Shown here in pieces: positions 1 through 64,000 of a stretch of DNA of 64,000 nt. Position 1 is the first letter of the stretch. The number at the start of each line of letters is the position of its first letter. Origin of the DNA: Terriglobia bacterium (GTDB lineage: Bacteria; Acidobacteriota; Terriglobia; UBA7540); NCBI GenBank assembly GCA_030041095.1, contig JASHON010000029.1:1-64000 (forward strand), read 5' to 3'. Below the pieces are notes generated by a model, which was not told the DNA's origin, did no database searches, and saw only the letters and a program-made list of their open reading frames with translations. A program made the position numbers and the translations under genes.

Positions 1-34
1 TCCTCGCAACCAGGTCACGGATCGGGAGGTTCCC

Positions 35-325
35 ATGTATTTGGCTCCTTACGTTATTTCGTGGATCGTTCTGGCGGCAGTGGTCGGCGTCTTGGCGGTG
101 TTCCGGCTGAGGGCTGGGGAGCACGAGGATCTGGCCATCCATCTGGACCCGCGAGAGTCGTTTGCCACGACGATGCAGGCGCAGACCTCGCGGCGAATTC
201 AGCATATTGAGGTTTGGGGTAAGGCGCTCACGATGGTTGCAGTAGTATACGGCCTCGTTCTGCTGGCACTGTATTTTTATCACATCGCTGTGGCGAGCGT
301 GCAATTGCCGAAGATAGGCCATTAG
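35..325 (+). CDS. Small two-helix membrane protein of unknown function
   Basis: A 96-residue protein with two hydrophobic helices (about residues 4-23 and 64-86) joined by a charged loop. A GGGAGG ribosome binding site at 24-29 precedes the ATG by 5 bases. I do not recognise the family. It lies about 100 bases before a ferredoxin-reductase-like flavoprotein on the same strand, so it could be part of a redox operon whose upstream genes are outside the window; that link is inference. Confidence 0.6.
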   Translation: MYLAPYVISWIVLAAVVGVLAVFRLRAGEHEDLAIHLDPRESFATTMQAQTSRRIQHIEVWGKALTMVAVVYGLVLLALYFYHIAVASVQLPKIGH

Positions 326-430
326 GCTGAGGCGCCTCCCGTTTCGCACACAAGGGTCCGCTGCCACGCGCTGGAGGCAGAATACTCTTACGCGTTGCCG
401 TCCCGCAAAAGCGCTAAGCTAGAGGAAGAG

Positions 431-1762
431 ATGCAGAATGCAACGGTGTTTGTGGTGGGCGCGGGACCGGCAGGCCTCTTTGCGGCGCGAAAAGTCGCAA
501 CGGCCGGGTATCAGGTTGAGATTTTCAACCGCGATATCCGTCCCGGCGGGCTTGCCGAGTACGGCATCTATCCAATGAAACTCCACATGAAGGCGGGCCT
601 TCGGAAGCAATTTGCGAAGATTCTGGCCATGCCTAACGTGGAGTATTTTGGTAACGTCCTCATCGGTTCCCAGGGAGGGTTATCGATTGATGCGCTGCGG
701 GATTGGCAGCCTGCCGCCATGGTTTTTGCCGTCGGAGCGCAAGGCACCAAAAAGCTGGGTTTGCCCGGCGAAGAGGCTAAGGGCGTATACTCCGCCAAGG
801 ACTTTGTCTACCATTACAACCGGCTGCCTCCTTTTTCCACGCAGGATTTCTCCACAGGCCGGCGAGTGGCAATTATCGGCATGGGCAACGTCATGGTCGA
901 CATTGCGCGCTGGCTGCTCATCGATCAGCCCGGTGAAAAGCCGGAAGAGGTCACGGTCATCGCGCGGCGCGGCCCGTTTGAAGTGAAGTTCGATAGTAAA
1001 GAATTTGAGTATGTGGAACCGTTTCTGGACCGGCGGCGATTCAAAGACGAGTTGAGCCGAATCGCTGCCTCGCTTCGCGCATGCGGACAAGACATCGACG
1101 AAGTTTCCAAGACGACGTTTCCGTGGATCCAGACCGAACCCAGCGCTTCCCACGAATCCAAGCTGACTTTCCTGTTTCTCAGTTCTCCCGTAGCAGTTGA
1201 GCCCGGCCCCGCCGGACGGATCGAACGATTAAAAGTGGCCGAGAATGTCCTCGTCCGCGAAGGTGACACGTTAAAGTCAGTGACTACCGATCGGTGGTCA
1301 CATGTGGAGTTCGATACGCTCATCTTCGCAATTGGCGATGTTGCTGACCCTGGCGTGGGTTTGCCGTACCGCAAGAACTCGTATCTGACGAATCCGGATA
1401 CGACGGATGCGGACCGCGCCGGCTACGAAGTCTTTGACGGCGCGTCCGGGAAAGTGCTCGAAAGCCTCTACGTGGTTGGCTGGGCAAGAAAGGCCAGCGA
1501 AGGCTTGGTTGGTAAGGCGCGGCTTGACGCGGAGCGCGGATGCGAGCACGTCTTGAAGTTCCTGGAGAAGAAAGGGAAGCTCTCGCCGCAGGAGAGTTCG
1601 GACATTCGCCGCGAGCTATCCAGCCGGGGGAACGGCGTCGTAACCAAAGAAGACGTTGGCCGCCTTTTAGCAGTGGAGGTAGAGCGCGCGGAGACACTCA
1701 ACCAACCTGCGTTCAGATACGCCACCAACCAGGAGATGCTCCAGGCCATTCACCACCAGTAA
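431..1762 (+). CDS. FAD-dependent ferredoxin/adrenodoxin reductase-like protein (FprA family)
   Basis: A 443-residue pyridine-nucleotide flavoprotein. An N-terminal FAD dinucleotide fold (GAGPAG at residues 10-15) is followed by a second Rossmann motif, GMGNVMVDIAR (about residue 150), matching the NADP-binding segment of adrenodoxin reductase and mycobacterial FprA. Near residue 350 a GWARKASEGLVGKARLDA segment fits the C-terminal FAD contact of that family. The expected role is electron transfer between NADPH and a ferredoxin in the cytoplasm. The frame is open to a TTG at 395, but ATG 431 gives the compact N-terminus normal for the family and has a GAGGAAGAG purine run just upstream. Glutamate synthase small-subunit relatives are less likely because no cysteine-rich N-terminal domain is present. 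Confidence 0.82.
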   Translation: MQNATVFVVGAGPAGLFAARKVATAGYQVEIFNRDIRPGGLAEYGIYPMKLHMKAGLRKQFAKILAMPNVEYFGNVLIGSQGGLSIDALRDWQPAAMVFAVGAQGTKKLGLPGEEAKGVYSAKDFVYHYNRLPPFSTQDFSTGRRVAIIGMGNVMVDIARWLLIDQPGEKPEEVTVIARRGPFEVKFDSKEFEYVEPFLDRRRFKDELSRIAASLRACGQDIDEVSKTTFPWIQTEPSASHESKLTFLFLSSPVAVEPGPAGRIERLKVAENVLVREGDTLKSVTTDRWSHVEFDTLIFAIGDVADPGVGLPYRKNSYLTNPDTTDADRAGYEVFDGASGKVLESLYVVGWARKASEGLVGKARLDAERGCEHVLKFLEKKGKLSPQESSDIRRELSSRGNGVVTKEDVGRLLAVEVERAETLNQPAFRYATNQEMLQAIHHQ

Positions 1763-1874
1763 GCGTCACCTCGTGCGGCCAATGCCGAGGAAAGCCTTGC
1801 CTTTCCGTGGAGTTTTTACATTTCGTACTGCGTTTCCCGGGCGCTCCGGCAGCCGCTTCGTATCCCTGTATCAG

Positions 1875-2335
1875 GGCATGACTTCAGTCATGCCGACTAA
1901 CGTCCGCCGATCGCCGGGCTTTACAGGCTGCGGAAAAACGGTTTTTCGGAGCCAAAATCGGTCGAAAGTGGCGGTCGCTCGAACGGAGAATCAATAACTT
2001 ACAAATCTTGAGGAGTGCCGCTGGGGGCTCTCGGAGGAGTTTTTCCGCAGCCTGTTTAGCCCCTGCGGCTTTTTGCTTTGCCAGATAGCTGAAGCCGTAC
2101 GGAGACTCCTCGAATCTTCGCGCCGCCGCGTAGGAGCGCAACAGATCGATCATCAGCGTAGCGTTGTGCTCCGATTGCAAGAGGGTCCGTCCCTGGCACG
2201 TCTTGGTGGAGACGAAGAACGTACGCGAAGAGTTCACGATAGGGCTCGGGTTAGCATTACGGGTAGGCCGTGACATCAGCAGGGGCTAAAGCCCTCTTTC
2301 CTTCGCCATCTTTGCGGCATGACTGAAGTCATGCC
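1875..2335. repeat. REP-like palindrome-flanked block with nested inverted repeats
   Basis: The palindromic 20-mer GGCATGACTTCAGTCATGCC (1875-1894) has its exact reverse complement at 2316-2335. Inside lies a second inverted pair: 1916-1939 and 2039-2062 are reverse complements at 22 of 24 positions, with core AGGCTGCGGAAAAAC. The block encloses a RAYT transposase remnant on the minus strand. Flanking REP-like palindromes around a RAYT relic fit a degenerate REP-associated tyrosine transposase unit. Confidence 0.7.
1884..2276 (-). pseudogene. REP-associated tyrosine transposase (RAYT/Y1_Tnp) remnant, internally deleted
   Basis: A 130-codon reading frame. Its first 53 residues look like the start of an acidobacterial RAYT: FFVSTKTCQGRTLLQSE, then a helix ending AAARRF. 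It then jumps to a C-terminal-looking segment (SPYGFSYLAKQKAAGAK). The middle of the family, with the HUH metal-binding motif (usually within MPDHxHLL) and the catalytic tyrosine, is absent, so it cannot be a working nuclease. Full-length relatives are about 170-230 residues. The final 40 or so codons read through one of the internal inverted repeats and are probably not original coding sequence. Recognition is from memory of the family and not from alignment. Confidence 0.6.
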
Positions 2336-2640
2336 CTGTCTTGAAAATTGAGTAGGGGCGGGTTTGAAACCCGCCCCTACCCCAAACGCTTTCATCGCTT
2401 CGTGGGTGTCGCGAAGCGACATGACCAACTGATACATTGCGGCTTCGATCAATCCCAAAAAGTAGAAACTCGAGGGAAAGGCGAGCCTTTCCGCACGTCA
2501 GGCGGCACAGCCGCATCATACCCATGCGACACCGCTGCGCAAATGCAGAAACTCCAGGGAAAGCCTTGCCTTCCCGAGAGCGCCAGCCATCCAGATTTCC
2601 AGGGGAGACGACGCGCAGCATTTTAAGCCGCTCGGTATAA
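2335..2640. repeat. Dispersed noncoding repeat, copy 1, with GC-rich hairpins
   Basis: This stretch has a perfect hairpin GGGGCGGGTTT/AAACCCGCCCC near 2355-2380 and several imperfect hairpins with a GAAAGCCTTGCCTTTC-like core (near 2482 and 2558, and also at 1790). The part from CCTGTCTTGAAAAT (2335) to about 2468 recurs at 52383-52523. The last 70 bases (2399-2468 and 52454-52523) are nearly identical without gaps. The open frames here translate this repeat and have no credible start or codon pattern, so I treat the area as noncoding. Confidence 0.6.
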
Positions 2641-2647
2641 TAACCTC

Positions 2648-2851
2648 TTACCGCCGCGAATCCCGGTACATCCTGAAAAACAATGACAGACCGAGCAAAA
2701 CCAACGTGCTCCCGGGCGCGAAAGCACACACCGTTCTGAATCCCAGGAGGTCAGGATGGGAGGCCGGGCGGGGAAGCAGTGTCACAACGGCCAGCGTAAG
2801 GGGAATGGCCGAGAGCCAGGTTAGAAGAGAATGCCAGGCGTCGCGCTTCAT
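2648..2851 (-). CDS. Small hypothetical two-helix membrane protein
   Basis: A 67-residue frame with an N-terminal hydrophobic stretch (residues 7-26), a proline/charged turn, a second helix (about 42-60) and a basic tail (RMYRDSRR), a reasonable double-spanning inner-membrane protein. An AGGA run lies about 9 bases before the ATG. It sits alone between the repeat block and the divergent sigma-54 regulator. No family recognised; a chance frame cannot be ruled out. Confidence 0.4.
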   Translation of the reverse strand: MKRDAWHSLLTWLSAIPLTLAVVTLLPRPASHPDLLGFRTVCAFAPGSTLVLLGLSLFFRMYRDSRR

Positions 2852-3114
2852 ATTGCAGTCATCCTGCCGAATGCTCGGAAAAATCCGCCGGATAGAGTAT
2901 GTTCTTAATGTTGGGCATAGCGGCCACCTCGTGGTTTGCCGCGTGCAGTATCCTATAGTCTGGCTTCGCCGGCGCAGCCGCGACAGTGATGGCCATCACA
3001 TCTGAGCGCATGTGCGCCAGCGAATTGGGAGATTTCCATTAACGCATGATCCCGTTCGTATATTTAGGCTGTGGTTAATATAGATATCGATCCATTTAAT
3101 ATGTAGTAATTAAC

Positions 3115-5472
3115 ATGAGCCATTCGAACTCCTTCCAACCCGTCCTTGCCTCGCTTGAGCCGGCGATGTTCGAAACCCTTTTCGAATCCTTGCCGGATGG
3201 AGTTCTCGTCGTGAATGGCGCCGGCGAGCTCGTCAGGTTGAACGGCAATGCCGAAAAAATGTTCGGCTACACTCGCAACGAGCTCGTCGGCAAGTCGATC
3301 GAGACTTTGCTTCCTGAGCGCTTTCGCCGCGGCCACGTGGGCAAGCGCGAAGCTTATTCCCGGCAGCCCCACATGCGCCCGATGGGCGTGGGTCTCGACC
3401 TCAGAGCGAGACGAAAAGATGGCATGGAATTTCCAGTGGACATCATGTTGAGTCCGGTCCGGATTGAGGATCAGGTCCTCGTCTTGGCCGTCGTGCGCGA
3501 TATTACGTACCGGAAACAGGCTGAGGAGAAGCTGCGGCGCAACGAGGAACTTTTTCGCTCTCTGATCGAGGGGGTAAAAGACTACGCCATTTTCATGCTG
3601 GATTCCCAGGGACGCGTGATGAGCTGGAGTCCGGGCGCAGAGGTGATCCATGGCTACCGCGCCGAGGAAGTCGTTGGACAGCACTTTTCCGTATTCTTCA
3701 CGCCGGAGGACGTGCGCCTCGGGAAACCGGAAGAGATCCTGCGAGCCGCGTCCACGCGCGGCCGGATGGAAAGCGAGGGCTGGCGCATCCGGAAGGACGG
3801 CGCGCGGTTCTGGGCGAACGCCATCGTCACCGCTCTGCGAGATGAAAAGGGTCAGATTCTCGGCTTTTCGAAAGTAACGCGCGATCTCACTGACCGCAGG
3901 CGAGCCGAGGAGGCGCTGCTTCTCGAAATCACGAATGCGCTCGTTTCCAATCTGGATATCCGCAACCTTCTCGGTGCCATCGCTGCCAGCATTCGCCAGA
4001 TGGTACCGTACGATTATGGGAGTCTGGCCCTCCTCGATCCGGCCGGGAAACTGCTCCAGCTTCAATGGCTCGATCGCCCTGAAGGTGCGAAAGTCGAGCG
4101 CGCGGAGTGGACGCTTCCTTTCCGGGATTCGGTAACAGAAAAGGCGCTGAGCCGCCGCGAGCCCGTGGTACTCCACCGGATGGAAACGGGCGAGTTCGAG
4201 CCAGACACCATCATGCGATGGAAGTCGATTGGCATGAACTCCGGCTGCTGGCTGCCGCTCGTCAGTCATGGCCGCAGGTTAGGCGCGTTGATCGTGGGCA
4301 GTGAGAGGGAAGGTGCGTTCAGCGAGCGGGACGTAACCATCCTTACGGAGGTCGCAAACCAGGTGGCGATTGCCGTTGATAATGCGGTCGCATTTCGGCA
4401 AATTGTCGAATTACAGGAGCGGCTGGAAGAAGAGAAGCGATACCTCGCGGAGGAGCTGCGCACCGAATATAACTTCGAGGAAATTATCGGGGAAACCCCT
4501 GCGCTCAAGCGCGTGCTGAAGCAGGTGGAGACTGTGGCTCCAACGGACTCGACGGTTTTGATTTTAGGTGAAACCGGGACCGGCAAAGAATTGATCGCGC
4601 GCGCAATTCATCAATTGAGCGCGCGCCGCGACCGTCCGTTCATCAAGCTCAATTGCTCGGCCATTCCGGGCGGGCTGCTGGAAAGCGAGCTGTTTGGCCA
4701 CGAAAAGGGCGCTTTTACCGGGGCCATCTCTCAAAAAATGGGCCGGCTGGAGCTGGCGCACTCTGGAACTTTCTTTTTGGATGAGGTCGGTGACTTGCCC
4801 CTGGAGCTGCAGCCCAAGTTGCTGCGGGCGCTCCAGGAAAGGGAATTCGAGCGCGTGGGTGGAACGCGGACCATCCCGGTGGACGTGCGGCTGGTGGCTG
4901 CAACCAATCAAGACCTCCAGGGACTAGTGAACCGTCGTGAGTTCCGCAGCGATCTTTATTATCGTTTGAAGGTTTTCCCCATCACCATTCCTCCTTTGCG
5001 CGAACGATCGGAAGATATCCCGCTGCTGGCTCACTATTTCGCCCAGAAGCACGCCAAACAGATGAAAAAGAGCATCGAACGAATTCCGCCACAAGCGCTG
5101 CACGCGCTCGTTCAGTACCCTTGGCATGGAAACGTGCGCGAGCTCGAAAACCTGATCGAACGGGCCGTCATCCTCACCCGCGGTTCGGAATTGAATGTTC
5201 CACTTGCGGAGTTGCAATCTGCCGTCCCGGCCTCGCCAGCGCCCGTCCGCGACGGGAGATGGGTGCGCAACCCTGGCTCGGAGCCTGGAGCGCCTCAACC
5301 TGAAGGTTCCCCCACGCTGGAAGCCGCGGAGCGCGAGCATATTCTCCGAGCCCTGCGCGAGTGCCGTGGCGTGATCGGCGGCGCGAGTGGCGCTGCCGCA
5401 AAGCTCGGCCTTAAGAGAACAACACTGAATTTCAGAATGCGCAAACTAGGCATTTCCCGCAGCGATTTGTGA
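3115..5472 (+). CDS. Sigma-54-dependent enhancer-binding regulator, PAS-PAS-GAF-AAA+-Fis
   Basis: A 785-residue NtrC/FhlA-type activator. Two PAS domains (about 16-140 and 146-262) are followed by a GAF domain (about 265-425), a short charged linker, an AAA+ domain with Walker A GETGTGKE near 485, the sigma-54 contact loop GAFTGA near 532 and Walker [11 protein letters not shown], and a C-terminal Fis-type helix-turn-helix (about 738-785). There is no receiver domain, so activity is probably set by a small ligand, redox state or gas sensed by PAS/GAF. The ATG at 3115 has no obvious ribosome binding site. A -24/-12 promoter and repeated GGTCAC boxes immediately downstream make the next operon the obvious target. 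Confidence 0.93.
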
Positions 5473-5518
5473 CCGTGGGCTGTCATCTGGCATGATACGG
5501 TCACGGTCACACGGTCAC
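5469..5518. promoter_or_regulatory. Candidate upstream activator boxes (GGTCAC repeats)
   Basis: GTGACCGT (5469-5476) faces ACGGTCAC (5497-5504), and the CGGTCAC unit is repeated at 5504-5510 and 5512-5518. The boxes lie 70-120 bases upstream of the -24/-12 promoter, the normal position for enhancer sites bound by a sigma-54 activator. The first box overlaps the stop codon of the activator gene. A transcription terminator is the alternative, but no T-run follows. Confidence 0.45.
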
Positions 5519-5556
5519 TTTTCCGGCCTCCCTCTCCGATTCCCATCACAATCAAC

Positions 5557-5572
5557 TGTGATCTCAATCACA
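5557..5572. promoter_or_regulatory. CRP/FNR-type palindrome
   Basis: TGTGATCTCAATCACA has perfect TGTGA-N6-TCACA arms, the consensus for CRP-type sites. It lies about 18 bases upstream of the -24 element. The operon it precedes ends with a CRP/FNR-family regulator, so autoregulation is a plausible role. Confidence 0.5.
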
Positions 5573-5589
5573 TAGCTATGTGATCAAGA

Positions 5590-5606
5590 TTGGCATCGCT
5601 CTTGCC
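5590..5606 (+). promoter_or_regulatory. Sigma-54 (-24/-12) promoter
   Basis: TTGGCATCGCTCTTGCC has GG and GC dinucleotides exactly 10 bases apart within TGGCA-N6-TTGC, close to the RpoN consensus. It is about 100 bases upstream of the pseudo-receiver gene and immediately downstream of a sigma-54 activator gene. Confidence 0.75.
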
Positions 5607-5705
5607 TTGTACCAGGGTGCGAGGAGCCGGGAGCAGAACTAAGGGTTTAACCGCCGAGATCGTCAGAGATCTCCGAAGCAGGCGCCCTGCTCAGCGAGAA
5701 GCGCA

Positions 5706-6146
5706 ATGACGAGAGACCGTGTGAATCACCTATCAGCGCTCCGGACGCAAGCGATGCTTCTAGCCGCGCCCAGCCCGTACATCGAACAACTTGATCTCGT
5801 GCTGAAGCAGTTGAAGTTGGCCGTTCTCAGGGTCTATAGCCTCGCAGAAGCCGAGCGCTTTCTCACTTCATGTCCAAGAGGGTGGTTGATTTTCACGGAA
5901 GCGGTCTTGCCCGATGGCGATTGGAGCAACGTGCTGAACCTGGCTCCCGCCACGGGAGACCGGGTGAGAGTTATTCTCGTGTCGCGTCTCGTGGATCACA
6001 AGCTTTACATCGACGCTTTGAACCGGGGAGCCAGCGACCTCATTGTTGCTCCATTCTTCACGCAGGATGTCGCTCATGTCATCCACAGTACGTATCTTAA
6101 CGAGGCGATGGGTTTCCACGGACAAGGGCGCCACGCAATTGCGTAA
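5706..6146 (+). CDS. Pseudo-receiver domain protein
   Basis: A 146-residue single-domain protein with a CheY-like pattern, including the LPDG motif that normally follows the phosphorylated aspartate by a few residues. At the phosphorylation position the sequence reads FTEAVLPDG, so the aspartate appears replaced by glutamate, and the usual KPF lysine near the C-terminus is APF. It is therefore probably not regulated by phosphorylation and may be a protein-protein adaptor. First gene of the sigma-54-promoter operon with the STAS and FNR-like genes. Confidence 0.6.
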   Translation: MTRDRVNHLSALRTQAMLLAAPSPYIEQLDLVLKQLKLAVLRVYSLAEAERFLTSCPRGWLIFTEAVLPDGDWSNVLNLAPATGDRVRVILVSRLVDHKLYIDALNRGASDLIVAPFFTQDVAHVIHSTYLNEAMGFHGQGRHAIA

Positions 6147-6164
6147 ACGGGTAGGGGATACGCC

Positions 6165-6449
6165 ATGTTGAAGATCGAAGAGAAACGGGACCAGCCTCCT
6201 ACACTTAGCCTCTCCGGCAAAGTCTCGGGGCCGTGGGTCGGCGAACTCCAGCGCGTTTGGACCGCGCTCTGCGGAGAGCATCCGAAAGAAAAGATCAAGG
6301 TAGACCTCGCGCAAGTGGTTTTTGTGGACTCGAAAGGCAAGGAGCTTTTAGGGTCGATGCTGGATGAAGGGGCGGAATTTGTAAATACGAAGCTGTTGAC
6401 CGGTTACATTCTTGACGAACTCAAATCTTCCCGAATCCATCGGGGGTAG
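6165..6449 (+). CDS. STAS-domain / anti-sigma-factor-antagonist-like protein
   Basis: A 94-residue protein with the STAS fold pattern: an LSLSGKVSGPWVGEL opening strand and helix, then VDLAQVVFVDSKGKELL, where the serine normally phosphorylated in SpoIIAA-like proteins sits in VDSKG. It is separated from the upstream pseudo-receiver gene by 18 bases and from the next gene by 13. It probably takes part in a partner-switching step, but no cognate kinase or sigma factor is in the window. The last 17 codons extend into CRP/FNR-gene leader sequence. Confidence 0.6.
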   Translation: MLKIEEKRDQPPTLSLSGKVSGPWVGELQRVWTALCGEHPKEKIKVDLAQVVFVDSKGKELLGSMLDEGAEFVNTKLLTGYILDELKSSRIHRG

Positions 6450-6462
6450 CCAGGAGGACACA

Positions 6463-7179
6463 ATGCGCTCGCCATACGGCTTTGAAATCAGCGACGATTG
6501 CAAAACCTGCACGCTCAGGCAGGAAGGCTTTTTCTGCGATCTTTCGCCGGCGGCTCTGGGCGCGCTCAATATGGTGAAAATCTCGAGCGCGTATCCGACG
6601 GGGTCTATTTTGTTTGTCGAGGGCGACGAGCCGCGCGGCATCTTCACGTTGTGCCGCGGCCGGGTGAAGGTTTCCGTCACTTCCGGAGAAGGCAAAGCGG
6701 TGATCCTGAGGATTGCGGGGCCGGGCGATGTTCTGGGATTGCACGGAGTGGTTTCCGGCAAGCCGTACCAGGCGAGCGCTGAGAGCCTGGAGCCCTGCCA
6801 GGTTAACTTCGTTCGGCGCGAGGACTTCCTGCGCTTCCTTCGCTCCCATCCCGAGGCTTCGCTCAGCACGGCACGGCAGCTCAGCCAAAACTATCACACG
6901 GCCTGCGAGCAGGTCCGCGCGTTGGGCCTGGCTCATTCGGCGCCTGCAAAACTTGCAGGCTTCCTGCTGGACTGGGCTTCGAGAGGCGCACCGACCCGTG
7001 AGGGAATGCGCATTAAACTGACGCTGACTCACGAGCAGATCGGGCAGATGGTGGGCCTTTCGCGCGAGACTGTGACAAGAACGCTGAGCGACTTCAAACA
7101 ACGCCAGCTTGTGCGGGTGAAAGGCGCCACGCTGGTGATCCAGGATAAAGCCGGGCTGCAGCATTATTGTCAAGCCTGA
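6463..7179 (+). CDS. CRP/FNR-family regulator with FNR-like cysteines
   Basis: A 238-residue cytoplasmic regulator with an N-terminal cyclic-nucleotide-binding-type barrel and a C-terminal winged helix (recognition region GLSRETVTRTLSDF). Start ATG 6463 is fixed by AGGAGG at 6452-6457; the open frame extends further upstream but overlaps the STAS gene. Cysteines at 13, 16 and 25 form a CxxC-x8-C cluster. Cys112 in the SAESLEPCQVNF segment lines up with E. coli FNR Cys122 (ALETSMVCEIPF). This suggests a [4Fe-4S] oxygen or NO sensor, although the N-terminal spacing differs from E. coli FNR (CxxC-x5-C). Confidence 0.85.
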   Translation: MRSPYGFEISDDCKTCTLRQEGFFCDLSPAALGALNMVKISSAYPTGSILFVEGDEPRGIFTLCRGRVKVSVTSGEGKAVILRIAGPGDVLGLHGVVSGKPYQASAESLEPCQVNFVRREDFLRFLRSHPEASLSTARQLSQNYHTACEQVRALGLAHSAPAKLAGFLLDWASRGAPTREGMRIKLTLTHEQIGQMVGLSRETVTRTLSDFKQRQLVRVKGATLVIQDKAGLQHYCQA

Positions 7180-7609
7180 GCGCAATTCAACGATGGGAAC
7201 ACCACACCCTTTGCCTGAGTGCTGGTGGTTCGTTCCTATACACAGCGTGGAAAATGATTACGCATGGAGGACGGGATTCGTACCAGGCCACGGCTTCTGC
7301 CGCAGCGCGTCGTAGCCTCCAGTGAAAGACACAGCGGGAAGGCCTCGGCTGGGCTTGGCTCCCGCCGCTCGGCATCTTGAGTGGATTTCGTGACGAACGC
7401 AGTCACCAAGCCCGTGCCCGCCAAGACCGTAAGATACTTAACTCGCTAACGTTAATTGAGTGTTAGGGCTGGGATCGCCAACTATGGGTAAACGCGAGCC
7501 GAATTGATGCAGAATTCTATAGCGCTCAATCGGCGAACGCGTCCGCGATCAAACGGCGATGCGCGCAGTTTGACCGTGTAAACGTTAGCGGCTACAATCC
7601 TGATGTACT
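7180..7609. other. Intergenic region upstream of the GntR gene
   Basis: A 430-base gap with no credible gene; the small open frames lack ribosome sites and family signals. It carries the palindrome TAACGTTA at 7447-7454. A related AACGTTAGC at 7581-7589 lies inside the spacer of the GntR promoter; together they form an inverted pair (GCTAACGTT/AACGTTAGC), a possible autoregulatory element. Confidence 0.5.
7570..7598 (+). promoter_or_regulatory. Sigma-70 promoter of the GntR gene
   Basis: TTGACC (7570-7575) and TACAAT (7593-7598) are separated by 17 bases. The predicted transcription start near 7605 is only about 5 bases before ATG 7610, so either the message is nearly leaderless or translation starts at the in-frame ATG 7640. 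Confidence 0.6.
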
Positions 7610-8284
7610 ATGGCGGGAGCGCATCCTATATTCCAACCTATGAAGAACACGGGTACGCTCGCAGACCGGGCGCTCGCTCTAGTGACAGAAGCTATCTTAA
7701 GCGGCAAAATCAAGCCGGGAGAAAGACTGAATGAAAGCCAGCTTGCTCGCGATTTGCAGATCAGCCGGGCTCCCGTCCGCGAGGCTCTCCGGCGCTTGCA
7801 GCAGGAATCTTTGGTCGTCAACAATCCACGTCGCGGGTTGTTTGTGATCGCACTCGATGACGACGACATTCAGAAGATCAACGGCCTACGCGTAATCCTA
7901 GAGGCGGAAGCGTTACGCCTAGCCCGCAAGAACATCACACCCCAACGCCTCAAGAAGTTGGAGCAGCTCTTGTTGGCAATGGAGCGTAAGGAGGCAACGC
8001 CGACTCAGATGTCAATGCGCGTGGACTTCGAATTCCACCGGACAATCTGGAGTTTCAGTGGAAACGAGTACCTCGAGAAAACTCTTTCGAACCTTACCGC
8101 TCCGCTGTTTGCTCACTCGGTGCGAACGTTGCTACGCGCTGACAAACTTCGTCTGGTCCTTGATTCACATCGGCCGCTCTACGAATTCATTTGTGGTGAG
8201 AACAACCAACCGGCAGAACAGGTCATGTTGGATCACCTGTCAGTTCGCTATCGCGATTCGGCGAAGTTCTCCAGCTTAACCTAA
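7610..8284 (+). CDS. GntR-family regulator, FadR/FCD subfamily
   Basis: A 224-residue repressor-type protein. The N-terminal winged helix contains the GntR signature (AILSGKIKPGERLNESQLA, then SRAPVREALRRL), and the all-helical C-terminal FCD ligand domain has the acidic and histidine positions expected for metal/carboxylate binding (DFEFHRTIW, SHRPLYE). FCD regulators commonly sense small acids produced by the pathway they control. It sits convergent with the DapA-family gene: its TAA (8282-8284) overlaps that gene's stop codon. It is the natural candidate to bind the ATACTGTCGACAGTAT-type palindromes at four promoters of this island. The start may be ATG 7640. Confidence 0.88.
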   Translation: MAGAHPIFQPMKNTGTLADRALALVTEAILSGKIKPGERLNESQLARDLQISRAPVREALRRLQQESLVVNNPRRGLFVIALDDDDIQKINGLRVILEAEALRLARKNITPQRLKKLEQLLLAMERKEATPTQMSMRVDFEFHRTIWSFSGNEYLEKTLSNLTAPLFAHSVRTLLRADKLRLVLDSHRPLYEFICGENNQPAEQVMLDHLSVRYRDSAKFSSLT

Positions 8285-9195
8285 GGAGTGATTGGGGCGC
8301 CGAGATATGGCTTTACGAACCGATCGATGATGCTGGAAACTTTGTATTTTTCTTCGGTCGTCAGTTCCGAAACGTACGGGGCGCCAGTGGCGCTCTCTGC
8401 AATTCCGAGATAGCGCAACGCTTCGTCGAAAGCCCCCCATATATTTCCGCAACGAAATATTTCCCAAGTGGCGATCAGGTCTTCCTGATGCTTTCGCGCA
8501 GTTTCCAGTTCTCCGTTGCGGTACGCACGATAGAGCGCAACGGCAATATGCGGACAGATATTGTGGAGACCGCCGATAAAGCCGTCGCATCCCATCTGTA
8601 AGCCCACTACTATCAGGAATTCGCTCCCGGTGAGAATGGAAAAATCGTCTGACCTGTTCAATTCGATTAGACGTTGAAGATTAATGCAGTCCTGGTTGCT
8701 CTCCTTGATCCCTACGATGTTCGGGACTTCTTCGTGCAAGCGTGCCACCGTTTCCGGATGAATGCTGTTTTTAGTCATTACTGGGTTATCGTAAATAAAC
8801 ATCGGAAGATCAACCGCGGCCGCTATCTCTGAAAAGTATGCGTACAGATTCTCCTGCGTCGCCAAAAAGTAATAAGGCGCGAGTACAGTCAAGTGGGTGA
8901 TTCCCTCGCGGGCAATCGCCTTGGCCTTGAGCTTGGCTCTGGCCGTGCAAGTCTCTCCGACTCCACCCATCACGGGAACTGCGCCATTTGTTTCCGAAAG
9001 AATAACCGAGACTGCGTGGATTTGCTCCTCGTCGGTAAGGAAGGCAAATCCGCCCATGGTGCCGTTAGCCAGGATTCCATTCACTCCTGCATCGATCAGG
9101 TACCGTGTGAGGCGGCGCAAACCAAGTTCATCCACACGGTCGTGGTCCAACAGTGGTGTTCCGATCGGCGGGACGACGCCAGAGATTTTTTTCAC
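8281..9195 (-). CDS. Dihydrodipicolinate synthase/N-acetylneuraminate lyase family aldolase
   Basis: A 304-residue class I aldolase of the DapA/NanA family. The Schiff-base lysine is in NIVGIKES and the catalytic tyrosine in IYDNP, so it should be active. The usual GTTGE substrate loop reads GTMGG, and the YDNP form differs from the YYNIP typical of sialate lyase, so the substrate is probably another 2-keto acid. Expected reaction: reversible cleavage to pyruvate plus an aldehyde. The start is GTG 9195, with AGGAGG 8 bases upstream; the frame stays open far beyond it, but only as a shadow of the divergent hydrolase gene. Divergent from the MBL operon, with an operator overlapping the predicted transcription start. 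Confidence 0.88.
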   Translation of the reverse strand: MKKISGVVPPIGTPLLDHDRVDELGLRRLTRYLIDAGVNGILANGTMGGFAFLTDEEQIHAVSVILSETNGAVPVMGGVGETCTARAKLKAKAIAREGITHLTVLAPYYFLATQENLYAYFSEIAAAVDLPMFIYDNPVMTKNSIHPETVARLHEEVPNIVGIKESNQDCINLQRLIELNRSDDFSILTGSEFLIVVGLQMGCDGFIGGLHNICPHIAVALYRAYRNGELETARKHQEDLIATWEIFRCGNIWGAFDEALRYLGIAESATGAPYVSELTTEEKYKVSSIIDRFVKPYLGAPITP

Positions 9196-9240
9196 GAAGA
9201 AAGCCTCCTGTGGCAGCGCTTTTCTAACCAAATACATCAC

Positions 9241-9256
9241 ATACTGTCGACAGTAT
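9241..9256. promoter_or_regulatory. GntR-type operator palindrome, DapA promoter
   Basis: ATACTGTCGACAGTAT is a perfect 16-base palindrome covering the predicted transcription start of the DapA-family gene. Related sites occur at 9437-9452, 30523-30534 and 30860-30875. Confidence 0.65.
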
Positions 9257-9263
9257 TCATGAT

Positions 9264-9293
9264 AGCATAGAGACCGGCTCGCACAAGGTTCAA
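9264..9293 (-). promoter_or_regulatory. Sigma-70 promoter of the DapA-family gene
   Basis: On the minus strand, TTGAAC (9288-9293) and TATGCT (9264-9269) are 18 bases apart. The start of transcription would fall at the edge of the palindrome at 9241-9256, a placement that suggests repression. Confidence 0.5.
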
Positions 9294-9436
9294 TAAGCGC
9301 GAGGCATGCTGCGCTACAGGAATTTATATAAATCCCTATAAACATGGTACATATCAATAGACTGCAGCGTGACATAATCGATTCATAGGAGAATTTTTCG
9401 GCTAGCCTTGGATGTTGACTTCTGCTGTTATACGGT

Positions 9437-9452
9437 ATATTGTCGACAACAT
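9437..9452. promoter_or_regulatory. GntR-type operator palindrome, MBL operon
   Basis: ATATTGTCGACAACAT, palindromic with one mismatched pair, overlaps a possible -10 (TATATT at 9436-9441; TTGACT -35 at 9415-9420, short 15-base spacer) and touches the ATG at 9451. Confidence 0.55.
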
Positions 9453-10200
9453 GCGAATTGACGACAAGTTGGCGATCGTTGGAAGCATGCAGTTCGGCAT
9501 ATCCGCGCCGTATGATTGCCATGTATACGCCATTCAGGGCTCCGATGGCATCGTTTTGATCGACGCGGGATGCGGGAATGCAACCGAACGAATTTTGCAG
9601 CGCGTAGCTCACGACCTCTCCGGGGAGCGCGTTGTTGGCCTGCTGATTACGCATTGTCACGTGGACCATTCTGGAGGTGCGTTTGCTATTCGTCAACGCA
9701 CGAATTGTGCAGTATTTGTACCGGAGGCTGGTAAGCGGACGCTCGAGGCCGCAGACATTGAAGCCACGGGATTCCGGAACGCCCAAGATCAGGGCATCTA
9801 TCCGCCGGGACTGCAACTGCATCCCTGCGTCGCCGACGTAACAGTTCGTGACGGGCAGGTCTTTTCTGTAGGAGGGCTGGAATTCACTCCTATGCATGTG
9901 CGTGGCCACAGCCCCGATTCCCACTGCTATCTACTGCGAACGGATGGGCACGTTTGGCTCTTTACCGGCGACGTTGCCTTTTATGGCGGCGTACTCGGAG
10001 TGATCAACGCCGAAGGTTCCAACATGGAAGGCTACCGAGCTGATCTCCACAAGCTCTCAGGCTTGGGCGTCGAAGGGCTATTTCCTGGGCATGGCCTATT
10101 CACGCTGGCCGATGGACAAAAACATATAGATTGCGCTATCGAACAGTCGCAAAAGGGGTTTCTGGGACGCCAGATTGGACAAGGAGATATCCTGTTTTGA
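9451..10200 (+). CDS. Metallo-beta-lactamase-fold hydrolase
   Basis: A 249-residue MBL-fold protein. It has the zinc motif THCHVDHSGG (HxHxDH class), a later histidine in RGHSPDSH, the metal-bridging aspartate in FTGDVAF and a final histidine in PGHG. Such proteins hydrolyse lactones, thioesters or related bonds; the substrate cannot be read from the sequence. An in-frame ATG at 9412 is available, but a promoter-like TTGACT and the operator lie between the two starts, so 9451 (possibly leaderless) is preferred. First gene of the long coupled operon. Its stop overlaps the start of the next gene. Confidence 0.85.
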   Translation: MRIDDKLAIVGSMQFGISAPYDCHVYAIQGSDGIVLIDAGCGNATERILQRVAHDLSGERVVGLLITHCHVDHSGGAFAIRQRTNCAVFVPEAGKRTLEAADIEATGFRNAQDQGIYPPGLQLHPCVADVTVRDGQVFSVGGLEFTPMHVRGHSPDSHCYLLRTDGHVWLFTGDVAFYGGVLGVINAEGSNMEGYRADLHKLSGLGVEGLFPGHGLFTLADGQKHIDCAIEQSQKGFLGRQIGQGDILF

Positions 10201-11231
10201 ACGCTCCGCCGACTCTCGGTGAAGGCCATACGCCACTGCTTGAAAGCGTGATGATTGGGCCGAATCTCAACTTGCGCCTTCTGTTCAAGCTGGAGCTTTG
10301 CAACCCCACCGGTTCCTACAAAGATCGATTTGTCGCGGCGCAGATGGCTGAGTTCCTGCGCTCCCGAGTTCACGCATGTGTAGCGACATCGTCAGGCAAT
10401 ACGGGCGCCTCGCTGGCGGCATTCAGCGCGCGCTACGACGTCCAGTGCACAATCCTGGTCAATGAGTTCGCTCCCGCAAACAAGGTGGCACAAATGCGGG
10501 CTTATGGAGCGAGGGTGTTCCGCGTGCGTGACTTCGTGATTTCGCCCGGAGTCACAGACCGTGTCTACGCGCGATTACACCGGATTTCTGAAGTAAAGCA
10601 CGTCCGTGTTGTCGTTTCCGCGTATAGGTATTGCCCAGACGGGATGCGTGGCGTGGAAGCAATCGCTACCGAATTACTCGTGCAGGTTCCTGCCGGAATA
10701 GACCACGTATTTGTGCCGGTAGGTGGAGGTGGGCTGTATTCGGCGGTGTGTCGCGGATTTTGCCGGAGACCCCCCCGAACTCCTGCAATCCATGCCGTGC
10801 AGCCGGAAGGTTGTGCCACAGTCGTATCGGCTTTTGAAACCGGGCACAACGAAATCATTCCCGTCACTACTACCACGCGGGTCAGCGGTCTTGCGGTTCC
10901 CTTTGATATCGATGCAAGCCTTGCCCTAAGCCATTTGCGCACGTCCGGAGGGCGGGGGATCGCCGTCAGCGACGAGGAAGTATTCACGACGCAGAAACGC
11001 ATGTTGCGTGAAGAAGGAATATGGTGTGAACCCGCAGGTGCCACGGCCCTCGCCGGCTGTCTGCGGGCGTGTGAGCAGGGCTGCATCGAAGCCGGTGCGA
11101 CTGTCGTTTGTCTTGTCACCGGACATGGCTTTAAGGATCCCGAATCCCTCTCCTTGGAGACGCGTGAGACTGAAGCCCCACTCATTCAGGAAAACGATGT
11201 CAACGAAGCTTTATTCGAGGTTAGGGCCTAA
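10197..11231 (+). CDS. Threonine-synthase-like PLP-dependent enzyme (tryptophan synthase beta fold)
   Basis: A 344-residue fold-type II PLP enzyme. The cofactor lysine is in NPTGSYKDR, the substrate loop in SSGNTGAS, and the phosphate-binding loop in PVGGGGLYS. The family includes threonine synthase, threonine dehydratase and diaminopropionate ammonia-lyase, which replace or eliminate a beta or gamma substituent of an amino acid. As part of a catabolic operon, deamination is more likely than threonine synthesis. The start is TTG 10197, overlapping the upstream TGA, with AAGGAG at 10181-10186. The stop shares an A with the next ATG (TAATG), so translation is coupled on both sides. Confidence 0.82.
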   Translation: MNAPPTLGEGHTPLLESVMIGPNLNLRLLFKLELCNPTGSYKDRFVAAQMAEFLRSRVHACVATSSGNTGASLAAFSARYDVQCTILVNEFAPANKVAQMRAYGARVFRVRDFVISPGVTDRVYARLHRISEVKHVRVVVSAYRYCPDGMRGVEAIATELLVQVPAGIDHVFVPVGGGGLYSAVCRGFCRRPPRTPAIHAVQPEGCATVVSAFETGHNEIIPVTTTTRVSGLAVPFDIDASLALSHLRTSGGRGIAVSDEEVFTTQKRMLREEGIWCEPAGATALAGCLRACEQGCIEAGATVVCLVTGHGFKDPESLSLETRETEAPLIQENDVNEALFEVRA

Positions 11232-12691
11232 TGCAGGTTGCTATTGGCGGTATTTATCACGAATCGAACACGTTCTTCTCGCAGGCTACGACTCTGCAGC
11301 ACTTCGCGGAATCTCAGCTCGACTATGGAGAAGATGTTATACCGAAATGGCGGAACTCGTGTTCTGAGATGGGCGGATTCCTAGCGGGTGCGGAACGCTA
11401 CAAGTTCTCCGTCACGCCCACCCTCATGGCTTGGGCGACGCCCTCCGGTGCTGTCACAGACGATACTTTCGAAACGCTTGTCGGCAATTTAGTGGGCCGC
11501 TTGAAATCCATTAGCCCGATGGACGGCGTGTTACTTTCTCTGCACGGCGCTATGGTTTCCGACGCGTATCCCGATGCGGACGGCGAAATCCTACGCCGCG
11601 TGCGTGAAACGATTGGGCCTCATAAGCCCTTGGTGGCAACTGTTGATTTCCACGCGAACCTTACTGAGGAGATGGTGCGATGGCCGAATGCTATCGTCGG
11701 ATACGACACCTACCCTCATATTGACCAAGTCGAGCGCGGGATTGAGGCTGCGGAGATTCTGCATCGTATGCTGCGAGAGGGACTGGCACCGGTCATGGCT
11801 CTCGCGCGCCGTCCCCTCCTGCCCCATATCCTCAGCCAGGTGACCGATAGGCCACCGATGGCTCAGCTCATCGATGCCGCGCACAGATACGAGGGTGAGC
11901 CAGGCCTAGTGAGCATTACAGTCTGCGCTGGGTTCCCTTACACCGATGTGCCGAAGGCCGGATTTGCAGTCGTGGCTGTAGGCGAAGATGCCAAAGCTAC
12001 GCGCGCCGCGGCTGAGAGGCTGGCAGACGAAGCCTGGCAACGCCGCGTTGGATTCGCACGGGAGATCGCTCAACCAGGCGAAGCGGTCCGGCAAGCGATC
12101 TCCCAGTCTGTCGGTCTTTCCTTGCTTATCGATGTGGGAGATAACGTAGGCGCGGGAACGCCGGGCGATGGAACGGTTCTGTTACGGGAGCTCCTAGCAC
12201 AAGAGGCGCAGAACGCGCTCGTATTGCTTTGTGATCCAGAGGCCGTAGCCCTCTGTGTCAGCGCAGGAGTAAGGCGACCGGTCCAACTCAAAGTAGGCGG
12301 AAAGCATGATCGGCTTCATGGCGAACCCATCGAGATCGCCGGGCAGGTTCGGCTACTAAGCGATGGAATCTATCGGAATACCGGGCCGATGCGCGACGGC
12401 GTATGGGAAGATCAAGGCAGGACGGCGGTGGTCGACACGGGGGGAGTAGTAGTGGTGCTTACCGAACGGCGCGCGCCGATGTGGAACTTGCAACAGTTGC
12501 GCGCTCTCGGGATTGAGCCAACGCAACTGCGCATCATCGTTTTGAAGGGTGCCATCGCGTACCGCGCCGCGTACGCTCCCATCGCACAGCGAATCATTGA
12601 AGCGGATACTCCAGGGCTAGCCGCCGCCGATGTTCGGGGATTTCCCTACAAAAGGCTTGATCGACCCATATACCCGCTCGACCCCCTATGA
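11231..12691 (+). CDS. M81-family (MlrC-like) metallopeptidase
   Basis: A 486-residue protein of the MlrC family, named for the enzyme that cleaves linear microcystin products. The N-terminal signature HESNTF (residues 10-15), then TVDFHAN (about 137-143) and YDTYPHID (about 158-165), carry the zinc ligands, and the C-terminal MlrC domain is full length. Most M81 proteins lie in small-molecule catabolic operons and probably hydrolyse amide or similar bonds of modified amino acids and not proteins. No other mlr genes are present, so microcystin degradation is not implied. It overlaps both neighbours by one to four bases. Confidence 0.88.
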   Translation: MQVAIGGIYHESNTFFSQATTLQHFAESQLDYGEDVIPKWRNSCSEMGGFLAGAERYKFSVTPTLMAWATPSGAVTDDTFETLVGNLVGRLKSISPMDGVLLSLHGAMVSDAYPDADGEILRRVRETIGPHKPLVATVDFHANLTEEMVRWPNAIVGYDTYPHIDQVERGIEAAEILHRMLREGLAPVMALARRPLLPHILSQVTDRPPMAQLIDAAHRYEGEPGLVSITVCAGFPYTDVPKAGFAVVAVGEDAKATRAAAERLADEAWQRRVGFAREIAQPGEAVRQAISQSVGLSLLIDVGDNVGAGTPGDGTVLLRELLAQEAQNALVLLCDPEAVALCVSAGVRRPVQLKVGGKHDRLHGEPIEIAGQVRLLSDGIYRNTGPMRDGVWEDQGRTAVVDTGGVVVVLTERRAPMWNLQQLRALGIEPTQLRIIVLKGAIAYRAAYAPIAQRIIEADTPGLAAADVRGFPYKRLDRPIYPLDPL

Positions 12692-13440
12692 ATCTTGAGA
12701 ACAAAGTCGCGATCGTTACGGGAGGCGTAGCGGGTATTGGCTGGGCGACTGCCAACATTTTGGCGGAGCGGGGTGCACGCGTCGTAATCACACGGTTTCC
12801 AGGAACTCACCTGACAGCAGTGGGGTCACCAGAAATATTTCCCGTGGAACTTGATATTAGAGATCAACCCGACGTCAAAAGAGTTATGGATGCCATCGTA
12901 CTGCAATTCGGGCGCATCGACGTGCTCGTCAACAATGCCAGCGTAACTGGCGGCGGTGCCCTTTCGCCGTTTCTCACCATGCCAACCGAGTTTATCCATC
13001 AAGTGGTTGACACAAACTTAAAGGGCACAGTGTACTGCTCGCAGGCGGCGGCCCGGCACATGCTAAAGCAGGGCCGCGGGGGCGTCATCATTCACGTTAG
13101 TTCCGTAGGAGCTTACACTGCGCAGGAGGATGCAAGCCTCTACTGTGCAACCAAGGCTGCCCAGGTCGCCTTAGCGAAGGCAATGGCAATCGAGCTTGCG
13201 CCTCATGCCATTCGCGTGAACGCCGTTGCGCCGGGAGACATTAGAACGGAGGCTAGCGAGCAGGTGGTTCGAGACCCGATTGACCCAACCACAGCGAATA
13301 AATTCTGTCGCTTCACCCCGATGGGGCGACGTGGCCAGCCGGAGGAAGTGGGGCGAACAATCGCATTTCTAGCCTCCGACGATGCGTCGTTCATCACCGG
13401 CGCGACAGTGATTGTGGATGGGGGATTCCTTTCATATTAG
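12688..13440 (+). CDS. Short-chain dehydrogenase/reductase (first of two)
   Basis: A 250-residue classical SDR. It has the NAD(P)-binding TGGVAGIG, the structural NNAS, catalytic serine in HVSSVG and the Tyr-Lys pair in YCATK, and it ends with the usual GxxxxVDGG. Expected reaction: oxidation or reduction of a hydroxyl/keto group on the pathway intermediate. The ATG overlaps the M81 stop (ATGA). It shares only general family features with the second SDR at 20732-21535. Confidence 0.9.
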   Translation: MNLENKVAIVTGGVAGIGWATANILAERGARVVITRFPGTHLTAVGSPEIFPVELDIRDQPDVKRVMDAIVLQFGRIDVLVNNASVTGGGALSPFLTMPTEFIHQVVDTNLKGTVYCSQAAARHMLKQGRGGVIIHVSSVGAYTAQEDASLYCATKAAQVALAKAMAIELAPHAIRVNAVAPGDIRTEASEQVVRDPIDPTTANKFCRFTPMGRRGQPEEVGRTIAFLASDDASFITGATVIVDGGFLSY

Positions 13441-13451
13441 GCGGCTTGCTC

Positions 13452-14444
13452 ATGACCTCTGGGACACATTGCAAAGCCGAAAGACTACGGGTCACCGATT
13501 TCGACCCTGAGCGCTTCGCTCGCGGATGTAAGAAAGCGCTTCTGTTGGAACTGAACGCAGGTTCCGCGAGGCTTGAATTGCCCGTCTCATTATTCCGAGG
13601 AGCCCACGATGGCCCGGTTCTCGCCATCACGGCCGGCGTGCACGGCGACGAATTTGAAGGTGTACAGGCGGTGCTCGAAATATGCGCGGAGGCCGATCCC
13701 ACTCGAATACACGGGACCGTGATCGCCGTTCCTGTGGCCAATCCTCCCGCATTCTGGAACGGCACGCGCACGAACCCCCTGGACGAAAGTGATCTGGCAC
13801 GCGCTTTCCCTGGCCGTGCTGATGGGACTGCAACGGAGATTATCGCCTTCCATCTCGCTCATTCCGTCATCGCCCGAGCTGACTTCTACATTGATCTGCA
13901 CACGGCGGGCACGAAGCTGCTGATGCCCTGCATGGTTGGTTATGACGCCAACGATCGGCGTTCTGGTGAAGCAGCGCGTACTTTCGGGGCGCCAATTATC
14001 TGGGGTCATCCGAGTGTTGGTGCCGGCCGCACGATCTCTTTTGCCACTTCCTGTGGCATCCCCTGGCTCTATACGGAGGCGCCTGGTGGCGGTTCTTCGG
14101 CGAAGGAGGACATCGAGGTTTTCAAGCGCGGACTATTCAACCTTCAGCAACATTTAGGTATCCTGCGCGGGCGAATTGGTGCGATGCCCGCCATACAGCG
14201 CGTGCTCTTCGGAGATGGGGACGTTGATTCGGGTGTTGCCGCGACACAATGCGGGTTCTTCATGCCCTCTGTTGAGCTATTGCAGGAGGTCCGCAAGGGC
14301 CAGCAACTAGGCCGCACGATCGATCTGCACAGCGAAGTGGTGGAGTGTTTCGAATCGCCGCGAGACGGTGTTGTCGGAATGGTTCGAGTCTTCCCCCTTG
14401 TCCGTCCCGGCGACTCAGTCTGCTTGCTGACAAGTGGCCAATGA
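13452..14444 (+). CDS. Succinylglutamate desuccinylase/aspartoacylase family amidohydrolase
   Basis: A 330-residue M14-like zinc hydrolase. Zinc ligands H64 and E67 lie in GVHGDEFEG and H150 in DLHTAG. The family removes acyl groups (succinyl, acetyl, others) from the nitrogen of amino acids. Together with the GNAT protein at the operon's end this suggests an N-acylated intermediate. ATG 13452 follows the SDR stop by 11 bases; a TTG six bases upstream is also in frame. The stop overlaps the next start (ATGA). Confidence 0.85.
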   Translation: MTSGTHCKAERLRVTDFDPERFARGCKKALLLELNAGSARLELPVSLFRGAHDGPVLAITAGVHGDEFEGVQAVLEICAEADPTRIHGTVIAVPVANPPAFWNGTRTNPLDESDLARAFPGRADGTATEIIAFHLAHSVIARADFYIDLHTAGTKLLMPCMVGYDANDRRSGEAARTFGAPIIWGHPSVGAGRTISFATSCGIPWLYTEAPGGGSSAKEDIEVFKRGLFNLQQHLGILRGRIGAMPAIQRVLFGDGDVDSGVAATQCGFFMPSVELLQEVRKGQQLGRTIDLHSEVVECFESPRDGVVGMVRVFPLVRPGDSVCLLTSGQ

Positions 14445-15451
14445 AGGAGGCAAGAACAACTCGCATATCGGAACAGTGGAGCCGTCGAGAATTCATCCAA
14501 GCGGGAGCGCTTCTGTCGACGGTGATTGCGTCGCCACGTGCAGTTTCTGCCAAACACATTCCATCACACATGTTGCCTGCAGCCTTCTATCGGCGACTGC
14601 GTGGCCCGATTGTTTCCATTCCGACGCCATTCCGCAAAGACTTTCAACTCGATCCGGAAGGATTGAAGAATATCATCGAGTTGGGCCTACGTAATGGCGT
14701 TACTATTTTCGACCTTACAGCCGGCGACAGCCAATATGCTTACCTTTCTTATGAGGAAGTCAAAGAGCTTGGCCGATTGACAACCGCAGACGTTGGAAGT
14801 CGGGGGATGACCATTATAGGCACCAATGGATGGTGGCTTGAACGCACCGTCGAGTTTGCAAAGTACGCGGAGTCAATCGGCGCGGCAGCCCTCCAGGTTC
14901 TGAAGCCGAGCGGAGCAGATGATGTTGACCTTGTGGATTACTACCGCCAGGTTGCCCGGAGCACTTCCCTTCCGATCGTGCTACACGGGAACTTCCCAAC
15001 CCCCGTTCTGGCGCGTCTGGCTGAGATCCAGTCAATCGTCGCGCTTAAGGAAGATGTCAGTCTGGCGTATTACATCAATGGAATTATTCGTTTCGGACGC
15101 CGGATCAATTGCTTTTCCGGAGGAGGACTCGATTGGTTCCTGGTCGGCCAGCCGTATGGTGCGACGGCGTATTTTGACTCCTACGCAACGTTTGCACCGG
15201 AAATTACGCTCCGATTCTGGCGTGCTGTGCAAACGGCAGACTACGCGACCGAAGTGGACATCGTCGAGCAATACGACCATCCTTTCATCCAGAATTTCTC
15301 AGCGTCGTTTTGGCGTGCGACATTGGAGTATTTCGGTGTGGCGCTCAGGTACCTGAGGCCGCCTCAACACAGCTATACCGACGCCGAAATGGCAGAAGTG
15401 AAGCGCTTCTATGACAAGCTCGGAGTATTTCCAAAGAGGCATCTTTTCTGA
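14441..15451 (+). CDS. Tat-exported DapA-family protein with altered active site
   Basis: A 336-residue DapA-fold protein beginning with a twin-arginine signal (SRREFIQAGALL, cut probably after AVSA near residue 38). The Schiff-base lysine position is kept (VALKED), but the tyrosine of the usual YNxP motif is replaced (HGNFP), and GTTGE reads LTAGD. It may therefore be a binding protein or catalyse a different reaction outside the cytoplasm. The ATG overlaps the upstream stop. Export of a DapA-type protein is unusual. The frame is open further upstream, but only as an overlap with the preceding gene. Confidence 0.8.
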   Translation: MKEARTTRISEQWSRREFIQAGALLSTVIASPRAVSAKHIPSHMLPAAFYRRLRGPIVSIPTPFRKDFQLDPEGLKNIIELGLRNGVTIFDLTAGDSQYAYLSYEEVKELGRLTTADVGSRGMTIIGTNGWWLERTVEFAKYAESIGAAALQVLKPSGADDVDLVDYYRQVARSTSLPIVLHGNFPTPVLARLAEIQSIVALKEDVSLAYYINGIIRFGRRINCFSGGGLDWFLVGQPYGATAYFDSYATFAPEITLRFWRAVQTADYATEVDIVEQYDHPFIQNFSASFWRATLEYFGVALRYLRPPQHSYTDAEMAEVKRFYDKLGVFPKRHLF

Positions 15452-15459
15452 GGAGACTT

Positions 15460-16452
15460 ATGTGGGCGCTTAGGTCGGGGACATTATTGCTTTTCGCGGG
15501 CGTAGGGCTCTTCGCAGTCAAAGGCGCTAGAAAGAAGCTTGTTTGGACCGAGAGAGCAGAATTGCCGCGTCCTGTCGCTGGATATATGGCTGGAGTGAGC
15601 CATGGGAATCTCTTGATTGTTGGCGGCACTTATTGGGAACACGGGGAAAAACAGTGGACGGACCGAGTCCAGATATTCAGCCCATACAAGAATTCCTGGA
15701 CCAACGGTCCCGTCTTGCCGCAGCCGCGGAGTGATGCAGCAAGCGTCGTTCTCAAGGGTCGCGTTTACGTCTTTGGCGGAGGCGCCGGCGATGCGGTCCG
15801 GCGGGACTGCCTAGCGCTCGAGCAAGGGGCCTGGAAGAGTGTGCCTGAGGCCGAGCTGCCTGAACCTCGGCTCTATGCCAATGCCGTCGTTGACCGAGGC
15901 TGGGTTTACCTGCTCGGTGGGATGTCTGACGCGCGAGACTACACGACAGCAAGCAGCGACTTCTGGCGCTGGCGTCCGGGAGAAGAAGGCTGGCAAGAAC
16001 TGCCTCCGCTACCTGGTCCAGGACGCATTAACTTTGCCATCGCTCAAATTGATGGAGACGTGTACGTTTTTGGCGGCGCAACCGCGGCCGGGGCGGCCGA
16101 TGTCAGAAACCTGAATGACGCCTACCGGTTCGACCCCGCCGACAGAAGATGGGAGCATCTTCACAATCTGCCTGTAGCTAACCGTTCATGGTGGTCTGTC
16201 AGCTTGGGCGATAGTGCGCTAGTGCTTGCCGGCTACACGACTACTTATGCGGACACAGTCTATCGGTACATACCACAAAGCGGCCTGCGGAAAATGGGGA
16301 CTCTACCTCACTCCCTGGCTGATCCCAAATTTTTCCTCATCAAAAACGTGATCGTAGGAACGGGTGGAGAAGCAGGACCTAGCGTGCGCGGCAAATGGAC
16401 TCTGCAGGCCATTATCCCCCAAAGCTGGTTGAAGGAGGATCGACCGCGGTGA
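15460..16452 (+). CDS. Kelch-repeat beta-propeller, NanM-like mutarotase candidate
   Basis: A 330-residue exported protein: an N-terminal hydrophobic segment (about 4-20) followed by five to six kelch blades (repeated VYVFGG/VYLLGG ends with W at blade starts). Size, export and genetic context resemble N-acetylneuraminate mutarotase NanM, which converts the released alpha anomer of sialic acid. No sequence feature proves that activity, and galactose-oxidase-type or purely structural kelch proteins are alternatives. GAGGAG lies about 5 bases before the ATG, 8 bases after the previous stop. Confidence 0.65.
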   Translation: MWALRSGTLLLFAGVGLFAVKGARKKLVWTERAELPRPVAGYMAGVSHGNLLIVGGTYWEHGEKQWTDRVQIFSPYKNSWTNGPVLPQPRSDAASVVLKGRVYVFGGGAGDAVRRDCLALEQGAWKSVPEAELPEPRLYANAVVDRGWVYLLGGMSDARDYTTASSDFWRWRPGEEGWQELPPLPGPGRINFAIAQIDGDVYVFGGATAAGAADVRNLNDAYRFDPADRRWEHLHNLPVANRSWWSVSLGDSALVLAGYTTTYADTVYRYIPQSGLRKMGTLPHSLADPKFFLIKNVIVGTGGEAGPSVRGKWTLQAIIPQSWLKEDRPR

Positions 16453-16488
16453 AGTTAACGAGCTTTCGCTCGGTGGAGGAAGCGTAGC

Positions 16489-17241
16489 ATGATTCAGAGG
16501 CAAGGAGCGCAAACTGGCTGTACTATAATCGAACCGGAAATCATACTCATTCCTGCTGGGCCGGTCACGCTTGGAGTTCCGGATTTCCCAAGCAACTCAA
16601 AACTGCCGCATCCTTGGCATAAGAAGACCGTCCACGTACCCGCTTTTGGCGTTGGCAAATGCGCGGTGACCGTCAGGGAGTACCTTGTTTTTGGAAAATG
16701 CTATGCAATTAGTGAAGAGCTGCTTAAAGATCCTCGGTTTCAAGATCCCCAAGCTCCTGCGGCCTACGTCAGTTGGATTGACGCGGTGCGGTATACACAA
16801 TGGCTCGCCCGCGAAACCGGAACAGCTTATCGAATGTTGCGCGATGCGGAATTTGAGAAAGCAGCGCGTGGTGGGCTGGACGGCAAACGGTTTCCGTGGG
16901 GCGATGAAAGCCCCGACGGGCGTTGCGACTATAACAATCCAAACGGCGCTCCCCGTCCTGTGGGCTCCTTCGCCCCCAATGGATATGGCGCTTTTGACAT
17001 GGCGGGATCGATATGGTCGTGGTGCGAGGAAACTTACGAACAAGTTTCGCCCGACCGCTCCAAGATGTGCTACGAGGCCACCCTGGTCCGCGACACAAGA
17101 CTCAATCCAATCTGTCGCGGTGGGTCATTCAAGAGCGAGGACATCACAGTCTTAAACTGTGCATACCGGCACGAAGACCCCATCGATGGACGCTTCAATT
17201 GCATCGGCTTCCGTGTGGCACTGGACCTACCGTCCTCATGA
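16489..17241 (+). CDS. SUMF1/formylglycine-generating-enzyme-fold protein
   Basis: A 250-residue protein spanning the whole SUMF1 domain: an N-terminal PAGPVTLG strand, YVSWIDAVRYTQWL, FPWGD, PVGSFAPNGYGAFDMAGSIWSW and RGGSF. Of the two active-site cysteines of true formylglycine-generating enzyme, only the second seems to have a counterpart (NCAYR); the position five residues earlier is isoleucine. It is thus unlikely to activate sulfatases, and no sulfatase is in the window. A GGAGGA site 8 bases before the ATG supports the start. The stop overlaps the next gene. Confidence 0.82.
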   Translation: MIQRQGAQTGCTIIEPEIILIPAGPVTLGVPDFPSNSKLPHPWHKKTVHVPAFGVGKCAVTVREYLVFGKCYAISEELLKDPRFQDPQAPAAYVSWIDAVRYTQWLARETGTAYRMLRDAEFEKAARGGLDGKRFPWGDESPDGRCDYNNPNGAPRPVGSFAPNGYGAFDMAGSIWSWCEETYEQVSPDRSKMCYEATLVRDTRLNPICRGGSFKSEDITVLNCAYRHEDPIDGRFNCIGFRVALDLPSS

Positions 17242-18632
17242 AGACTGTCGACCGGCTACAGAATTCGGATGTACTTTCTCGAATGTTGACACGCGAATTA
17301 GAGTTTGAGCGGCGTAATCGGAGTATCGTCAGCAAAACACAGGCCTCTCTGCAGCGTTATCAGCGCGCTCAGCGATCATTGGCCGGTGGCGTTTCAAGCG
17401 GTCTGCGGCGCTCCGTACGCCCATACCCGCTTTATTTTTCGTCTGGCCGCGGCGCCCAAATCACAGATGTAGACAGCAACACCTATATCGATTATGGACT
17501 TGCCTGGGGACCACTGATCTTAGGCCACTCGCCTCAGTGCGTAGTTGATTCTATTGCCAGGCAAGCTTCCCGCGGCTTTACCTTCGGCGCCCAGCACGAT
17601 CTTGAGTTCGAGGTTGCAGAACGCCTGATCGAAACTATTCCTTGCGCTGAGCTGGTCTGCTTTGCCAACAGCGGGACGGAAATCGTGCAAGTGGCGTTGA
17701 GGCTGGCCCGGGCATTCACCGGCCGTCCGAAGTTCCTCAAATTCGAAGGTCACTACCATGGATGGGACGACTCGGTGTTGGTGAGTTATCACCCAACTTT
17801 TTCCGAGATCTCACTAGCAGAAGGAGGTCCCATCCCCGTTGGTAAAGGCCAGCGCCCTCATGATGACGTCTTCGTTGTCGAATGGAATGACCCCGAGGGC
17901 GTGGAGGACACATTCGCGCAGCACAGGGACGAAATCTCGGCCGTGATTTGTGAGCCGCTGCTTTGCAACAGTGGATGCATCCCCCCTGAACCCGGATTCT
18001 TGCAATTCCTGCGTGATATCACTGCCCGAACTGGCGCGCTCCTCATCTTCGATGAAGTCATCACGGGCTTTCGCCTCGGCCTACAGGGCGCTCAAGGCCG
18101 GTACGGTGTCGTGCCTGATCTGGCAGCGTATGCCAAGGCCGTCGGAGGCGGCCTCCCGCTCAGCGTCCTTGCAGGAAAGCGGGATTTTATGGAGCTGGTT
18201 GCCGACGGCAGAGTCGTTCATGCAGGAACTCTGAATGGGAACCCCCTTGTTCTGGCGGCGGCGAAGGCGACGATCGAAATACTGGCCCACAACCACGGTT
18301 CGGCTTACAACGATCTGTCAGAACGAGGCCATAGGTTGATGGAGGGGATCGGGGCACGGCTCAAAGAACACGGCTTCGATGTGGTTGTTGCAGGTGAGCC
18401 TGCGGTCTTTCATGTTTCCTTTATGAAAAGCCCCGCGAAGCGCTATCGCGATCTACTCGGCTCCAACAACGCTCTATACGCAGATTTCGCCCTCGCACTG
18501 CTCGACGAGGGAGTAGCCGTCCTGCCCGATGGTCGTTGGTACGTCTCGCTTGCCCATGACGATGAGGTGATCGATAGAACGCTGACGGCTGTCGAGCGCG
18601 CAATCTCACTGACAGGGAGATCGACACAATGA
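17238..18632 (+). CDS. Glutamate-1-semialdehyde aminomutase-like class III aminotransferase
   Basis: A 464-residue PLP enzyme of the HemL-like class III group. It has the phosphate-binding NSGTE, GHYHGWDD, the cofactor aspartate in IFDEV and the Schiff-base lysine in AYAKAVGGG. It is longer at the N-terminus (about 40 residues) than HemL. The setting, a catabolic operon with a second aminotransferase, argues against tetrapyrrole synthesis. It more likely transaminates or moves an amino group on the pathway compound. The start ATG 17238 overlaps the SUMF1 stop (ATGA); its stop overlaps the next ATG in the same way. Confidence 0.85.
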   Translation: MKTVDRLQNSDVLSRMLTRELEFERRNRSIVSKTQASLQRYQRAQRSLAGGVSSGLRRSVRPYPLYFSSGRGAQITDVDSNTYIDYGLAWGPLILGHSPQCVVDSIARQASRGFTFGAQHDLEFEVAERLIETIPCAELVCFANSGTEIVQVALRLARAFTGRPKFLKFEGHYHGWDDSVLVSYHPTFSEISLAEGGPIPVGKGQRPHDDVFVVEWNDPEGVEDTFAQHRDEISAVICEPLLCNSGCIPPEPGFLQFLRDITARTGALLIFDEVITGFRLGLQGAQGRYGVVPDLAAYAKAVGGGLPLSVLAGKRDFMELVADGRVVHAGTLNGNPLVLAAAKATIEILAHNHGSAYNDLSERGHRLMEGIGARLKEHGFDVVVAGEPAVFHVSFMKSPAKRYRDLLGSNNALYADFALALLDEGVAVLPDGRWYVSLAHDDEVIDRTLTAVERAISLTGRSTQ

Positions 18633-19582
18633 CAGGGGAACCCGCAGTATACCTTCGCGGACGAATGTTGCCCGCCTCGGAAGCAAGCATTTCGATCTTT
18701 GACTTTGGCATCGTTTTGGGCGCGACGATCACCGATCTGCTGCGAACGTTCAATCACCATCCTTATCGACTCGAGGATCACGTTCACCGGTTCTACGATT
18801 CATGCAAATACGCACGGATCAAGCCGCCGATTTTGGCGAAGGAGACGATGCGGATCACCGAAGAGCTCGTCAAACACAATGCCCCGTTGGCAGGGCCGGG
18901 AGGCGAGTTGGCCGTCGTTTACTTCATCACTCCAGGCGAGAATTTCGTCTATGCCGGCTCGGCCGCGGCTGGCGGAGCCGATCTTACGCCCACTTTCTGC
19001 ATTCATTCTTTTCCATTGCCCTTTCATCTCTTCCGGCGATTCTTCGAGACTGGATTGCACCTCGTGACGCCCTCCACGCGCCACGTTCCGCCGGAGTGCA
19101 TTGATCCCAAAATAAAGAACCGCAGCCGCCTGCATTGGTGGCTCGCCGAACAGGAAGCCCATTTGGTCGATGGGTCCGCCATGCCCTTGCTCCTTGATTT
19201 GCAGGGGAACATTACGGAAACCAGCGGGTCTAACTTTTTGCTGGTAAAAAAGGGCATCGTATACTCCCCAGCGCCGCGCAACATCCTGCTCGGCGTAAGT
19301 CGCAAAGTGGTGATCGAACTTTGTTCCAAGCTGGGAATTAGCTTTGTCGAGCGGGATCTTCAAACCCACGATGCCATGACCGCGGACGAAGCCTTCGTAA
19401 CCACGACGCCCTATTGCATGGCACCGGTCACAAAGGTCAACGGAGTGACCACAGGCGACGGCACCTCCATCGGTGGGCCCATTTACCGCCGTTTGCTGCG
19501 AGCCTGGAGTGACGAAGCGGGAGTGGATATCCGCGCGCAGATTCTTGGGCCTCAGGGACCAAACAGCGTGGCGTCTGCTTGA
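18629..19582 (+). CDS. Class IV aminotransferase (branched-chain/D-amino-acid type)
   Basis: A 317-residue fold-type IV PLP enzyme. The N-terminal half has the conserved FDFG and RLEDHVHR helix, the lysine lies in DPKIKNRSR, and the cofactor phosphate region includes ITETSGSNFLLV. The family includes branched-chain and D-amino acid aminotransferases and aminodeoxychorismate lyase; the substrate side cannot be assigned. It overlaps the GSA-type aminotransferase by 4 bases, so the two are made together. Confidence 0.83.
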   Translation: MTGEPAVYLRGRMLPASEASISIFDFGIVLGATITDLLRTFNHHPYRLEDHVHRFYDSCKYARIKPPILAKETMRITEELVKHNAPLAGPGGELAVVYFITPGENFVYAGSAAAGGADLTPTFCIHSFPLPFHLFRRFFETGLHLVTPSTRHVPPECIDPKIKNRSRLHWWLAEQEAHLVDGSAMPLLLDLQGNITETSGSNFLLVKKGIVYSPAPRNILLGVSRKVVIELCSKLGISFVERDLQTHDAMTADEAFVTTTPYCMAPVTKVNGVTTGDGTSIGGPIYRRLLRAWSDEAGVDIRAQILGPQGPNSVASA

Positions 19583-19619
19583 GGCCACGGAGGAAACAAC
19601 CTGCGGGAGGAGGAATGAC

Positions 19620-20735
19620 GTGAACGTCCTGGTTATTGGGGGCGGCTCCATGGGACGCCGCCGTTTGCGCGATCTCTCTTATCTTTGTGCCGGCGGCGTG
19701 CTGCTATTCGAACCGTCGGAAGAACGTTGCGCGGAGGTTTCGAAATCTTTTGGAGTGGCTGGGTTTACGGATTTGCAAACGGCGCTGGGACATCAACCTG
19801 ACGCGCTGGTCGTTTCGACTCCGCCAGCATTCCACGAGCCCTACGTGCGCCTGGCAATCGAGCGGGGTCTTCACGTATTCTCCGAAGTCCCCTTCCTGCT
19901 CGAATATGGCGTCCTAAAGGAGATTGCTGAACAAAGCCCGACGAAGAAACTCGTCATGGGCGTGAGTCACACGATTCGTTACTACCCGCCCTACCGTTTA
20001 ATCCACGATTTGATCAATGAAAATGCGATTGGCAAGGCGCTCTATGTCGAATACAGCTTGGGGAATTATTTGCCCGACTGGCATCCCTACGAGGACTACC
20101 GCAAGTTCTACGCCAACGATCAGAAACTAGGCGGCGCGGGGATGGATATGTTATTACACGAAATCAGTGCCATCCAATGGTGGCTCGGAAATATTTCGCA
20201 CGTGCAAGCACGGCTTTCAAAAGTCAGCACGCTTGAGATCGCGGGACCGGATACCCACGATGTGCTCATGCGATTTGCCAGTGGGACCGTCGGCTTCTTC
20301 CATCACGATGTGATTGAGCGCGGCACGATCGGCCGGCATGTGAGAATCGTGGGGGAATACGGAACGATTGAGTGGCACCAGAACCAGCCCGCAGTCCGCG
20401 TCTATCATGGCAAGGAAGCACGGGAAGAGATCCTTGGATACGAGAAGGCCGCTGATTGGGGCTCGGCCATGGAGGCGAGCCGGCGTGCTGCGGAGTTGGT
20501 CGCCCAAAAACGTGCTGGTTCCGGCGTTATCCCCACGGCAAGCGCGCCCAGCTTCACCTACGAATCTTGTTATTTGCGAGAAATCTCTCACTTTCTCTCT
20601 GCCGCGCGCGGAGAGGCTGCGTACGCAGGTTGCACTCTCGTCGACGAGCTGAATAATGTCGCTGCTTTCGAGAGTATTTTGGAGAGCGCCGAAACGGGCC
20701 GAGAGCTGGCCGTTCAGTCGAGGTTGAACGTTTGA
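19620..20735 (+). CDS. Gfo/Idh/MocA-family oxidoreductase
   Basis: A 371-residue NAD(P)-dependent dehydrogenase with N-terminal Rossmann motif VIGGGSMGRRR and the EKP-equivalent SEVPF, followed by the two-domain C-terminal sheet with GAGMDMLLHEI (the common GG-xxxDxxxH metal- or substrate-facing helix). The family oxidises hydroxyls on sugars and cyclitols. The start is GTG 19620, set by AGGAGG at 19608-19613; the frame extends upstream into the previous gene. Its TGA overlaps the TTG of the next gene. Confidence 0.85.
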   Translation: MNVLVIGGGSMGRRRLRDLSYLCAGGVLLFEPSEERCAEVSKSFGVAGFTDLQTALGHQPDALVVSTPPAFHEPYVRLAIERGLHVFSEVPFLLEYGVLKEIAEQSPTKKLVMGVSHTIRYYPPYRLIHDLINENAIGKALYVEYSLGNYLPDWHPYEDYRKFYANDQKLGGAGMDMLLHEISAIQWWLGNISHVQARLSKVSTLEIAGPDTHDVLMRFASGTVGFFHHDVIERGTIGRHVRIVGEYGTIEWHQNQPAVRVYHGKEAREEILGYEKAADWGSAMEASRRAAELVAQKRAGSGVIPTASAPSFTYESCYLREISHFLSAARGEAAYAGCTLVDELNNVAAFESILESAETGRELAVQSRLNV

Positions 20736-21535
20736 AGCAAGAACGTGCGCCGCGATCAACCTTTCGTTTGTTCGTTCTAGAGGGCAAGACGGCCCTGGTT
20801 TCCGGTGGCGCTGGTATTTACGGCAGCCAAATCTCGCGGGCCCTCGCGGAGTGCGGAGCGCACGTCATCATCGCTTCGCGCCACTTGGATCAATGCGAAA
20901 AGCGTGCACGTTCCTTGCGCAGGGCAGGCCTGCGTGCGGACGCAGACGAGGTTGACCTGAGCTCGGAACAATCCATCCGTAAGCTCCGTGACCGCATCCT
21001 GTCAAAACACGGCCGCCTCGACGTGCTGGTCAACAATGCAGTCGCCCGGGCGGGCGGCGATCTCGATCACACGACGGTTGACGAATGGGAGTCGACGATG
21101 AAGGTCAACTCCACAGGTTTGTTTCTCGCGTGCCAGATTCTGTCGGCGCCGATGAAACAGGCTCGCTCAGGCTCCGTTATCAATATTGCATCAATCTACG
21201 GAATGGTCGGCCCCGACTTCTCCATTTACAAGGGGACGGAGCTCACGATGCCGGTGAACTATGCTTTCGCAAAGGGCGGAATGATCAATCTGACGCGGTA
21301 TCTCGCGAGCTATCTCGCCCCCTACAACGTTCGCGTGAACTGCCTCTCTCCCGGAGGCTTTCGCACTTCGGCGACGCCTCCTCAGTTTGTTCCGAAATAT
21401 TCCAAGCGTACGCCGCTGCGGCGGATGGCTGAACCGGGCGATATTAATGGCCCTGTTGTGTTTCTTGCGTCTGACGCATCCCGATACATCACAGGGCAGA
21501 ACATTCCGGTCGACGGAGGATGGACGGCCATCTGA
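20732..21535 (+). CDS. Short-chain dehydrogenase/reductase (second)
   Basis: A 267-residue SDR with cofactor motif SGGAGIYGS, NNAV, catalytic serine in NIASIYG, a Tyr-Lys pair (NYAFAK) and the VDGGW end. It starts at TTG 20732 inside the upstream TGA (TTGA). Together with the first SDR and the Gfo/Idh/MocA enzyme, it gives the operon three oxidoreductases. Confidence 0.87.
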   Translation: MKQERAPRSTFRLFVLEGKTALVSGGAGIYGSQISRALAECGAHVIIASRHLDQCEKRARSLRRAGLRADADEVDLSSEQSIRKLRDRILSKHGRLDVLVNNAVARAGGDLDHTTVDEWESTMKVNSTGLFLACQILSAPMKQARSGSVINIASIYGMVGPDFSIYKGTELTMPVNYAFAKGGMINLTRYLASYLAPYNVRVNCLSPGGFRTSATPPQFVPKYSKRTPLRRMAEPGDINGPVVFLASDASRYITGQNIPVDGGWTAI

Positions 21536-21626
21536 AGGAACTCGGCCCGAGCGGCTCAAGACCGTCGCGGGGGTGAGAACCTCCTCGATATCGCGGAGAC
21601 CGGTCGAAGATTAATGCAGGTGAAGC

Positions 21627-22463
21627 ATGGCGAGTTCAGAAGTGCGTGTAGTTGAGACCCAGGAGGAATTCCTCGGCTGTGAGAATCTACAGCAGCTTGT
21701 TTGGGGGAAGCTCAGTATTGCCTCCGAAGCCCTGATTGCTGTGCAGAAGTCCGGCGGATTGGTGATTGGATACTTCCTCGCCCGAAAAGTAGTTGGTTGT
21801 CTCGTTGCCTTGCTCGGTCAACGGAATCGACGCGTGATCCATTGGTCCCATATGATGGCGGTAGCTCCGGACTATCGCGACCGAGGATTCGGGTTCCAAA
21901 TGAAGCTTGCGCACCGAAAACTTGCGCTCGAGCGAGGGATTCGCTCGATTTGCTGGACCTATGACCCGCTTCAAACCCGAAACGCTACCCTGAACATATC
22001 GCGTCTGGGCGCGAAGCCCGAGGAATACTGTGTGGACTACTACGGCCATTTTGCGAGCATCATTGAAAAAGGGCTACCGAGCGACAGGTTCCTTGTGAAT
22101 TGGAAAATCGCATCCTCTCCGGTGCATCAGCGGCTTCGCGGCGGCTGGCCGCCCTTTAGGCCGCGAGATCTGCCTTTGATCAACCGCACCAAGGTAAATC
22201 GCAGAGGCTTCCTCGAGAATGACAAAATTTTACTTGCCCTGCGCGAGAAAATGCTTGCTTTTGAAGTCCCCACGAATACGGATAGAATGCGGAAAATGAA
22301 TCTTCAGCTTGCTCGACAGTGGCGTCTGGACACGCGAGAGATTATGACGAGATACCTGGAAGCTGGATATTGCGTCGAGGACTTCGCCCCACCGTCCGGA
22401 GCTACCGGCATGAGGACCTTCTACATCCTCAAGAAAGGCCGCCGCGACGCCAGAAACGCTTAG
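21627..22463 (+). CDS. GNAT acyltransferase, predicted N-acyl(succinyl)transferase type
   Basis: A 278-residue protein with an N-terminal GNAT domain: HMMAVAPDYRDRGFGFQMK contains the acyl-CoA pyrophosphate loop (Q/RxxGxG/A class), and TYDPLQTRNATLNISRLGA the later conserved segment. It resembles the COG3375 group, in which some members N-succinylate amino acids beside N-acylamino acid racemase. The C-terminal about 110 residues are family specific. It follows the second SDR by 91 bases and is probably the last gene of the operon. Pairing with the desuccinylase-type enzyme at 13452-14444 is suggestive. Confidence 0.75.
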   Translation: MASSEVRVVETQEEFLGCENLQQLVWGKLSIASEALIAVQKSGGLVIGYFLARKVVGCLVALLGQRNRRVIHWSHMMAVAPDYRDRGFGFQMKLAHRKLALERGIRSICWTYDPLQTRNATLNISRLGAKPEEYCVDYYGHFASIIEKGLPSDRFLVNWKIASSPVHQRLRGGWPPFRPRDLPLINRTKVNRRGFLENDKILLALREKMLAFEVPTNTDRMRKMNLQLARQWRLDTREIMTRYLEAGYCVEDFAPPSGATGMRTFYILKKGRRDARNA

Positions 22464-22508
22464 TTCGAAAGCAGGGGATCTCAATAATTCAGATTTCAAA
22501 GAAGACGG

Positions 22509-24371
22509 CTAAACGTCTCCGAAGTACGCATTTTTCGTCATCACGACACCGTTAACTGTGACGTCCAGAGATCTCAGGAGGACACCGCCGTCAGGCGTCA
22601 TGGCCGTCGACCGTAGCCGGAGGTAGTTGACCCCGTTCGCGCGGCGGTGCTCTTGAATTACTCCTGCGGCTCGCCCATAGACGGAAACTCGACACGAGCG
22701 ATCCCCTGTGCTCCAGTCAAGTGTAAGCTCGAACCAGCGTTCTTCGGGCAACTTGAGATTTTCCAGGCTCTCTCGATTCGTCCGGATGGGCAGGTTGAAT
22801 ACGTTAAAGAAGCGATCTTCGAGGTCCCAAGGCACCGAGAAATAGTCGGTCAGCCCAAGCAGGATCCCGTCGCAGTTCCTGCGAATGAGCATCTCTGCTT
22901 TCAATTGTCCAAGCGAGCCAGCCGGGAAATTCCAGACTGCCCCAGCCGGCCACTTCGGGTCCGCTTTTTGCACCTTGAGCACCTTGCTCCCCGGGTTTTC
23001 AGGATCGGGCTGCAACTCAACCCCTTTGCTGCCGAATACTGACCAATCGTCGAGCCCGTGGGAGAAGTCTGTTGACTGGCGGGTCTCGAGAACCCAGGCG
23101 GGATCAAGAAGCCGGAAGCTGCGCACACTTCCATTGGGCACCACCCAATTCGAGAAGAGAACCCTGCCATCGGTCAATAGAGTTGGGAAAGTATACGATA
23201 GGCCGTAATCGGCCTCCGGCGGTGGCGGCTCGTTTCTCAAGCGATCGCGAGCAACTTCGCGAAACCCGTGCCACGTCCGTCCCTCATCGTGTGAAATCGC
23301 GACATGCAGGACATATCGTCCGCCTTGTGCGTAGGGGTATCGGAGGCAGGCATTTGAGAACAAGAGGATGCTCCCGTCTTTCAACCTAAGCAGGCCAGCG
23401 GGCGAATCTGAGGAAATGAGCGAGGTTGGTCGCGGCGGGGTCCAATGTACGCCGCCGTCAGCCGAAAAGGACTCGTAAAAGCGTCCAAGTTGCGTACGAA
23501 TCAGCATCCACACTCGGCCGTCACGTAACTCAAGGACGACCGGCTCATTCGCCCCATACTCACTGAGGCCTCCAGTTTCAACGGAAAGAGTGTCTGGCGA
23601 TTGCTGCCAAGAGGCGCCAGCGTCATCGGAATATAGGGCCGAAATGTTATACGCGCCGACAAAGGTAAAATCCAGAAATCCTCCACCACGGTTACCGTCC
23701 CAGGACCGGTCATGCGCTGAAGAGAAGGGTAATAGCAGGCGTCCGTCGCGCAGTTGAATGCCCGAAAGCAGATCATCCCCATGGCCCTTCCAAATTCGTT
23801 TCGGCTCATGCCACTGGCGACGGTTGGCGCGGGACCGTGCATGCCAGATGTCCAGGATTTCTCCTGAACGGGTCGCCGGCCCTTCTTCACTTTTCGGATA
23901 CAAAACGCCTGAATTGCCATCGCACAGGATGAAAATTTGAATCTCACCGTCACGATCCACCAACGCATTGAAGATCGCGAATCTGCCCTCGGCCTTCGGC
24001 CATTGGAACAAATCCCTCGCCGCGGACCAAGTGCGTCCGTCGTCCATTGAATAATGGCCCTGCATGATTTGTTGTCCTTCCTGCAGGGCAATCGAGAGGG
24101 CAACGATTTCCCCATCTGGAAGTTGGAGAGCGCGGTACATATTCTCCCGGAAAGGATAATGAGCCTTGAGGGAAGCCGTGAAAGTCGAGACGATCTCTGG
24201 TGGCTTTATGGAAGTGTGCGTGGGCGATTTCGGTTCGACGAATCGCGCCGTTCGCGATGAACTAGCCGACCATAGTCTCTGGTCGGTCAACAGATTCGTA
24301 CCCTCAAGCCCCGAAACCGACGCAACGACCTGCAGAAGAGTGCGACGAGACAACTGTTTTGTGGTGGTCAT
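22509..24371 (-). CDS. Tat-exported sialidase-like BNR protein with C-terminal beta-sandwich
   Basis: A 620-residue protein with a twin-arginine signal (SRRTLLQVV), then a six-bladed sialidase-type propeller (about 60-420) with Asp boxes SMDDGRTW, YSDDAGASW, SADGGVHW and SHDEGRTW. The EPVVLELRDGRVWMLIRT strand carries a glutamate and an arginine at positions conserved in GH33-like proteins. The C-terminal about 180 residues form a second domain beginning FSHGLDDWSVFG. The same two-domain architecture occurs at 33914-35707 and 35789-37516. Sialidase activity is unproven; other exo-acting glycosidases share this fold. AGGGGA precedes the ATG. Last gene of the leftward TonB operon. Confidence 0.8.
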   Translation of the reverse strand: MTTTKQLSRRTLLQVVASVSGLEGTNLLTDQRLWSASSSRTARFVEPKSPTHTSIKPPEIVSTFTASLKAHYPFRENMYRALQLPDGEIVALSIALQEGQQIMQGHYSMDDGRTWSAARDLFQWPKAEGRFAIFNALVDRDGEIQIFILCDGNSGVLYPKSEEGPATRSGEILDIWHARSRANRRQWHEPKRIWKGHGDDLLSGIQLRDGRLLLPFSSAHDRSWDGNRGGGFLDFTFVGAYNISALYSDDAGASWQQSPDTLSVETGGLSEYGANEPVVLELRDGRVWMLIRTQLGRFYESFSADGGVHWTPPRPTSLISSDSPAGLLRLKDGSILLFSNACLRYPYAQGGRYVLHVAISHDEGRTWHGFREVARDRLRNEPPPPEADYGLSYTFPTLLTDGRVLFSNWVVPNGSVRSFRLLDPAWVLETRQSTDFSHGLDDWSVFGSKGVELQPDPENPGSKVLKVQKADPKWPAGAVWNFPAGSLGQLKAEMLIRRNCDGILLGLTDYFSVPWDLEDRFFNVFNLPIRTNRESLENLKLPEERWFELTLDWSTGDRSCRVSVYGRAAGVIQEHRRANGVNYLRLRSTAMTPDGGVLLRSLDVTVNGVVMTKNAYFGDV

Positions 24372-24562
24372 AGATGTCCCCTGAAAGCTGTGATCTTCAT
24401 TACCTTTACGCTACGCGAAGCTTGAACCAATCGGTGGCCCTCTAGTCGGAGCACACCTCTACTCCAATCACCTGCCAAACCAGGTTGCTTTGAGGATTCC
24501 TCGGCCGGTCGCCTCGCCCAGATGGCGAGCCCAAATTGCGAGCTCGAGGTGGGCGTGCCTGC

Positions 24563-27073
24563 TTACGGGCGGGTTGCCACCTTCAAGACCCTGCCGGGCG
24601 CATATCCGTGGTCCAGGAATGATCGATCAAACCAACAAAGATAGCCATAGGAGGCAAGAGCTACCAAGTCGATGTCGCCATCCCCATTCCAGTCGACGGC
24701 GTTCACAAAAACCTCGTAGGGAAGGAGCATATCGTCAGAAACCTTTACGTTGCTTAAGCCCTTAGCCGGCGGGCCAAGTATGAGGCGTTGGGCTGGCAGG
24801 AATTGCGGGGTACCTGCCCTTCCCGTATTCAGGATGACGTAGGCCGTGTGGCTACCGACGATTACGTCTGGCCAGCCGTCCCCATTCCAATCGGCAATTG
24901 TCGGAACCAACCGGGCGCCCACGTCGGCGATCAGGACCGGCTTGGCGAAAACTGGCTTCGGGCCCCCTGTGAGATTCCGATAAAAGCGGACCTTCCCGTA
25001 GGTGTCGCCGACAACGAGATCAACTTTGCCGTCTCGGTCGAAATCGGCGGCTGCAACAGTCGTGCGAGCTCCCTGAAGCACGTCAAAATTCCATGGGTGG
25101 TCGGGAGCAGGACCAACCTTGATAGGATTGCCATCTTCGGTCGTTAGTCTGATGCCCTTTGTATCGAAGCGGATATCGTTCCGGCTACTCAAATTGCGAT
25201 GGAAGTAAACCCAACCTTGGTGAGTGCCGTACAGTAGGTCAAGCTTGCCATCGCTGTCCAGATCGGCCACATATGTAAACGTCCACGGATCGCCATAGGG
25301 AGACTTGTGATGAACCGTTTCGCCCGGCCCGAGGAATGTTTGCGACGGGCCAAAAAATTCGGGGTTTCCTTTGTTCAAATTCAGCCGGACGTTAAAGCCT
25401 TCTACCAGATCCGGATGACCGTCCCTATCCCAGTCCATGATCTGTGCTCCCCACCCATAGAGTGGCGCGGTATGCCACTTTCCCGGGAGTGGCGGCGCAT
25501 ATTCCCACAGTGGTGACGATTGGGTTCCGACGTTGAAATAGAGGGAGAGGTCTGTATCTCGCGCGACAACTAAGTCGAGCAATCCGTCGCCATTGAGATC
25601 GACAGCACGAGGCGCGGCTAGTGAGCTAACCGGGAATTTTCCCTTTACCGGAAACTTTTCCTTGGTGAACGTGGGTTCTGTCTTCGTTCCAATATTTCGG
25701 AAATAGTAGAGGAAGTTTTCGCTGGAGGCGGAATCGGCTCCTTGGGCAGTCTCCGGCATGTCTCCGGATATGATATCGATGAGCCCGTCGCCGTTCACAT
25801 CTGCAGCAGTCGGCGCGGCCGCCCAACCCACGTGAATGGGCTGCCCATCCGCTTCAAGCGGACCTACGAAGTGAAGGATCGGCGTGTGGTCATCATTCCA
25901 TCCTCTGTTCTCAAAGAAATAAATCCTCCCGGTTACGTAGCCGCCCGCGAGAATATCCACGCGTCCGTCACCGTTAATGTCCGCCGCAGTAAGGACAGGA
26001 TGATAATCAGTCTTATAGATGTCTCCATAGATTCTTGGCAGCACGGGCTTGTAGGGCAATTGAAACGGATTGCCGTCGTCAGTGTATATCAGCCCCTTGT
26101 ACACAAGCCTTGGTTCTGCGTTTGAACCGATGTTCTTATACCAAACAGCCCGGTTCCACTCTGCGCCGCAGACCAGATCTTGCACTCCGTCACCATCCCA
26201 ATCGATCACGAGCGGCGTCGCGCTGAATCCTACGTCGAGTGGTTTCCCATCGTCGGTAAACATCAACTTGGAGTAGGGGTAGTAGGGCTTGTGTTTCGTG
26301 CCGCAGTTCGGATACCAGACAATACCTCCGATCTCTCCACCCACCAAAATGTCGACAAGGCCGTCACCGTTCCAGTCGGCAACATCACATCTGCTGAGCA
26401 GCAAGCCGTGTGTGTGCGGGGCAACCTGTTCGGTCCTTTCAGTACCATCACCTATGAAGCCCCGCCGCGGTAAGCGATCTGGCTCTTTCCCGGGCGGCAA
26501 TAAGTCGAAATAGACAGCGTAAAAGGAAGGCTTGGTTCCTCGTTGGGTGTGAATCCAGGCCAGGTTTCCAGCATTCCAATTCCCCAACGTCTCGTAAAGA
26601 TAACCCCAATTCCGCTCGGGCAAATAATTCAATGCGCCCGTCTGGGGATTGATATCGTCAACGACCTCCGGGAAATGCTCCGGAATTGAATCATCGTACC
26701 AGCGATACGGAATCTCCCACGGCGCGTGCGCATATGCCCATTTGCCGTAATTGATTGGCTCACCGCCACCAGGGTCATACTCCTCCACCTCGATAGAGGC
26801 GACATCGATCTTCCCTTCAACTCCTACACGGATCCGAATTTCTTCGCTCGCAAGATGAATTCTCGCAGGCATTTCATCGTAAGCGCGTCCTTGCAGGTCG
26901 ATAGGGTCAACACTGACTAAGACGCGGCACTTCCCCTTGCCGACCCACGTCGGCCCATCCGAATTCGCCGCTAAGGCTTTGTCGATTCCAAGCAGTGTCG
27001 TACTTCCAACGCCGAGGGCCGCGAGCATGGATTGCAACGCGGTGCGCCGACGGCACTTCGTGATTTGTGTCAC
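24563..27073 (-). CDS. Tat-exported FG-GAP/VCBS beta-propeller protein
   Basis: An 836-residue exported protein: an RRRTAL twin-arginine-type signal in the first 40 residues, about 150 residues of unassigned N-terminal region, then at least ten FG-GAP units with DxDxDG calcium loops (for example DWNGDGLVDILVGG, DINGDGRVDILAGG, DFDRDGKVDLVVGD). Such propellers bind glycans or proteins at the surface. GTG 27073 is chosen because GGGAGG lies 7 bases upstream; the frame runs 11 codons further. It follows the TonB receptor by 68 bases and is likely cotranscribed with it. Confidence 0.83.
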   Translation of the reverse strand: MTQITKCRRRTALQSMLAALGVGSTTLLGIDKALAANSDGPTWVGKGKCRVLVSVDPIDLQGRAYDEMPARIHLASEEIRIRVGVEGKIDVASIEVEEYDPGGGEPINYGKWAYAHAPWEIPYRWYDDSIPEHFPEVVDDINPQTGALNYLPERNWGYLYETLGNWNAGNLAWIHTQRGTKPSFYAVYFDLLPPGKEPDRLPRRGFIGDGTERTEQVAPHTHGLLLSRCDVADWNGDGLVDILVGGEIGGIVWYPNCGTKHKPYYPYSKLMFTDDGKPLDVGFSATPLVIDWDGDGVQDLVCGAEWNRAVWYKNIGSNAEPRLVYKGLIYTDDGNPFQLPYKPVLPRIYGDIYKTDYHPVLTAADINGDGRVDILAGGYVTGRIYFFENRGWNDDHTPILHFVGPLEADGQPIHVGWAAAPTAADVNGDGLIDIISGDMPETAQGADSASSENFLYYFRNIGTKTEPTFTKEKFPVKGKFPVSSLAAPRAVDLNGDGLLDLVVARDTDLSLYFNVGTQSSPLWEYAPPLPGKWHTAPLYGWGAQIMDWDRDGHPDLVEGFNVRLNLNKGNPEFFGPSQTFLGPGETVHHKSPYGDPWTFTYVADLDSDGKLDLLYGTHQGWVYFHRNLSSRNDIRFDTKGIRLTTEDGNPIKVGPAPDHPWNFDVLQGARTTVAAADFDRDGKVDLVVGDTYGKVRFYRNLTGGPKPVFAKPVLIADVGARLVPTIADWNGDGWPDVIVGSHTAYVILNTGRAGTPQFLPAQRLILGPPAKGLSNVKVSDDMLLPYEVFVNAVDWNGDGDIDLVALASYGYLCWFDRSFLDHGYAPGRVLKVATRP

Positions 27074-27141
27074 AAATAGGCCTCCCTCTCTCCCGTAAAC
27101 TGACACTTCATCAGATACTGGTTGCGCGGCCAGTAGGCTAG

Positions 27142-30100
27142 CTAGAACGTGAGCGTCAGCCCAAGCTGAATGTCGCGATTATTCGCTGCCCGCGTGAGAG
27201 TTGCTCCTGACGATGTATTGAAGAAATAATTGCCAGGAGGCGCCTGCAGTTCCAAGTGATTTAAGGCGTTGAAGAACTGGCCCTGAAACTCGAGACCCAC
27301 CCGCTCGGTGATCTGGAGATGTTTTTCGAGCTCGAGGTCTCCATTATCCATTCCAGGGCCGAAGATCACATTTGGTGACGCATTCCCCTGGAAATCGATT
27401 TCTTCGGCTTCGCCCGTCACGGGATTAGTATAAGTTTTAGGAGCCTGAGTCACGAAGCAGTTGTAGTTAAACCAGTGATCTGCATCACGCTGGCTTCCCG
27501 ACAAGCTTCCATTGCATACACGGTTGGGAAGGTAAAGTGATGTGCTGTAGACTGTAAACGGCTGCCCACTTTGGAGCAAGATGATTGCCGACCCCTCCCA
27601 TCCGCCAAGAACCTCGTTCAAAGAATGGCCCCAGCCACTTCCCCATTTCTGGCCATGCCCGAAGGGCAGCGGGTAAGTCGCGCTAAAGCTCAAATGTTGT
27701 GGGACGTCAAAATCGGCATTTGTCATCATCCTGCTTACGATATTGCCTTGTGGCGTTACTTGGGTGACAAGCGCCTCATTGGTATCGTCGTTGGACATAT
27801 CAGTTAGGGCGTGGCTCCAAGAGTAGTTCGCCATAAACCACACTCCGTGCGACGCTTGTTTTGTTAAACTCACTTGCAGCGCGTTATAGAAGGAACTGAA
27901 CCCTTTTTGTCGGAGACCATAGGTGGTGAGATTCGGATTCGCAGCAATGACCTTGTTGTACAGCGCTTCGCTATAATCCTGGACGGTCGTAGGACCATTC
28001 AAGTTAATCCCGTGCGTGCCAACCCACCCTACGTCTAGAAGCAATGTCCGGGAAAGTGCCTGATCCAAAGTAAAGTTGTACTGTTCCAGATAACTAGTCG
28101 GATAGTAGGGCGTAGTGGGAAGGAAATATCCTAGGCTCGCGCCTTGCTCGTAGTTCAACCCGTACGGTTCCTGACTGAGTGGCACGAAGTGTTCCTGACC
28201 GTCAAAGAGAGGGTTACCTGGCGCAATTGAAGGCGCCCATTCGCCGGCCCCTGGGTATAACGAGAAAATGCCAGCGAACGGCTGCACCCAGCCGTCATAA
28301 GTAGTATCGAAGGCGTTCTCGCTGTTATAAAATATGCCATATCCTCCCCGAACCACCGTCTTATCACCTTTGAAAGGTCTAAGCGCGAAACCGACCCTGG
28401 GAGCCACGTCGGAGTAGTCTGGCTGGTGATCTTCGCATGGACCTGTGTCCTCATACTTAATCGTCATGAGCTTTAGCAGATTCTGAGGCGCGGACGCGCA
28501 ATAATTAGGCAGGCCGGAATTGAAATCAAGCGTCACCATCTCACCATCGTCTATCTGGAAGGGAGCCTCGTAGTCATAGCGGAGTCCCAGCTCCAAATTG
28601 AGCCGCGGAAGCACCTGCCAGTCATCCTGGAAATAGCCGGCAAATGCGTTGCGGCTAAAAGGCATTGGTTTGCCGCCGCCCAGACCCACATCCAGGAGAT
28701 TAGGCATCCCAGTAAGAAGGTCTGTAAAGGTAGAACCGGTCTCGCCGTAAATATCTGCATAACCAGGATATCCATCAAGCAGGCCAAAATAGTCCTCGGT
28801 GTTCCCCGAGTCATAGGCCCACCAATAGTGCTCACGCCGCATGTCGGCTCCGAACGAAATGTCATGCTTTCCCCTGATCCAAGTAAAGACATCGTGGGCA
28901 TAATCGGTATGTTGTCGGTGATAGAGAGGCCCGTCACCTCCGATCGTGAAGGTATCGTATCCTTGGGTGTACATGAGCACTCGAGGAGTAATCGAGTTGA
29001 TCGGCGCATACATGCCCCACGCGGTCCCTTGGTTAGGGTATTCGAACTGGTCGCCTTCGAAGTCCCACATATAGCTGAACACTAGGCTGTTCATTAGAGT
29101 AGGTGAAAAGATATGGGTATAGTTGACGGTCATGGTGGTGTCGTCCTCGTCGGCAAGGGTGTTGCCATACACCGTTTGGGCGGGATCTACGTCGTTAAAA
29201 TTGTCCCGGTCCAAGGTCCCGAAGAGGGTGTTCTTTGCGTTGATATCATAGTCGATTCTCGGCAAGTACTGATTTGTGCTATCTGAGCCTTCCTCGAACT
29301 GATGTAGGTTTAGAAAAGGTGCGTCGTAATTCGGGGTGAATTTGTCCCAGATGTTCATTAGAGTTCTTCCGACTGGGGTCACTAGGCTTTGAGGGAGAAC
29401 GTTGCCGGCAATGGCTTGGCCCGTAAGAGGGTTCGTGAGGACTGTGGGCTCGCCCGACCATGGATTGACCGTGCCGTTGACGTCGCCATTTGCTTCGGCT
29501 GTGGTGGGCGCGAAGCCAACAACGAGCGATCCGGGCGTTACTTCTCGCAGCTTTTCTAGGGTGAAAAAGAAGAAAAGCTTGTTCTTCTTGATAGGACCTC
29601 CGATGCTTCCGCCAAACTGGTTCCACAGATAATTTGGCAGTTCGCTTCGAGGCTCGTTAGCGAAGGGGGGGAGTGAGTCGAGTGCCTTGTTACGGAAGTA
29701 CTCGTACAAGGAGCCGTGAATTGCATTGGTCCCAGAATTGGTAACGGCCATGACCACAGCGCCGCCAGCCCGTCCGTACTGGGCGGAGTACATGTTGGTT
29801 TCGACGCGGAACTCTTTGATGGCGTCCAACGCAGGAGAAGAAACAAGGGTGTTATAATATGCATCCGTGCTGCTAGCGCCGTCGAGTAGAAAATTGTTGT
29901 AGGTGTCTCGGGCTCCGTTGAACGATACCTCGACGCCGTGGTTTGTCTCGGCGCCTTCCTTCACGTTATCGGTCAAAGCACCGGGGACCACCGTTGCGAG
30001 TTGGATCCATTCACGGCCGTTCAGAGGCAGGTTATTCATCGCATCTTCTGGGATTACCGCGCTTCTGGCTGCCGTGGAGGTGTCGACTGGAGCCGCGGTG

Positions 30101-30462
30101 CCAGACACGGTTATGCTTTGCTCGGTGCTTCCAACTGTCAAGCGAACGTTTACGCGTAACGTCTGGCCCACCGACAACGACAGGCCTGTTACGACTGTTT
30201 TTCGAAACCCGTGGGCTCCAGCGGTAACAGAATAACTTCCAGGAATCAGAAAGCTGAGCCTGAAGGTCCCCACCCGGTTTGTCGTCACCTCCTGCGAGGC
30301 CCCCGTTTCAGTGTTCGAGACTACTACGCTTGCTCTGGGAACAGCCGCTCCCGACGGGTCCGTGACGGTTCCCACTATCGCCCCTTGATTGGCTGTCTGC
30401 GCCGGAGCCAGACTAGCAGCAAGCATAACAATGGAGATCATCAGAATTCTCTTTGCAGCCAT
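27142..30462 (-). CDS. Oar-type TonB-dependent outer-membrane receptor (first)
   Basis: A 1106-residue protein with a signal peptide (residues 1-22, ending APAQ), a carboxypeptidase-regulatory-like domain (about 25-105: GAIVGTVTDPSGAAVP), a plug (LPLNGREW, FLLDGASSTDAYY) and a long beta barrel ending in phenylalanine (GLTLTF). Such receptors are characteristic of Acidobacteriota and take up oligosaccharides or peptides. ATG 30462 has GGAGGAG 6 bases upstream; the 26 codons before it cover the operator and are not coding. It is the first gene of the leftward operon with the FG-GAP and sialidase-like proteins. Confidence 0.92.
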   Translation of the reverse strand: MAAKRILMISIVMLAASLAPAQTANQGAIVGTVTDPSGAAVPRASVVVSNTETGASQEVTTNRVGTFRLSFLIPGSYSVTAGAHGFRKTVVTGLSLSVGQTLRVNVRLTVGSTEQSITVSGTAAPVDTSTAARSAVIPEDAMNNLPLNGREWIQLATVVPGALTDNVKEGAETNHGVEVSFNGARDTYNNFLLDGASSTDAYYNTLVSSPALDAIKEFRVETNMYSAQYGRAGGAVVMAVTNSGTNAIHGSLYEYFRNKALDSLPPFANEPRSELPNYLWNQFGGSIGGPIKKNKLFFFFTLEKLREVTPGSLVVGFAPTTAEANGDVNGTVNPWSGEPTVLTNPLTGQAIAGNVLPQSLVTPVGRTLMNIWDKFTPNYDAPFLNLHQFEEGSDSTNQYLPRIDYDINAKNTLFGTLDRDNFNDVDPAQTVYGNTLADEDDTTMTVNYTHIFSPTLMNSLVFSYMWDFEGDQFEYPNQGTAWGMYAPINSITPRVLMYTQGYDTFTIGGDGPLYHRQHTDYAHDVFTWIRGKHDISFGADMRREHYWWAYDSGNTEDYFGLLDGYPGYADIYGETGSTFTDLLTGMPNLLDVGLGGGKPMPFSRNAFAGYFQDDWQVLPRLNLELGLRYDYEAPFQIDDGEMVTLDFNSGLPNYCASAPQNLLKLMTIKYEDTGPCEDHQPDYSDVAPRVGFALRPFKGDKTVVRGGYGIFYNSENAFDTTYDGWVQPFAGIFSLYPGAGEWAPSIAPGNPLFDGQEHFVPLSQEPYGLNYEQGASLGYFLPTTPYYPTSYLEQYNFTLDQALSRTLLLDVGWVGTHGINLNGPTTVQDYSEALYNKVIAANPNLTTYGLRQKGFSSFYNALQVSLTKQASHGVWFMANYSWSHALTDMSNDDTNEALVTQVTPQGNIVSRMMTNADFDVPQHLSFSATYPLPFGHGQKWGSGWGHSLNEVLGGWEGSAIILLQSGQPFTVYSTSLYLPNRVCNGSLSGSQRDADHWFNYNCFVTQAPKTYTNPVTGEAEEIDFQGNASPNVIFGPGMDNGDLELEKHLQITERVGLEFQGQFFNALNHLELQAPPGNYFFNTSSGATLTRAANNRDIQLGLTLTF

Positions 30463-30522
30463 TGTTTCTCCTCCAGAAACGATTTGGTGTTGGCATGTGG
30501 TAGTGGCCAGCCCACACAACCG

Positions 30523-30534
30523 ACTGCCGACAGT
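30523..30534. promoter_or_regulatory. GntR-type operator, TonB promoter
   Basis: ACTGCCGACAGT differs by one base from the core of the 9241-9256 palindrome, with an overlapping GTCGAC at 30533-30538. It lies immediately after the -10 element of the leftward promoter, so a bound protein would block initiation. Confidence 0.55.
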
Positions 30535-30543
30535 CGACACATA

Positions 30544-30572
30544 CGTATACTCCTTGGAAGGTCGATTGTCAA
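30544..30572 (-). promoter_or_regulatory. Sigma-70 promoter of the TonB/FG-GAP/sialidase operon
   Basis: On the minus strand TTGACA (30567-30572) is followed after 17 bases by TATACG (30544-30549). The predicted start near 30537 falls in the operator. This is the strongest -35/-10 pair in the island. Confidence 0.65.
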
Positions 30573-30825
30573 GCCTCTCCTCAATAGATTTTTTGCATTG
30601 ACACCAGTATCCAATTCGATTGCGGACCGACTAGCCCCTGCGCGGACGATCACAGCGCGAACAGGGACTTCCTGGCCTCTGACCATTCGCTTACGGGGGT
30701 CACAGACGCGTCAGGGGGCACCCCTCCGAGTTGACTTACCTCAAATCAACCTCGCTCGGAGCAGGTCGTGGATTGGCAAGACCGACAGACACCGACAAGA
30801 CATCCTGCCCGGTCTAAATAACTGC

Positions 30826-30855
30826 TTGCAAGCTTGATGGCGTTGGTGGTATCAA
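30826..30855 (+). promoter_or_regulatory. Possible promoter of the SSS symporter gene
   Basis: TTGCAA (30826-30831) and TATCAA (30850-30855) are 18 bases apart. The pair is weak, but its predicted start near 30862 again falls at the operator that follows (30860-30875). Confidence 0.35.
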
Positions 30856-30859
30856 TTGT

Positions 30860-30875
30860 CGTCTGTCGACGGTAT
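30860..30875. promoter_or_regulatory. GntR-type operator, SSS symporter promoter
   Basis: CGTCTGTCGACGGTAT matches the 9241-9256 palindrome at 12 of 16 positions and keeps the CTGTCGAC core. It ends 4 bases before the symporter ATG at 30880. Confidence 0.5.
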
Positions 30876-30879
30876 TAAC

Positions 30880-32406
30880 ATGAGCTACCGATTTTCACCG
30901 CTAGATTGGACGATCCTCATTTCCTATTTGGCGGCTGTCGGTACCATCGGAAGCCTGTTCTATCGCAAACGGTCGTCAAGCCCTGAGTACTTCTTGGGCG
31001 GACGGAGAATGAGCGCGCTGCCTGTCGCTATATCGCTCGTGGCCGCCGATCTGAGCGCCATCAGCTATATGGGCATCCCAGCATGGACCTACGAAAAAAA
31101 TATCGAACTCTTCCTCTCCACATGCGCCTGCTTGCTTGCTGCTCCGGTGGTCATGTATCTCTTCATGCCCTTTTACTCCCGGTTCAAGCTTTTTACTGGG
31201 TATCAATATTTGGAACGCCGGTTCGACCTCAAAACAAGGTTTCTGGGGGCACTCCTCTTTTCATTCTTGCGAGGAGCGCACATCGCGATTGTCATCTACA
31301 CACCCTCGATCGCCCTTAAAGTAATTACGGGCCTCCCTCTTTACGTTTGTGTTCTGATTATCGGGCTTCTGACGACAGCCTACACCACGCTTGGGGGAAT
31401 GAAGGCCGTCATTTGGACGGACGTGATGCAGTTTTCCGTTCTGATGCTGGGAACAGGAATTATTTTCTACTTGTCTCTTACGCGAATTCCCACAAGCTTC
31501 GTGGGAGCCTATCAGATTGCCAAACAAGCAGGACTCCTGCACCTTTTGAACTTCTCCCTCGATCCAAGCCAGCTAACGAGCGTATGGGCAATGCTGATCG
31601 GAGGCACGTTCTTGATCCTATCGACATGGGGTACGGACCAGGCATATCTGCAAAGGTATTTCACAACCAAGTCGCTTAAAGAAGGAAGGCGGAGCATCCT
31701 GATGGATGCTCTCATCGCCGTGCCGGTCGGGCTAGCCCTGTACCTGATCGGAGCAGTGCTGTACGTTTTCTATCACTACCACCCCGACCGCCTGCGCGGA
31801 TTGCCGTCGCCGGATGCAATTCTGCCCTTTTTCGTTGTGCATGAATTGGGAGGTGCGCTCTCGGGCCTTGTGATTGCATCAATTTTTGCGGCCTCGATGG
31901 CTGTGATGAGCGCCGGCATCAACTCTCTTACAACAGTGACGTCGATCGACTTCTATCAGCGCCTGTTCAACCCCCAAGCAGAGGATTCACACATCGTGTT
32001 AGTTGGCCGGTTGGGAACAGTCGGATGGGGAATGGTTGCGACGATTGGTGCGCTCTTCGTCGGCCGTCTAGGGTCAGTTGTCAACGCCTTCAACCTGATC
32101 AACAGTTTTCTCGGAGGGCCAATTCTCGGAATGTTTCTGTTGGGAATGTTAACTCGACGAGGCAGAGGGACAGGGGCAGTTCTGGGCGGAGCAGTGGGAC
32201 TGCTCATCGTGAGTTTGCTCCAATGGAGAACTTCGGTGTCGTTTTACTACTTCGCCTTTATCGGTTCAGTGGTCACATTCGTCACCGGCTACGCCTTCAG
32301 CTTGCTTGGCCCCGCTCCGAACCTTGCGGAGTTGTCAGGATTGGTGGTCGGGCTCGACGTTCCGTCGATCGCGAAAACGGCCTCGCAATATGTCGAAACA
32401 AATTAA
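30880..32406 (+). CDS. Sodium:solute symporter (SSS/SLC5 family)
   Basis: A 508-residue inner-membrane transporter with about 13 hydrophobic helices. Family hallmarks are EYFLGGRRMSALPVAISLVA, GTDQAYLQRYFTTKS and the SAGINSLTTVTSIDFYQR segment of the sodium-site helix. SSS members import sugars, sialic acids, amino acids and carboxylates with sodium. Location beside sialidase-like genes suggests uptake of the released monomer. ATG 30880 is preferred over an in-frame TTG at 30856 because the latter lies in the operator. Confidence 0.92.
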   Translation: MSYRFSPLDWTILISYLAAVGTIGSLFYRKRSSSPEYFLGGRRMSALPVAISLVAADLSAISYMGIPAWTYEKNIELFLSTCACLLAAPVVMYLFMPFYSRFKLFTGYQYLERRFDLKTRFLGALLFSFLRGAHIAIVIYTPSIALKVITGLPLYVCVLIIGLLTTAYTTLGGMKAVIWTDVMQFSVLMLGTGIIFYLSLTRIPTSFVGAYQIAKQAGLLHLLNFSLDPSQLTSVWAMLIGGTFLILSTWGTDQAYLQRYFTTKSLKEGRRSILMDALIAVPVGLALYLIGAVLYVFYHYHPDRLRGLPSPDAILPFFVVHELGGALSGLVIASIFAASMAVMSAGINSLTTVTSIDFYQRLFNPQAEDSHIVLVGRLGTVGWGMVATIGALFVGRLGSVVNAFNLINSFLGGPILGMFLLGMLTRRGRGTGAVLGGAVGLLIVSLLQWRTSVSFYYFAFIGSVVTFVTGYAFSLLGPAPNLAELSGLVVGLDVPSIAKTASQYVETN

Positions 32407-32756
32407 ATTCAGCACTTGCATTTCACCGGCACCGCTCGTGAGAGCAATGCTTTCAAAAGACTACGAAGGGAAGAACGAACCCAGCTAAGAATCCTACAAG
32501 GTGAATTTCGAGTGATGTCGGAGTATATCGGAAGCCTACTTGCGATCTTCGCGGAGCTCGCTCTTCGCTGGATTAACGCTCTAATCCAAAAAGTCGAGGA
32601 TGACCCGCGTTTCTCTAGTCAAGAGCACCGAAATGAGGTCATTGATACGTTTGAGCGCGCCTGACAGATTTACCTCGATCTGCCTCGTCAGGTTCGCAGC
32701 GGTCAAGAGTCCGCCGCGAGTTGGTAAATGGTTTTCCCGCTTGATCGGAGACTTGA
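32407..32756. other. Intergenic region with a possible short ORF
   Basis: A 350-base gap between the symporter and the first of four sialidase-like genes. An open frame from ATG 32515 to 32664 would encode 49 residues with an amphipathic helix (SLLAIFAELALRWINALI) and an acidic tail, but it lacks a clear ribosome site. No terminator or operator palindrome was seen, so readthrough from the symporter is possible. Confidence 0.35.
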
Positions 32757-33866
32757 ATGTCAATCAATATTGAGGTAGTCGCTACAGATATTGTTTATCG
32801 CAATCCCAAACCTCACCTCCGGAGTATCGTTGCCTATCATCCTTCGTTGGTCGTGCTGTCAGAGCGAGAATGCCTCGCCACTTTTGACGTGGGTGATGCC
32901 GTCGAGTCGATGGATTACCACACGGTCGCGGCACGATCAAGCGACGGCGGCAAGAGTTGGCATCTGGAACGCGCTCTGTTGCCCCAACCACTCGCCGGAA
33001 CCACTCATACAATTCGTACGAGCCAGCTCGGAGATGGTTCTCTAATCGGCTTCGGCGCCTACTTCCTACGCAACAACTCCGAGGAAGGGCTGATCAACCG
33101 AAAAACTTCCGGTCTTGTGCCGACCCCTCTGTTCCTGATTCGTTCCCAGGACGGAGGTCGTTCATGGACAAATCCGGAAAACGTCGAGCCCCCTCTCTTC
33201 GGCCACTCGTGGGAATTGTGCCACCCGATAACCGAACTCCGCGGAGAACGATGGATGGCTCCTACATCTACTTGGCGCGGTTGGAGTGGTGAAAATCCAT
33301 CAGGCGAGCAGACGGTGGCATTTCTGAGTGACGACCGTGGGAAAAGCTGGCCGAGTTACGGTCTGATTTTCGACGGAAGGCAAACTGGGAGGAGCCATCT
33401 GGAAGTTTCCGCAGTGGAACTCAACGACGGCCGGATTCTTGCGGTCGCGTGGGTTTACGACTTGGCAACCGGCAAGACATTTCCGAGCGAATATGCAATC
33501 GGTGAGACGCGCGCCCAAACTTTCAGCCCGGCGAAGCTAACGGGATTCCGTGCCCAGACGTGTAAAGTGCTCGTTCTACGTGAGGGTCAATTATTTTGTG
33601 CCTTTCGAGACTGTGAGCGACCCGGACTTTGGGGCTGCGTTGCACGGCTGGAAGGCGATGAATGGGTGAACATTTGCGAAGCGCCGCTCTGGCAGGGAGC
33701 CGAGTCGGGAATGCGAGGCCGGAGGAGCAGTGCAGAAGAATTGGCAGCGCTGAAGTTTGGATACCCTAGCATGAAACAGGTACCGACAGGAGAAATCCTG
33801 TTGCTCTTCTGGTGTCAGGAGAACTGCGTCACGAACATTCGTTGGCTTCGGATCCGGATCGGATAG
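32757..33866 (+). CDS. Sialidase-like BNR propeller without signal peptide
   Basis: A 369-residue six-bladed propeller with Asp boxes SSDGGKSW, SQDGGRSW and SDDRGKSW. The N-terminus has no signal sequence, so it may act in the cytoplasm, unlike its neighbours, or use an unrecognised export route. It lacks the C-terminal beta-sandwich domain of the larger paralogues. CGGAG lies 6 bases before the ATG. Function may be hydrolysis of an imported oligomer; this is inference. Confidence 0.78.
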   Translation: MSINIEVVATDIVYRNPKPHLRSIVAYHPSLVVLSERECLATFDVGDAVESMDYHTVAARSSDGGKSWHLERALLPQPLAGTTHTIRTSQLGDGSLIGFGAYFLRNNSEEGLINRKTSGLVPTPLFLIRSQDGGRSWTNPENVEPPLFGHSWELCHPITELRGERWMAPTSTWRGWSGENPSGEQTVAFLSDDRGKSWPSYGLIFDGRQTGRSHLEVSAVELNDGRILAVAWVYDLATGKTFPSEYAIGETRAQTFSPAKLTGFRAQTCKVLVLREGQLFCAFRDCERPGLWGCVARLEGDEWVNICEAPLWQGAESGMRGRRSSAEELAALKFGYPSMKQVPTGEILLLFWCQENCVTNIRWLRIRIG

Positions 33867-33913
33867 CTCTGCTCGAGGCTATCCATACCTTCGGGAAGGA
33901 GAAAAACAGGTCA

Positions 33914-35707
33914 ATGAAATGCGGGCTTTTTGATCCTCACAATGCTTTGCTGAGACTATCGATACATTTGCCACTTCTACTGCTCACGGTTTGTGCTTTG
34001 CGCGCGCGACCGGCGGAGGGTGTGAAGAACGTATCTCCGCCCGTTGTCGTCCATCAGTTTCACGTCCTCCACGAGCCTGTTCTTCTTTCGAACGGCAGAC
34101 TGTTGGCAGTTGCCATTCGATACCAGGCCGGTCACCAAGTCGTTACAGGTCAGATCTCGTCCGATGACGGCAGAACCTGGACGGCCGCTCGTCTCTTGAT
34201 GACGCTCCCGCGCAGTGGCGGCATTTTTGGATATTACAAAACATTTGTCGACCACAAAGGGGAGATCCACGTTTTCTTGCTCGCTGACTCCGATACAGGT
34301 GCGGCACTACCCTTGAGTAGAAAGAGATCTGCGCCACGCAGGGAAATTTTGGACATCTGGCAAGTCAAGACCCGAGACGGAGGATCGGTCTGGGAGCCCG
34401 CGCGGAGGATTTGGCAGGGACGCGCCGGCGATCTTCTTTCGGCCATTCAACTCAAGAGCGGTCGGATCGTGCTCCCTATCTGCTACTTAACGGCACGAAC
34501 TTGGCGCGATCGTGGTAAAGGATTCGATGCTTTCACCTACGTCGGTCCTTTTGAAACCAGTGCGCTCTACTCCGATGACGACGGCGAGACATGGCACCAG
34601 TCCACAAGCCGGCTCAATCTCCAGACGGCCGATCTGTCGTCGGAGGGCGCGATCGAGCCGATAGTACTTCAACTGAAAGACGGCCGTGTGTGGATGTTGA
34701 TCCGCGCTCAATCCGGAAGGTTCTACGAATCCTTTTCAGCCGACGGCGCTACCTGGACCGAGCCCCGGCCGACGAGCATTGTTTCTTCGGACTCACCGGC
34801 AGGCCTTCTACGTTTGAGAGATGGGCGGATCTTTATGTTGGTGAATGACTGCCAAAGGTTCCCTTATGCCCTCGGAGGGCGCCAGGTTTTGCTCGGGGCT
34901 ATTTCCGGTGATGAAGGCCGCACATGGCACGGCTACCGTGAGGTGATTCGCGACCCCCTCCGGGGCGAACCGCCTCCACCAGGAGGCGATTTCGGCGTTT
35001 CCTATCCGTTTCCCACTTTGACGGAAGACGGCAAGGTGCTTTTCACCATGGGCGTTCAGACGGGAACCCGCTCGCAAACGCCGGAAGGACCTGAAGGCAT
35101 TAAGCCGGGAGAAAAGCGTGCAATGGTCCTGGTGGATCCCCGATGGCTTGACGAGGACTCGCAACAGACGGATTTTTCACATGGACTCGACGATTGGTCC
35201 ATATTTGGAACAAGAGGAGTAGCACTAGTTTCGGACCCCGGGAGTCCCGGATCGAAGGTCTTGCAAATCTCCAAGGTAAGTGGTGACTGGCCTGCTGGTG
35301 CCGTCTGGAATTTCCCGGCTGGGCGCAGAGGCAGAATTCGATTGCGCATCATGGTGCCACATGGTTTCCAAGGCCTCCTCGTCGGGTTAACTGATGAATT
35401 CTCTCCACCTTGGGACGAAGAAGACCAATACCACAACGTTTTCAATGTCCAGTTGGACCGGGCCGGAAGACTTCCTGACGGATTGAGAATCGGATCTGGT
35501 CGATGGCACAACATGGAGCTCATCTGGGACTGCGACAGAAGGATTTGTGATCTCGTTATTGATAGCCGGAAAGTGGAATCGATTCCCATGAACCGGACTC
35601 CTCAGACCCAAGGGATTTGCTATTTGCGTTTGCGCTCGACCGCACCTTCAACAGACCTCCATGGGCTGTTAGTGCAGTTTGTAGCGGCTCATGTGACGCC
35701 GCCGTAA
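33914..35707 (+). CDS. Secreted sialidase-like BNR protein with C-terminal beta-sandwich
   Basis: A 597-residue protein with a Sec-type signal peptide (LSIHLPLLLLTVCAL, about 15-30), an Asp-box propeller (SSDDGRTW, YSDDDGETW, SGDEGRTWHGYRE; SSDSPAGLLRLRDGR shared with paralogues) and a C-terminal domain starting FSHGLDDWSIFG. It is closely related to the Tat-exported protein at 22509-24371, with long identical stretches (PAGAVWNFPAG), so duplication within the island is clear. The start is ATG 33914; the frame upstream overlaps the preceding gene. Confidence 0.82.
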   Translation: MKCGLFDPHNALLRLSIHLPLLLLTVCALRARPAEGVKNVSPPVVVHQFHVLHEPVLLSNGRLLAVAIRYQAGHQVVTGQISSDDGRTWTAARLLMTLPRSGGIFGYYKTFVDHKGEIHVFLLADSDTGAALPLSRKRSAPRREILDIWQVKTRDGGSVWEPARRIWQGRAGDLLSAIQLKSGRIVLPICYLTARTWRDRGKGFDAFTYVGPFETSALYSDDDGETWHQSTSRLNLQTADLSSEGAIEPIVLQLKDGRVWMLIRAQSGRFYESFSADGATWTEPRPTSIVSSDSPAGLLRLRDGRIFMLVNDCQRFPYALGGRQVLLGAISGDEGRTWHGYREVIRDPLRGEPPPPGGDFGVSYPFPTLTEDGKVLFTMGVQTGTRSQTPEGPEGIKPGEKRAMVLVDPRWLDEDSQQTDFSHGLDDWSIFGTRGVALVSDPGSPGSKVLQISKVSGDWPAGAVWNFPAGRRGRIRLRIMVPHGFQGLLVGLTDEFSPPWDEEDQYHNVFNVQLDRAGRLPDGLRIGSGRWHNMELIWDCDRRICDLVIDSRKVESIPMNRTPQTQGICYLRLRSTAPSTDLHGLLVQFVAAHVTPP

Positions 35708-35788
35708 TCGGGCAGTCGGGATGAATCAAGTTCTGTCTGTAAAGAAGAAAGTTATAGCATTCCAAAATTCGTTTGCGCCGGAGGATCT

Positions 35789-37516
35789 ATGACACGCACG
35801 CCTGGGAGAGTACCTCCCATATTGTTCACAGTTCTCATTTCGCTATTGCTTTTCTTCTGCGTCCCCCTGCCCGGGACGGGGCCACGGGCTGCTGACATGA
35901 GCACGAAGACTAAACCTCCCGTAATGACCAAGATTGACCAATATATGGTCTTCGTCCAATTGGCGGACGGGCGGTTGATGGGTATCCTTGGGAGCCCTAT
36001 CAATGGCTTTGCTATCGCCCGCTACTCAACCGACGGTGGATACACGTGGAGCAATGACCGGTCTCTGTTCAGATTTCCAGTTGGACAAGGGGTTTGGACA
36101 ATCGAGAATGCCTTCCTGGGTCAAGATGGCGAGGTTCATTTGGTCTGCCATAACTTTCCGGCGAAACAACCGGCGTCCTTATATCAAATGAGATATGACA
36201 TTTGGAGCGTGCGCTCCACAGATGACGTTAGAAAGTGGCAGGCGCCGAAATTGGTATGGAAGGGCTATTCGGGCTCCCTGCTCTCTGTTACTCAACTCAG
36301 AGATGGGCGAATCCTCATACCGTTTTGCTACCTCACACCACGGACTTGGGCTCACCGCGGCACAGGCTCGGACGCCTTTACCTACATGGGGAGATTCAGT
36401 TCAACGGTCGCGTACTCGGATGACGACGGGCAGAAATGGCACGTTTCTCCCCAGGAACTGAAAGAGCAAACTCCCTACATCGGTGCCGACGGCGGTATCG
36501 AGCCAATTGTGATTCAGCTTGAGGACGGACGCGTATGGATGTTGATTCGGACGCAAGATGACTACTTTTTCGAGTCGTTCTCCAAAGACGGATCAGTCTG
36601 GTCTCCGCCCCAACCGACACGCATCATTAGTTCCGACTCACCGGCGGCACTCCTTCGTCTGAAGGACGGCCGAATCCTGATGCTTTGGAACAATACCCAA
36701 CGATTTTCATATGCCAATGGCGGCCGCGCTGTGCTTCACGCGGCGGTGTCAAGCGATGACGGCAAGACCTGGCGGGGGTATCGCGAAGTGGCCCGCGATT
36801 CTCTTGTGGTGAATCCTCCGCCCCCGAACGGTGACTACGGAGTTTCTTATTCGGTTCCTGCTTTAACCAAGGAGGGAGAGGTGATCACCTCGCTTTCGAC
36901 CGGCCCTGGCGGCGGGGAATACATCCTGCACATCGATCCCGACTGGCTCGATGAAACTCACCAGCATGACAACTTTTCGTCGGGCCTGGCTCAGTGGTCA
37001 ACCTTCGGAACGAAGGGGGTGGTGCTGGTTCCCGACCCCGATAAACCCGGTTCCGCGTGCCTGGAGGTTCGGAAAGCCTCGCCTGATTGGGCAGCGGCGG
37101 CAGTTTGGAATTTTCCCATGGGAAGAAAGGGTACGCTGCGATTACGAGTCTTGCTCAAACCAGAATTCGCGGGGGCTCGAATCAGTATTACAGACCATTT
37201 CTCTGTGCCCTTCGACCCTTTGGATGTGAACTACAATCTTTACAATTTCTGGATCGGCCCCGGCGGAAAGCTAAAAAATGGTCAGGAGATCAAGCCAGGC
37301 CGGTGGCACAATCTCGAAATCAAGTGGGACTGCGACAGAGGTCAGGCTTGGGTCATCTGCGACAACCGGCTTGTCGGAGCCTTACGCCAGACACGCATGA
37401 CAGCGGGCGTCAGCTACTTGAGAATTGTGTCCACGGCGCAGTCGGCTTCGGATGCCGGACTGTTAATCGGATCTGTGGATGCAGATGTGTCCGCGAGCTG
37501 GAACAATGAGAAGTAG
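35789..37516 (+). CDS. Secreted sialidase-like BNR protein, third paralogue
   Basis: A 575-residue protein with a signal peptide (hydrophobic core about 10-26), a propeller with Asp boxes YSTDGGYTW, YSDDDGQKW and SSDDGKTW, the shared SSDSPAALLRLKDGR strand, and the C-terminal domain (FSSGLAQWSTFG, AAVWNFPMG). GGAGGAT precedes the ATG. It lies 81 bases after the second paralogue; the pair looks like a tandem duplication that has since diverged, with shorter N-terminal and linker regions here. Confidence 0.82.
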   Translation: MTRTPGRVPPILFTVLISLLLFFCVPLPGTGPRAADMSTKTKPPVMTKIDQYMVFVQLADGRLMGILGSPINGFAIARYSTDGGYTWSNDRSLFRFPVGQGVWTIENAFLGQDGEVHLVCHNFPAKQPASLYQMRYDIWSVRSTDDVRKWQAPKLVWKGYSGSLLSVTQLRDGRILIPFCYLTPRTWAHRGTGSDAFTYMGRFSSTVAYSDDDGQKWHVSPQELKEQTPYIGADGGIEPIVIQLEDGRVWMLIRTQDDYFFESFSKDGSVWSPPQPTRIISSDSPAALLRLKDGRILMLWNNTQRFSYANGGRAVLHAAVSSDDGKTWRGYREVARDSLVVNPPPPNGDYGVSYSVPALTKEGEVITSLSTGPGGGEYILHIDPDWLDETHQHDNFSSGLAQWSTFGTKGVVLVPDPDKPGSACLEVRKASPDWAAAAVWNFPMGRKGTLRLRVLLKPEFAGARISITDHFSVPFDPLDVNYNLYNFWIGPGGKLKNGQEIKPGRWHNLEIKWDCDRGQAWVICDNRLVGALRQTRMTAGVSYLRIVSTAQSASDAGLLIGSVDADVSASWNNEK

Positions 37517-37535
37517 CGGTGTGAAAGGAGGCCGA

Positions 37536-38705
37536 GTGTACAGCCGCCGAAAGATCTTGAAGCAACTCACCACTACAGCCACCGCGCTGCCGGTGCTTGA
37601 ACGGACGACCGTCCTCTCCGGTTTGGGAAGATCAGAGGCGGAAAATGGCGCCCGACGCGAGGCCTCCTTGGGGCGGATACTTTCTCGCTCTATGGTATTT
37701 GCCCATCCTTCCGCGGATCCTTACAGTCCGAATAACCGATTTGGTTACAACCATGCACCGAGCGTGGTCGTCTTGCCGGACAGCCGTCTCCTCGCTGTCT
37801 GGTTCTCCGGCCCTTTTGAGGCTGCGGTCAGCCAACTCATCCTCGGATCGTTCTCAAACGATCAGGGTCGAAGTTGGTCGCAACCCTTCGTCATCCAGGA
37901 CTTTCCCCATAGATCCGACTTCGATCCAGCGTTCATCCGCGACGACCGTAGAGTGTGGTTCTTCTTTTCAGCAGGCCGTTGGAACCGTTACCCTGTTGCG
38001 CGTGATGAGGCCAACGTTGTGGGCGTCAGGTCCTTCAGCACCTACATGCGGTACAGTGACGATTCTGGACATACATGGTCGGACCCCGTGAGCGTATGTG
38101 GGCAGCACGGTTCAAGGTCAAATGGGATCAAGCTTTCTACAGGAGAGCTGCTGCTTCCTATGGGGGATTTCATCGGAAAGGTCGCGAGCGTGTTGAAGTC
38201 CAGCGATAGCGGAGTGACCTGGAAATTGGTTGGGACAGTAACCTCGCCAGTCGGTGCCGACGAGCCATCCATCGTCGAACTGTCTTCCGGTGCAATCCTA
38301 ATGGTGCTCCGAACCGTTGATGGGTATCTTTGGACAAGCCAATCCGTTGATCGCGGTGAAACCTGGTCCCCAGCAGTGAGGACAGCATTAAGAGCGGCTC
38401 CCGCCTCCGCCAATTTAATCCGACTAGCAGACGGCCGACTGGTTCTTACCCATGACGAGAGCCCTCGTTACCGCACGCCACTAACCCTTCGGGTATCGAG
38501 TGATGACGCCACAACGTGGAGTGAGCCACTGGTTCTCGCTGATACGCTTATCCCCGATGCCGATGATCCGATTTGGAGCGCTCAAGTAACCTATCCGTCG
38601 GCGACAGAACTTCCGGACGGAACCGTCGTCGTTGTCTGGGCAAACATCGTTCTCGCCGACTCGGAGCAGTTCGGCGACATCAGGTCAGCCAGGGTGCAAT
38701 TATAG
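37536..38705 (+). CDS. Tat-exported sialidase-like BNR protein, short form
   Basis: A 389-residue protein with a strong twin-arginine signal (SRRKILKQL) followed by a propeller with Asp boxes FSNDQGRSW, YSDDSGHTW, SSDSGVTW and SVDRGETW and the DEPSIVELSSGAILMVLRT strand. No C-terminal extra domain. GTG 37536 is preceded by AAAGGAGG with a short 4-base spacer; an ATG at 37506, overlapping the previous gene, is the alternative start. It ends the run of four BNR genes behind the symporter. Confidence 0.8.
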   Translation: MYSRRKILKQLTTTATALPVLERTTVLSGLGRSEAENGARREASLGRILSRSMVFAHPSADPYSPNNRFGYNHAPSVVVLPDSRLLAVWFSGPFEAAVSQLILGSFSNDQGRSWSQPFVIQDFPHRSDFDPAFIRDDRRVWFFFSAGRWNRYPVARDEANVVGVRSFSTYMRYSDDSGHTWSDPVSVCGQHGSRSNGIKLSTGELLLPMGDFIGKVASVLKSSDSGVTWKLVGTVTSPVGADEPSIVELSSGAILMVLRTVDGYLWTSQSVDRGETWSPAVRTALRAAPASANLIRLADGRLVLTHDESPRYRTPLTLRVSSDDATTWSEPLVLADTLIPDADDPIWSAQVTYPSATELPDGTVVVVWANIVLADSEQFGDIRSARVQL

Positions 38706-39253
38706 GTACCCGCGTGAGGCAACCAGGCATATCAGCCAATACAGTCCGACTCTACTCCTGAGGAGCGAGCGCATTGGGATTCGGTCCCCTGTTCCCTTTA
38801 CCATCCCGGCCGTGAATCTCCTCGAACCACTTCGCGCGAAAGTGGCGTAGCAGAAGGTCGCAGTTCGCTTTGTGAAGGCCGTACGTTGACGGCCGATGCT
38901 GGTGCTTCGACTACTGCAGTAATTTGGCGACGTACTGCGCAGATTTTGGCGTCAGTGCTCATCGAAGGGTCCGAAGCTGGCGGAGCGATTCCGCCCAAGG
39001 GGCGGGACATTACCTGCGAAACCAGTTGCGTCGCGGCGTGGCCTCCAGTCCGTGGAGAAGAACGTGCAGCTCTTCCGGACGCCGGCGAAGCGGGCTTGGG
39101 GCAGGCCGCTGGACCAGAGACGCGAAATCCAACTCCCTCGCTCCTCGGAAGTGAAGAATTTACGTCGTTGCTTCGGGAATGAATCCAGGACGCCAGCTTG
39201 CCAGAACGCAGCAGCCCGCGCCAGATGCACCTGCCTTGACGCTTACCTTCCAA
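38706..39253. other. Intergenic region between convergent genes, no recognised content
   Basis: A 548-base gap between the last BNR gene and the convergent DUF5695 gene. Several frames are open on both strands because of high GC, but none has a ribosome site with a recognisable product. No clear terminator hairpin was found. Confidence 0.4.
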
Positions 39254-42088
39254 CTACTCAGGACCGATAATTCTTATGTCAGCCGCGGCCTTCAGTGGGA
39301 TCAACACTGAGAGTTCGTCAACAAATCGTACCTTACGGGAGAAACCTCCGTAGCTCAGTTTGTATATTCCCTTTTCAAGCCCCCTCATTGTGATCTCAGC
39401 TTTCTCTACCAAGCCCGTTGAGTCCACCACCTGAAGCGAAAGCATGTGACTGTTTCTGTCGATGGTTGCAGAGGCGATTTCCCCTCGCTTTGCATCGAGA
39501 TCAATTGCGTCGCTTACAAATCGCAGCCTCTTCCGCACCCCGTCCTTTGGGTAGGCGGTCACCTTGCTCCCTGACTCCTCGACTCGACACCCACACCCAA
39601 CCAAACCAAAGTCTTTATCACTAAGCACATAGGACTTTGTTCCTTTAAGAAAGCCCCATTGGCCTATTCCATTATCTAGGGTTCTTGGTGGCTCATTTGC
39701 GAAAACGCCGGGCGTCCAAATAAACCAACCAAATCCCATCCCGGAAGGCAGTAGGTTTGCAGCGACGCTCATCGTGCCCGCGTACCCTTTGACGAAGGCG
39801 TCCATATCTCCGGAACTCTCGAAAGCATCCAACAAGGCCATGCCGTTTAGTGACTCCGTGTACCAACAGGCCATGTCTCCACGCTTGTCATTCCCGTACA
39901 TAAACCACACCGGTTGGTTTCCCCCGCGCAACGCTTTAATCACCTGAACGGTTTTGAGGTTCTTCACAGTGTCGCCAAAGAATTTCGTGAAAAAATAGAC
40001 TTGTTGATGCGCGGTTTGGTCGATCATCAACTCCGAGCCATAAGGGTAAGGATCCTTCACAAACTGCTCTTCGCAAAGCCTCATTTGACCCAAAAGGTCG
40101 TTGTACTCTTGTTGCCATCCCTCGCTTTTGATGTCCATCACGATGTCCACGGCTACGGATCCTTCCATGAGCCCCACATGCTTCCATGGACCTGTGGTGA
40201 ACCACTTCATACAGGTCTGATACGCCATGTGGAGGTATTCTTCTGGCGTTCGTCGGGTGAGCAGGCCGTACCGCTTGCCGATTACATATAGTGCATGATA
40301 GATGACGGCCGGGTGAACGTAGTTATAGGTGCGGAAGGTAGCTTCGGACCGTTTCTCGTCCCAATCGCCCCACGAGCTAGACGGTAAGCGATGTTCCCAA
40401 TAAAGTGAGGCACGCACCGCATAGGTCTGCGGATTCTGGATGTAGTTAAAGAGACACTCAGATACATAAGTTTCGAGTGTGTCAATTTCCTTCGTGGAAG
40501 GGTAGCAGACGTTCTTCTGCGCCAAAAAAACAGGTTCTGAAAATCCAAACTCATCGCTGTCTCCAACTTCCCAGACGTCGCCAGGGGACGCCAGAAATGT
40601 GCTGTCGATTCGACAGTCGAATGGCAAGAATCCTTGGTACCGATGATAGGGATCGTTAGGATTCCTGCAGATCTGCCGTTCCACGATAAACTCTCCCCGC
40701 GCCTTCAGGAGCCCCTCGATATCCTCGATGCAGTAGAAATGGAGATTCGCCCAGCGATCTTCTCCGTAGTGGAGCTTAATGCTCTTTTGGCCCCGTTGTT
40801 TAAATGAGAGCGTGAGCAGGGTCTTGTCCTCTGTCCGTCTTCGACTCTTGATCTCAATGTTGTCCGACAGAAACTCGATTTCACCGACGTCTTCCCGCGA
40901 CTTCAATTCCACCCATGTCTCACTCTCTTCCTGAACCACCATGGAGGGCATTACGCGAATACCGAGATTGCCTACTTTGTATAGCTCGTCGCGGATTGCG
41001 TCATAGCTGGAGACAAATACAAAGCGCATTTGGTACGACTTCTTTTCTCCTGGCTGCAGAACCAGCGATGTGTGTCCGTTAACCCAGGGATTGCTCATCC
41101 AGCTCTGGAGAACTTGTGTCGCCCGGGAATGGACGGCCAAAATGTCTGGCCCAGGCCAGTCTTGAACGTGGGTGGCGAAGCTAGATCGAGGATCTTTGTA
41201 AAGACATTCGAAGGCGGTACCCACCGTCGGATGAACAAGGAGAAACGGTGGATCGCCCAGCGGGCGCTGAAGAAGTGAGTAAGAGCTGTGCCCCGAAATG
41301 AAATGATGGGCGAACACCTTTTGCTCGTGTATCAATTTCTGGAACAGAGGGGTCTTTTCAAAACTAATGCTGTTACCTGCGCTGACCGAACCTTCCAGTC
41401 GGGGCTCGAAGTACAATTCAGCGTAGTCGTCATTGACAAATAAGGGAAAGCCGAGCTCTCCGAATTCCAATACGTCGCCAGTGATATTCTGAAGCTCGAT
41501 GTCCCAGAGAAGCGATTTATCCTCGCCGGGGTGAAACGACATCGCCAACCGGTAACTGCGGATTCCCTCTTCGTTCGTCGACTCCCCGTCATAGTTGACA
41601 GTGAGCGCCTCATCTTTGTATTGAACGCGACGGATGTCAGCAGACTTTCCTGTCAACTCCCTTTTCCACTCGCCCGACATCTTGAACACGCCGTTCGGCC
41701 ATAAGTTGGCGTTCTTCCAATTGCCCAGAAGCCTCCAGACTGTGGTGACGACATCTCCTGTCCAGCGGGAGTCGGATGTATCCACCCCCGGGGTGTTTTC
41801 GGCGTTGCCTATATAGTTCGTTCCGAGTTGGTCGTCTTTCCTCCTAAGAGACGAAATCGATCCGTAGCGTAAATCGAACGTGACGATCATGTCTCCCGTC
41901 GTCATCTGAACATAAGGGTTCTGGGCATCACGGAGTAAAGTCATGGAAGGCTCCGCCCCGAGACGCGTCAAGGAGGAATCCTGCCCATCAGCCTGCGCAT
42001 CGGCCCTTTCATCGGAACGAGCTCCGACGACCGCGGCCACGCCCGCAATTCCGAAATCTTTGAATAACGCACGTCGCGAAAATTTCAT
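39254..42088 (-). CDS. Tat-exported DUF5695-family protein, likely glycoside hydrolase fold
   Basis: A 944-residue exported protein with twin-arginine signal SRRALFKDFG (start ATG 42088, AAGGAGGG about 9 bases upstream). The N-terminal half is beta-rich, with the segment YIGNAENTPGVDTSDSRWTGD that I recall from DUF5695; the C-terminal half (about 530-850) looks like an alpha/alpha barrel similar to those of several glycoside hydrolases. Its substrate is unknown. It is divergent from the second Oar receptor. Confidence 0.7.
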   Translation of the reverse strand: MKFSRRALFKDFGIAGVAAVVGARSDERADAQADGQDSSLTRLGAEPSMTLLRDAQNPYVQMTTGDMIVTFDLRYGSISSLRRKDDQLGTNYIGNAENTPGVDTSDSRWTGDVVTTVWRLLGNWKNANLWPNGVFKMSGEWKRELTGKSADIRRVQYKDEALTVNYDGESTNEEGIRSYRLAMSFHPGEDKSLLWDIELQNITGDVLEFGELGFPLFVNDDYAELYFEPRLEGSVSAGNSISFEKTPLFQKLIHEQKVFAHHFISGHSSYSLLQRPLGDPPFLLVHPTVGTAFECLYKDPRSSFATHVQDWPGPDILAVHSRATQVLQSWMSNPWVNGHTSLVLQPGEKKSYQMRFVFVSSYDAIRDELYKVGNLGIRVMPSMVVQEESETWVELKSREDVGEIEFLSDNIEIKSRRRTEDKTLLTLSFKQRGQKSIKLHYGEDRWANLHFYCIEDIEGLLKARGEFIVERQICRNPNDPYHRYQGFLPFDCRIDSTFLASPGDVWEVGDSDEFGFSEPVFLAQKNVCYPSTKEIDTLETYVSECLFNYIQNPQTYAVRASLYWEHRLPSSSWGDWDEKRSEATFRTYNYVHPAVIYHALYVIGKRYGLLTRRTPEEYLHMAYQTCMKWFTTGPWKHVGLMEGSVAVDIVMDIKSEGWQQEYNDLLGQMRLCEEQFVKDPYPYGSELMIDQTAHQQVYFFTKFFGDTVKNLKTVQVIKALRGGNQPVWFMYGNDKRGDMACWYTESLNGMALLDAFESSGDMDAFVKGYAGTMSVAANLLPSGMGFGWFIWTPGVFANEPPRTLDNGIGQWGFLKGTKSYVLSDKDFGLVGCGCRVEESGSKVTAYPKDGVRKRLRFVSDAIDLDAKRGEIASATIDRNSHMLSLQVVDSTGLVEKAEITMRGLEKGIYKLSYGGFSRKVRFVDELSVLIPLKAAADIRIIGPE

Positions 42089-42582
42089 CGTCAGATTACC
42101 CTCCTTATCCATTGACCTCTGGTCGATTGCGACGCACGCCAAAACTGACAGAATAGCGGCATCATCCTGGACCATGCAAAGCTTGCGTTGGCGGCCGCCT
42201 CTCCCGGTCCAGGACAGCGGTGAATCTAAACAGTGTCACCCAGCACCACTCGATATGCCGCCACTGGTTGCCCACCCTGCATTGCAACGCGATTTGATTC
42301 CGGTAAATGCCATTGCTGGTTTTCTCAATCATGACCGCCGATGGCCACCAGAACTCTCCGAATTCGGAAAGCTCGCTGTCCGTGATCCAGCTCTCGGCCG
42401 TCACCTCAAAACCGGACAACGCAAACGGGCGTGGACCTTTGTTGTACCTCGTGGTCGATTTGGGAGACAAGTTAATTTTGGTCCAGCAGGCACCGTGTTA
42501 ACCGTGAAGTGACCGTTAACTAGCAGACGGTAACTTGCGGTGAGGGTTGCGCTGACGTAAAGTGCGGGTCCAAGGAGGCCTT
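42089..42582. other. Divergent intergenic region with repeated GTTAAC boxes
   Basis: A 494-base region between the DUF5695 gene and the second TonB receptor. GTTAAC occurs at 42497-42502 and again at 42515-42520 (18-base period), with GGTAAC at 42529-42534. These are candidate binding boxes for a regulator of the receptor. A tryptophan-rich frame on the minus strand (42162-42470) starts with TTG and matches no family I know. The CTGTCGAC operator seen elsewhere is absent. Confidence 0.4.
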
Positions 42583-45500
42583 ATGGACGCAGAGAGAGAG
42601 TTCGAGTCAAAGTCTAGGAGACGAGCCGGCGCTCTCCGGCCACAGTTTTCTATCAGTTGGCTCCTGGTAGTGGCGACAGCAATCAGTTCACTGGTTTACG
42701 GACAAGTGATCACGGGTCGGATCTTTGGCACGGTGCGCGACACTTCAGGCGCCGTAGTTCCGAACGCAACTGTAATTGTAACGAACCAGACTGCAGGAGT
42801 GCAGTACAAGTACACGTCGAACGGCGCAGGTTTGTACTCCGTTCCCGATCTGCCGGTTGGGGAATACATCGTATCGGTGTCGTCGCACGGGTTTAAGACC
42901 ACAAGTGTGCCAGGGATCACTGTCTCTGTTGCATCGAGCGTTCGGGTTGATGTGCAGCTTGAGGTGGGAAGTTCGACCACGAGCGTGCAGGTGAGTGGGG
43001 TAGCGACGCAACTGTCAACGACGACAGCGGCGGTCTCTGACTCAATTACTCAAAGGCTAATCGAGAATCTGCCTGTGGAAGGTAGGGATCTTCTTAATTT
43101 GGCGTTACTAACGCCGGGGGTGTCCCCGCGCGGAACCTGTCCCGTATCTTGCGTGTCGGGGAATTCGTACTTGGGGACAGATATTCCAACGGTGGATGGC
43201 GCGCGTGGGGAAAGTGTCAGCTTTACCGTGGGAGGACTGAACATCAACAATCGGACTTTTGAGACTCCCATGGAGAAGCCGCCCCTCGATTCTCTCTCTG
43301 ACTTCACCGTACTGGCCGACGATTACTCCGCCCAGTACGGTCTTGGCGATGGACAGGTTATTGCGGACACGCGTTCCGGGACAGACACGTTTCATGGATC
43401 TGCTTACGAATACCTAGAGAACACGGTTTTTGACAGCCGGTATTTTCTCGCACCAACGACAGACATCCTCCACTACAACCAGTTCGGAGCAAGCGTTGGG
43501 GGGCCGGTTCTGCTGCCAGGCTATAACGGACGAAATCGCACCTTCTTCTTTTTCAATTACGAAGGCACCCGGAGCCCGAGTGCAAACACCCAAGGGGCAC
43601 TGTTTCCAACCTCTTCCATGCTAAATGGCGATTTCTCGGCCCTGAAAAATGAGGATGGAACTCCTGACATAATTTACGATCCCCAAACGACTAATTTGAC
43701 CACCGGAACTAGGCAGCCATTTCCAGGCAACATCGTTCCATCCAACCGGATTTCCCCAGTCTCCAAAACGCTTCTGGCTGCTTACAAAACGCCCCTGACA
43801 ACAAGCTCGGCCCTGCCGTACAACTTCTACGGGCCTGTAGCTGATAACACAACTGTGGATCAGTATGTAGCCAGAGTTGATGTCGATGCAGGAAGTAAGA
43901 ACAGCTTTTCCACGCGCTACAATTTTAGTAACCCTTACCTGTTCACGGGTGCCCTGGAAAGCAACGCAACGAACACCTTGGCGCTGAGAAACCAACTCGT
44001 TGGGCAAACCTGGACCCACATATTCAGCCCCACTGCAGTGAACTCGTTTCGATTTGGCTATACTCGTCAGCTCAATGTGAACGTGCCACCCGTCGCGGCA
44101 AGCGAAGACTTACAGCAGGAGGCTGGATATGCCCATCCGACCCCGTACAACATGCTCCCTGAGATTCTCCTGAACTCGGCAAGCGGCTCTCCTTCGTTCA
44201 CCGAGATTCCATCAATTGTGGCTGGCGGGTCCGGGCAGATCCAGGAGCAGTTTCAATGGGTTGACGACATGTCGTGGATAAACGGCAAACACTCGATGAA
44301 ATTCGGTGCGGACATTCGCAGACAGCGGTGGGACACAACGGGTGAAGTCCCGGCCGGAGCCTCGGGAATGCAGTTTACTGGGGTATTCACCTCACAACTT
44401 GCATATGACCCCAGCAGTCCAACTGCAGGGCCAGGCGGCTACACCACCATAGGAGAAACGGGATCGCCCATTGCTGACTTGGATCTCGGTCAAGTGCAGC
44501 AGGAGGCTTACGGTCTCGGAACTGCTACATTCGCGTTCCGAGACTCTCAATTCAGTTGGTACGCTGAGGATTCTTACCGCCTAACCCGGCGATTCACCAT
44601 CAATTACGGTTTACGTTGGGACTATGAAGGACCAGTCGGGGAGAAGTATGGGAAGGAGTCTTGGTTCGTGGCGAATAGCCCGCCATGTCCCGAGGCTGGA
44701 GGGTGCCTGTTGACCGACGGGGTGTACAAGGGCTTGCCGTATGATCCAATAGTAAATCCCTTCCCTGGTGACGATAAGATAGCCAACGGTGGCGGGAATC
44801 CCCAATATCATAATTTCGCGCCAAGGCTATCGATCGCGTACCTCCTGGGGAAGCGCACTGTGTTTCGGGCAGGAGGCGGAATTTTCTATAGCATCTGGGA
44901 GCAATACCAAATTCCAGACGCGGTGACACAAGCTCCGTTTGGGACCGGCTATCAAATTCTTAACACCGGGACAATCACAACAAGTTCTCAATACCAACTG
45001 AACGCAGCGTGGGCCCCTCTCTCTAAGACGGCGCAAGGCTACGTGGCTCCTGGAACAGTCAGTTTAAATCCCACTTATTTGACCTGGGATGTGACACCGC
45101 GCGTCAACGATTTCAGCGCGTCCATTCAGCACCAATTTTCGAGCAATACGACCCTGGAAATTGGATACTCTGGTAAATTTGGCAATCACCTGGCAGACTT
45201 CGAACAGGCCAACACTTGCACGACTCCTCCAGGCCAGCCGTGTCAGTACAACGCCGCAGGACAGCCTCTCACGATCTACCCTAATTTCGGCGATATCTAT
45301 GCGATGATCACAACCGGCACCAGCAATTACGAGGCCGCCTACGTTCACTTTGTTCACAACTTCAGCCACGGTTTGTCGTTCGGCGCCAACTACACTTTCT
45401 CCGATATGTTTTCTACAGGCTTTGACTCTGACACGGACGATATCTTCCAGGGAGGTAACGACATTCTCAGCCTCGATGATCCCAGGCTCAAAAACTATCA

Positions 45501-46059
45501 TCGCTCTGTGATGGATGTTCCCAATGATTTTGTGGCTTATGGGCTGTACCAATTACCTTTTGGAAGAGGTCACGCACTTGGCGCCTCCGCCTCGCGTCCC
45601 ATCAACGCGATCATTGGTGGTTGGCAAGCTAGCTGGGTCACGAGCTTTGACTCGGGGATGACAGGCGATTTATCGAGTTTTGGAGCTGGGTACTTCGTCT
45701 CAGCAGACGCCTCAAAGGAATTGAAGCGACTTGATTTTCGCAAAACGGGATATTTCTTCGATCCGTCCCTCTTCACAAGTAGCCCCACTCCGTGGCCCGT
45801 TCCACCGGATTCCTTCCGAGACGCGGGTGTCAACAACTGGGACATTAGCCTTTCTAAGGCCTTCAGTATCACTGAGCGGCACAGCCTTGCCCTGCGTGCA
45901 GACTTTTTCAATGCCTTTAATCACGCTCAGTTTGAAGAGCCGGAGAGTCGGGTTTTCGAATCCGGGTTTGGAAAGTTTCTGCTAAATATGCCGAGCGACG
46001 AGGGTGTTTCACTGCGTCCTCCGCGGATCATTGAGCTGAGCTTGCGATATTCGTTTTGA
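42583..46059 (+). CDS. Oar-type TonB-dependent outer-membrane receptor (second)
   Basis: A 1158-residue receptor. A basic N-terminus and hydrophobic signal (about 25-45, ending YGQ) are followed by a carboxypeptidase-regulatory domain (GRIFGTVRDTSGAVVPNA), a plug (LPVEGRDLLNLALLTPGV) and a barrel ending in RYSF. ATG 42583 has AAGGAGG 4 bases upstream. It differs strongly from the first receptor within the barrel, so the two likely carry different ligands. It stands before the GH43-like and GH63-like genes, suggesting an oligosaccharide substrate. Confidence 0.9.
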   Translation: MDAEREFESKSRRRAGALRPQFSISWLLVVATAISSLVYGQVITGRIFGTVRDTSGAVVPNATVIVTNQTAGVQYKYTSNGAGLYSVPDLPVGEYIVSVSSHGFKTTSVPGITVSVASSVRVDVQLEVGSSTTSVQVSGVATQLSTTTAAVSDSITQRLIENLPVEGRDLLNLALLTPGVSPRGTCPVSCVSGNSYLGTDIPTVDGARGESVSFTVGGLNINNRTFETPMEKPPLDSLSDFTVLADDYSAQYGLGDGQVIADTRSGTDTFHGSAYEYLENTVFDSRYFLAPTTDILHYNQFGASVGGPVLLPGYNGRNRTFFFFNYEGTRSPSANTQGALFPTSSMLNGDFSALKNEDGTPDIIYDPQTTNLTTGTRQPFPGNIVPSNRISPVSKTLLAAYKTPLTTSSALPYNFYGPVADNTTVDQYVARVDVDAGSKNSFSTRYNFSNPYLFTGALESNATNTLALRNQLVGQTWTHIFSPTAVNSFRFGYTRQLNVNVPPVAASEDLQQEAGYAHPTPYNMLPEILLNSASGSPSFTEIPSIVAGGSGQIQEQFQWVDDMSWINGKHSMKFGADIRRQRWDTTGEVPAGASGMQFTGVFTSQLAYDPSSPTAGPGGYTTIGETGSPIADLDLGQVQQEAYGLGTATFAFRDSQFSWYAEDSYRLTRRFTINYGLRWDYEGPVGEKYGKESWFVANSPPCPEAGGCLLTDGVYKGLPYDPIVNPFPGDDKIANGGGNPQYHNFAPRLSIAYLLGKRTVFRAGGGIFYSIWEQYQIPDAVTQAPFGTGYQILNTGTITTSSQYQLNAAWAPLSKTAQGYVAPGTVSLNPTYLTWDVTPRVNDFSASIQHQFSSNTTLEIGYSGKFGNHLADFEQANTCTTPPGQPCQYNAAGQPLTIYPNFGDIYAMITTGTSNYEAAYVHFVHNFSHGLSFGANYTFSDMFSTGFDSDTDDIFQGGNDILSLDDPRLKNYHRSVMDVPNDFVAYGLYQLPFGRGHALGASASRPINAIIGGWQASWVTSFDSGMTGDLSSFGAGYFVSADASKELKRLDFRKTGYFFDPSLFTSSPTPWPVPPDSFRDAGVNNWDISLSKAFSITERHSLALRADFFNAFNHAQFEEPESRVFESGFGKFLLNMPSDEGVSLRPPRIIELSLRYSF

Positions 46060-46211
46060 ATGGCCCAACCTTTCGTTCGTTTTCGTTCAGTGCGAATCGA
46101 ATTCGTGGGTGTTTAAGGGCAAAGGATACCGCTTCGTCCAGGCATCGGTTGCAAACACTGTGGTTCTCAGACAGTGCACGCGTGGCGGGCAGGTAATCCC
46201 GTCAAGGGTTT

Positions 46212-46227
46212 GCTGGACCTGTCCAGC
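46212..46227. repeat. Perfect palindrome between receptor and GH43-like gene
   Basis: GCTGGAC-CT-GTCCAGC, 7-base arms, 97 bases before the GH43-like start. It could be an operator or part of a weak terminator for the receptor gene; no T-run follows. Confidence 0.35.
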
Positions 46228-46323
46228 GGAAACAAATAGTGCCTTGTATGGCGCCATGCAACGCGGGTGATACTCGATCGGGACTCAACTTGCCGTGAAC
46301 TCTATGAGGAGGCCTAAAGAGTA

Positions 46324-47946
46324 ATGAAGCGCCGCGATTTTGTTAAGGAAATCGGGGCGATAGTTGGCGCGATATGCGTCGAACCGTCGTTTGCGCCCGA
46401 AAAGACGTTTGCATCATTACAGCCTGCAGTCCACGGGAGTTGGGAAGTCGTCCGAGGTCCGCGGAATGCCTGGACGATAACTCGCACTTCCTTATCGTGT
46501 AACGGCAGCGGCCAAGGGAGGTATTGGATAGTTTCGCCGCACCCCGTCTCCGGAAACTGGCTCCTAGAGGCAACCTTTGAGAACGATCCGGGTAACGAGA
46601 GGCAAGGGCTGCTCTTCGGTGTTCAAGGTAAGGGAGATTCGGGATACCTCCTGGAGTGGAGCAGCGGTCTTACATTGTGGGAATTCGAAAACGATTCGTT
46701 CACCGAGGTCTCTCACTGGTCAGCATCGCGCCGTCGCGCGCAGAGTCCGACGACCGTCGTCGTGATGAAAACGGGAGCAACTTACGCATTCAAACTCAAC
46801 GGCACTCTGATCAACACGATCTGTAACCCGAGTTGGCGACGTACGGACCATGGGTTTATCAAGGGAAAAGAGCCGGATTCCGGTCATTATGGTTTCGCCC
46901 TTTCCCGGACCGGTACCATCACGGAGGTGAGGTGCAGGTCGATTGAGCTGGCTGTGAAATGCGCCTGTAACCCCGTGCTTCCGCCAAAGGGACCACCGGG
47001 CAGTTGGGACGCGATGCAGGCGTTCCCCGGAGGCGTATTACGCGTGGGAGATCTGTTTTACCTGGACTACACAGGGATTGACGCTTCGGATCCCTCGCAA
47101 GAGGGCGGCGGATTCGGTCGTCTCGGACTTGCGACGAGCCACGATCTACTGGCATGGGCCCAGGACCCGAACAACCCTGTGCTCGGTCCGGGCCCAGCAG
47201 GCGCCTGGGATAGTAACCATCTCCAATTTGGTCCCATCACGAGAACTGCCGACGGCGGTTACGCCGTCACCTACCAGGCCTGGGATCCCATGACAAAACG
47301 CTGGCATGGAATTGGAGTCGCATTTGCGAAGACACCCCTCGGCCCTTATCTCAAATACAAAGACAATCCGGTGCTTCGCCCTAGCGCGAACCCGAGGGAG
47401 TTTGACGGTGAACACATACACCTGCACACGATCATTCGGAAGCCGGATGGTTCCTATGCAATGCTCTACACCGGCTTCTCCAGTGGATACGCTGCAGGAA
47501 GGCCGGGAGATCGTGGTGGATTGGCGACGAGTTGGGACCTAATTCATTGGGTCAAGTATCGAGGGAACCCAGTTTTCGATCTTGGCCCCTCTGGCGAGTG
47601 GGACGATGGGCATGTACGACCAAAAGGACTCGTGTGGATGAGAGGCTGGTACTACATGTTCCATGAGGGTGCGCATTTTGACGGTAAGGTCTGGTTTGAC
47701 GAGGTGGGAATGGCACGTTCGAAGGATCTGATACACTGGCAGCGCTTCCCACACAATCCAATTATTCCACTGGACACTAACTCGGGTCGCGACACTCTCG
47801 TGACGGAGTGGCCGAATGCCATCGTAAATCGTGGGAAGCTCCATGTCATCTATTGGGGGGGATCTCCTGGAAACATCGGGATATCCTTAGCCCGGATTCC
47901 GACTCGCGTCATCGATAACTGGGAGAAACCGGTACCATCCGATTAG
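46324..47946 (+). CDS. Tat-exported GH43/GH32-like five-bladed propeller with LamG-like domain
   Basis: A 540-residue protein with a twin-arginine signal (MKRRDFVKEIG), an N-terminal LamG/DUF1080-type beta-sandwich (about 35-215) and a five-bladed propeller (about 216-540) with repeated SxDLIHW/SHDLLAW blade ends and NPVLGPG/NPVLRPS loops typical of GH43, GH32, GH68 and GH130 relatives. A catalytic trio could not be fixed by eye. AGGAGG lies 11 bases before the ATG. It probably acts on an extracytoplasmic oligosaccharide. Confidence 0.72.
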   Translation: MKRRDFVKEIGAIVGAICVEPSFAPEKTFASLQPAVHGSWEVVRGPRNAWTITRTSLSCNGSGQGRYWIVSPHPVSGNWLLEATFENDPGNERQGLLFGVQGKGDSGYLLEWSSGLTLWEFENDSFTEVSHWSASRRRAQSPTTVVVMKTGATYAFKLNGTLINTICNPSWRRTDHGFIKGKEPDSGHYGFALSRTGTITEVRCRSIELAVKCACNPVLPPKGPPGSWDAMQAFPGGVLRVGDLFYLDYTGIDASDPSQEGGGFGRLGLATSHDLLAWAQDPNNPVLGPGPAGAWDSNHLQFGPITRTADGGYAVTYQAWDPMTKRWHGIGVAFAKTPLGPYLKYKDNPVLRPSANPREFDGEHIHLHTIIRKPDGSYAMLYTGFSSGYAAGRPGDRGGLATSWDLIHWVKYRGNPVFDLGPSGEWDDGHVRPKGLVWMRGWYYMFHEGAHFDGKVWFDEVGMARSKDLIHWQRFPHNPIIPLDTNSGRDTLVTEWPNAIVNRGKLHVIYWGGSPGNIGISLARIPTRVIDNWEKPVPSD

Positions 47947-48146
47947 CCTCGGCGGGTGGGTGTCGGCATATCCCGCCTTGTTCTGTTGGGAAACAGGGTA
48001 AAGCGGAGTGACGTAGAGAAAAAATGGTACACGTCCGAATGCGAGAGAAATAACCGGGCAAGTTGCGAAGTCTATAAACCTCCGGTACGATCATTCCCCG
48101 GTCTTGCCAAGACGAGTACAGGTCCAAAAAACGGAGTTACCGGCTC

Positions 48147-50627
48147 ATGAACAGGCGACAAGCAATACGAAGCGGCCTCATATGTGCTACCGGACTGCCC
48201 AGCGCTAAGAGTTTGATAGCAAGCGAAAAGGCCTCACTGAGAGACTTCCCGGTCGATCTTCCGGGCGAAAGCGACAGTGCCGGATTAGCCAAAGGCGACA
48301 TCTATGAGCTGCTGGGTTTTGCCACAATGAGCGGCGAGGATCCAGTTCGGATGTGGAGGCGCCTTAACCCCGTACAGCAATGGCGAGTGGGCCCCATCGC
48401 GCCCAACTCATGGTCTGGCTGCATTTTTGTCGCTGACGATGCCGATATCTTCGGTTTTCGAACGCTCTCCCTCCCCCAAGCCTGGATGGAACGGTTTAAC
48501 GGCGGTTCGCGTAGCGAGTACTGCGCCGGCCTTTTCGATTCTTGGTGGCAGTCCTGGGCTGGCAGGGAGGTCCCTCACTCGGCCGGGGACCCGGGCTGGT
48601 GGAAAAGAGTTGGACCCAAGGCTCCTGATAATTCATATGCCGAGTTAGTCTGGCAGATGCCGGATGGGGGTCCAGAGGTTACCTACGAATTCGCCCGGAC
48701 GGATCAAAATGAAGTAGTCGGACGGTTTATCCACTCAGAACCTGCCGATCTCGTCGTGCAGGCGTACGTGCCCTGGGACAACGACCCGCCCCGTTTTGCT
48801 GTTTTGTACTCGGACGGCCCTCGGCAGCATTTACTTCGAGGTCGTGCGTGGACACCGGGGACCCGAGACGGAATGAGGTTCTCCCTGGCTTTCAGCGCGA
48901 ATACCGAAGACACGGTCGGTGTCGGAACCGGGCGGTGGCACGGGTATTTCGCGAAGCTTAAGACACTTTATTTCTGCGGGCGACAAGGGCAGAGGTACGC
49001 AGAGCTAGAGGAAAAGACTCGGGCTTGGTTGGAGAATGGACGAATCGACACGGTTCTCCAGCAGAATCGGCAGCGGTATTTGAGCACGCGTCCCAGAGGC
49101 ACTGGATGGCTCGCCGAAGCCCCTGATGGGATCACCAACCAGCTCGAGTGGAGCGAGGTGTATACACCATCACGACGTCGTTCGTATGTATCCGTCAGTC
49201 GTAAATGGGCACAAGCAAACAATTCTGCGCCGGATTTCCTTTGGGATAGTTTTTTCAATGGACTGTTAGTGTGCCAGGAGGACGAGCCTAAGGCCTTCGG
49301 AATGATTCGCGACATCACGTCCTGGCAGAACGATCAGGGTATGTTCTGTCAGTACGGCCAATGGGTGACCCAGCCTGATCGCTGGATTTTCCCCGTGGCC
49401 TGGGGGCACTCGCAGTACCCCATCGGCAGCCTGCTGGTGTCCAAAATCTATCTCCGACGTCCCGATCAGGCCTTCCTCAAAGAGATCTATCCGCGCTTGT
49501 TGAAAAACCACCGGTGGTGGTTTGCGGATCGCGGTGACGGACAACCCTGGCGCGACGGCAACAAGAACGGTTTGTTGGAATTAGGATCGAATTACCCCGA
49601 GGAAATCCCTTATCAAGATCGAGAGCAAACTGCCTACTTTGAGTCGGGCGACGATAGTCCGGAATGGTGGCACGTGGCTCGGTACAACAATCACACGCAG
49701 ACCCTGGAGCAGGATACGGTTGAGCGGAATTGCCTTTATGCGATGGATTGCTGGATTTTGGCATGGATAGCGCAACACTTGGGCCAATCCAGTGATGCTG
49801 AGGCTCTTACCGCTGAACACCGCCGCATGGTTGCAACCATTAATCGCTTGCTATGGGATCCGTCACGCCGCTGCTACTATAATCGACGTTGGGAAGACGT
49901 TGATGGAGATCCTTTCTTTCCCCAGATGGGCCCGGACATTTTCCTTTCACTCTTAGGTAAGGTCGCTAACAGCCAACAAGAACGCGCGCTCCGTCGGCTT
50001 TTCCATGATCCTAAGAAATTTGCGGGCGAATGGATTCTCCCGACGATCAGTCGGGACAATCCCTTGTTCTCCGAGCAAGACTATTGGCGCGGGAAGGTTT
50101 GGCCGCCTATCAACTGGCTGGTCTACCAGGGACTCAAGATCTACGAATGGGATCACGAGGCGAGGCTGTTGGCCGAATCCAGCGCGAAGATGTTCCTGAA
50201 CGCGTGGCGCGAGAAGGGCGAATGCCACGAGAATTTCAGCGCGATCACTGGAGAAGGAACTGGCCAAAGCGATCCTCACTACACTTGGGGGGCTCTTATG
50301 GCCTTGATCGCTATTGAAGAGCTCGTCGATATTAATCCTTGGCAGGGCCTTCGTTTTGGCAATCTCGATCCGGTCGCGCCCGCCGTGATCGAGCGGTATC
50401 CTGTTGCGGGTTCGTCGTATGACGTTGAGCAATCTCCCAAAGGCTTAGAGATTAGGCGGGACGGCCAGTTGCTTTTCGCAGCGGATGGTCCCGCGGAGAT
50501 TCGGCAGGTGGAATTTCGGGGTCGAGAAGTCAGTTACGAATTGCGCTGCACCAAGCCTGTTCGGCTGCGTGTGCGCAGTCAACCGCCGCGCGCGTTCACG
50601 CCGGGCCTCTGGAAGGAAATCCAGTAA
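48147..50627 (+). CDS. GH63-like glycoside hydrolase (MGH1-type alpha/alpha barrel)
   Basis: An 826-residue protein. The N-terminus (MNRRQAIRSGLI) resembles a short twin-arginine signal. An N-terminal beta domain precedes a C-terminal (alpha/alpha)6 barrel with ESGDDSPEW near residue 499 (acid aspartate motif of GH63/MGH1 enzymes), YWRGKVWPPINWLVYQGLK, ENFSAITGEG near 695 (base glutamate) and YTWGAL. Relatives hydrolyse alpha-glucosides, mannosylglycerate or trehalose-like linkages. It lies 200 bases after the GH43-like gene and convergent with the membrane regulator. Confidence 0.82.
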   Translation: MNRRQAIRSGLICATGLPSAKSLIASEKASLRDFPVDLPGESDSAGLAKGDIYELLGFATMSGEDPVRMWRRLNPVQQWRVGPIAPNSWSGCIFVADDADIFGFRTLSLPQAWMERFNGGSRSEYCAGLFDSWWQSWAGREVPHSAGDPGWWKRVGPKAPDNSYAELVWQMPDGGPEVTYEFARTDQNEVVGRFIHSEPADLVVQAYVPWDNDPPRFAVLYSDGPRQHLLRGRAWTPGTRDGMRFSLAFSANTEDTVGVGTGRWHGYFAKLKTLYFCGRQGQRYAELEEKTRAWLENGRIDTVLQQNRQRYLSTRPRGTGWLAEAPDGITNQLEWSEVYTPSRRRSYVSVSRKWAQANNSAPDFLWDSFFNGLLVCQEDEPKAFGMIRDITSWQNDQGMFCQYGQWVTQPDRWIFPVAWGHSQYPIGSLLVSKIYLRRPDQAFLKEIYPRLLKNHRWWFADRGDGQPWRDGNKNGLLELGSNYPEEIPYQDREQTAYFESGDDSPEWWHVARYNNHTQTLEQDTVERNCLYAMDCWILAWIAQHLGQSSDAEALTAEHRRMVATINRLLWDPSRRCYYNRRWEDVDGDPFFPQMGPDIFLSLLGKVANSQQERALRRLFHDPKKFAGEWILPTISRDNPLFSEQDYWRGKVWPPINWLVYQGLKIYEWDHEARLLAESSAKMFLNAWREKGECHENFSAITGEGTGQSDPHYTWGALMALIAIEELVDINPWQGLRFGNLDPVAPAVIERYPVAGSSYDVEQSPKGLEIRRDGQLLFAADGPAEIRQVEFRGREVSYELRCTKPVRLRVRSQPPRAFTPGLWKEIQ

Positions 50628-50733
50628 TCCGTGTGCTGACCACGAGTTTCGGCTGGCACTGGTCCGCCCTTCCGGCGCCGGCAAAATTCATGGTGAGAAG
50701 GTCAGGCTAGGACGGTTCCTGATTCACGGTTTG

Positions 50734-52131
50734 TCAATTGGCGATGACCCTCACTACGTGCACGTGCAGAACATCGATCCCGTCCACCAGTTCAACCCGC
50801 AGAAGGGACTCAAAGTGGTCCGGCAGTGCCTTGCGGCTGCCGGTCTTGCTTGCTAGCTTTTCCAAGATTTGTCGCAACCCGGCTTCTGAGAAGGCGAACT
50901 CGGTGGCGCCAGCCGTACCGGAAGTGGACAGCCCCGCCAGCTCTACAATACGCCGTCCCGGAGCAATGCCGGGTAGCACGTCAAAGATGGCGTAATCTGC
51001 AAGGAGCACATGCGTGCGAGGATCTCGCTCCACCTCATAATACCGATTCCGCGCGGTCTTCGCGGTAGTGTCCACCAAGCGTCCATTCCACAGTAAAGGG
51101 ATGCCCCGTGGCTGCTGGAATATGAATCGCTGTCCGAGACGAATATCGGCCAAGAACTGGTTCTGGAACGGCGATCCGAGGAAAATCACGTTGTCATTCC
51201 TCAGGTCGCTGATCGTGACGAGGGGAGCTCGTTTAACGATGACATTTGCGCCCAATGGCGAGAGCAAATTGGTGAGGCGCTGCACGCTCAACACCTCGCC
51301 CGTCCCGGTATAGCCGTCTTCGTAATAAAGGGGGCCAGCGATTTTAACTAGCGAAGGACTCAAGGTACCGGCAAGCGAATCGTCCCTGCTGACCGAAGCG
51401 CCACGGTCTCCGACGGCTCCGCCGCGGAAGCTAAGAAGATCCCCCGTTTGGCTCTCAAGGAACACCGCATTGGTGTAGCCAATGACGATCGTTTTGCCAT
51501 TACTGAGAAAGCCGTTCCAGAATGAGTGCAGCAGCGGTGAGTGAGTGGACCAGTTTGTAGAGCGTTCGCGAACCGCAACCACGTGTAATCCGACGGATAC
51601 GCCTCCGAGGAAGATCAGAGCCGCAAACAGTAGAGCAGCCCCGGCAATCATCGCCACCCGGCGCCTGATCGCTGGGATCCTTGTGGGCGATGTCTCGCGA
51701 AAGGGCAATAGGAGGCTCTCGGCCAGGGGAGGAGTTGCTGATGCCTCCTCCACTTTAGAACTGAGTGACCTTACAGAGAAACTGGGGATATAGTGCCCCG
51801 TCGGAATCGCGATCACAATGTGATCTGACTTGCCGACCGTCTCGTAGTATTCCTTGAGCTTTTGCCTTAGGCGGTAAGCCTGGGTGCGGACAATCGTGTT
51901 TGTGGTGGGATCGAAGTCGGATGGGCGGCCTAAGACCTCCGTTCCAATCGTGTACTCACTGACTTCAGCAATCCGCCCCTCAATCGCCTTGCCCGCGACA
52001 AATTGTAAGAATTGTTTCAGCAACGGCGCATGGCAAAACATGGGCGAGTCAACAATCCGCGTGAGTTGCGCACGGATCTCCTCTGCGCCAAGCTCATAGC
52101 CAAGTCCGCTTAGACCATCACCGCTAGCCAC
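50734..52131 (-). CDS. Membrane-anchored winged-helix regulator
   Basis: A 465-residue protein. Its N-terminal domain (about 14-115) has the pattern common in Acidobacteriota: LLKQFLQFVAGKAIEG, EYTIGTEVLGRPSDFDP, IVRTQAYRLRQKLKEYY, ending GHYIP, resembling an OmpR/CadC-type DNA-binding winged helix. One transmembrane helix follows (about 158-187), then an approximately 280-residue extracytoplasmic domain with a mixed alpha/beta pattern. A sensor that reads a periplasmic ligand and controls the adjacent glycan genes is plausible. GTG 52131 is the start; no strong ribosome site was seen. Confidence 0.7.
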   Translation of the reverse strand: MASGDGLSGLGYELGAEEIRAQLTRIVDSPMFCHAPLLKQFLQFVAGKAIEGRIAEVSEYTIGTEVLGRPSDFDPTTNTIVRTQAYRLRQKLKEYYETVGKSDHIVIAIPTGHYIPSFSVRSLSSKVEEASATPPLAESLLLPFRETSPTRIPAIRRRVAMIAGAALLFAALIFLGGVSVGLHVVAVRERSTNWSTHSPLLHSFWNGFLSNGKTIVIGYTNAVFLESQTGDLLSFRGGAVGDRGASVSRDDSLAGTLSPSLVKIAGPLYYEDGYTGTGEVLSVQRLTNLLSPLGANVIVKRAPLVTISDLRNDNVIFLGSPFQNQFLADIRLGQRFIFQQPRGIPLLWNGRLVDTTAKTARNRYYEVERDPRTHVLLADYAIFDVLPGIAPGRRIVELAGLSTSGTAGATEFAFSEAGLRQILEKLASKTGSRKALPDHFESLLRVELVDGIDVLHVHVVRVIAN

Positions 52132-52382
52132 TTGACTTATAACCCCAATAACTCAGGCCGTTTCTGGGTCCCTAGTGTATCACACAACTTGATCCGACAG
52201 ACAAGCCGCTAAAGCTCCTTTGCAGTTGGGTAGATTACAAACGCTGGCGACAGTTCCCGGGACACTTCTTTCGCACTGGCCCGCGTCGAGGCCTTCCGCC
52301 GCCTGCTGCGCGGCGAGTTGGATCACGCTGCTGACTTCGCTTCGGCTTCGCAGCTCGGGTCTATTTTTGGCCTCTTGTTTGT

Positions 52383-52523
52383 CCTGTCTTGAAAATGCGA
52401 CGGTATTTCGGCACCAGGGTGCATTGGAGATCGGAACGGCGCATTTTCATAGTTTCGCGGGTGTCGCGAAGCCACATGACCAACTGACACGAAGCGGCTT
52501 CGATCAATCCCAAAATGTAGAAA
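52383..52523. repeat. Dispersed noncoding repeat, copy 2
   Basis: It starts with CCTGTCTTGAAAAT and ends with a 70-base block nearly identical to 2399-2468 (about 88% by eye), with an unrelated stretch of about 57 bases between the two conserved ends. Same orientation as copy 1, 50 kb away. Confidence 0.65.
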
Positions 52524-52661
52524 TTCCAGGGCCCGCGAGGCCGCGGCAGGCCTCGCGGACTTTCCCGGATGCAAGCGGCAGCCGCTTCTCCCCTCACCAA
52601 AGGGTGTGACGCAGGTCACCGCGAAGTAATTCGACCCTGACGTATCCTGAGCTTGCAGCAT

Positions 52662-52725
52662 AGGCAGGAGGCCGTTTGCCGGGCCGGATGGCGAGCGCCG
52701 GCCTTCCAGGCAAAGCCTCCTGCCT
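52662..52725 (-). terminator. Large hairpin downstream of hppA
   Basis: AGGCAGGAGGC (52662-52672) pairs with GCCTCCTGCCT (52715-52725). The stem extends inward through TTTGCC/GGCAAA, and a GGCCGG/CCGGCC hairpin fills the loop. It lies a few bases after the hppA stop on the minus strand. No T-run follows, so it could protect the message end instead of terminating transcription. Confidence 0.45.
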
Positions 52726-52730
52726 GAGTC

Positions 52731-55235
52731 TTAATCCTTAGCCGCTCCAGCAGCAGTCACGTCAAGCTTTGATTCGAGGCCGGGCGATTTGGGAGGCTCG
52801 CCGTCCCGAATGCGCATGTGATAGAACGAGCGGTACACGAATAGGATGGAAACGCCGAAAAACGCAGCGGCTAGCAAATGGGTCAAGATGACGCCGTGGA
52901 CCGTACTGAGTCTTACCGCTAGCTCGACGGCAAGCAAGCCAAACAGGGTGGTGAATTTGATGACCGGATTCAGGGCCACGGATGCCGTATCTTTGAACGG
53001 GTCGCCGACCAGGTCCCCTACGACTGTGGCTTCGTGCAGTTCGGTTCCTTCTTCCCGTAGCTCCACTTCCACCACCTTTTTGGCGTTATCCCACGCGCCG
53101 CCGACGTCCGCCATGTAGATAGCACGATAGAGCCCGAAGAGGGCGATCGAGATCAGGTAGCCGACGAAGAAAAACGGGCCAATGAACGCAAAAGCCAGCG
53201 TGGCAAAGAACAGGCTGACGAAGACGGTCAACATGCCGTTCTGTGCGTAGCGCGTGCAGATTTCGACGACGCGCTTGCTGTCTTCCGTCGATGCCCGCTC
53301 AGTTCCTTCGATGTGGATGTTGGCTTTGATAAATTCGACCGCCCGGTAGGCGCCCGTGGTGACCGCTTGCGTAGACGCTCCGGTGAACCAATTGATGATG
53401 GCTCCGCCGGTCACGAGGCCGAGCACGAACGGCGCGTGGAGAAGCGAAAGATTGGCAACGTGCTCGGTGAGCGAGTTGGTGAGCGCCATGATGGTCGCAA
53501 AGATCAGCGCGGTGGCGCCCACGACGGCGGTGCCAATCAGGACCGGCTTGGCGCTGGCCTTGAACGTGTTGCCCGCGCCGTCGCTTGCTTCCAACATGAG
53601 CTTGGCGCGATCGAAATCCACGTCCACGCCGAATTTTTCTTTAACCTCCTCGGCCACGCCCGGCGCTTTTTCGATGAGTGAAAGTTCATAGATCGATTGA
53701 GCGTTGTCCGCTACCGGCCCGTACGAATCGACGGCGATCGTCACCGGTCCCATGCCCAGGAAGCCGAAGGCAACCAGGCCAAAGGCGAACATCGGCGCCG
53801 CCAGGATCACACTGCCCAGCCCGCACAGGCTCACCCAGAAGCCAATAGCCATCAAGCCCATAATGGATAACCCCAGGTAATACGTCGAGAAGGTTCCGGC
53901 CACAAAACCCGAAAGAATATCGAGCGATGCTCCCCCTTCTCTTGCCGAGGCGACCACTTCCTGAACGTGGCGTGACTTGGTTGATGTGAATACCTTCACC
54001 AGCTCGGGAATGAGGGCGCCGGCGAGCGTTCCACAAGAGACGATCGTGGCCAGCTTCCACCAGAGTGTGGAATCGCCGCCCATCTCGGGAATCAGGAACA
54101 CGGAAGCGACGTAGGTCAGTGCAATGGATACCGCGGAAGTGATCCAGACGAGGGACGTGAGCGGGGTCTCAAAGTTCATCTCATCCGCGCCGACGCATCG
54201 CACGCGGGTGATCATCCAGTTGATGTAATATCCGCCCGTGGCGGCCACCAGCATCGCCACGCGAATCCCAAAAATCCACACAAGCAATTGAACGCCGAAC
54301 ACGGCGTTCTTTGCGCCCAGAATAATGAACGCGATCAGGGCCACTTGCGTCACGCCGTAAGTCTCAAATCCATCTGCCGTGGGACCCACAGAATCGCCGG
54401 CGTTATCTCCGGTGCAGTCGGCAACCACGCCTGGGTTCCGTGCATCGTCTTCCTTCACTTTGAAAACGATTTTCATCATGTCGGAGCCGATGTCCGCGAT
54501 CTTGGTGAAGATGCCACCCGCAATGCGCAGCGCCGCAGCGCCCAGTGATTCGCCAATCGCGAAGCCGATGAAACACGGGCCCGCATAATCTCCCGGAACG
54601 AAAAGAAGAATGATGAACATCAGCATCAGCTCAACCGAAATCAGCAGCATGCCGATGCTCATGCCCGCTCGAAGCGGAATGCTGAAGACGGGATACGGTT
54701 TGCCGCCGAGCGAAGCGTAAGCGGCGCGGGAGTTCGCCAGCGTGTTCACGCGAATCCCAAACCACGCGACCCCGTAGCTCCCGCACATTCCCAGCACGCT
54801 GAAAGCGAGAATGACGCCGATGCGCGAGGTGGCAAAGTGAAGGAGCGCCCCAAAGTACAGCAGAATGATCACCGCGATGAACGACCACAGAACGATCAGG
54901 AATTTTCCTTGGTTGGTGAGATAAGTTTTGGAGGTCTCCCAGATCAATTCGGACGTTTCCCTCATCGAGGGATGGGCGGGTCGCGCCTTCAGGTTGCGGA
55001 ACATGACGAGACTGAACATCACTCCCAGCAAGCAGAAGACGAGCCCGAACATGAGCAGGTCGTGGCCGCCGATGCCGTGGAAGCGGACTTGAGACACATC
55101 CGGAAGCTTGAGGTTTGCTTCGCCCTCGACGGGGTCGACAGGCGCGGCGGAAGCTATCACTCCCCCGAGCAGGATGGGCGTGGCGAGAGCGCCGGCAAGG
55201 CTTTTCCAGCGCCACGGAAATGAATTGCGTTTCAT
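52731..55235 (-). CDS. hppA: Membrane-bound proton-pumping pyrophosphatase
   Basis: An 834-residue integral membrane protein with about 16 helices that couples pyrophosphate hydrolysis to proton export. The pyrophosphate-binding segment DDARNPGVVADCTGDNAGDS (about 260-280) replaces the more common form but keeps its aspartates. GNTFKA near 556 carries lysine where potassium-dependent enzymes have alanine, suggesting a potassium-independent type. An N-terminal extension with a signal-like helix (about 10-30) is unusual. ATG 55235 is set by AGGAGG 5 bases upstream; the frame is open for 35 more codons. Confidence 0.92.
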   Translation of the reverse strand: MKRNSFPWRWKSLAGALATPILLGGVIASAAPVDPVEGEANLKLPDVSQVRFHGIGGHDLLMFGLVFCLLGVMFSLVMFRNLKARPAHPSMRETSELIWETSKTYLTNQGKFLIVLWSFIAVIILLYFGALLHFATSRIGVILAFSVLGMCGSYGVAWFGIRVNTLANSRAAYASLGGKPYPVFSIPLRAGMSIGMLLISVELMLMFIILLFVPGDYAGPCFIGFAIGESLGAAALRIAGGIFTKIADIGSDMMKIVFKVKEDDARNPGVVADCTGDNAGDSVGPTADGFETYGVTQVALIAFIILGAKNAVFGVQLLVWIFGIRVAMLVAATGGYYINWMITRVRCVGADEMNFETPLTSLVWITSAVSIALTYVASVFLIPEMGGDSTLWWKLATIVSCGTLAGALIPELVKVFTSTKSRHVQEVVASAREGGASLDILSGFVAGTFSTYYLGLSIMGLMAIGFWVSLCGLGSVILAAPMFAFGLVAFGFLGMGPVTIAVDSYGPVADNAQSIYELSLIEKAPGVAEEVKEKFGVDVDFDRAKLMLEASDGAGNTFKASAKPVLIGTAVVGATALIFATIMALTNSLTEHVANLSLLHAPFVLGLVTGGAIINWFTGASTQAVTTGAYRAVEFIKANIHIEGTERASTEDSKRVVEICTRYAQNGMLTVFVSLFFATLAFAFIGPFFFVGYLISIALFGLYRAIYMADVGGAWDNAKKVVEVELREEGTELHEATVVGDLVGDPFKDTASVALNPVIKFTTLFGLLAVELAVRLSTVHGVILTHLLAAAFFGVSILFVYRSFYHMRIRDGEPPKSPGLESKLDVTAAGAAKD

Positions 55236-55418
55236 GCTTCCTCCTGTGCCTGCCGTCTGGTTTCTGGCAAGCTGAGGCAAAACCTGGCGACCGCACGCTG
55301 ACGGCCCCGACCCTCTCGACTTGGGCCCGTTCTCAGACACCTCCGCGCCCTCCGCTGGATCGGGACAAATCGAATTTCGCCGCAGCGGTGAAGGAACGGA
55401 GTGGGCAATGGCTAGTGG

Positions 55419-56423
55419 TTACAGTTTGCTGGCCACAAGCTTGATCAGATCCCGCACCCGGCAGGAATAACCCCATTCGTTGTCATACCAGGCAGTTACC
55501 TTCGCGAGTTGTCCGCCAATCACCCGCGTCAACGGAGCGTCAACAATCGACGACCGGTCATCCTGCCGGAAATCCGTTGAGACGAGCTCATCCGTGCAAA
55601 AACCGAGAATCCCTTTCAGCGAACCGTTCGCGGCTTTCTGGAGCGCGCCGTTCACTTCTTCGGGCGTGGTGGGTTTTCCTACATAGGCCACGAGATCGAC
55701 GAGAGACACGTTAGGAGTGGGAACGCGGATGGCGTAACCATCGAGTTTTCCCTTGAGCTCGGGAAGAACCAATCCCACGGCTTTGGCTGCTCCGGTCGTC
55801 GTCGGGATCATGGAGACGGCAGCCGCACGAGCGCGGCGCAGGTCCTTGTGCGGCTGGTCGAGAATCTTCTGGTCGTTGGTGTATGAGTGAATCGTGGTCA
55901 TGGAGCCGCTCTGGATGCCGAACGTGTCGTTGAGCACCTTGGCAACCGGAGCCAGGCAGTTGGTCGTGCACGAAGCGTTCGAGATCACGTGGTGCTTAGC
56001 AGGATCGTATTTTTTGTCGTTCACCCCCAATACGATCGTGATGTCTTCGTTCTTAGCCGGCGCCGTGATGATCACTTTGCGGACCGAGCCTCTCACATGC
56101 TCGCGCGCCCGGTTCGCGTCAGTGAACAGCCCCGTCGATTCCACGACGATTTGAACGCCCAACGAGGACCAATCGAGTTCTTTGGGCTCCTTCACTTTGA
56201 ACACCCGGATGGACTTGCCGTTCACGCGGATGCAATCCTCGCCGTAACCAACTTCCGCATTCAGGTTGCCGAGCACGGAGTCATACCTAAGCAAGTGCGC
56301 CAAAGTCTTCGGGTCCGTAATGTCATTCGCTGCGACGAAATTGATTTCGGGATCGCCTAACGCCGCGCGAAAAACATTCCTGCCGATGCGTCCAAATCCA
56401 TTGATTCCCACTGTAACCGCCAT
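55419..56423 (-). CDS. gapA: Glyceraldehyde-3-phosphate dehydrogenase
   Basis: A 334-residue glycolytic enzyme converting glyceraldehyde 3-phosphate to 1,3-bisphosphoglycerate. NAD-binding GINGFGRIGR leads the N-terminus, an AANDITD aspartate suggests NAD preference, the nucleophile is Cys152 in SNASCTTNC, and the base histidine lies in TTIHSYTNDQ. The C-terminal WYDNEWGYSCR is intact. ATG 56423 follows a GTGAGGAC purine run; 28 open codons upstream are not needed. 183 bases separate it from hppA on the same strand. Confidence 0.96.
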   Translation of the reverse strand: MAVTVGINGFGRIGRNVFRAALGDPEINFVAANDITDPKTLAHLLRYDSVLGNLNAEVGYGEDCIRVNGKSIRVFKVKEPKELDWSSLGVQIVVESTGLFTDANRAREHVRGSVRKVIITAPAKNEDITIVLGVNDKKYDPAKHHVISNASCTTNCLAPVAKVLNDTFGIQSGSMTTIHSYTNDQKILDQPHKDLRRARAAAVSMIPTTTGAAKAVGLVLPELKGKLDGYAIRVPTPNVSLVDLVAYVGKPTTPEEVNGALQKAANGSLKGILGFCTDELVSTDFRQDDRSSIVDAPLTRVIGGQLAKVTAWYDNEWGYSCRVRDLIKLVASKL

Positions 56424-57744
56424 TTTCAAGTCCTCACCTTTCTGTGTGATGTAGAGGCAGTCTTCGACCGCCGCGTTCTGATCTTGATTGGGATGCGATG
56501 AGCGCATCCGTTTCCCGGGATCAACCCTGCTTCACAGCGGAAGGCTGAGATCCGGAATTTGCATCTAAATCTCCTCTACACCGACCTCAGCGTACATCCC
56601 AAAGACGCCGAAGGCGGTGATCCAAATCACATATCCTATCCCGTTAACTTCGGCTCGTAAACGGCGGAAAGTCCGCGGTCTTCGAGCGCCGCAGCCACCT
56701 CGCTGCAGCTCGGATGGGGATGGGTCGAAAATTGCCCGGCTGATCTCGGAGATATCCGCGCGGCAATGTCCACTTCGCTTCCTGGAACATTGCCGGTCGT
56801 CGCCGCGACGGAACGCATAGGCTCGCGCCCGGCAATTTCTCCAGGCGTTCCATGCTGCAGAGAACAAGTTGCCAAACCCAGGCATTCTCGTGAGGGGATG
56901 CTTGCCGGAGCCGCGAGCGACTGACCGTACTTGGTATTATAGCATCGCTTGTGTTTTGTCCCCGGCCATTTGCCCGTAGTCAGTTGTACGTCAACCGTCG
57001 ATCCTCAAAAGTGTCCTAATTTGTCCCCACTGTCTCATTACGTTCTGATAGGCTAGTGACGGACACGTTCCGGGTGCGTTGCCTGACAGGGTTGGCACGC
57101 CGGAGCGACAGGCGAGGCGGCGTATCGTCGCAGATCGCCGGAGATCGTCCAAGCTGCCTTCAGCCTCGGAACAGCCTCGATGCCGGCGCGTCGGCGACAT
57201 CCGGCGAAAACAGGCAGCGCAGTTCTACGAGGAGGCCCGGTACGCCGGCTGACGGAACAGGCGGTGCGACGGCGACAAACAGAAAACTTGAACGGCGGCT
57301 GGCTGCAAGCGGGTGGAAAGGGAGAGTGACTTCGGATGCGACTCTGTCTACCACAGCTTCAAGAGAAGATGGCGGCATTCTCGCCGGGCAGGTGCAAGAT
57401 ATGGCGTTTGTTCCTCCAATGCTGAGAGGAGTGAGGACTTTTGTGACCAACAAACCCAGTAAGTGTCGTGGAATCAGCGACGTTTGTTTTGCTGTGACCA
57501 ACAAACCCAGTAAGTATTTGAAAATAAAACAATTATAGGATACGCGTTGTTTGTATCCCAGCAAGTTTATGAAAATACGCCAGATATCAGAAATTGAAGA
57601 CAAAGGAATCGGGCATAACCTGATCAGTGACAAATGACGATGGACTAATCACAACGAACTGCTGACAACTGGCCACTGACGCCGTATACGGCGAAACGAA
57701 GCAAACCCTGATGCCTGCGAATCAGCGTGGAGCAATCCGTTGCC
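56424..57744. other. Long intergenic region with degenerate sequence and short repeats
   Basis: A 1.3-kb gap without an intact gene. On the minus strand, 56636-56875 encodes a fragment with THPHPSCSEVAAAL, reminiscent of the C-terminal HPHPTLSE motif of dihydrolipoamide dehydrogenases; neighbouring frames look shifted, so it may be a decayed remnant (weak call). The stretch 57442-57594 holds a 51-base periodic repeat. Elsewhere nothing is recognised. Confidence 0.4.
57442..57594. repeat. 51-base tandem repeat, three degenerate units
   Basis: A 23-base sequence starting TGTGACCAACAAACCC at 57442 recurs exactly at 57493, 51 bases later. The segment CCCAGTAAGTATTTGAAAA (57506) recurs in degenerate form at 57557, again 51 bases on. 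The three units drift progressively. Confidence 0.6.
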
Positions 57745-58977
57745 TTACATCGTCCCGCTGGTGGCCGCAGACGCGAGTTTGGGATTGACCCGAGTGTTGG
57801 ACCGAAGTTCTTCCGAAGCCTGGAGAGCAACCTGGTCGCCGGCATGAAGATCTCCGAAAACCTCGGTAAGATTGCCCGAAGTGACGCCGGTTTGTACGTT
57901 CACCCATTGAGTCATGCCGTCACGGATGCGGATGACGAACGTGGATTCCATGCTCCGGACAACGGCAGACTCCGGAACGAACAGTGTCGGATAAGGACGT
58001 CGGACAGGCCAGGAGACTTGAGGAAACATTCCGGAGTGAAGAGTCCAATCAGGATTCCAAATGTCCAATTCGACCGGCATCGTGCGGGTCTGCGGGTTAA
58101 GTGAGTCGGAGATGCGAGCTACCTTGCCTGAGAACGTCCTTCCCGGAAAGGCAGCCACCGTGAAATCCACCTCTTGGCCTATCGCAACACCCGCCACATA
58201 AGCTTCCGGTACGGGGATGATAAGCCGTAGGTGAGCGACTTGTTCAAGCCGCAGCATGGGTTCGGCGGTTTCTCCAGTGCGTCCACTCGTGGGACCAACC
58301 AGCGCCCCGGGGTGGACGTACCGTGTGGTAATCATCCCGTCAAACGGAGCGGTAACACGCAAATAGCCCTCAAGAGTTTCGACGGATTGGAGTGCGTCTC
58401 GCGCCGCGATCGTCGCGGCATGCAACGAGACGACGGTGGCCTTGTCTGATTCCGCGGTCTTTTGAGCGTCCTCGAGTTCTTCTTCCGAAATAACGCCAGG
58501 CGTCTTGGCGGCCACATTAAGCCGCTCGTAGGTGGCCTGATCCGCTGTCAGCTTGGCTTGTTCCGCGACTTCGCGGTGCTCCGCGCTCGCCAGTTTTGCC
58601 TGTGCTTCAGACTTCTGGGCAACGAGCTCAGGAGCCACGAGCTGAACGAGTAGTTGTCCCTGCGTCACGCGTGACCCGCGGTCTACTCCGATCCATTGGA
58701 CAAAGCCGGTCACCTTCGGATAGATATCCACGTATTCGTAGGGGCGCAGCTCACCCGGCAACGGCATCGTGGTATCCAGCCGCCGCGACAAGACTCTTGC
58801 GGTCTCCACCTGCGGCACGGGTGGGGTGGCCGCCGTGCTGCGGTCGGCGGCCATGGGTGGCCCTCCGCCGGTGTGGCACCCCGAACCGAATATGCACGTG
58901 GCCACGACGATGGCGATCGCTGACGTTACGGTCACGCTCTTCCAGGTCCGTGTTTGGGAAAACTTCGATAAACGCAT
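57745..58977 (-). CDS. RND efflux periplasmic adaptor (membrane fusion protein)
   Basis: A 410-residue HlyD/AcrA-type adaptor. An N-terminal hydrophobic segment ends in FGSGC, a possible lipoprotein site. It is followed by the lipoyl halves (VTGFVQWIGVDRGSRVTQGQLL and VTAPFDGMITTRYVHPGALV), a helical hairpin between them, and beta-barrel and membrane-proximal domains. It links the inner-membrane pump to the outer-membrane channel. ATG 58977 has AGGAGA 6 bases upstream. Third gene of the leftward operon. Confidence 0.9.
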   Translation of the reverse strand: MRLSKFSQTRTWKSVTVTSAIAIVVATCIFGSGCHTGGGPPMAADRSTAATPPVPQVETARVLSRRLDTTMPLPGELRPYEYVDIYPKVTGFVQWIGVDRGSRVTQGQLLVQLVAPELVAQKSEAQAKLASAEHREVAEQAKLTADQATYERLNVAAKTPGVISEEELEDAQKTAESDKATVVSLHAATIAARDALQSVETLEGYLRVTAPFDGMITTRYVHPGALVGPTSGRTGETAEPMLRLEQVAHLRLIIPVPEAYVAGVAIGQEVDFTVAAFPGRTFSGKVARISDSLNPQTRTMPVELDIWNPDWTLHSGMFPQVSWPVRRPYPTLFVPESAVVRSMESTFVIRIRDGMTQWVNVQTGVTSGNLTEVFGDLHAGDQVALQASEELRSNTRVNPKLASAATSGTM

Positions 58978-59100
58978 AAAGTCTCCTGAGAAGGCTAAAT
59001 GGTGAATTGTATGGCGTGGGTCTTTCGTCATAATTGGCCATTCACCGTTAACTGCTTGCGCCCCACCCTTCGGACAGCGGCATTCATCGTTCGTCACTCA

Positions 59101-62100
59101 TCATGCATGCGCGTAAGGGCTGTCGGGATCGCTCACGTCCAAAGACGCGCTGGCGGTAGTGACGCCCTCCTGCGAGAGGGAAAAGACCGAAGGCAGAATT
59201 AACAGTGTCGCCAGCGTTGAGGCTGCCAGTCCGCCAATAACCGCGCGGCCAAGCGGCGACGTTTCCTTGCCCTCACCGAGGGCGAGGGCCATGGGAACCA
59301 TGCCGGCGATCATGGCCAGGCTGGTCATCAGGATGGGCCGCAGTCGGGTGCTTCCTCCGTATAAAGCCGCTTCCGTCGCCGACGTCTTCTCACCGCGCCG
59401 GTGTAATTCGGCGAATGTAACAAGAAGAATTGAGTTGGCGACGGAAACACCCATCGCCATGATAGCGCCCATGAAGGATTCCAGGTTCAGCGTGGTGCCC
59501 GTGACGAGCAAGATGAGAATCACGCCGCAGGCTACGGCGGGAGTTGTGGACACAGTAACGAGAGCTAACCGCATCGACTGATAGTTCGCAGCCAGCAGCA
59601 GAAAGATGGCCATCACCGCGAACGCCAGTCCCAGGTCGAGATAATGGAAGGTTTGCTGCATGGGCGCCAACTGGCCGCGGACGTGCACTTCCACGCCGCG
59701 CGGTGGAGTTCCCGCACGCCGGATAGCCCCGTCCACCTGCGTGGAGGCGCGACCCAAATCTTCTCCCGCGACGTTCGCGGTGAGCGAAACCATCCTTTGC
59801 ATGTCGTATCGATCGTATTCTCCAACTACGGTCCCGAAAGACAGGTTCGCCACGTCTCCGAGCGTGGGATGGTCGGAGGGCCCACCGTCCACCAATGACA
59901 GGTCCGCGACGTCGCCGATGCTGCTCATCTCCGGCTGCGGCACTTCCACTTGAACCTGATAGCCGATGCCTGTCTCGGGGTCTTGCCAGAAATTGCGGTG
60001 CACAAAGCGGCTGGACCACGTTGCCGTCTCGAGCGATTGAGCGATCTGCTCCACGGTGAGCCCAAGCTGGCCCGCCCGCACGCGGTCGATATCCACGTTC
60101 AAACTGGGATAAGCCAGCGGTTGTCCATACCGGAGGTCCCGCAAATCGGGAATCTGGCTCATTTCGCCGCGAATCCTTTCAGCGAAGGCGTGGTCGGCCG
60201 AAAGATGCGGACCGCTCACGGATATTTCAATCGGCGTCGGTGAGCCGAGGTTCATCACTTCGGTCACCAGGTCGCCCGGCTCGAACGAAAAAGTAGAACC
60301 GGGAAACATTTGAGGCAGTGTCTGCCGGAGTTTCTCTTCCAGTCCAGCGACGTCCACGTGCCCTTTCGGAGTAAATTGAACGCGAAGGTCGGCGTCCTGC
60401 GGGCCGCTTGTCCACAGGTAAACGAGATTGATGGGGTAGCTCGGCGCGTAGGTGCCAACGTAGGCGAGGCTGCCGGCCACGTTTTGGGCGCCCGCGAGGC
60501 GCTTGATCTCATTCAGTGTTCCTAACGTGATTTGCTCGGTCGCTTCGATCCTGGTTCCGGCGGGAGCTCTTAAGTGCAGCTCGAACTGGTTCCCGCCAGC
60601 TTGAGGGAAAATCTCGCGGCCGAGTCGAGGCCCAAGCACGACAATAAAGAGAATCGCCGCAGCGAAGTAGCCGGCGACGAGCAGGCGGCGACGCTTCAGG
60701 AGCCAACTCAACACGACTCGGTACTTATCACGGAAGTGATCGAAATGTGTGCGCCCTGTCTCCCCGCTCCCGTGCAGGTACCGCTCGTTGAACCAGATGT
60801 AGAGGACCGGCAGAAAGGTGCTCGACAGCACGTACGAGGCAAGGACCGTGAACCCCACTGCCAGTGATAATGGCACGAATAAGGAGCGCGTGATGCCGAC
60901 CATCAGGAACGAAGGCACAAAAACTGCTACAACCGCGAGCGCCGACAAGAAGCGCGGGATGACGGTCTGGCGCGTCGCATTCAAAACCGCGTGTGCCACA
61001 TCGCTGGTCTGCTGGAGGTTGCGATGGATGTTTTCAATCTCCACCGTGCCTTCGTCCACCAGGATACCGACGGCCAAAGCCAGGCCTCCCAACGTCATGA
61101 TGTTCACCGTCTGGCCCGTGAGCCAGAGCGCGACCACGCCTGTCAATAAACTAAACGGGATGGAGGCCGCCACAATGAAGGCGCTACGCCACTCACGGAG
61201 GAACAGAAAGATCATCAGGCCGGTAAGCAGCGCTCCCAGCACGCCTTCGAAGACGACCGAGGTCAGTGAGCGAGTCACCAGGCCTGATTGATCGAACTCG
61301 TAATGGACGCCAACGTCGGGAGGAACCACATTCTCAAAGCGCTTCATGTTGGCCCTGACTTCGTTCACGACGGTCAGCGTGGATGCGTCGGCGCGCTTGG
61401 TAACAGGCAGATACACGGTGCGGTGACCGTTCACCAAGGCGTAGCCCAAAATGATGTCGTGACCATCTTCCACCCAGCCGATGTCGCGCATGAAAACCGT
61501 CGGTCCGGCGCCCGTGCGGATGGGGAGATCGGCCAATTTATTGATGTCGGTGACGACGGAGTTGACGGGCGTAATTCGGTCCAGGTTGCCGGTCCGGACG
61601 TCGCCGGCGGGTGCGATGACGTTGCCGGACATGAACGCCCTGACGACTTCCGCCGCCGACAGGTGGTAGCTGTTCATGCGCTCCCGGTTGACATGGATCA
61701 CAATGGTGCGCGAGCTGCCGCCAAACGTTGAGGGTGAAGACACTCCTGCCAGCGTGGTAAAAAGCGGGCGCACGCGGTTGAGCGCGAGATCCTGAAGTTG
61801 GTCCACACTTTCTGTGGGGCTGGAAAAGACAAGATAGCCTACCGGCACGCTCCCGGCGTCAAACCGGATCACGAACGGGGGCACCGTGCCGGACGGCATA
61901 TAAGCCTGGGCCCGGCTGATGTAAGCAGACACCTCGGCAAGCGCCTGGCTCATATTCGTTCCGGGAAGGAACGTGAGCTTCATCAGGGCAAAGTTTTCCA
62001 CCGACTTTGATTCAACGCTCTGGAGCCCTGCGACATAGAGAAAGTTATATTCGTAGTAGTAGGTGAGGTAGCCTTCCATCTGCGCCGGACTCATGCCGCC

Positions 62101-62253
62101 GTAAGGCTGTGCGACGTAGATGACCGGCAGGTTAAGATTGGGGAAAATGTCGATCGGCATGCGCGTGAGCGCCAGAATCGCAGCGAGAGCGATGCCGATG
62201 ACCGCCACCATCACCGTAATGGGACGCCGCAGAGCGGTGTGAACTAACCACAT
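59101..62253 (-). CDS. RND-family inner-membrane efflux pump
   Basis: A 1050-residue AcrB/CusA-superfamily transporter. Twelve hydrophobic helices are arranged as 1 + 5 and 1 + 5 around two large periplasmic loops; helix 4 has GGLALAVGILVDEGTVEIEN with the proton-relay aspartate followed by a glutamate. The second half contains AIMAMGVSVANSILLV. The N-terminus (PITVMVAVIGIALAAI, MPIDIFPNLNLPVI) is typical. Substrate range cannot be read directly; no CusA-type methionine cluster was noted. Operon with the adaptor and the TolC-like gene. Confidence 0.93.
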   Translation of the reverse strand: MWLVHTALRRPITVMVAVIGIALAAILALTRMPIDIFPNLNLPVIYVAQPYGGMSPAQMEGYLTYYYEYNFLYVAGLQSVESKSVENFALMKLTFLPGTNMSQALAEVSAYISRAQAYMPSGTVPPFVIRFDAGSVPVGYLVFSSPTESVDQLQDLALNRVRPLFTTLAGVSSPSTFGGSSRTIVIHVNRERMNSYHLSAAEVVRAFMSGNVIAPAGDVRTGNLDRITPVNSVVTDINKLADLPIRTGAGPTVFMRDIGWVEDGHDIILGYALVNGHRTVYLPVTKRADASTLTVVNEVRANMKRFENVVPPDVGVHYEFDQSGLVTRSLTSVVFEGVLGALLTGLMIFLFLREWRSAFIVAASIPFSLLTGVVALWLTGQTVNIMTLGGLALAVGILVDEGTVEIENIHRNLQQTSDVAHAVLNATRQTVIPRFLSALAVVAVFVPSFLMVGITRSLFVPLSLAVGFTVLASYVLSSTFLPVLYIWFNERYLHGSGETGRTHFDHFRDKYRVVLSWLLKRRRLLVAGYFAAAILFIVVLGPRLGREIFPQAGGNQFELHLRAPAGTRIEATEQITLGTLNEIKRLAGAQNVAGSLAYVGTYAPSYPINLVYLWTSGPQDADLRVQFTPKGHVDVAGLEEKLRQTLPQMFPGSTFSFEPGDLVTEVMNLGSPTPIEISVSGPHLSADHAFAERIRGEMSQIPDLRDLRYGQPLAYPSLNVDIDRVRAGQLGLTVEQIAQSLETATWSSRFVHRNFWQDPETGIGYQVQVEVPQPEMSSIGDVADLSLVDGGPSDHPTLGDVANLSFGTVVGEYDRYDMQRMVSLTANVAGEDLGRASTQVDGAIRRAGTPPRGVEVHVRGQLAPMQQTFHYLDLGLAFAVMAIFLLLAANYQSMRLALVTVSTTPAVACGVILILLVTGTTLNLESFMGAIMAMGVSVANSILLVTFAELHRRGEKTSATEAALYGGSTRLRPILMTSLAMIAGMVPMALALGEGKETSPLGRAVIGGLAASTLATLLILPSVFSLSQEGVTTASASLDVSDPDSPYAHA

Positions 62254-62379
62254 AAATCAGTCTCCAGGCGGCAGCCGCCGGTAGGCAATAGCCAGCCGGA
62301 AGCAAGCCGTGAGCCCGGCATTAGCTGGAAAGACGCCGGTTGCGCAGATCGGGTTTCAACGCCGTGTGTAAAGAGTTCG

Positions 62380-63846
62380 TTAAGGCGCATGCGGACTCAT
62401 GGTTCCCGCGAGATTCAGAAAGGGAGCAAGGTTTCCTTCCGCAGCGGCAAGGCCGGCAAGGGCCCGCCAGATGCCGAGCCGGGCGAGAGCGTCGTCGGTT
62501 TCCGCCTGCACCAGCAAACCCTGTGCCTCGGCAACGTCCACGATCGTTCCAACGCCCGCGTTGAAGCGGGCGAGCGCCTGGGTTTCGCTCATGCGGGCCG
62601 CCGCAAGCTCGATCGGCGTATTTTGAGCCACGCGACGAGCTCCTTCGAGCGTCGCCAGCTCGCGCTGCTCTTCTCCCGTCAGTTCTTGCATGGTTTGATC
62701 GTAAAGCGCCTCTTCACGACGCAGGCTGGCGATGGCGATCTTCTTTTGGGCGCGCTCCGAAAAAATACTCGTAAAATCGAACTGGACCGTCAGTCCGGCT
62801 TGCCAGTTGTGGGCCGTCAGGTCGAGGCCCTGGAGCCCTGGTTCGATGTCCTTTTGGGAGAGTTGCGCGCTGCCTCGCGCCGAATCCAGCCCTTCCAGAA
62901 CGATATCCGGATAGAGTGAATGGTTCAGCACGCTGATCCGGGATCTCACTTCCTGAATCCTTCGCTGCTCGACCACCGCCGCCGGATTCTGGGTGAGCGT
63001 CGGAGCTTCCCACATCGTCGTCGGAGGCGTCTCAACATAGGGCTCTGGCGTGATTTCGATCCGGCTTCCGGCAAGACCTAAAGCTTCCGCGAGCGACGCG
63101 CTCGCCACTTGCTCTGCCTGTTCGTCCTGAATCAGAGACGTCCGGGAGACGGCTAGTTCTGCGTCGGCCCGCGACGCATCGGCCCCTGGACGCAGACGGG
63201 CGTTGACCAGTGCGTGCACGGAAGTGTCGAAAACCGTCCGCCGCCTGACGTCCGCCATCGACGCCTTCACGCGCTGCTCAGTTGCCAGGAGGCCGAGCGA
63301 AGCGTCTGCGACGGCGGTGGCAACTCCGAGTTGCGTCAGCGACACCTGCGCGGCGGTGCGGCTGGCCGTGGTTCGCGCGGCGCGCAATTCCGCACGCCGA
63401 TACCCAAACGTGAACGGCTCCCAAGCCAGCAGTTCTCCTAAACCGCTCGCCCAAAACGTCGCGTTCGATGGCGTAAACACCGTGCCTTGTGTTCCGGTCA
63501 AGATCGTTGGAAACTGCGGCATGAGCACGCCATAGACGCTATTTCGAGTCTCCCGCTCGCCTTGTGCGACGGCGTCCAGGAACGGCAAGTAGTTCGTTGC
63601 CGTCAATCCCACATTTGCCCTCGCGGCGTTGTAAGCCTGGAACGCAGCGCGAACCGCCGGATAATGCGCGAGCGCATATTGCACGGCTTGTTCCACGGTC
63701 ATCGTTCGCACGGGCCCGCTGGCCGTCGCTGGCAACGGCGGCTGGGGGGAAGCTGAGGGCGTTGTCGCCGGCATCATCTGGGCCTGGGCGGTGAACGGCA
63801 AAACTGCGAGCAATAAAAATAGGGAAGCTATCGATTTTAGTTTCAT
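62380..63846 (-). CDS. TolC-family outer-membrane channel
   Basis: A 488-residue protein with a signal peptide (residues 1-22, ending AQA) and two copies of the OEP coiled-coil repeat (about 50-255 and 275-475), rich in alanine and glutamine, with the usual FNAGVGTIVDVAEAQ near 430. It forms the outer-membrane exit of the efflux complex. First gene of the operon; its ATG at 63846 has no strong ribosome site. Confidence 0.9.
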   Translation of the reverse strand: MKLKSIASLFLLLAVLPFTAQAQMMPATTPSASPQPPLPATASGPVRTMTVEQAVQYALAHYPAVRAAFQAYNAARANVGLTATNYLPFLDAVAQGERETRNSVYGVLMPQFPTILTGTQGTVFTPSNATFWASGLGELLAWEPFTFGYRRAELRAARTTASRTAAQVSLTQLGVATAVADASLGLLATEQRVKASMADVRRRTVFDTSVHALVNARLRPGADASRADAELAVSRTSLIQDEQAEQVASASLAEALGLAGSRIEITPEPYVETPPTTMWEAPTLTQNPAAVVEQRRIQEVRSRISVLNHSLYPDIVLEGLDSARGSAQLSQKDIEPGLQGLDLTAHNWQAGLTVQFDFTSIFSERAQKKIAIASLRREEALYDQTMQELTGEEQRELATLEGARRVAQNTPIELAAARMSETQALARFNAGVGTIVDVAEAQGLLVQAETDDALARLGIWRALAGLAAAEGNLAPFLNLAGTMSPHAP

Positions 63847-64000
63847 GGAAGAGACTCTAACCCGGACGGGAACGACGATCTTTGCCTCGCAAAAGACTCG
63901 CCGAACGCAACCCGGCCGTGCGCCCGGCCAAAGAGATGGACCCCGATGATTTCTTCCTGCTTTCCATGGTTCATTATTCGTCAGAACTGAGGATTTAACG

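Follow-up and report, generated by a model that had tools for sequence, protein, structure and literature searches.

Enzymes of the DapA/N-acetylneuraminate lyase (NAL) family are textbook cytoplasmic proteins. The window analysed here (a single stretch of 64,000 nucleotides, taken as a whole, from a soil-type acidobacterium) contains a gene for a DapA-fold protein that an initial annotation described as carrying a twin-arginine signal and as having lost its catalytic tyrosine. This raises the question of whether the protein is an enzyme with an altered active site that acts outside the cytoplasm, or a periplasmic binding protein built on an enzyme fold. The gene occupies positions 14441–15451 of the forward strand and encodes 336 amino acids; its ATG start at 14441 overlaps the stop codon of the upstream deacylase gene (ATGA), and its own stop codon ends at 15451. 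The DHDPS profile PF00701 matches the product with 61.2 bits against a gathering cut-off of 22.1, which places it in the superfamily and bears out the coordinates, reading frame and DapA family initially assigned. The product scores well short of the cut-off in every curated NCBIfam model of the DHDPS family. An AlphaFold model computed from a 30-sequence alignment (pLDDT 88.6, pTM 0.84) predicts the eight-stranded (β/α)8 TIM barrel of the DHDPS/NAL superfamily, starting at residue 55, with most of the signal region at low confidence. The best Foldseek matches of this model are DHDPS/YagE/NAL structures (E down to 7e-18), with TM values of 0.71–0.78 against DapA and N-acetylneuraminate lyase structures, and the list also includes the keto-deoxy-galactarate dehydratase 4ur7.

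The exported, tyrosine-less DapA-fold protein is a member of an Acidobacteriota clade, from which 25 proteins were sampled, and is not a one-off. The clade is split from other DHDPS members in the tree with a support of 99/97 when one odd row (L097) is left out. E values for its members in a class-wide profile search ran from 1e-149 to about 1e-34, with a step to the next family at 1e-31, although the boundary is not sharp. Its distribution is patchy, with about 20 of the 399 genomes of the class holding a member, and relatives are found in other classes. A scan of 84,980 species, the reach of which was limited by its two peptide patterns, returned 10 loci, all of them from Acidobacteriota. 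A plasmid search gave weak matches, mostly from rhizobia (23–26% identity among the matches listed), of which one is annotated as kdgD and two as ‘dihydrodipicolinate synthase family’. In one Acidobacteriota family (L075, L076 and L079–L082) a clade member that has neither signal nor tyrosine lies near, and on the same strand as, a DHDPS-family gene from a different branch that retains the tyrosine.

The N-terminus of the protein reads SRREFIQ, followed by a hydrophobic stretch and a cleavage-like AVSA-K site. This Tat signal, with its SRREFI motif, spans residues 14–38 (positions 14480–14554, forward strand) and has the sequence QWSRREFIQAGALLSTVIASPRAVSA. When the protein is aligned with four clade members of 41–64% identity to it, R15 and R16 are invariant and the remainder of the leader varies. 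The twin-arginine motif, hydrophobic region and Ala-x-Ala-like site of a Tat substrate are thus all present, and TatC is encoded in the genome (226 bits). A search for further Tat-bearing DapA-fold proteins, which had been suggested initially, applied a uniform motif and hydrophobicity test to open frames and found a Tat-like signal in 17 of the 25 clade members versus 2 of the 116 other family members, and these two may fall upstream of the true gene starts. Two more clade members (L092 and L099) have Sec-type leaders, and L075, L080, L082, L093 and L095 are without any signal. Tat export, as predicted from the leader, is well supported by this conservation across the clade, and the twin-arginine signal noted at the outset stands. 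It is very improbable that the protein is instead cytoplasmic, with a true start further downstream (for example the GTG at codon 27) or a signal that goes unused: no strong Shine–Dalgarno site was seen 5′ of the ATG and several clade members do lack a signal, but the start overlaps the preceding gene, and the twin arginines and following hydrophobic stretch are conserved in the orthologues amid flanking residues that vary. Tat-like leaders are present on at least five other proteins of the window (37479–38705, 46324–47946 and 48147–50627 on the forward strand; 22509–24371 and 39254–42175 on the reverse strand), several of them with sequence of BNR or glycoside type; the lineage thus seems to make frequent use of Tat export.

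In the barrel itself, the Schiff-base lysine, found in 59 of the 60 family members that were compared, corresponds in the alignment to K203. This residue lies at the end of strand 6 (residues 199–204), where the superfamily has its lysine, and a Schiff-base role is predicted for it. The lysine opens a K203-E204-D205 motif (positions 15047–15055, forward strand) that places an acid two residues on, at K+2. Predicted strand 5 ends in His182 (codon 14984–14986, forward strand), which stands where the YNxP tyrosine would be; the alignment was searched for a catalytic tyrosine and shows none there. The retention of the lysine and loss of the YNxP tyrosine agree with the initial annotation, and structure prediction of the active site, a check it had proposed, puts His182 and K203 at the ends of strands 5 and 6, respectively. 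The equivalent of the GTTGE carboxylate-binding loop is AGDSQ (residues 94–98, positions 14720–14734, forward strand); the LTAGD originally read there is two residues out of register. In the alignment, which is ungapped over this loop, Thr44 and Thr45 of DapA fall on Gly95 and Asp96, Tyr107 is replaced by Gly, Arg138 meets a gap and Tyr133 corresponds to His182, so that every DapA helper residue is absent. The loss of the Thr44/Thr45 and Tyr107 equivalents, with Asp96 at the usual place of the carboxylate-binding threonine, makes a pyruvate-type ligand uncertain. Backbone amides bind the carboxylate in KdgD (G53 and T54) and in KdaD (N52 and F53) (PMC13398020), and by analogy such binding at Gly95-Asp96 is still possible.

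The disappearance of the canonical helpers Tyr133, Thr44/45, Tyr107 and Arg138, in an exported protein whose gene cluster includes a transporter, could be taken to indicate a pseudoenzyme, that is, an exported solute-binding or sensor protein whose barrel and lysine bind a keto or sugar acid near the symporter or the outer-membrane receptor. The pattern of conservation makes this unlikely. None of the 12 core clade members departs from K203 or E204, 11 of them have D or E at residue 205, and the catalytic face of the barrel is more conserved than the opposite face (0.73 versus 0.62, p 0.016) and more conserved than random positions (p 0.002). Moreover, KdaD shares both the missing tyrosine and the position of the acid, and is catalytically active (PMC13398020). 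Of the two options originally offered, a periplasmic binding protein is thus disfavoured and a new activity is the better one. Residue 182 is His in 10 of the 12 core members, and the geometry of Asp205, His182 and K203 is predicted from the strand ends of the model and the alignment.

Across the family, absence of the tyrosine is coupled to an acid at K+2. Among 81 unselected family members from a phylum-wide PF00701 search, 78 have the Schiff-base lysine; 71 of these have the tyrosine and no acid at K+2, seven lack the tyrosine and have Glu at K+2, and none is discordant (Fisher p 4e-10, n = 78, shared ancestry not corrected for). The same split was seen in the first set, among its 34 lysine-bearing family members outside the clade. 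At least three regions of the tree show the trade: KdaD-like proteins such as L012 and L004 (Gln at the tyrosine position, K-L-E), proteins with Phe and K-D-E, and the present clade. L012, of the K-L-E type, matches the solved L-KDA dehydratase 7c0c at 8e-35. In KdaD itself the tyrosine is absent and the base is E174, two residues after K172 (PMC13398020). Tyrosine loss alone is therefore already known in the DapA/NAL family, and the initial annotation was right that the catalytic tyrosine is replaced, here by His182, a change that is not unusual in the family. The Phe-bearing, K-D-E proteins include an Acidobacteriota DHDPS-family branch (L027–L035, L037 and L038) that is apparently another tyrosine-for-acid trade. 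Three further PF00701 proteins (L179, L188 and L191) have Arg, Ile and Val at the aligned lysine position, and are either candidate pseudoenzymes or misaligned.

Within the clade, 19 of the 25 members follow the trade. The exceptions are L092 and L099, with Lys at the tyrosine position and His at K+2, L088–L090, with His at K+2, and L098, which has both Tyr and Asp. These data bear on a variant of the enzyme reading, in which an exported aldolase or lyase would use His182 alone in place of the tyrosine and Asp205 would be structural only. The strand-end location of His182 and its prevalence among the core members would suit such a variant, but other clade members have Asn, Ala or Gln at this position and still keep D or E at K+2, and we regard it as distinctly improbable. 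The trade pattern, together with the K203-E204-D205 motif and the conserved catalytic face, favours a changed acid–base group over a dead site. For annotators, the rule that absence of the strand-5 tyrosine predicts an acid at K+2 offers a simple test of a changed mechanism versus a dead site.

The reading that we prefer, at a probability of roughly one half, is that the protein is an exported class I (lysine Schiff-base) enzyme, a lyase or dehydratase that is probably active and in which Asp205 would serve in acid–base catalysis. From a computational description of fold, residues, Tat-type signal and gene cluster we infer activity, the roles of Asp205 and His182, a substrate and an order of steps, as follows. 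The folded barrel would leave the cytoplasm by the Tat route, and the proton-shuttle role of the missing tyrosine would pass to Asp205 at K+2, probably with His182, a role modelled on the K+2 Glu of L-2-keto-3-deoxyarabonate dehydratase. The sodium symporter of the cluster would then import the product, and its processing would be completed by the cytoplasmic aldolase of the NAL family together with the deacylase, the PLP enzymes and the dehydrogenase.

The cluster in question (forward strand unless stated) begins with a GntR/FCD regulator (7610–8284; Pfam), whose orthologues beside NAL genes are 65–73% identical, and a second DapA/NAL-family protein on the reverse strand (8281–9195; Pfam 190 bits), which is cytoplasmic and 68–77% identical to its counterparts in the same cluster elsewhere. 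The latter had been described as a normal family member; it does keep both Tyr and Lys, but reads GTMGG and not GTTGE, and so is not fully canonical. Next come a metallo-β-lactamase (MBL)-fold protein (9412–10200; Pfam), a fold-type II PLP enzyme (PALP) resembling threonine synthase and ammonia-lyase (10131–11231), an M81 (MlrC-like) metallohydrolase (11231–12691) and a short-chain dehydrogenase (SDR; 12688–13440), the last three assigned by Pfam and NCBIfam, and all four recurring in orthologous clusters. Then follows an AstE/AspA-type deacylase (13446–14444; nearest curated family DoeB, below cut-off), whose gene immediately precedes that of the exported DapA-fold protein in four orthologous clusters. 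Downstream lie a Kelch β-propeller with an N-terminal signal (15460–16452; Pfam, NCBIfam), the orthologues of which also have signal-like N-termini, a GSAM-like class III aminotransferase with an approximate start (17325–18632; Pfam Aminotran_3; 62–70% identical in orthologous clusters) and a class IV aminotransferase of BCAT/D-amino-acid type (18629–19582; 76–80% in two orthologous clusters). Further on are a BNR (sialidase-like) protein with a Tat-like leader (22509–24371, reverse strand; PF13088), whose nearest solved chains are exo-α-sialidases (E 1e-29), a TonB-dependent-receptor-like outer-membrane β-barrel (27142–30540, reverse strand; PF25183, 577 bits; 45–47% identical in orthologous clusters) and a sodium:solute symporter (30856–32406; PF00474; 63–66% in orthologous clusters), whose nearest solved chain is 5nv9 (E 3e-67). 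Segments 16489–17241 (FGE domain), 19617–21535 (Gfo/Idh, SDR) and 21627–22463 (GNAT-like) are likely local additions, as counterparts were not found at orthologous positions elsewhere.

This order is wholly or largely kept in four other genomes, represented by L073/L102 (G714; probably the same contig, as both have 27,284 bases), L074 and L205 (both from G679), L101 and the Luteitalea locus L103. It runs from GntR, NAL (opposite strand), MBL, PALP, M81, SDR and AspA to the exported DapA-fold gene, and on through Kelch, class III and class IV aminotransferases, symporter, outer-membrane receptor and BNR proteins; in L103 neither M81 nor a class IV aminotransferase was detected. The DapA-fold orthologues in these genomes are 54–66% identical, and their neighbours include a sodium symporter as well as exported proteins of the Kelch and sialidase-like types. 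G036 carries a rearranged cluster, in which a Tat-type member of lower identity (27%) is found next to M81. Some loci, such as those in G431, G512, G683, G743 and G535, have a NAL orthologue but not the exported gene, and most of them retain several Kelch, AspA, PALP, BNR or receptor genes. The exported protein therefore seems to be an accessory component of a larger, recurrent catabolic module.

What this module degrades is indicated loosely. The PDB name of 5nv9 is ‘putative sodium:solute symporter’, and we take it to be the sialic-acid transporter SiaT. This match, the sialidase relatives of the BNR protein and a Kelch protein that matches NanM in part only (the solved structures closest to it are of other Kelch proteins) together give a loose pointer to a keto-sugar acid as the pathway compound. 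The sialic-acid-like link drawn initially thus has circumstantial backing from BNR, Kelch and symporter genes, but neither NanE nor GlcNAc 2-epimerase was detectable in the genome, and ordinary Neu5Ac (sialic-acid) catabolism is not supported. The same missing genes, with M81, the AspA-type deacylase, two aminotransferases and a PLP enzyme in the cluster, would accord with an amino-acid or peptide derivative as the substrate, a choice compatible with a lyase or dehydratase; the recurrence of the BNR/sialidase-like, Kelch and SSS symporter genes with the cluster speaks against it, and it seems to us less likely than not. Tentatively, the clade as a whole may consist of lysine Schiff-base enzymes outside the Acidobacteriota cytoplasm, which with a tyrosine-free Lys-His-Asp site would act on a sugar acid, or on a keto compound related to one, by cleavage or dehydration ahead of its uptake. 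If this is true, part of a keto-acid pathway would run outside the cytoplasm, in the hands of an exported clade that has both an altered active site and a conserved cluster. The literature searched, which covered few subscription journals, yielded no example of an exported DapA-fold protein, no description of an extracytoplasmic step of this kind for the DapA/NAL superfamily and none of Tat export combined with clade-wide tyrosine loss and a conserved cluster.

Among known systems, KdaD (L-KDA dehydratase) resembles the protein in its active site, as a DHDPS-superfamily enzyme with a Schiff-base lysine, no tyrosine and an acid at K+2 (PMC13398020), the last two features being matched here by His182 and Asp205. 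KdaD-like proteins differ in their Gln at the tyrosine position, their Glu at K+2 and the MTG type of their strand-8 motif, and those compared here show no export signal; the protein stands apart from them in the unrooted tree (99/95 at the root split) and is not assigned to KdaD. Its best curated match is KdgD (5-dehydro-4-deoxyglucarate dehydratase; PRK03620 and TIGR03249), at 69.6 and 57.5 bits far under the cut-offs of 278 and 374, and KdgD keeps the tyrosine (PMC13398020); the protein is not assigned to KdgD either. DapA and N-acetylneuraminate lyase share the fold and the lysine with the protein, which differs in lacking their Tyr, Thr-Thr and Arg motifs and in being exported. Membership of DapA (EC 4.3.3.7) is rejected on 42.2 bits to TIGR00674 (cut-off 206.15) and the absence of Tyr133, Thr44-Thr45, Tyr107 and Arg138, and that of N-acetylneuraminate lyase because TIGR00683 and NF003164 are not among its NCBIfam matches. 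The Tat route also exports other enzymes of cytoplasmic-type folds, and glucose-fructose oxidoreductase offers the parallel of a folded, metabolic-type enzyme that travels by Tat as the DapA-fold protein is predicted to do, but with a different fold.
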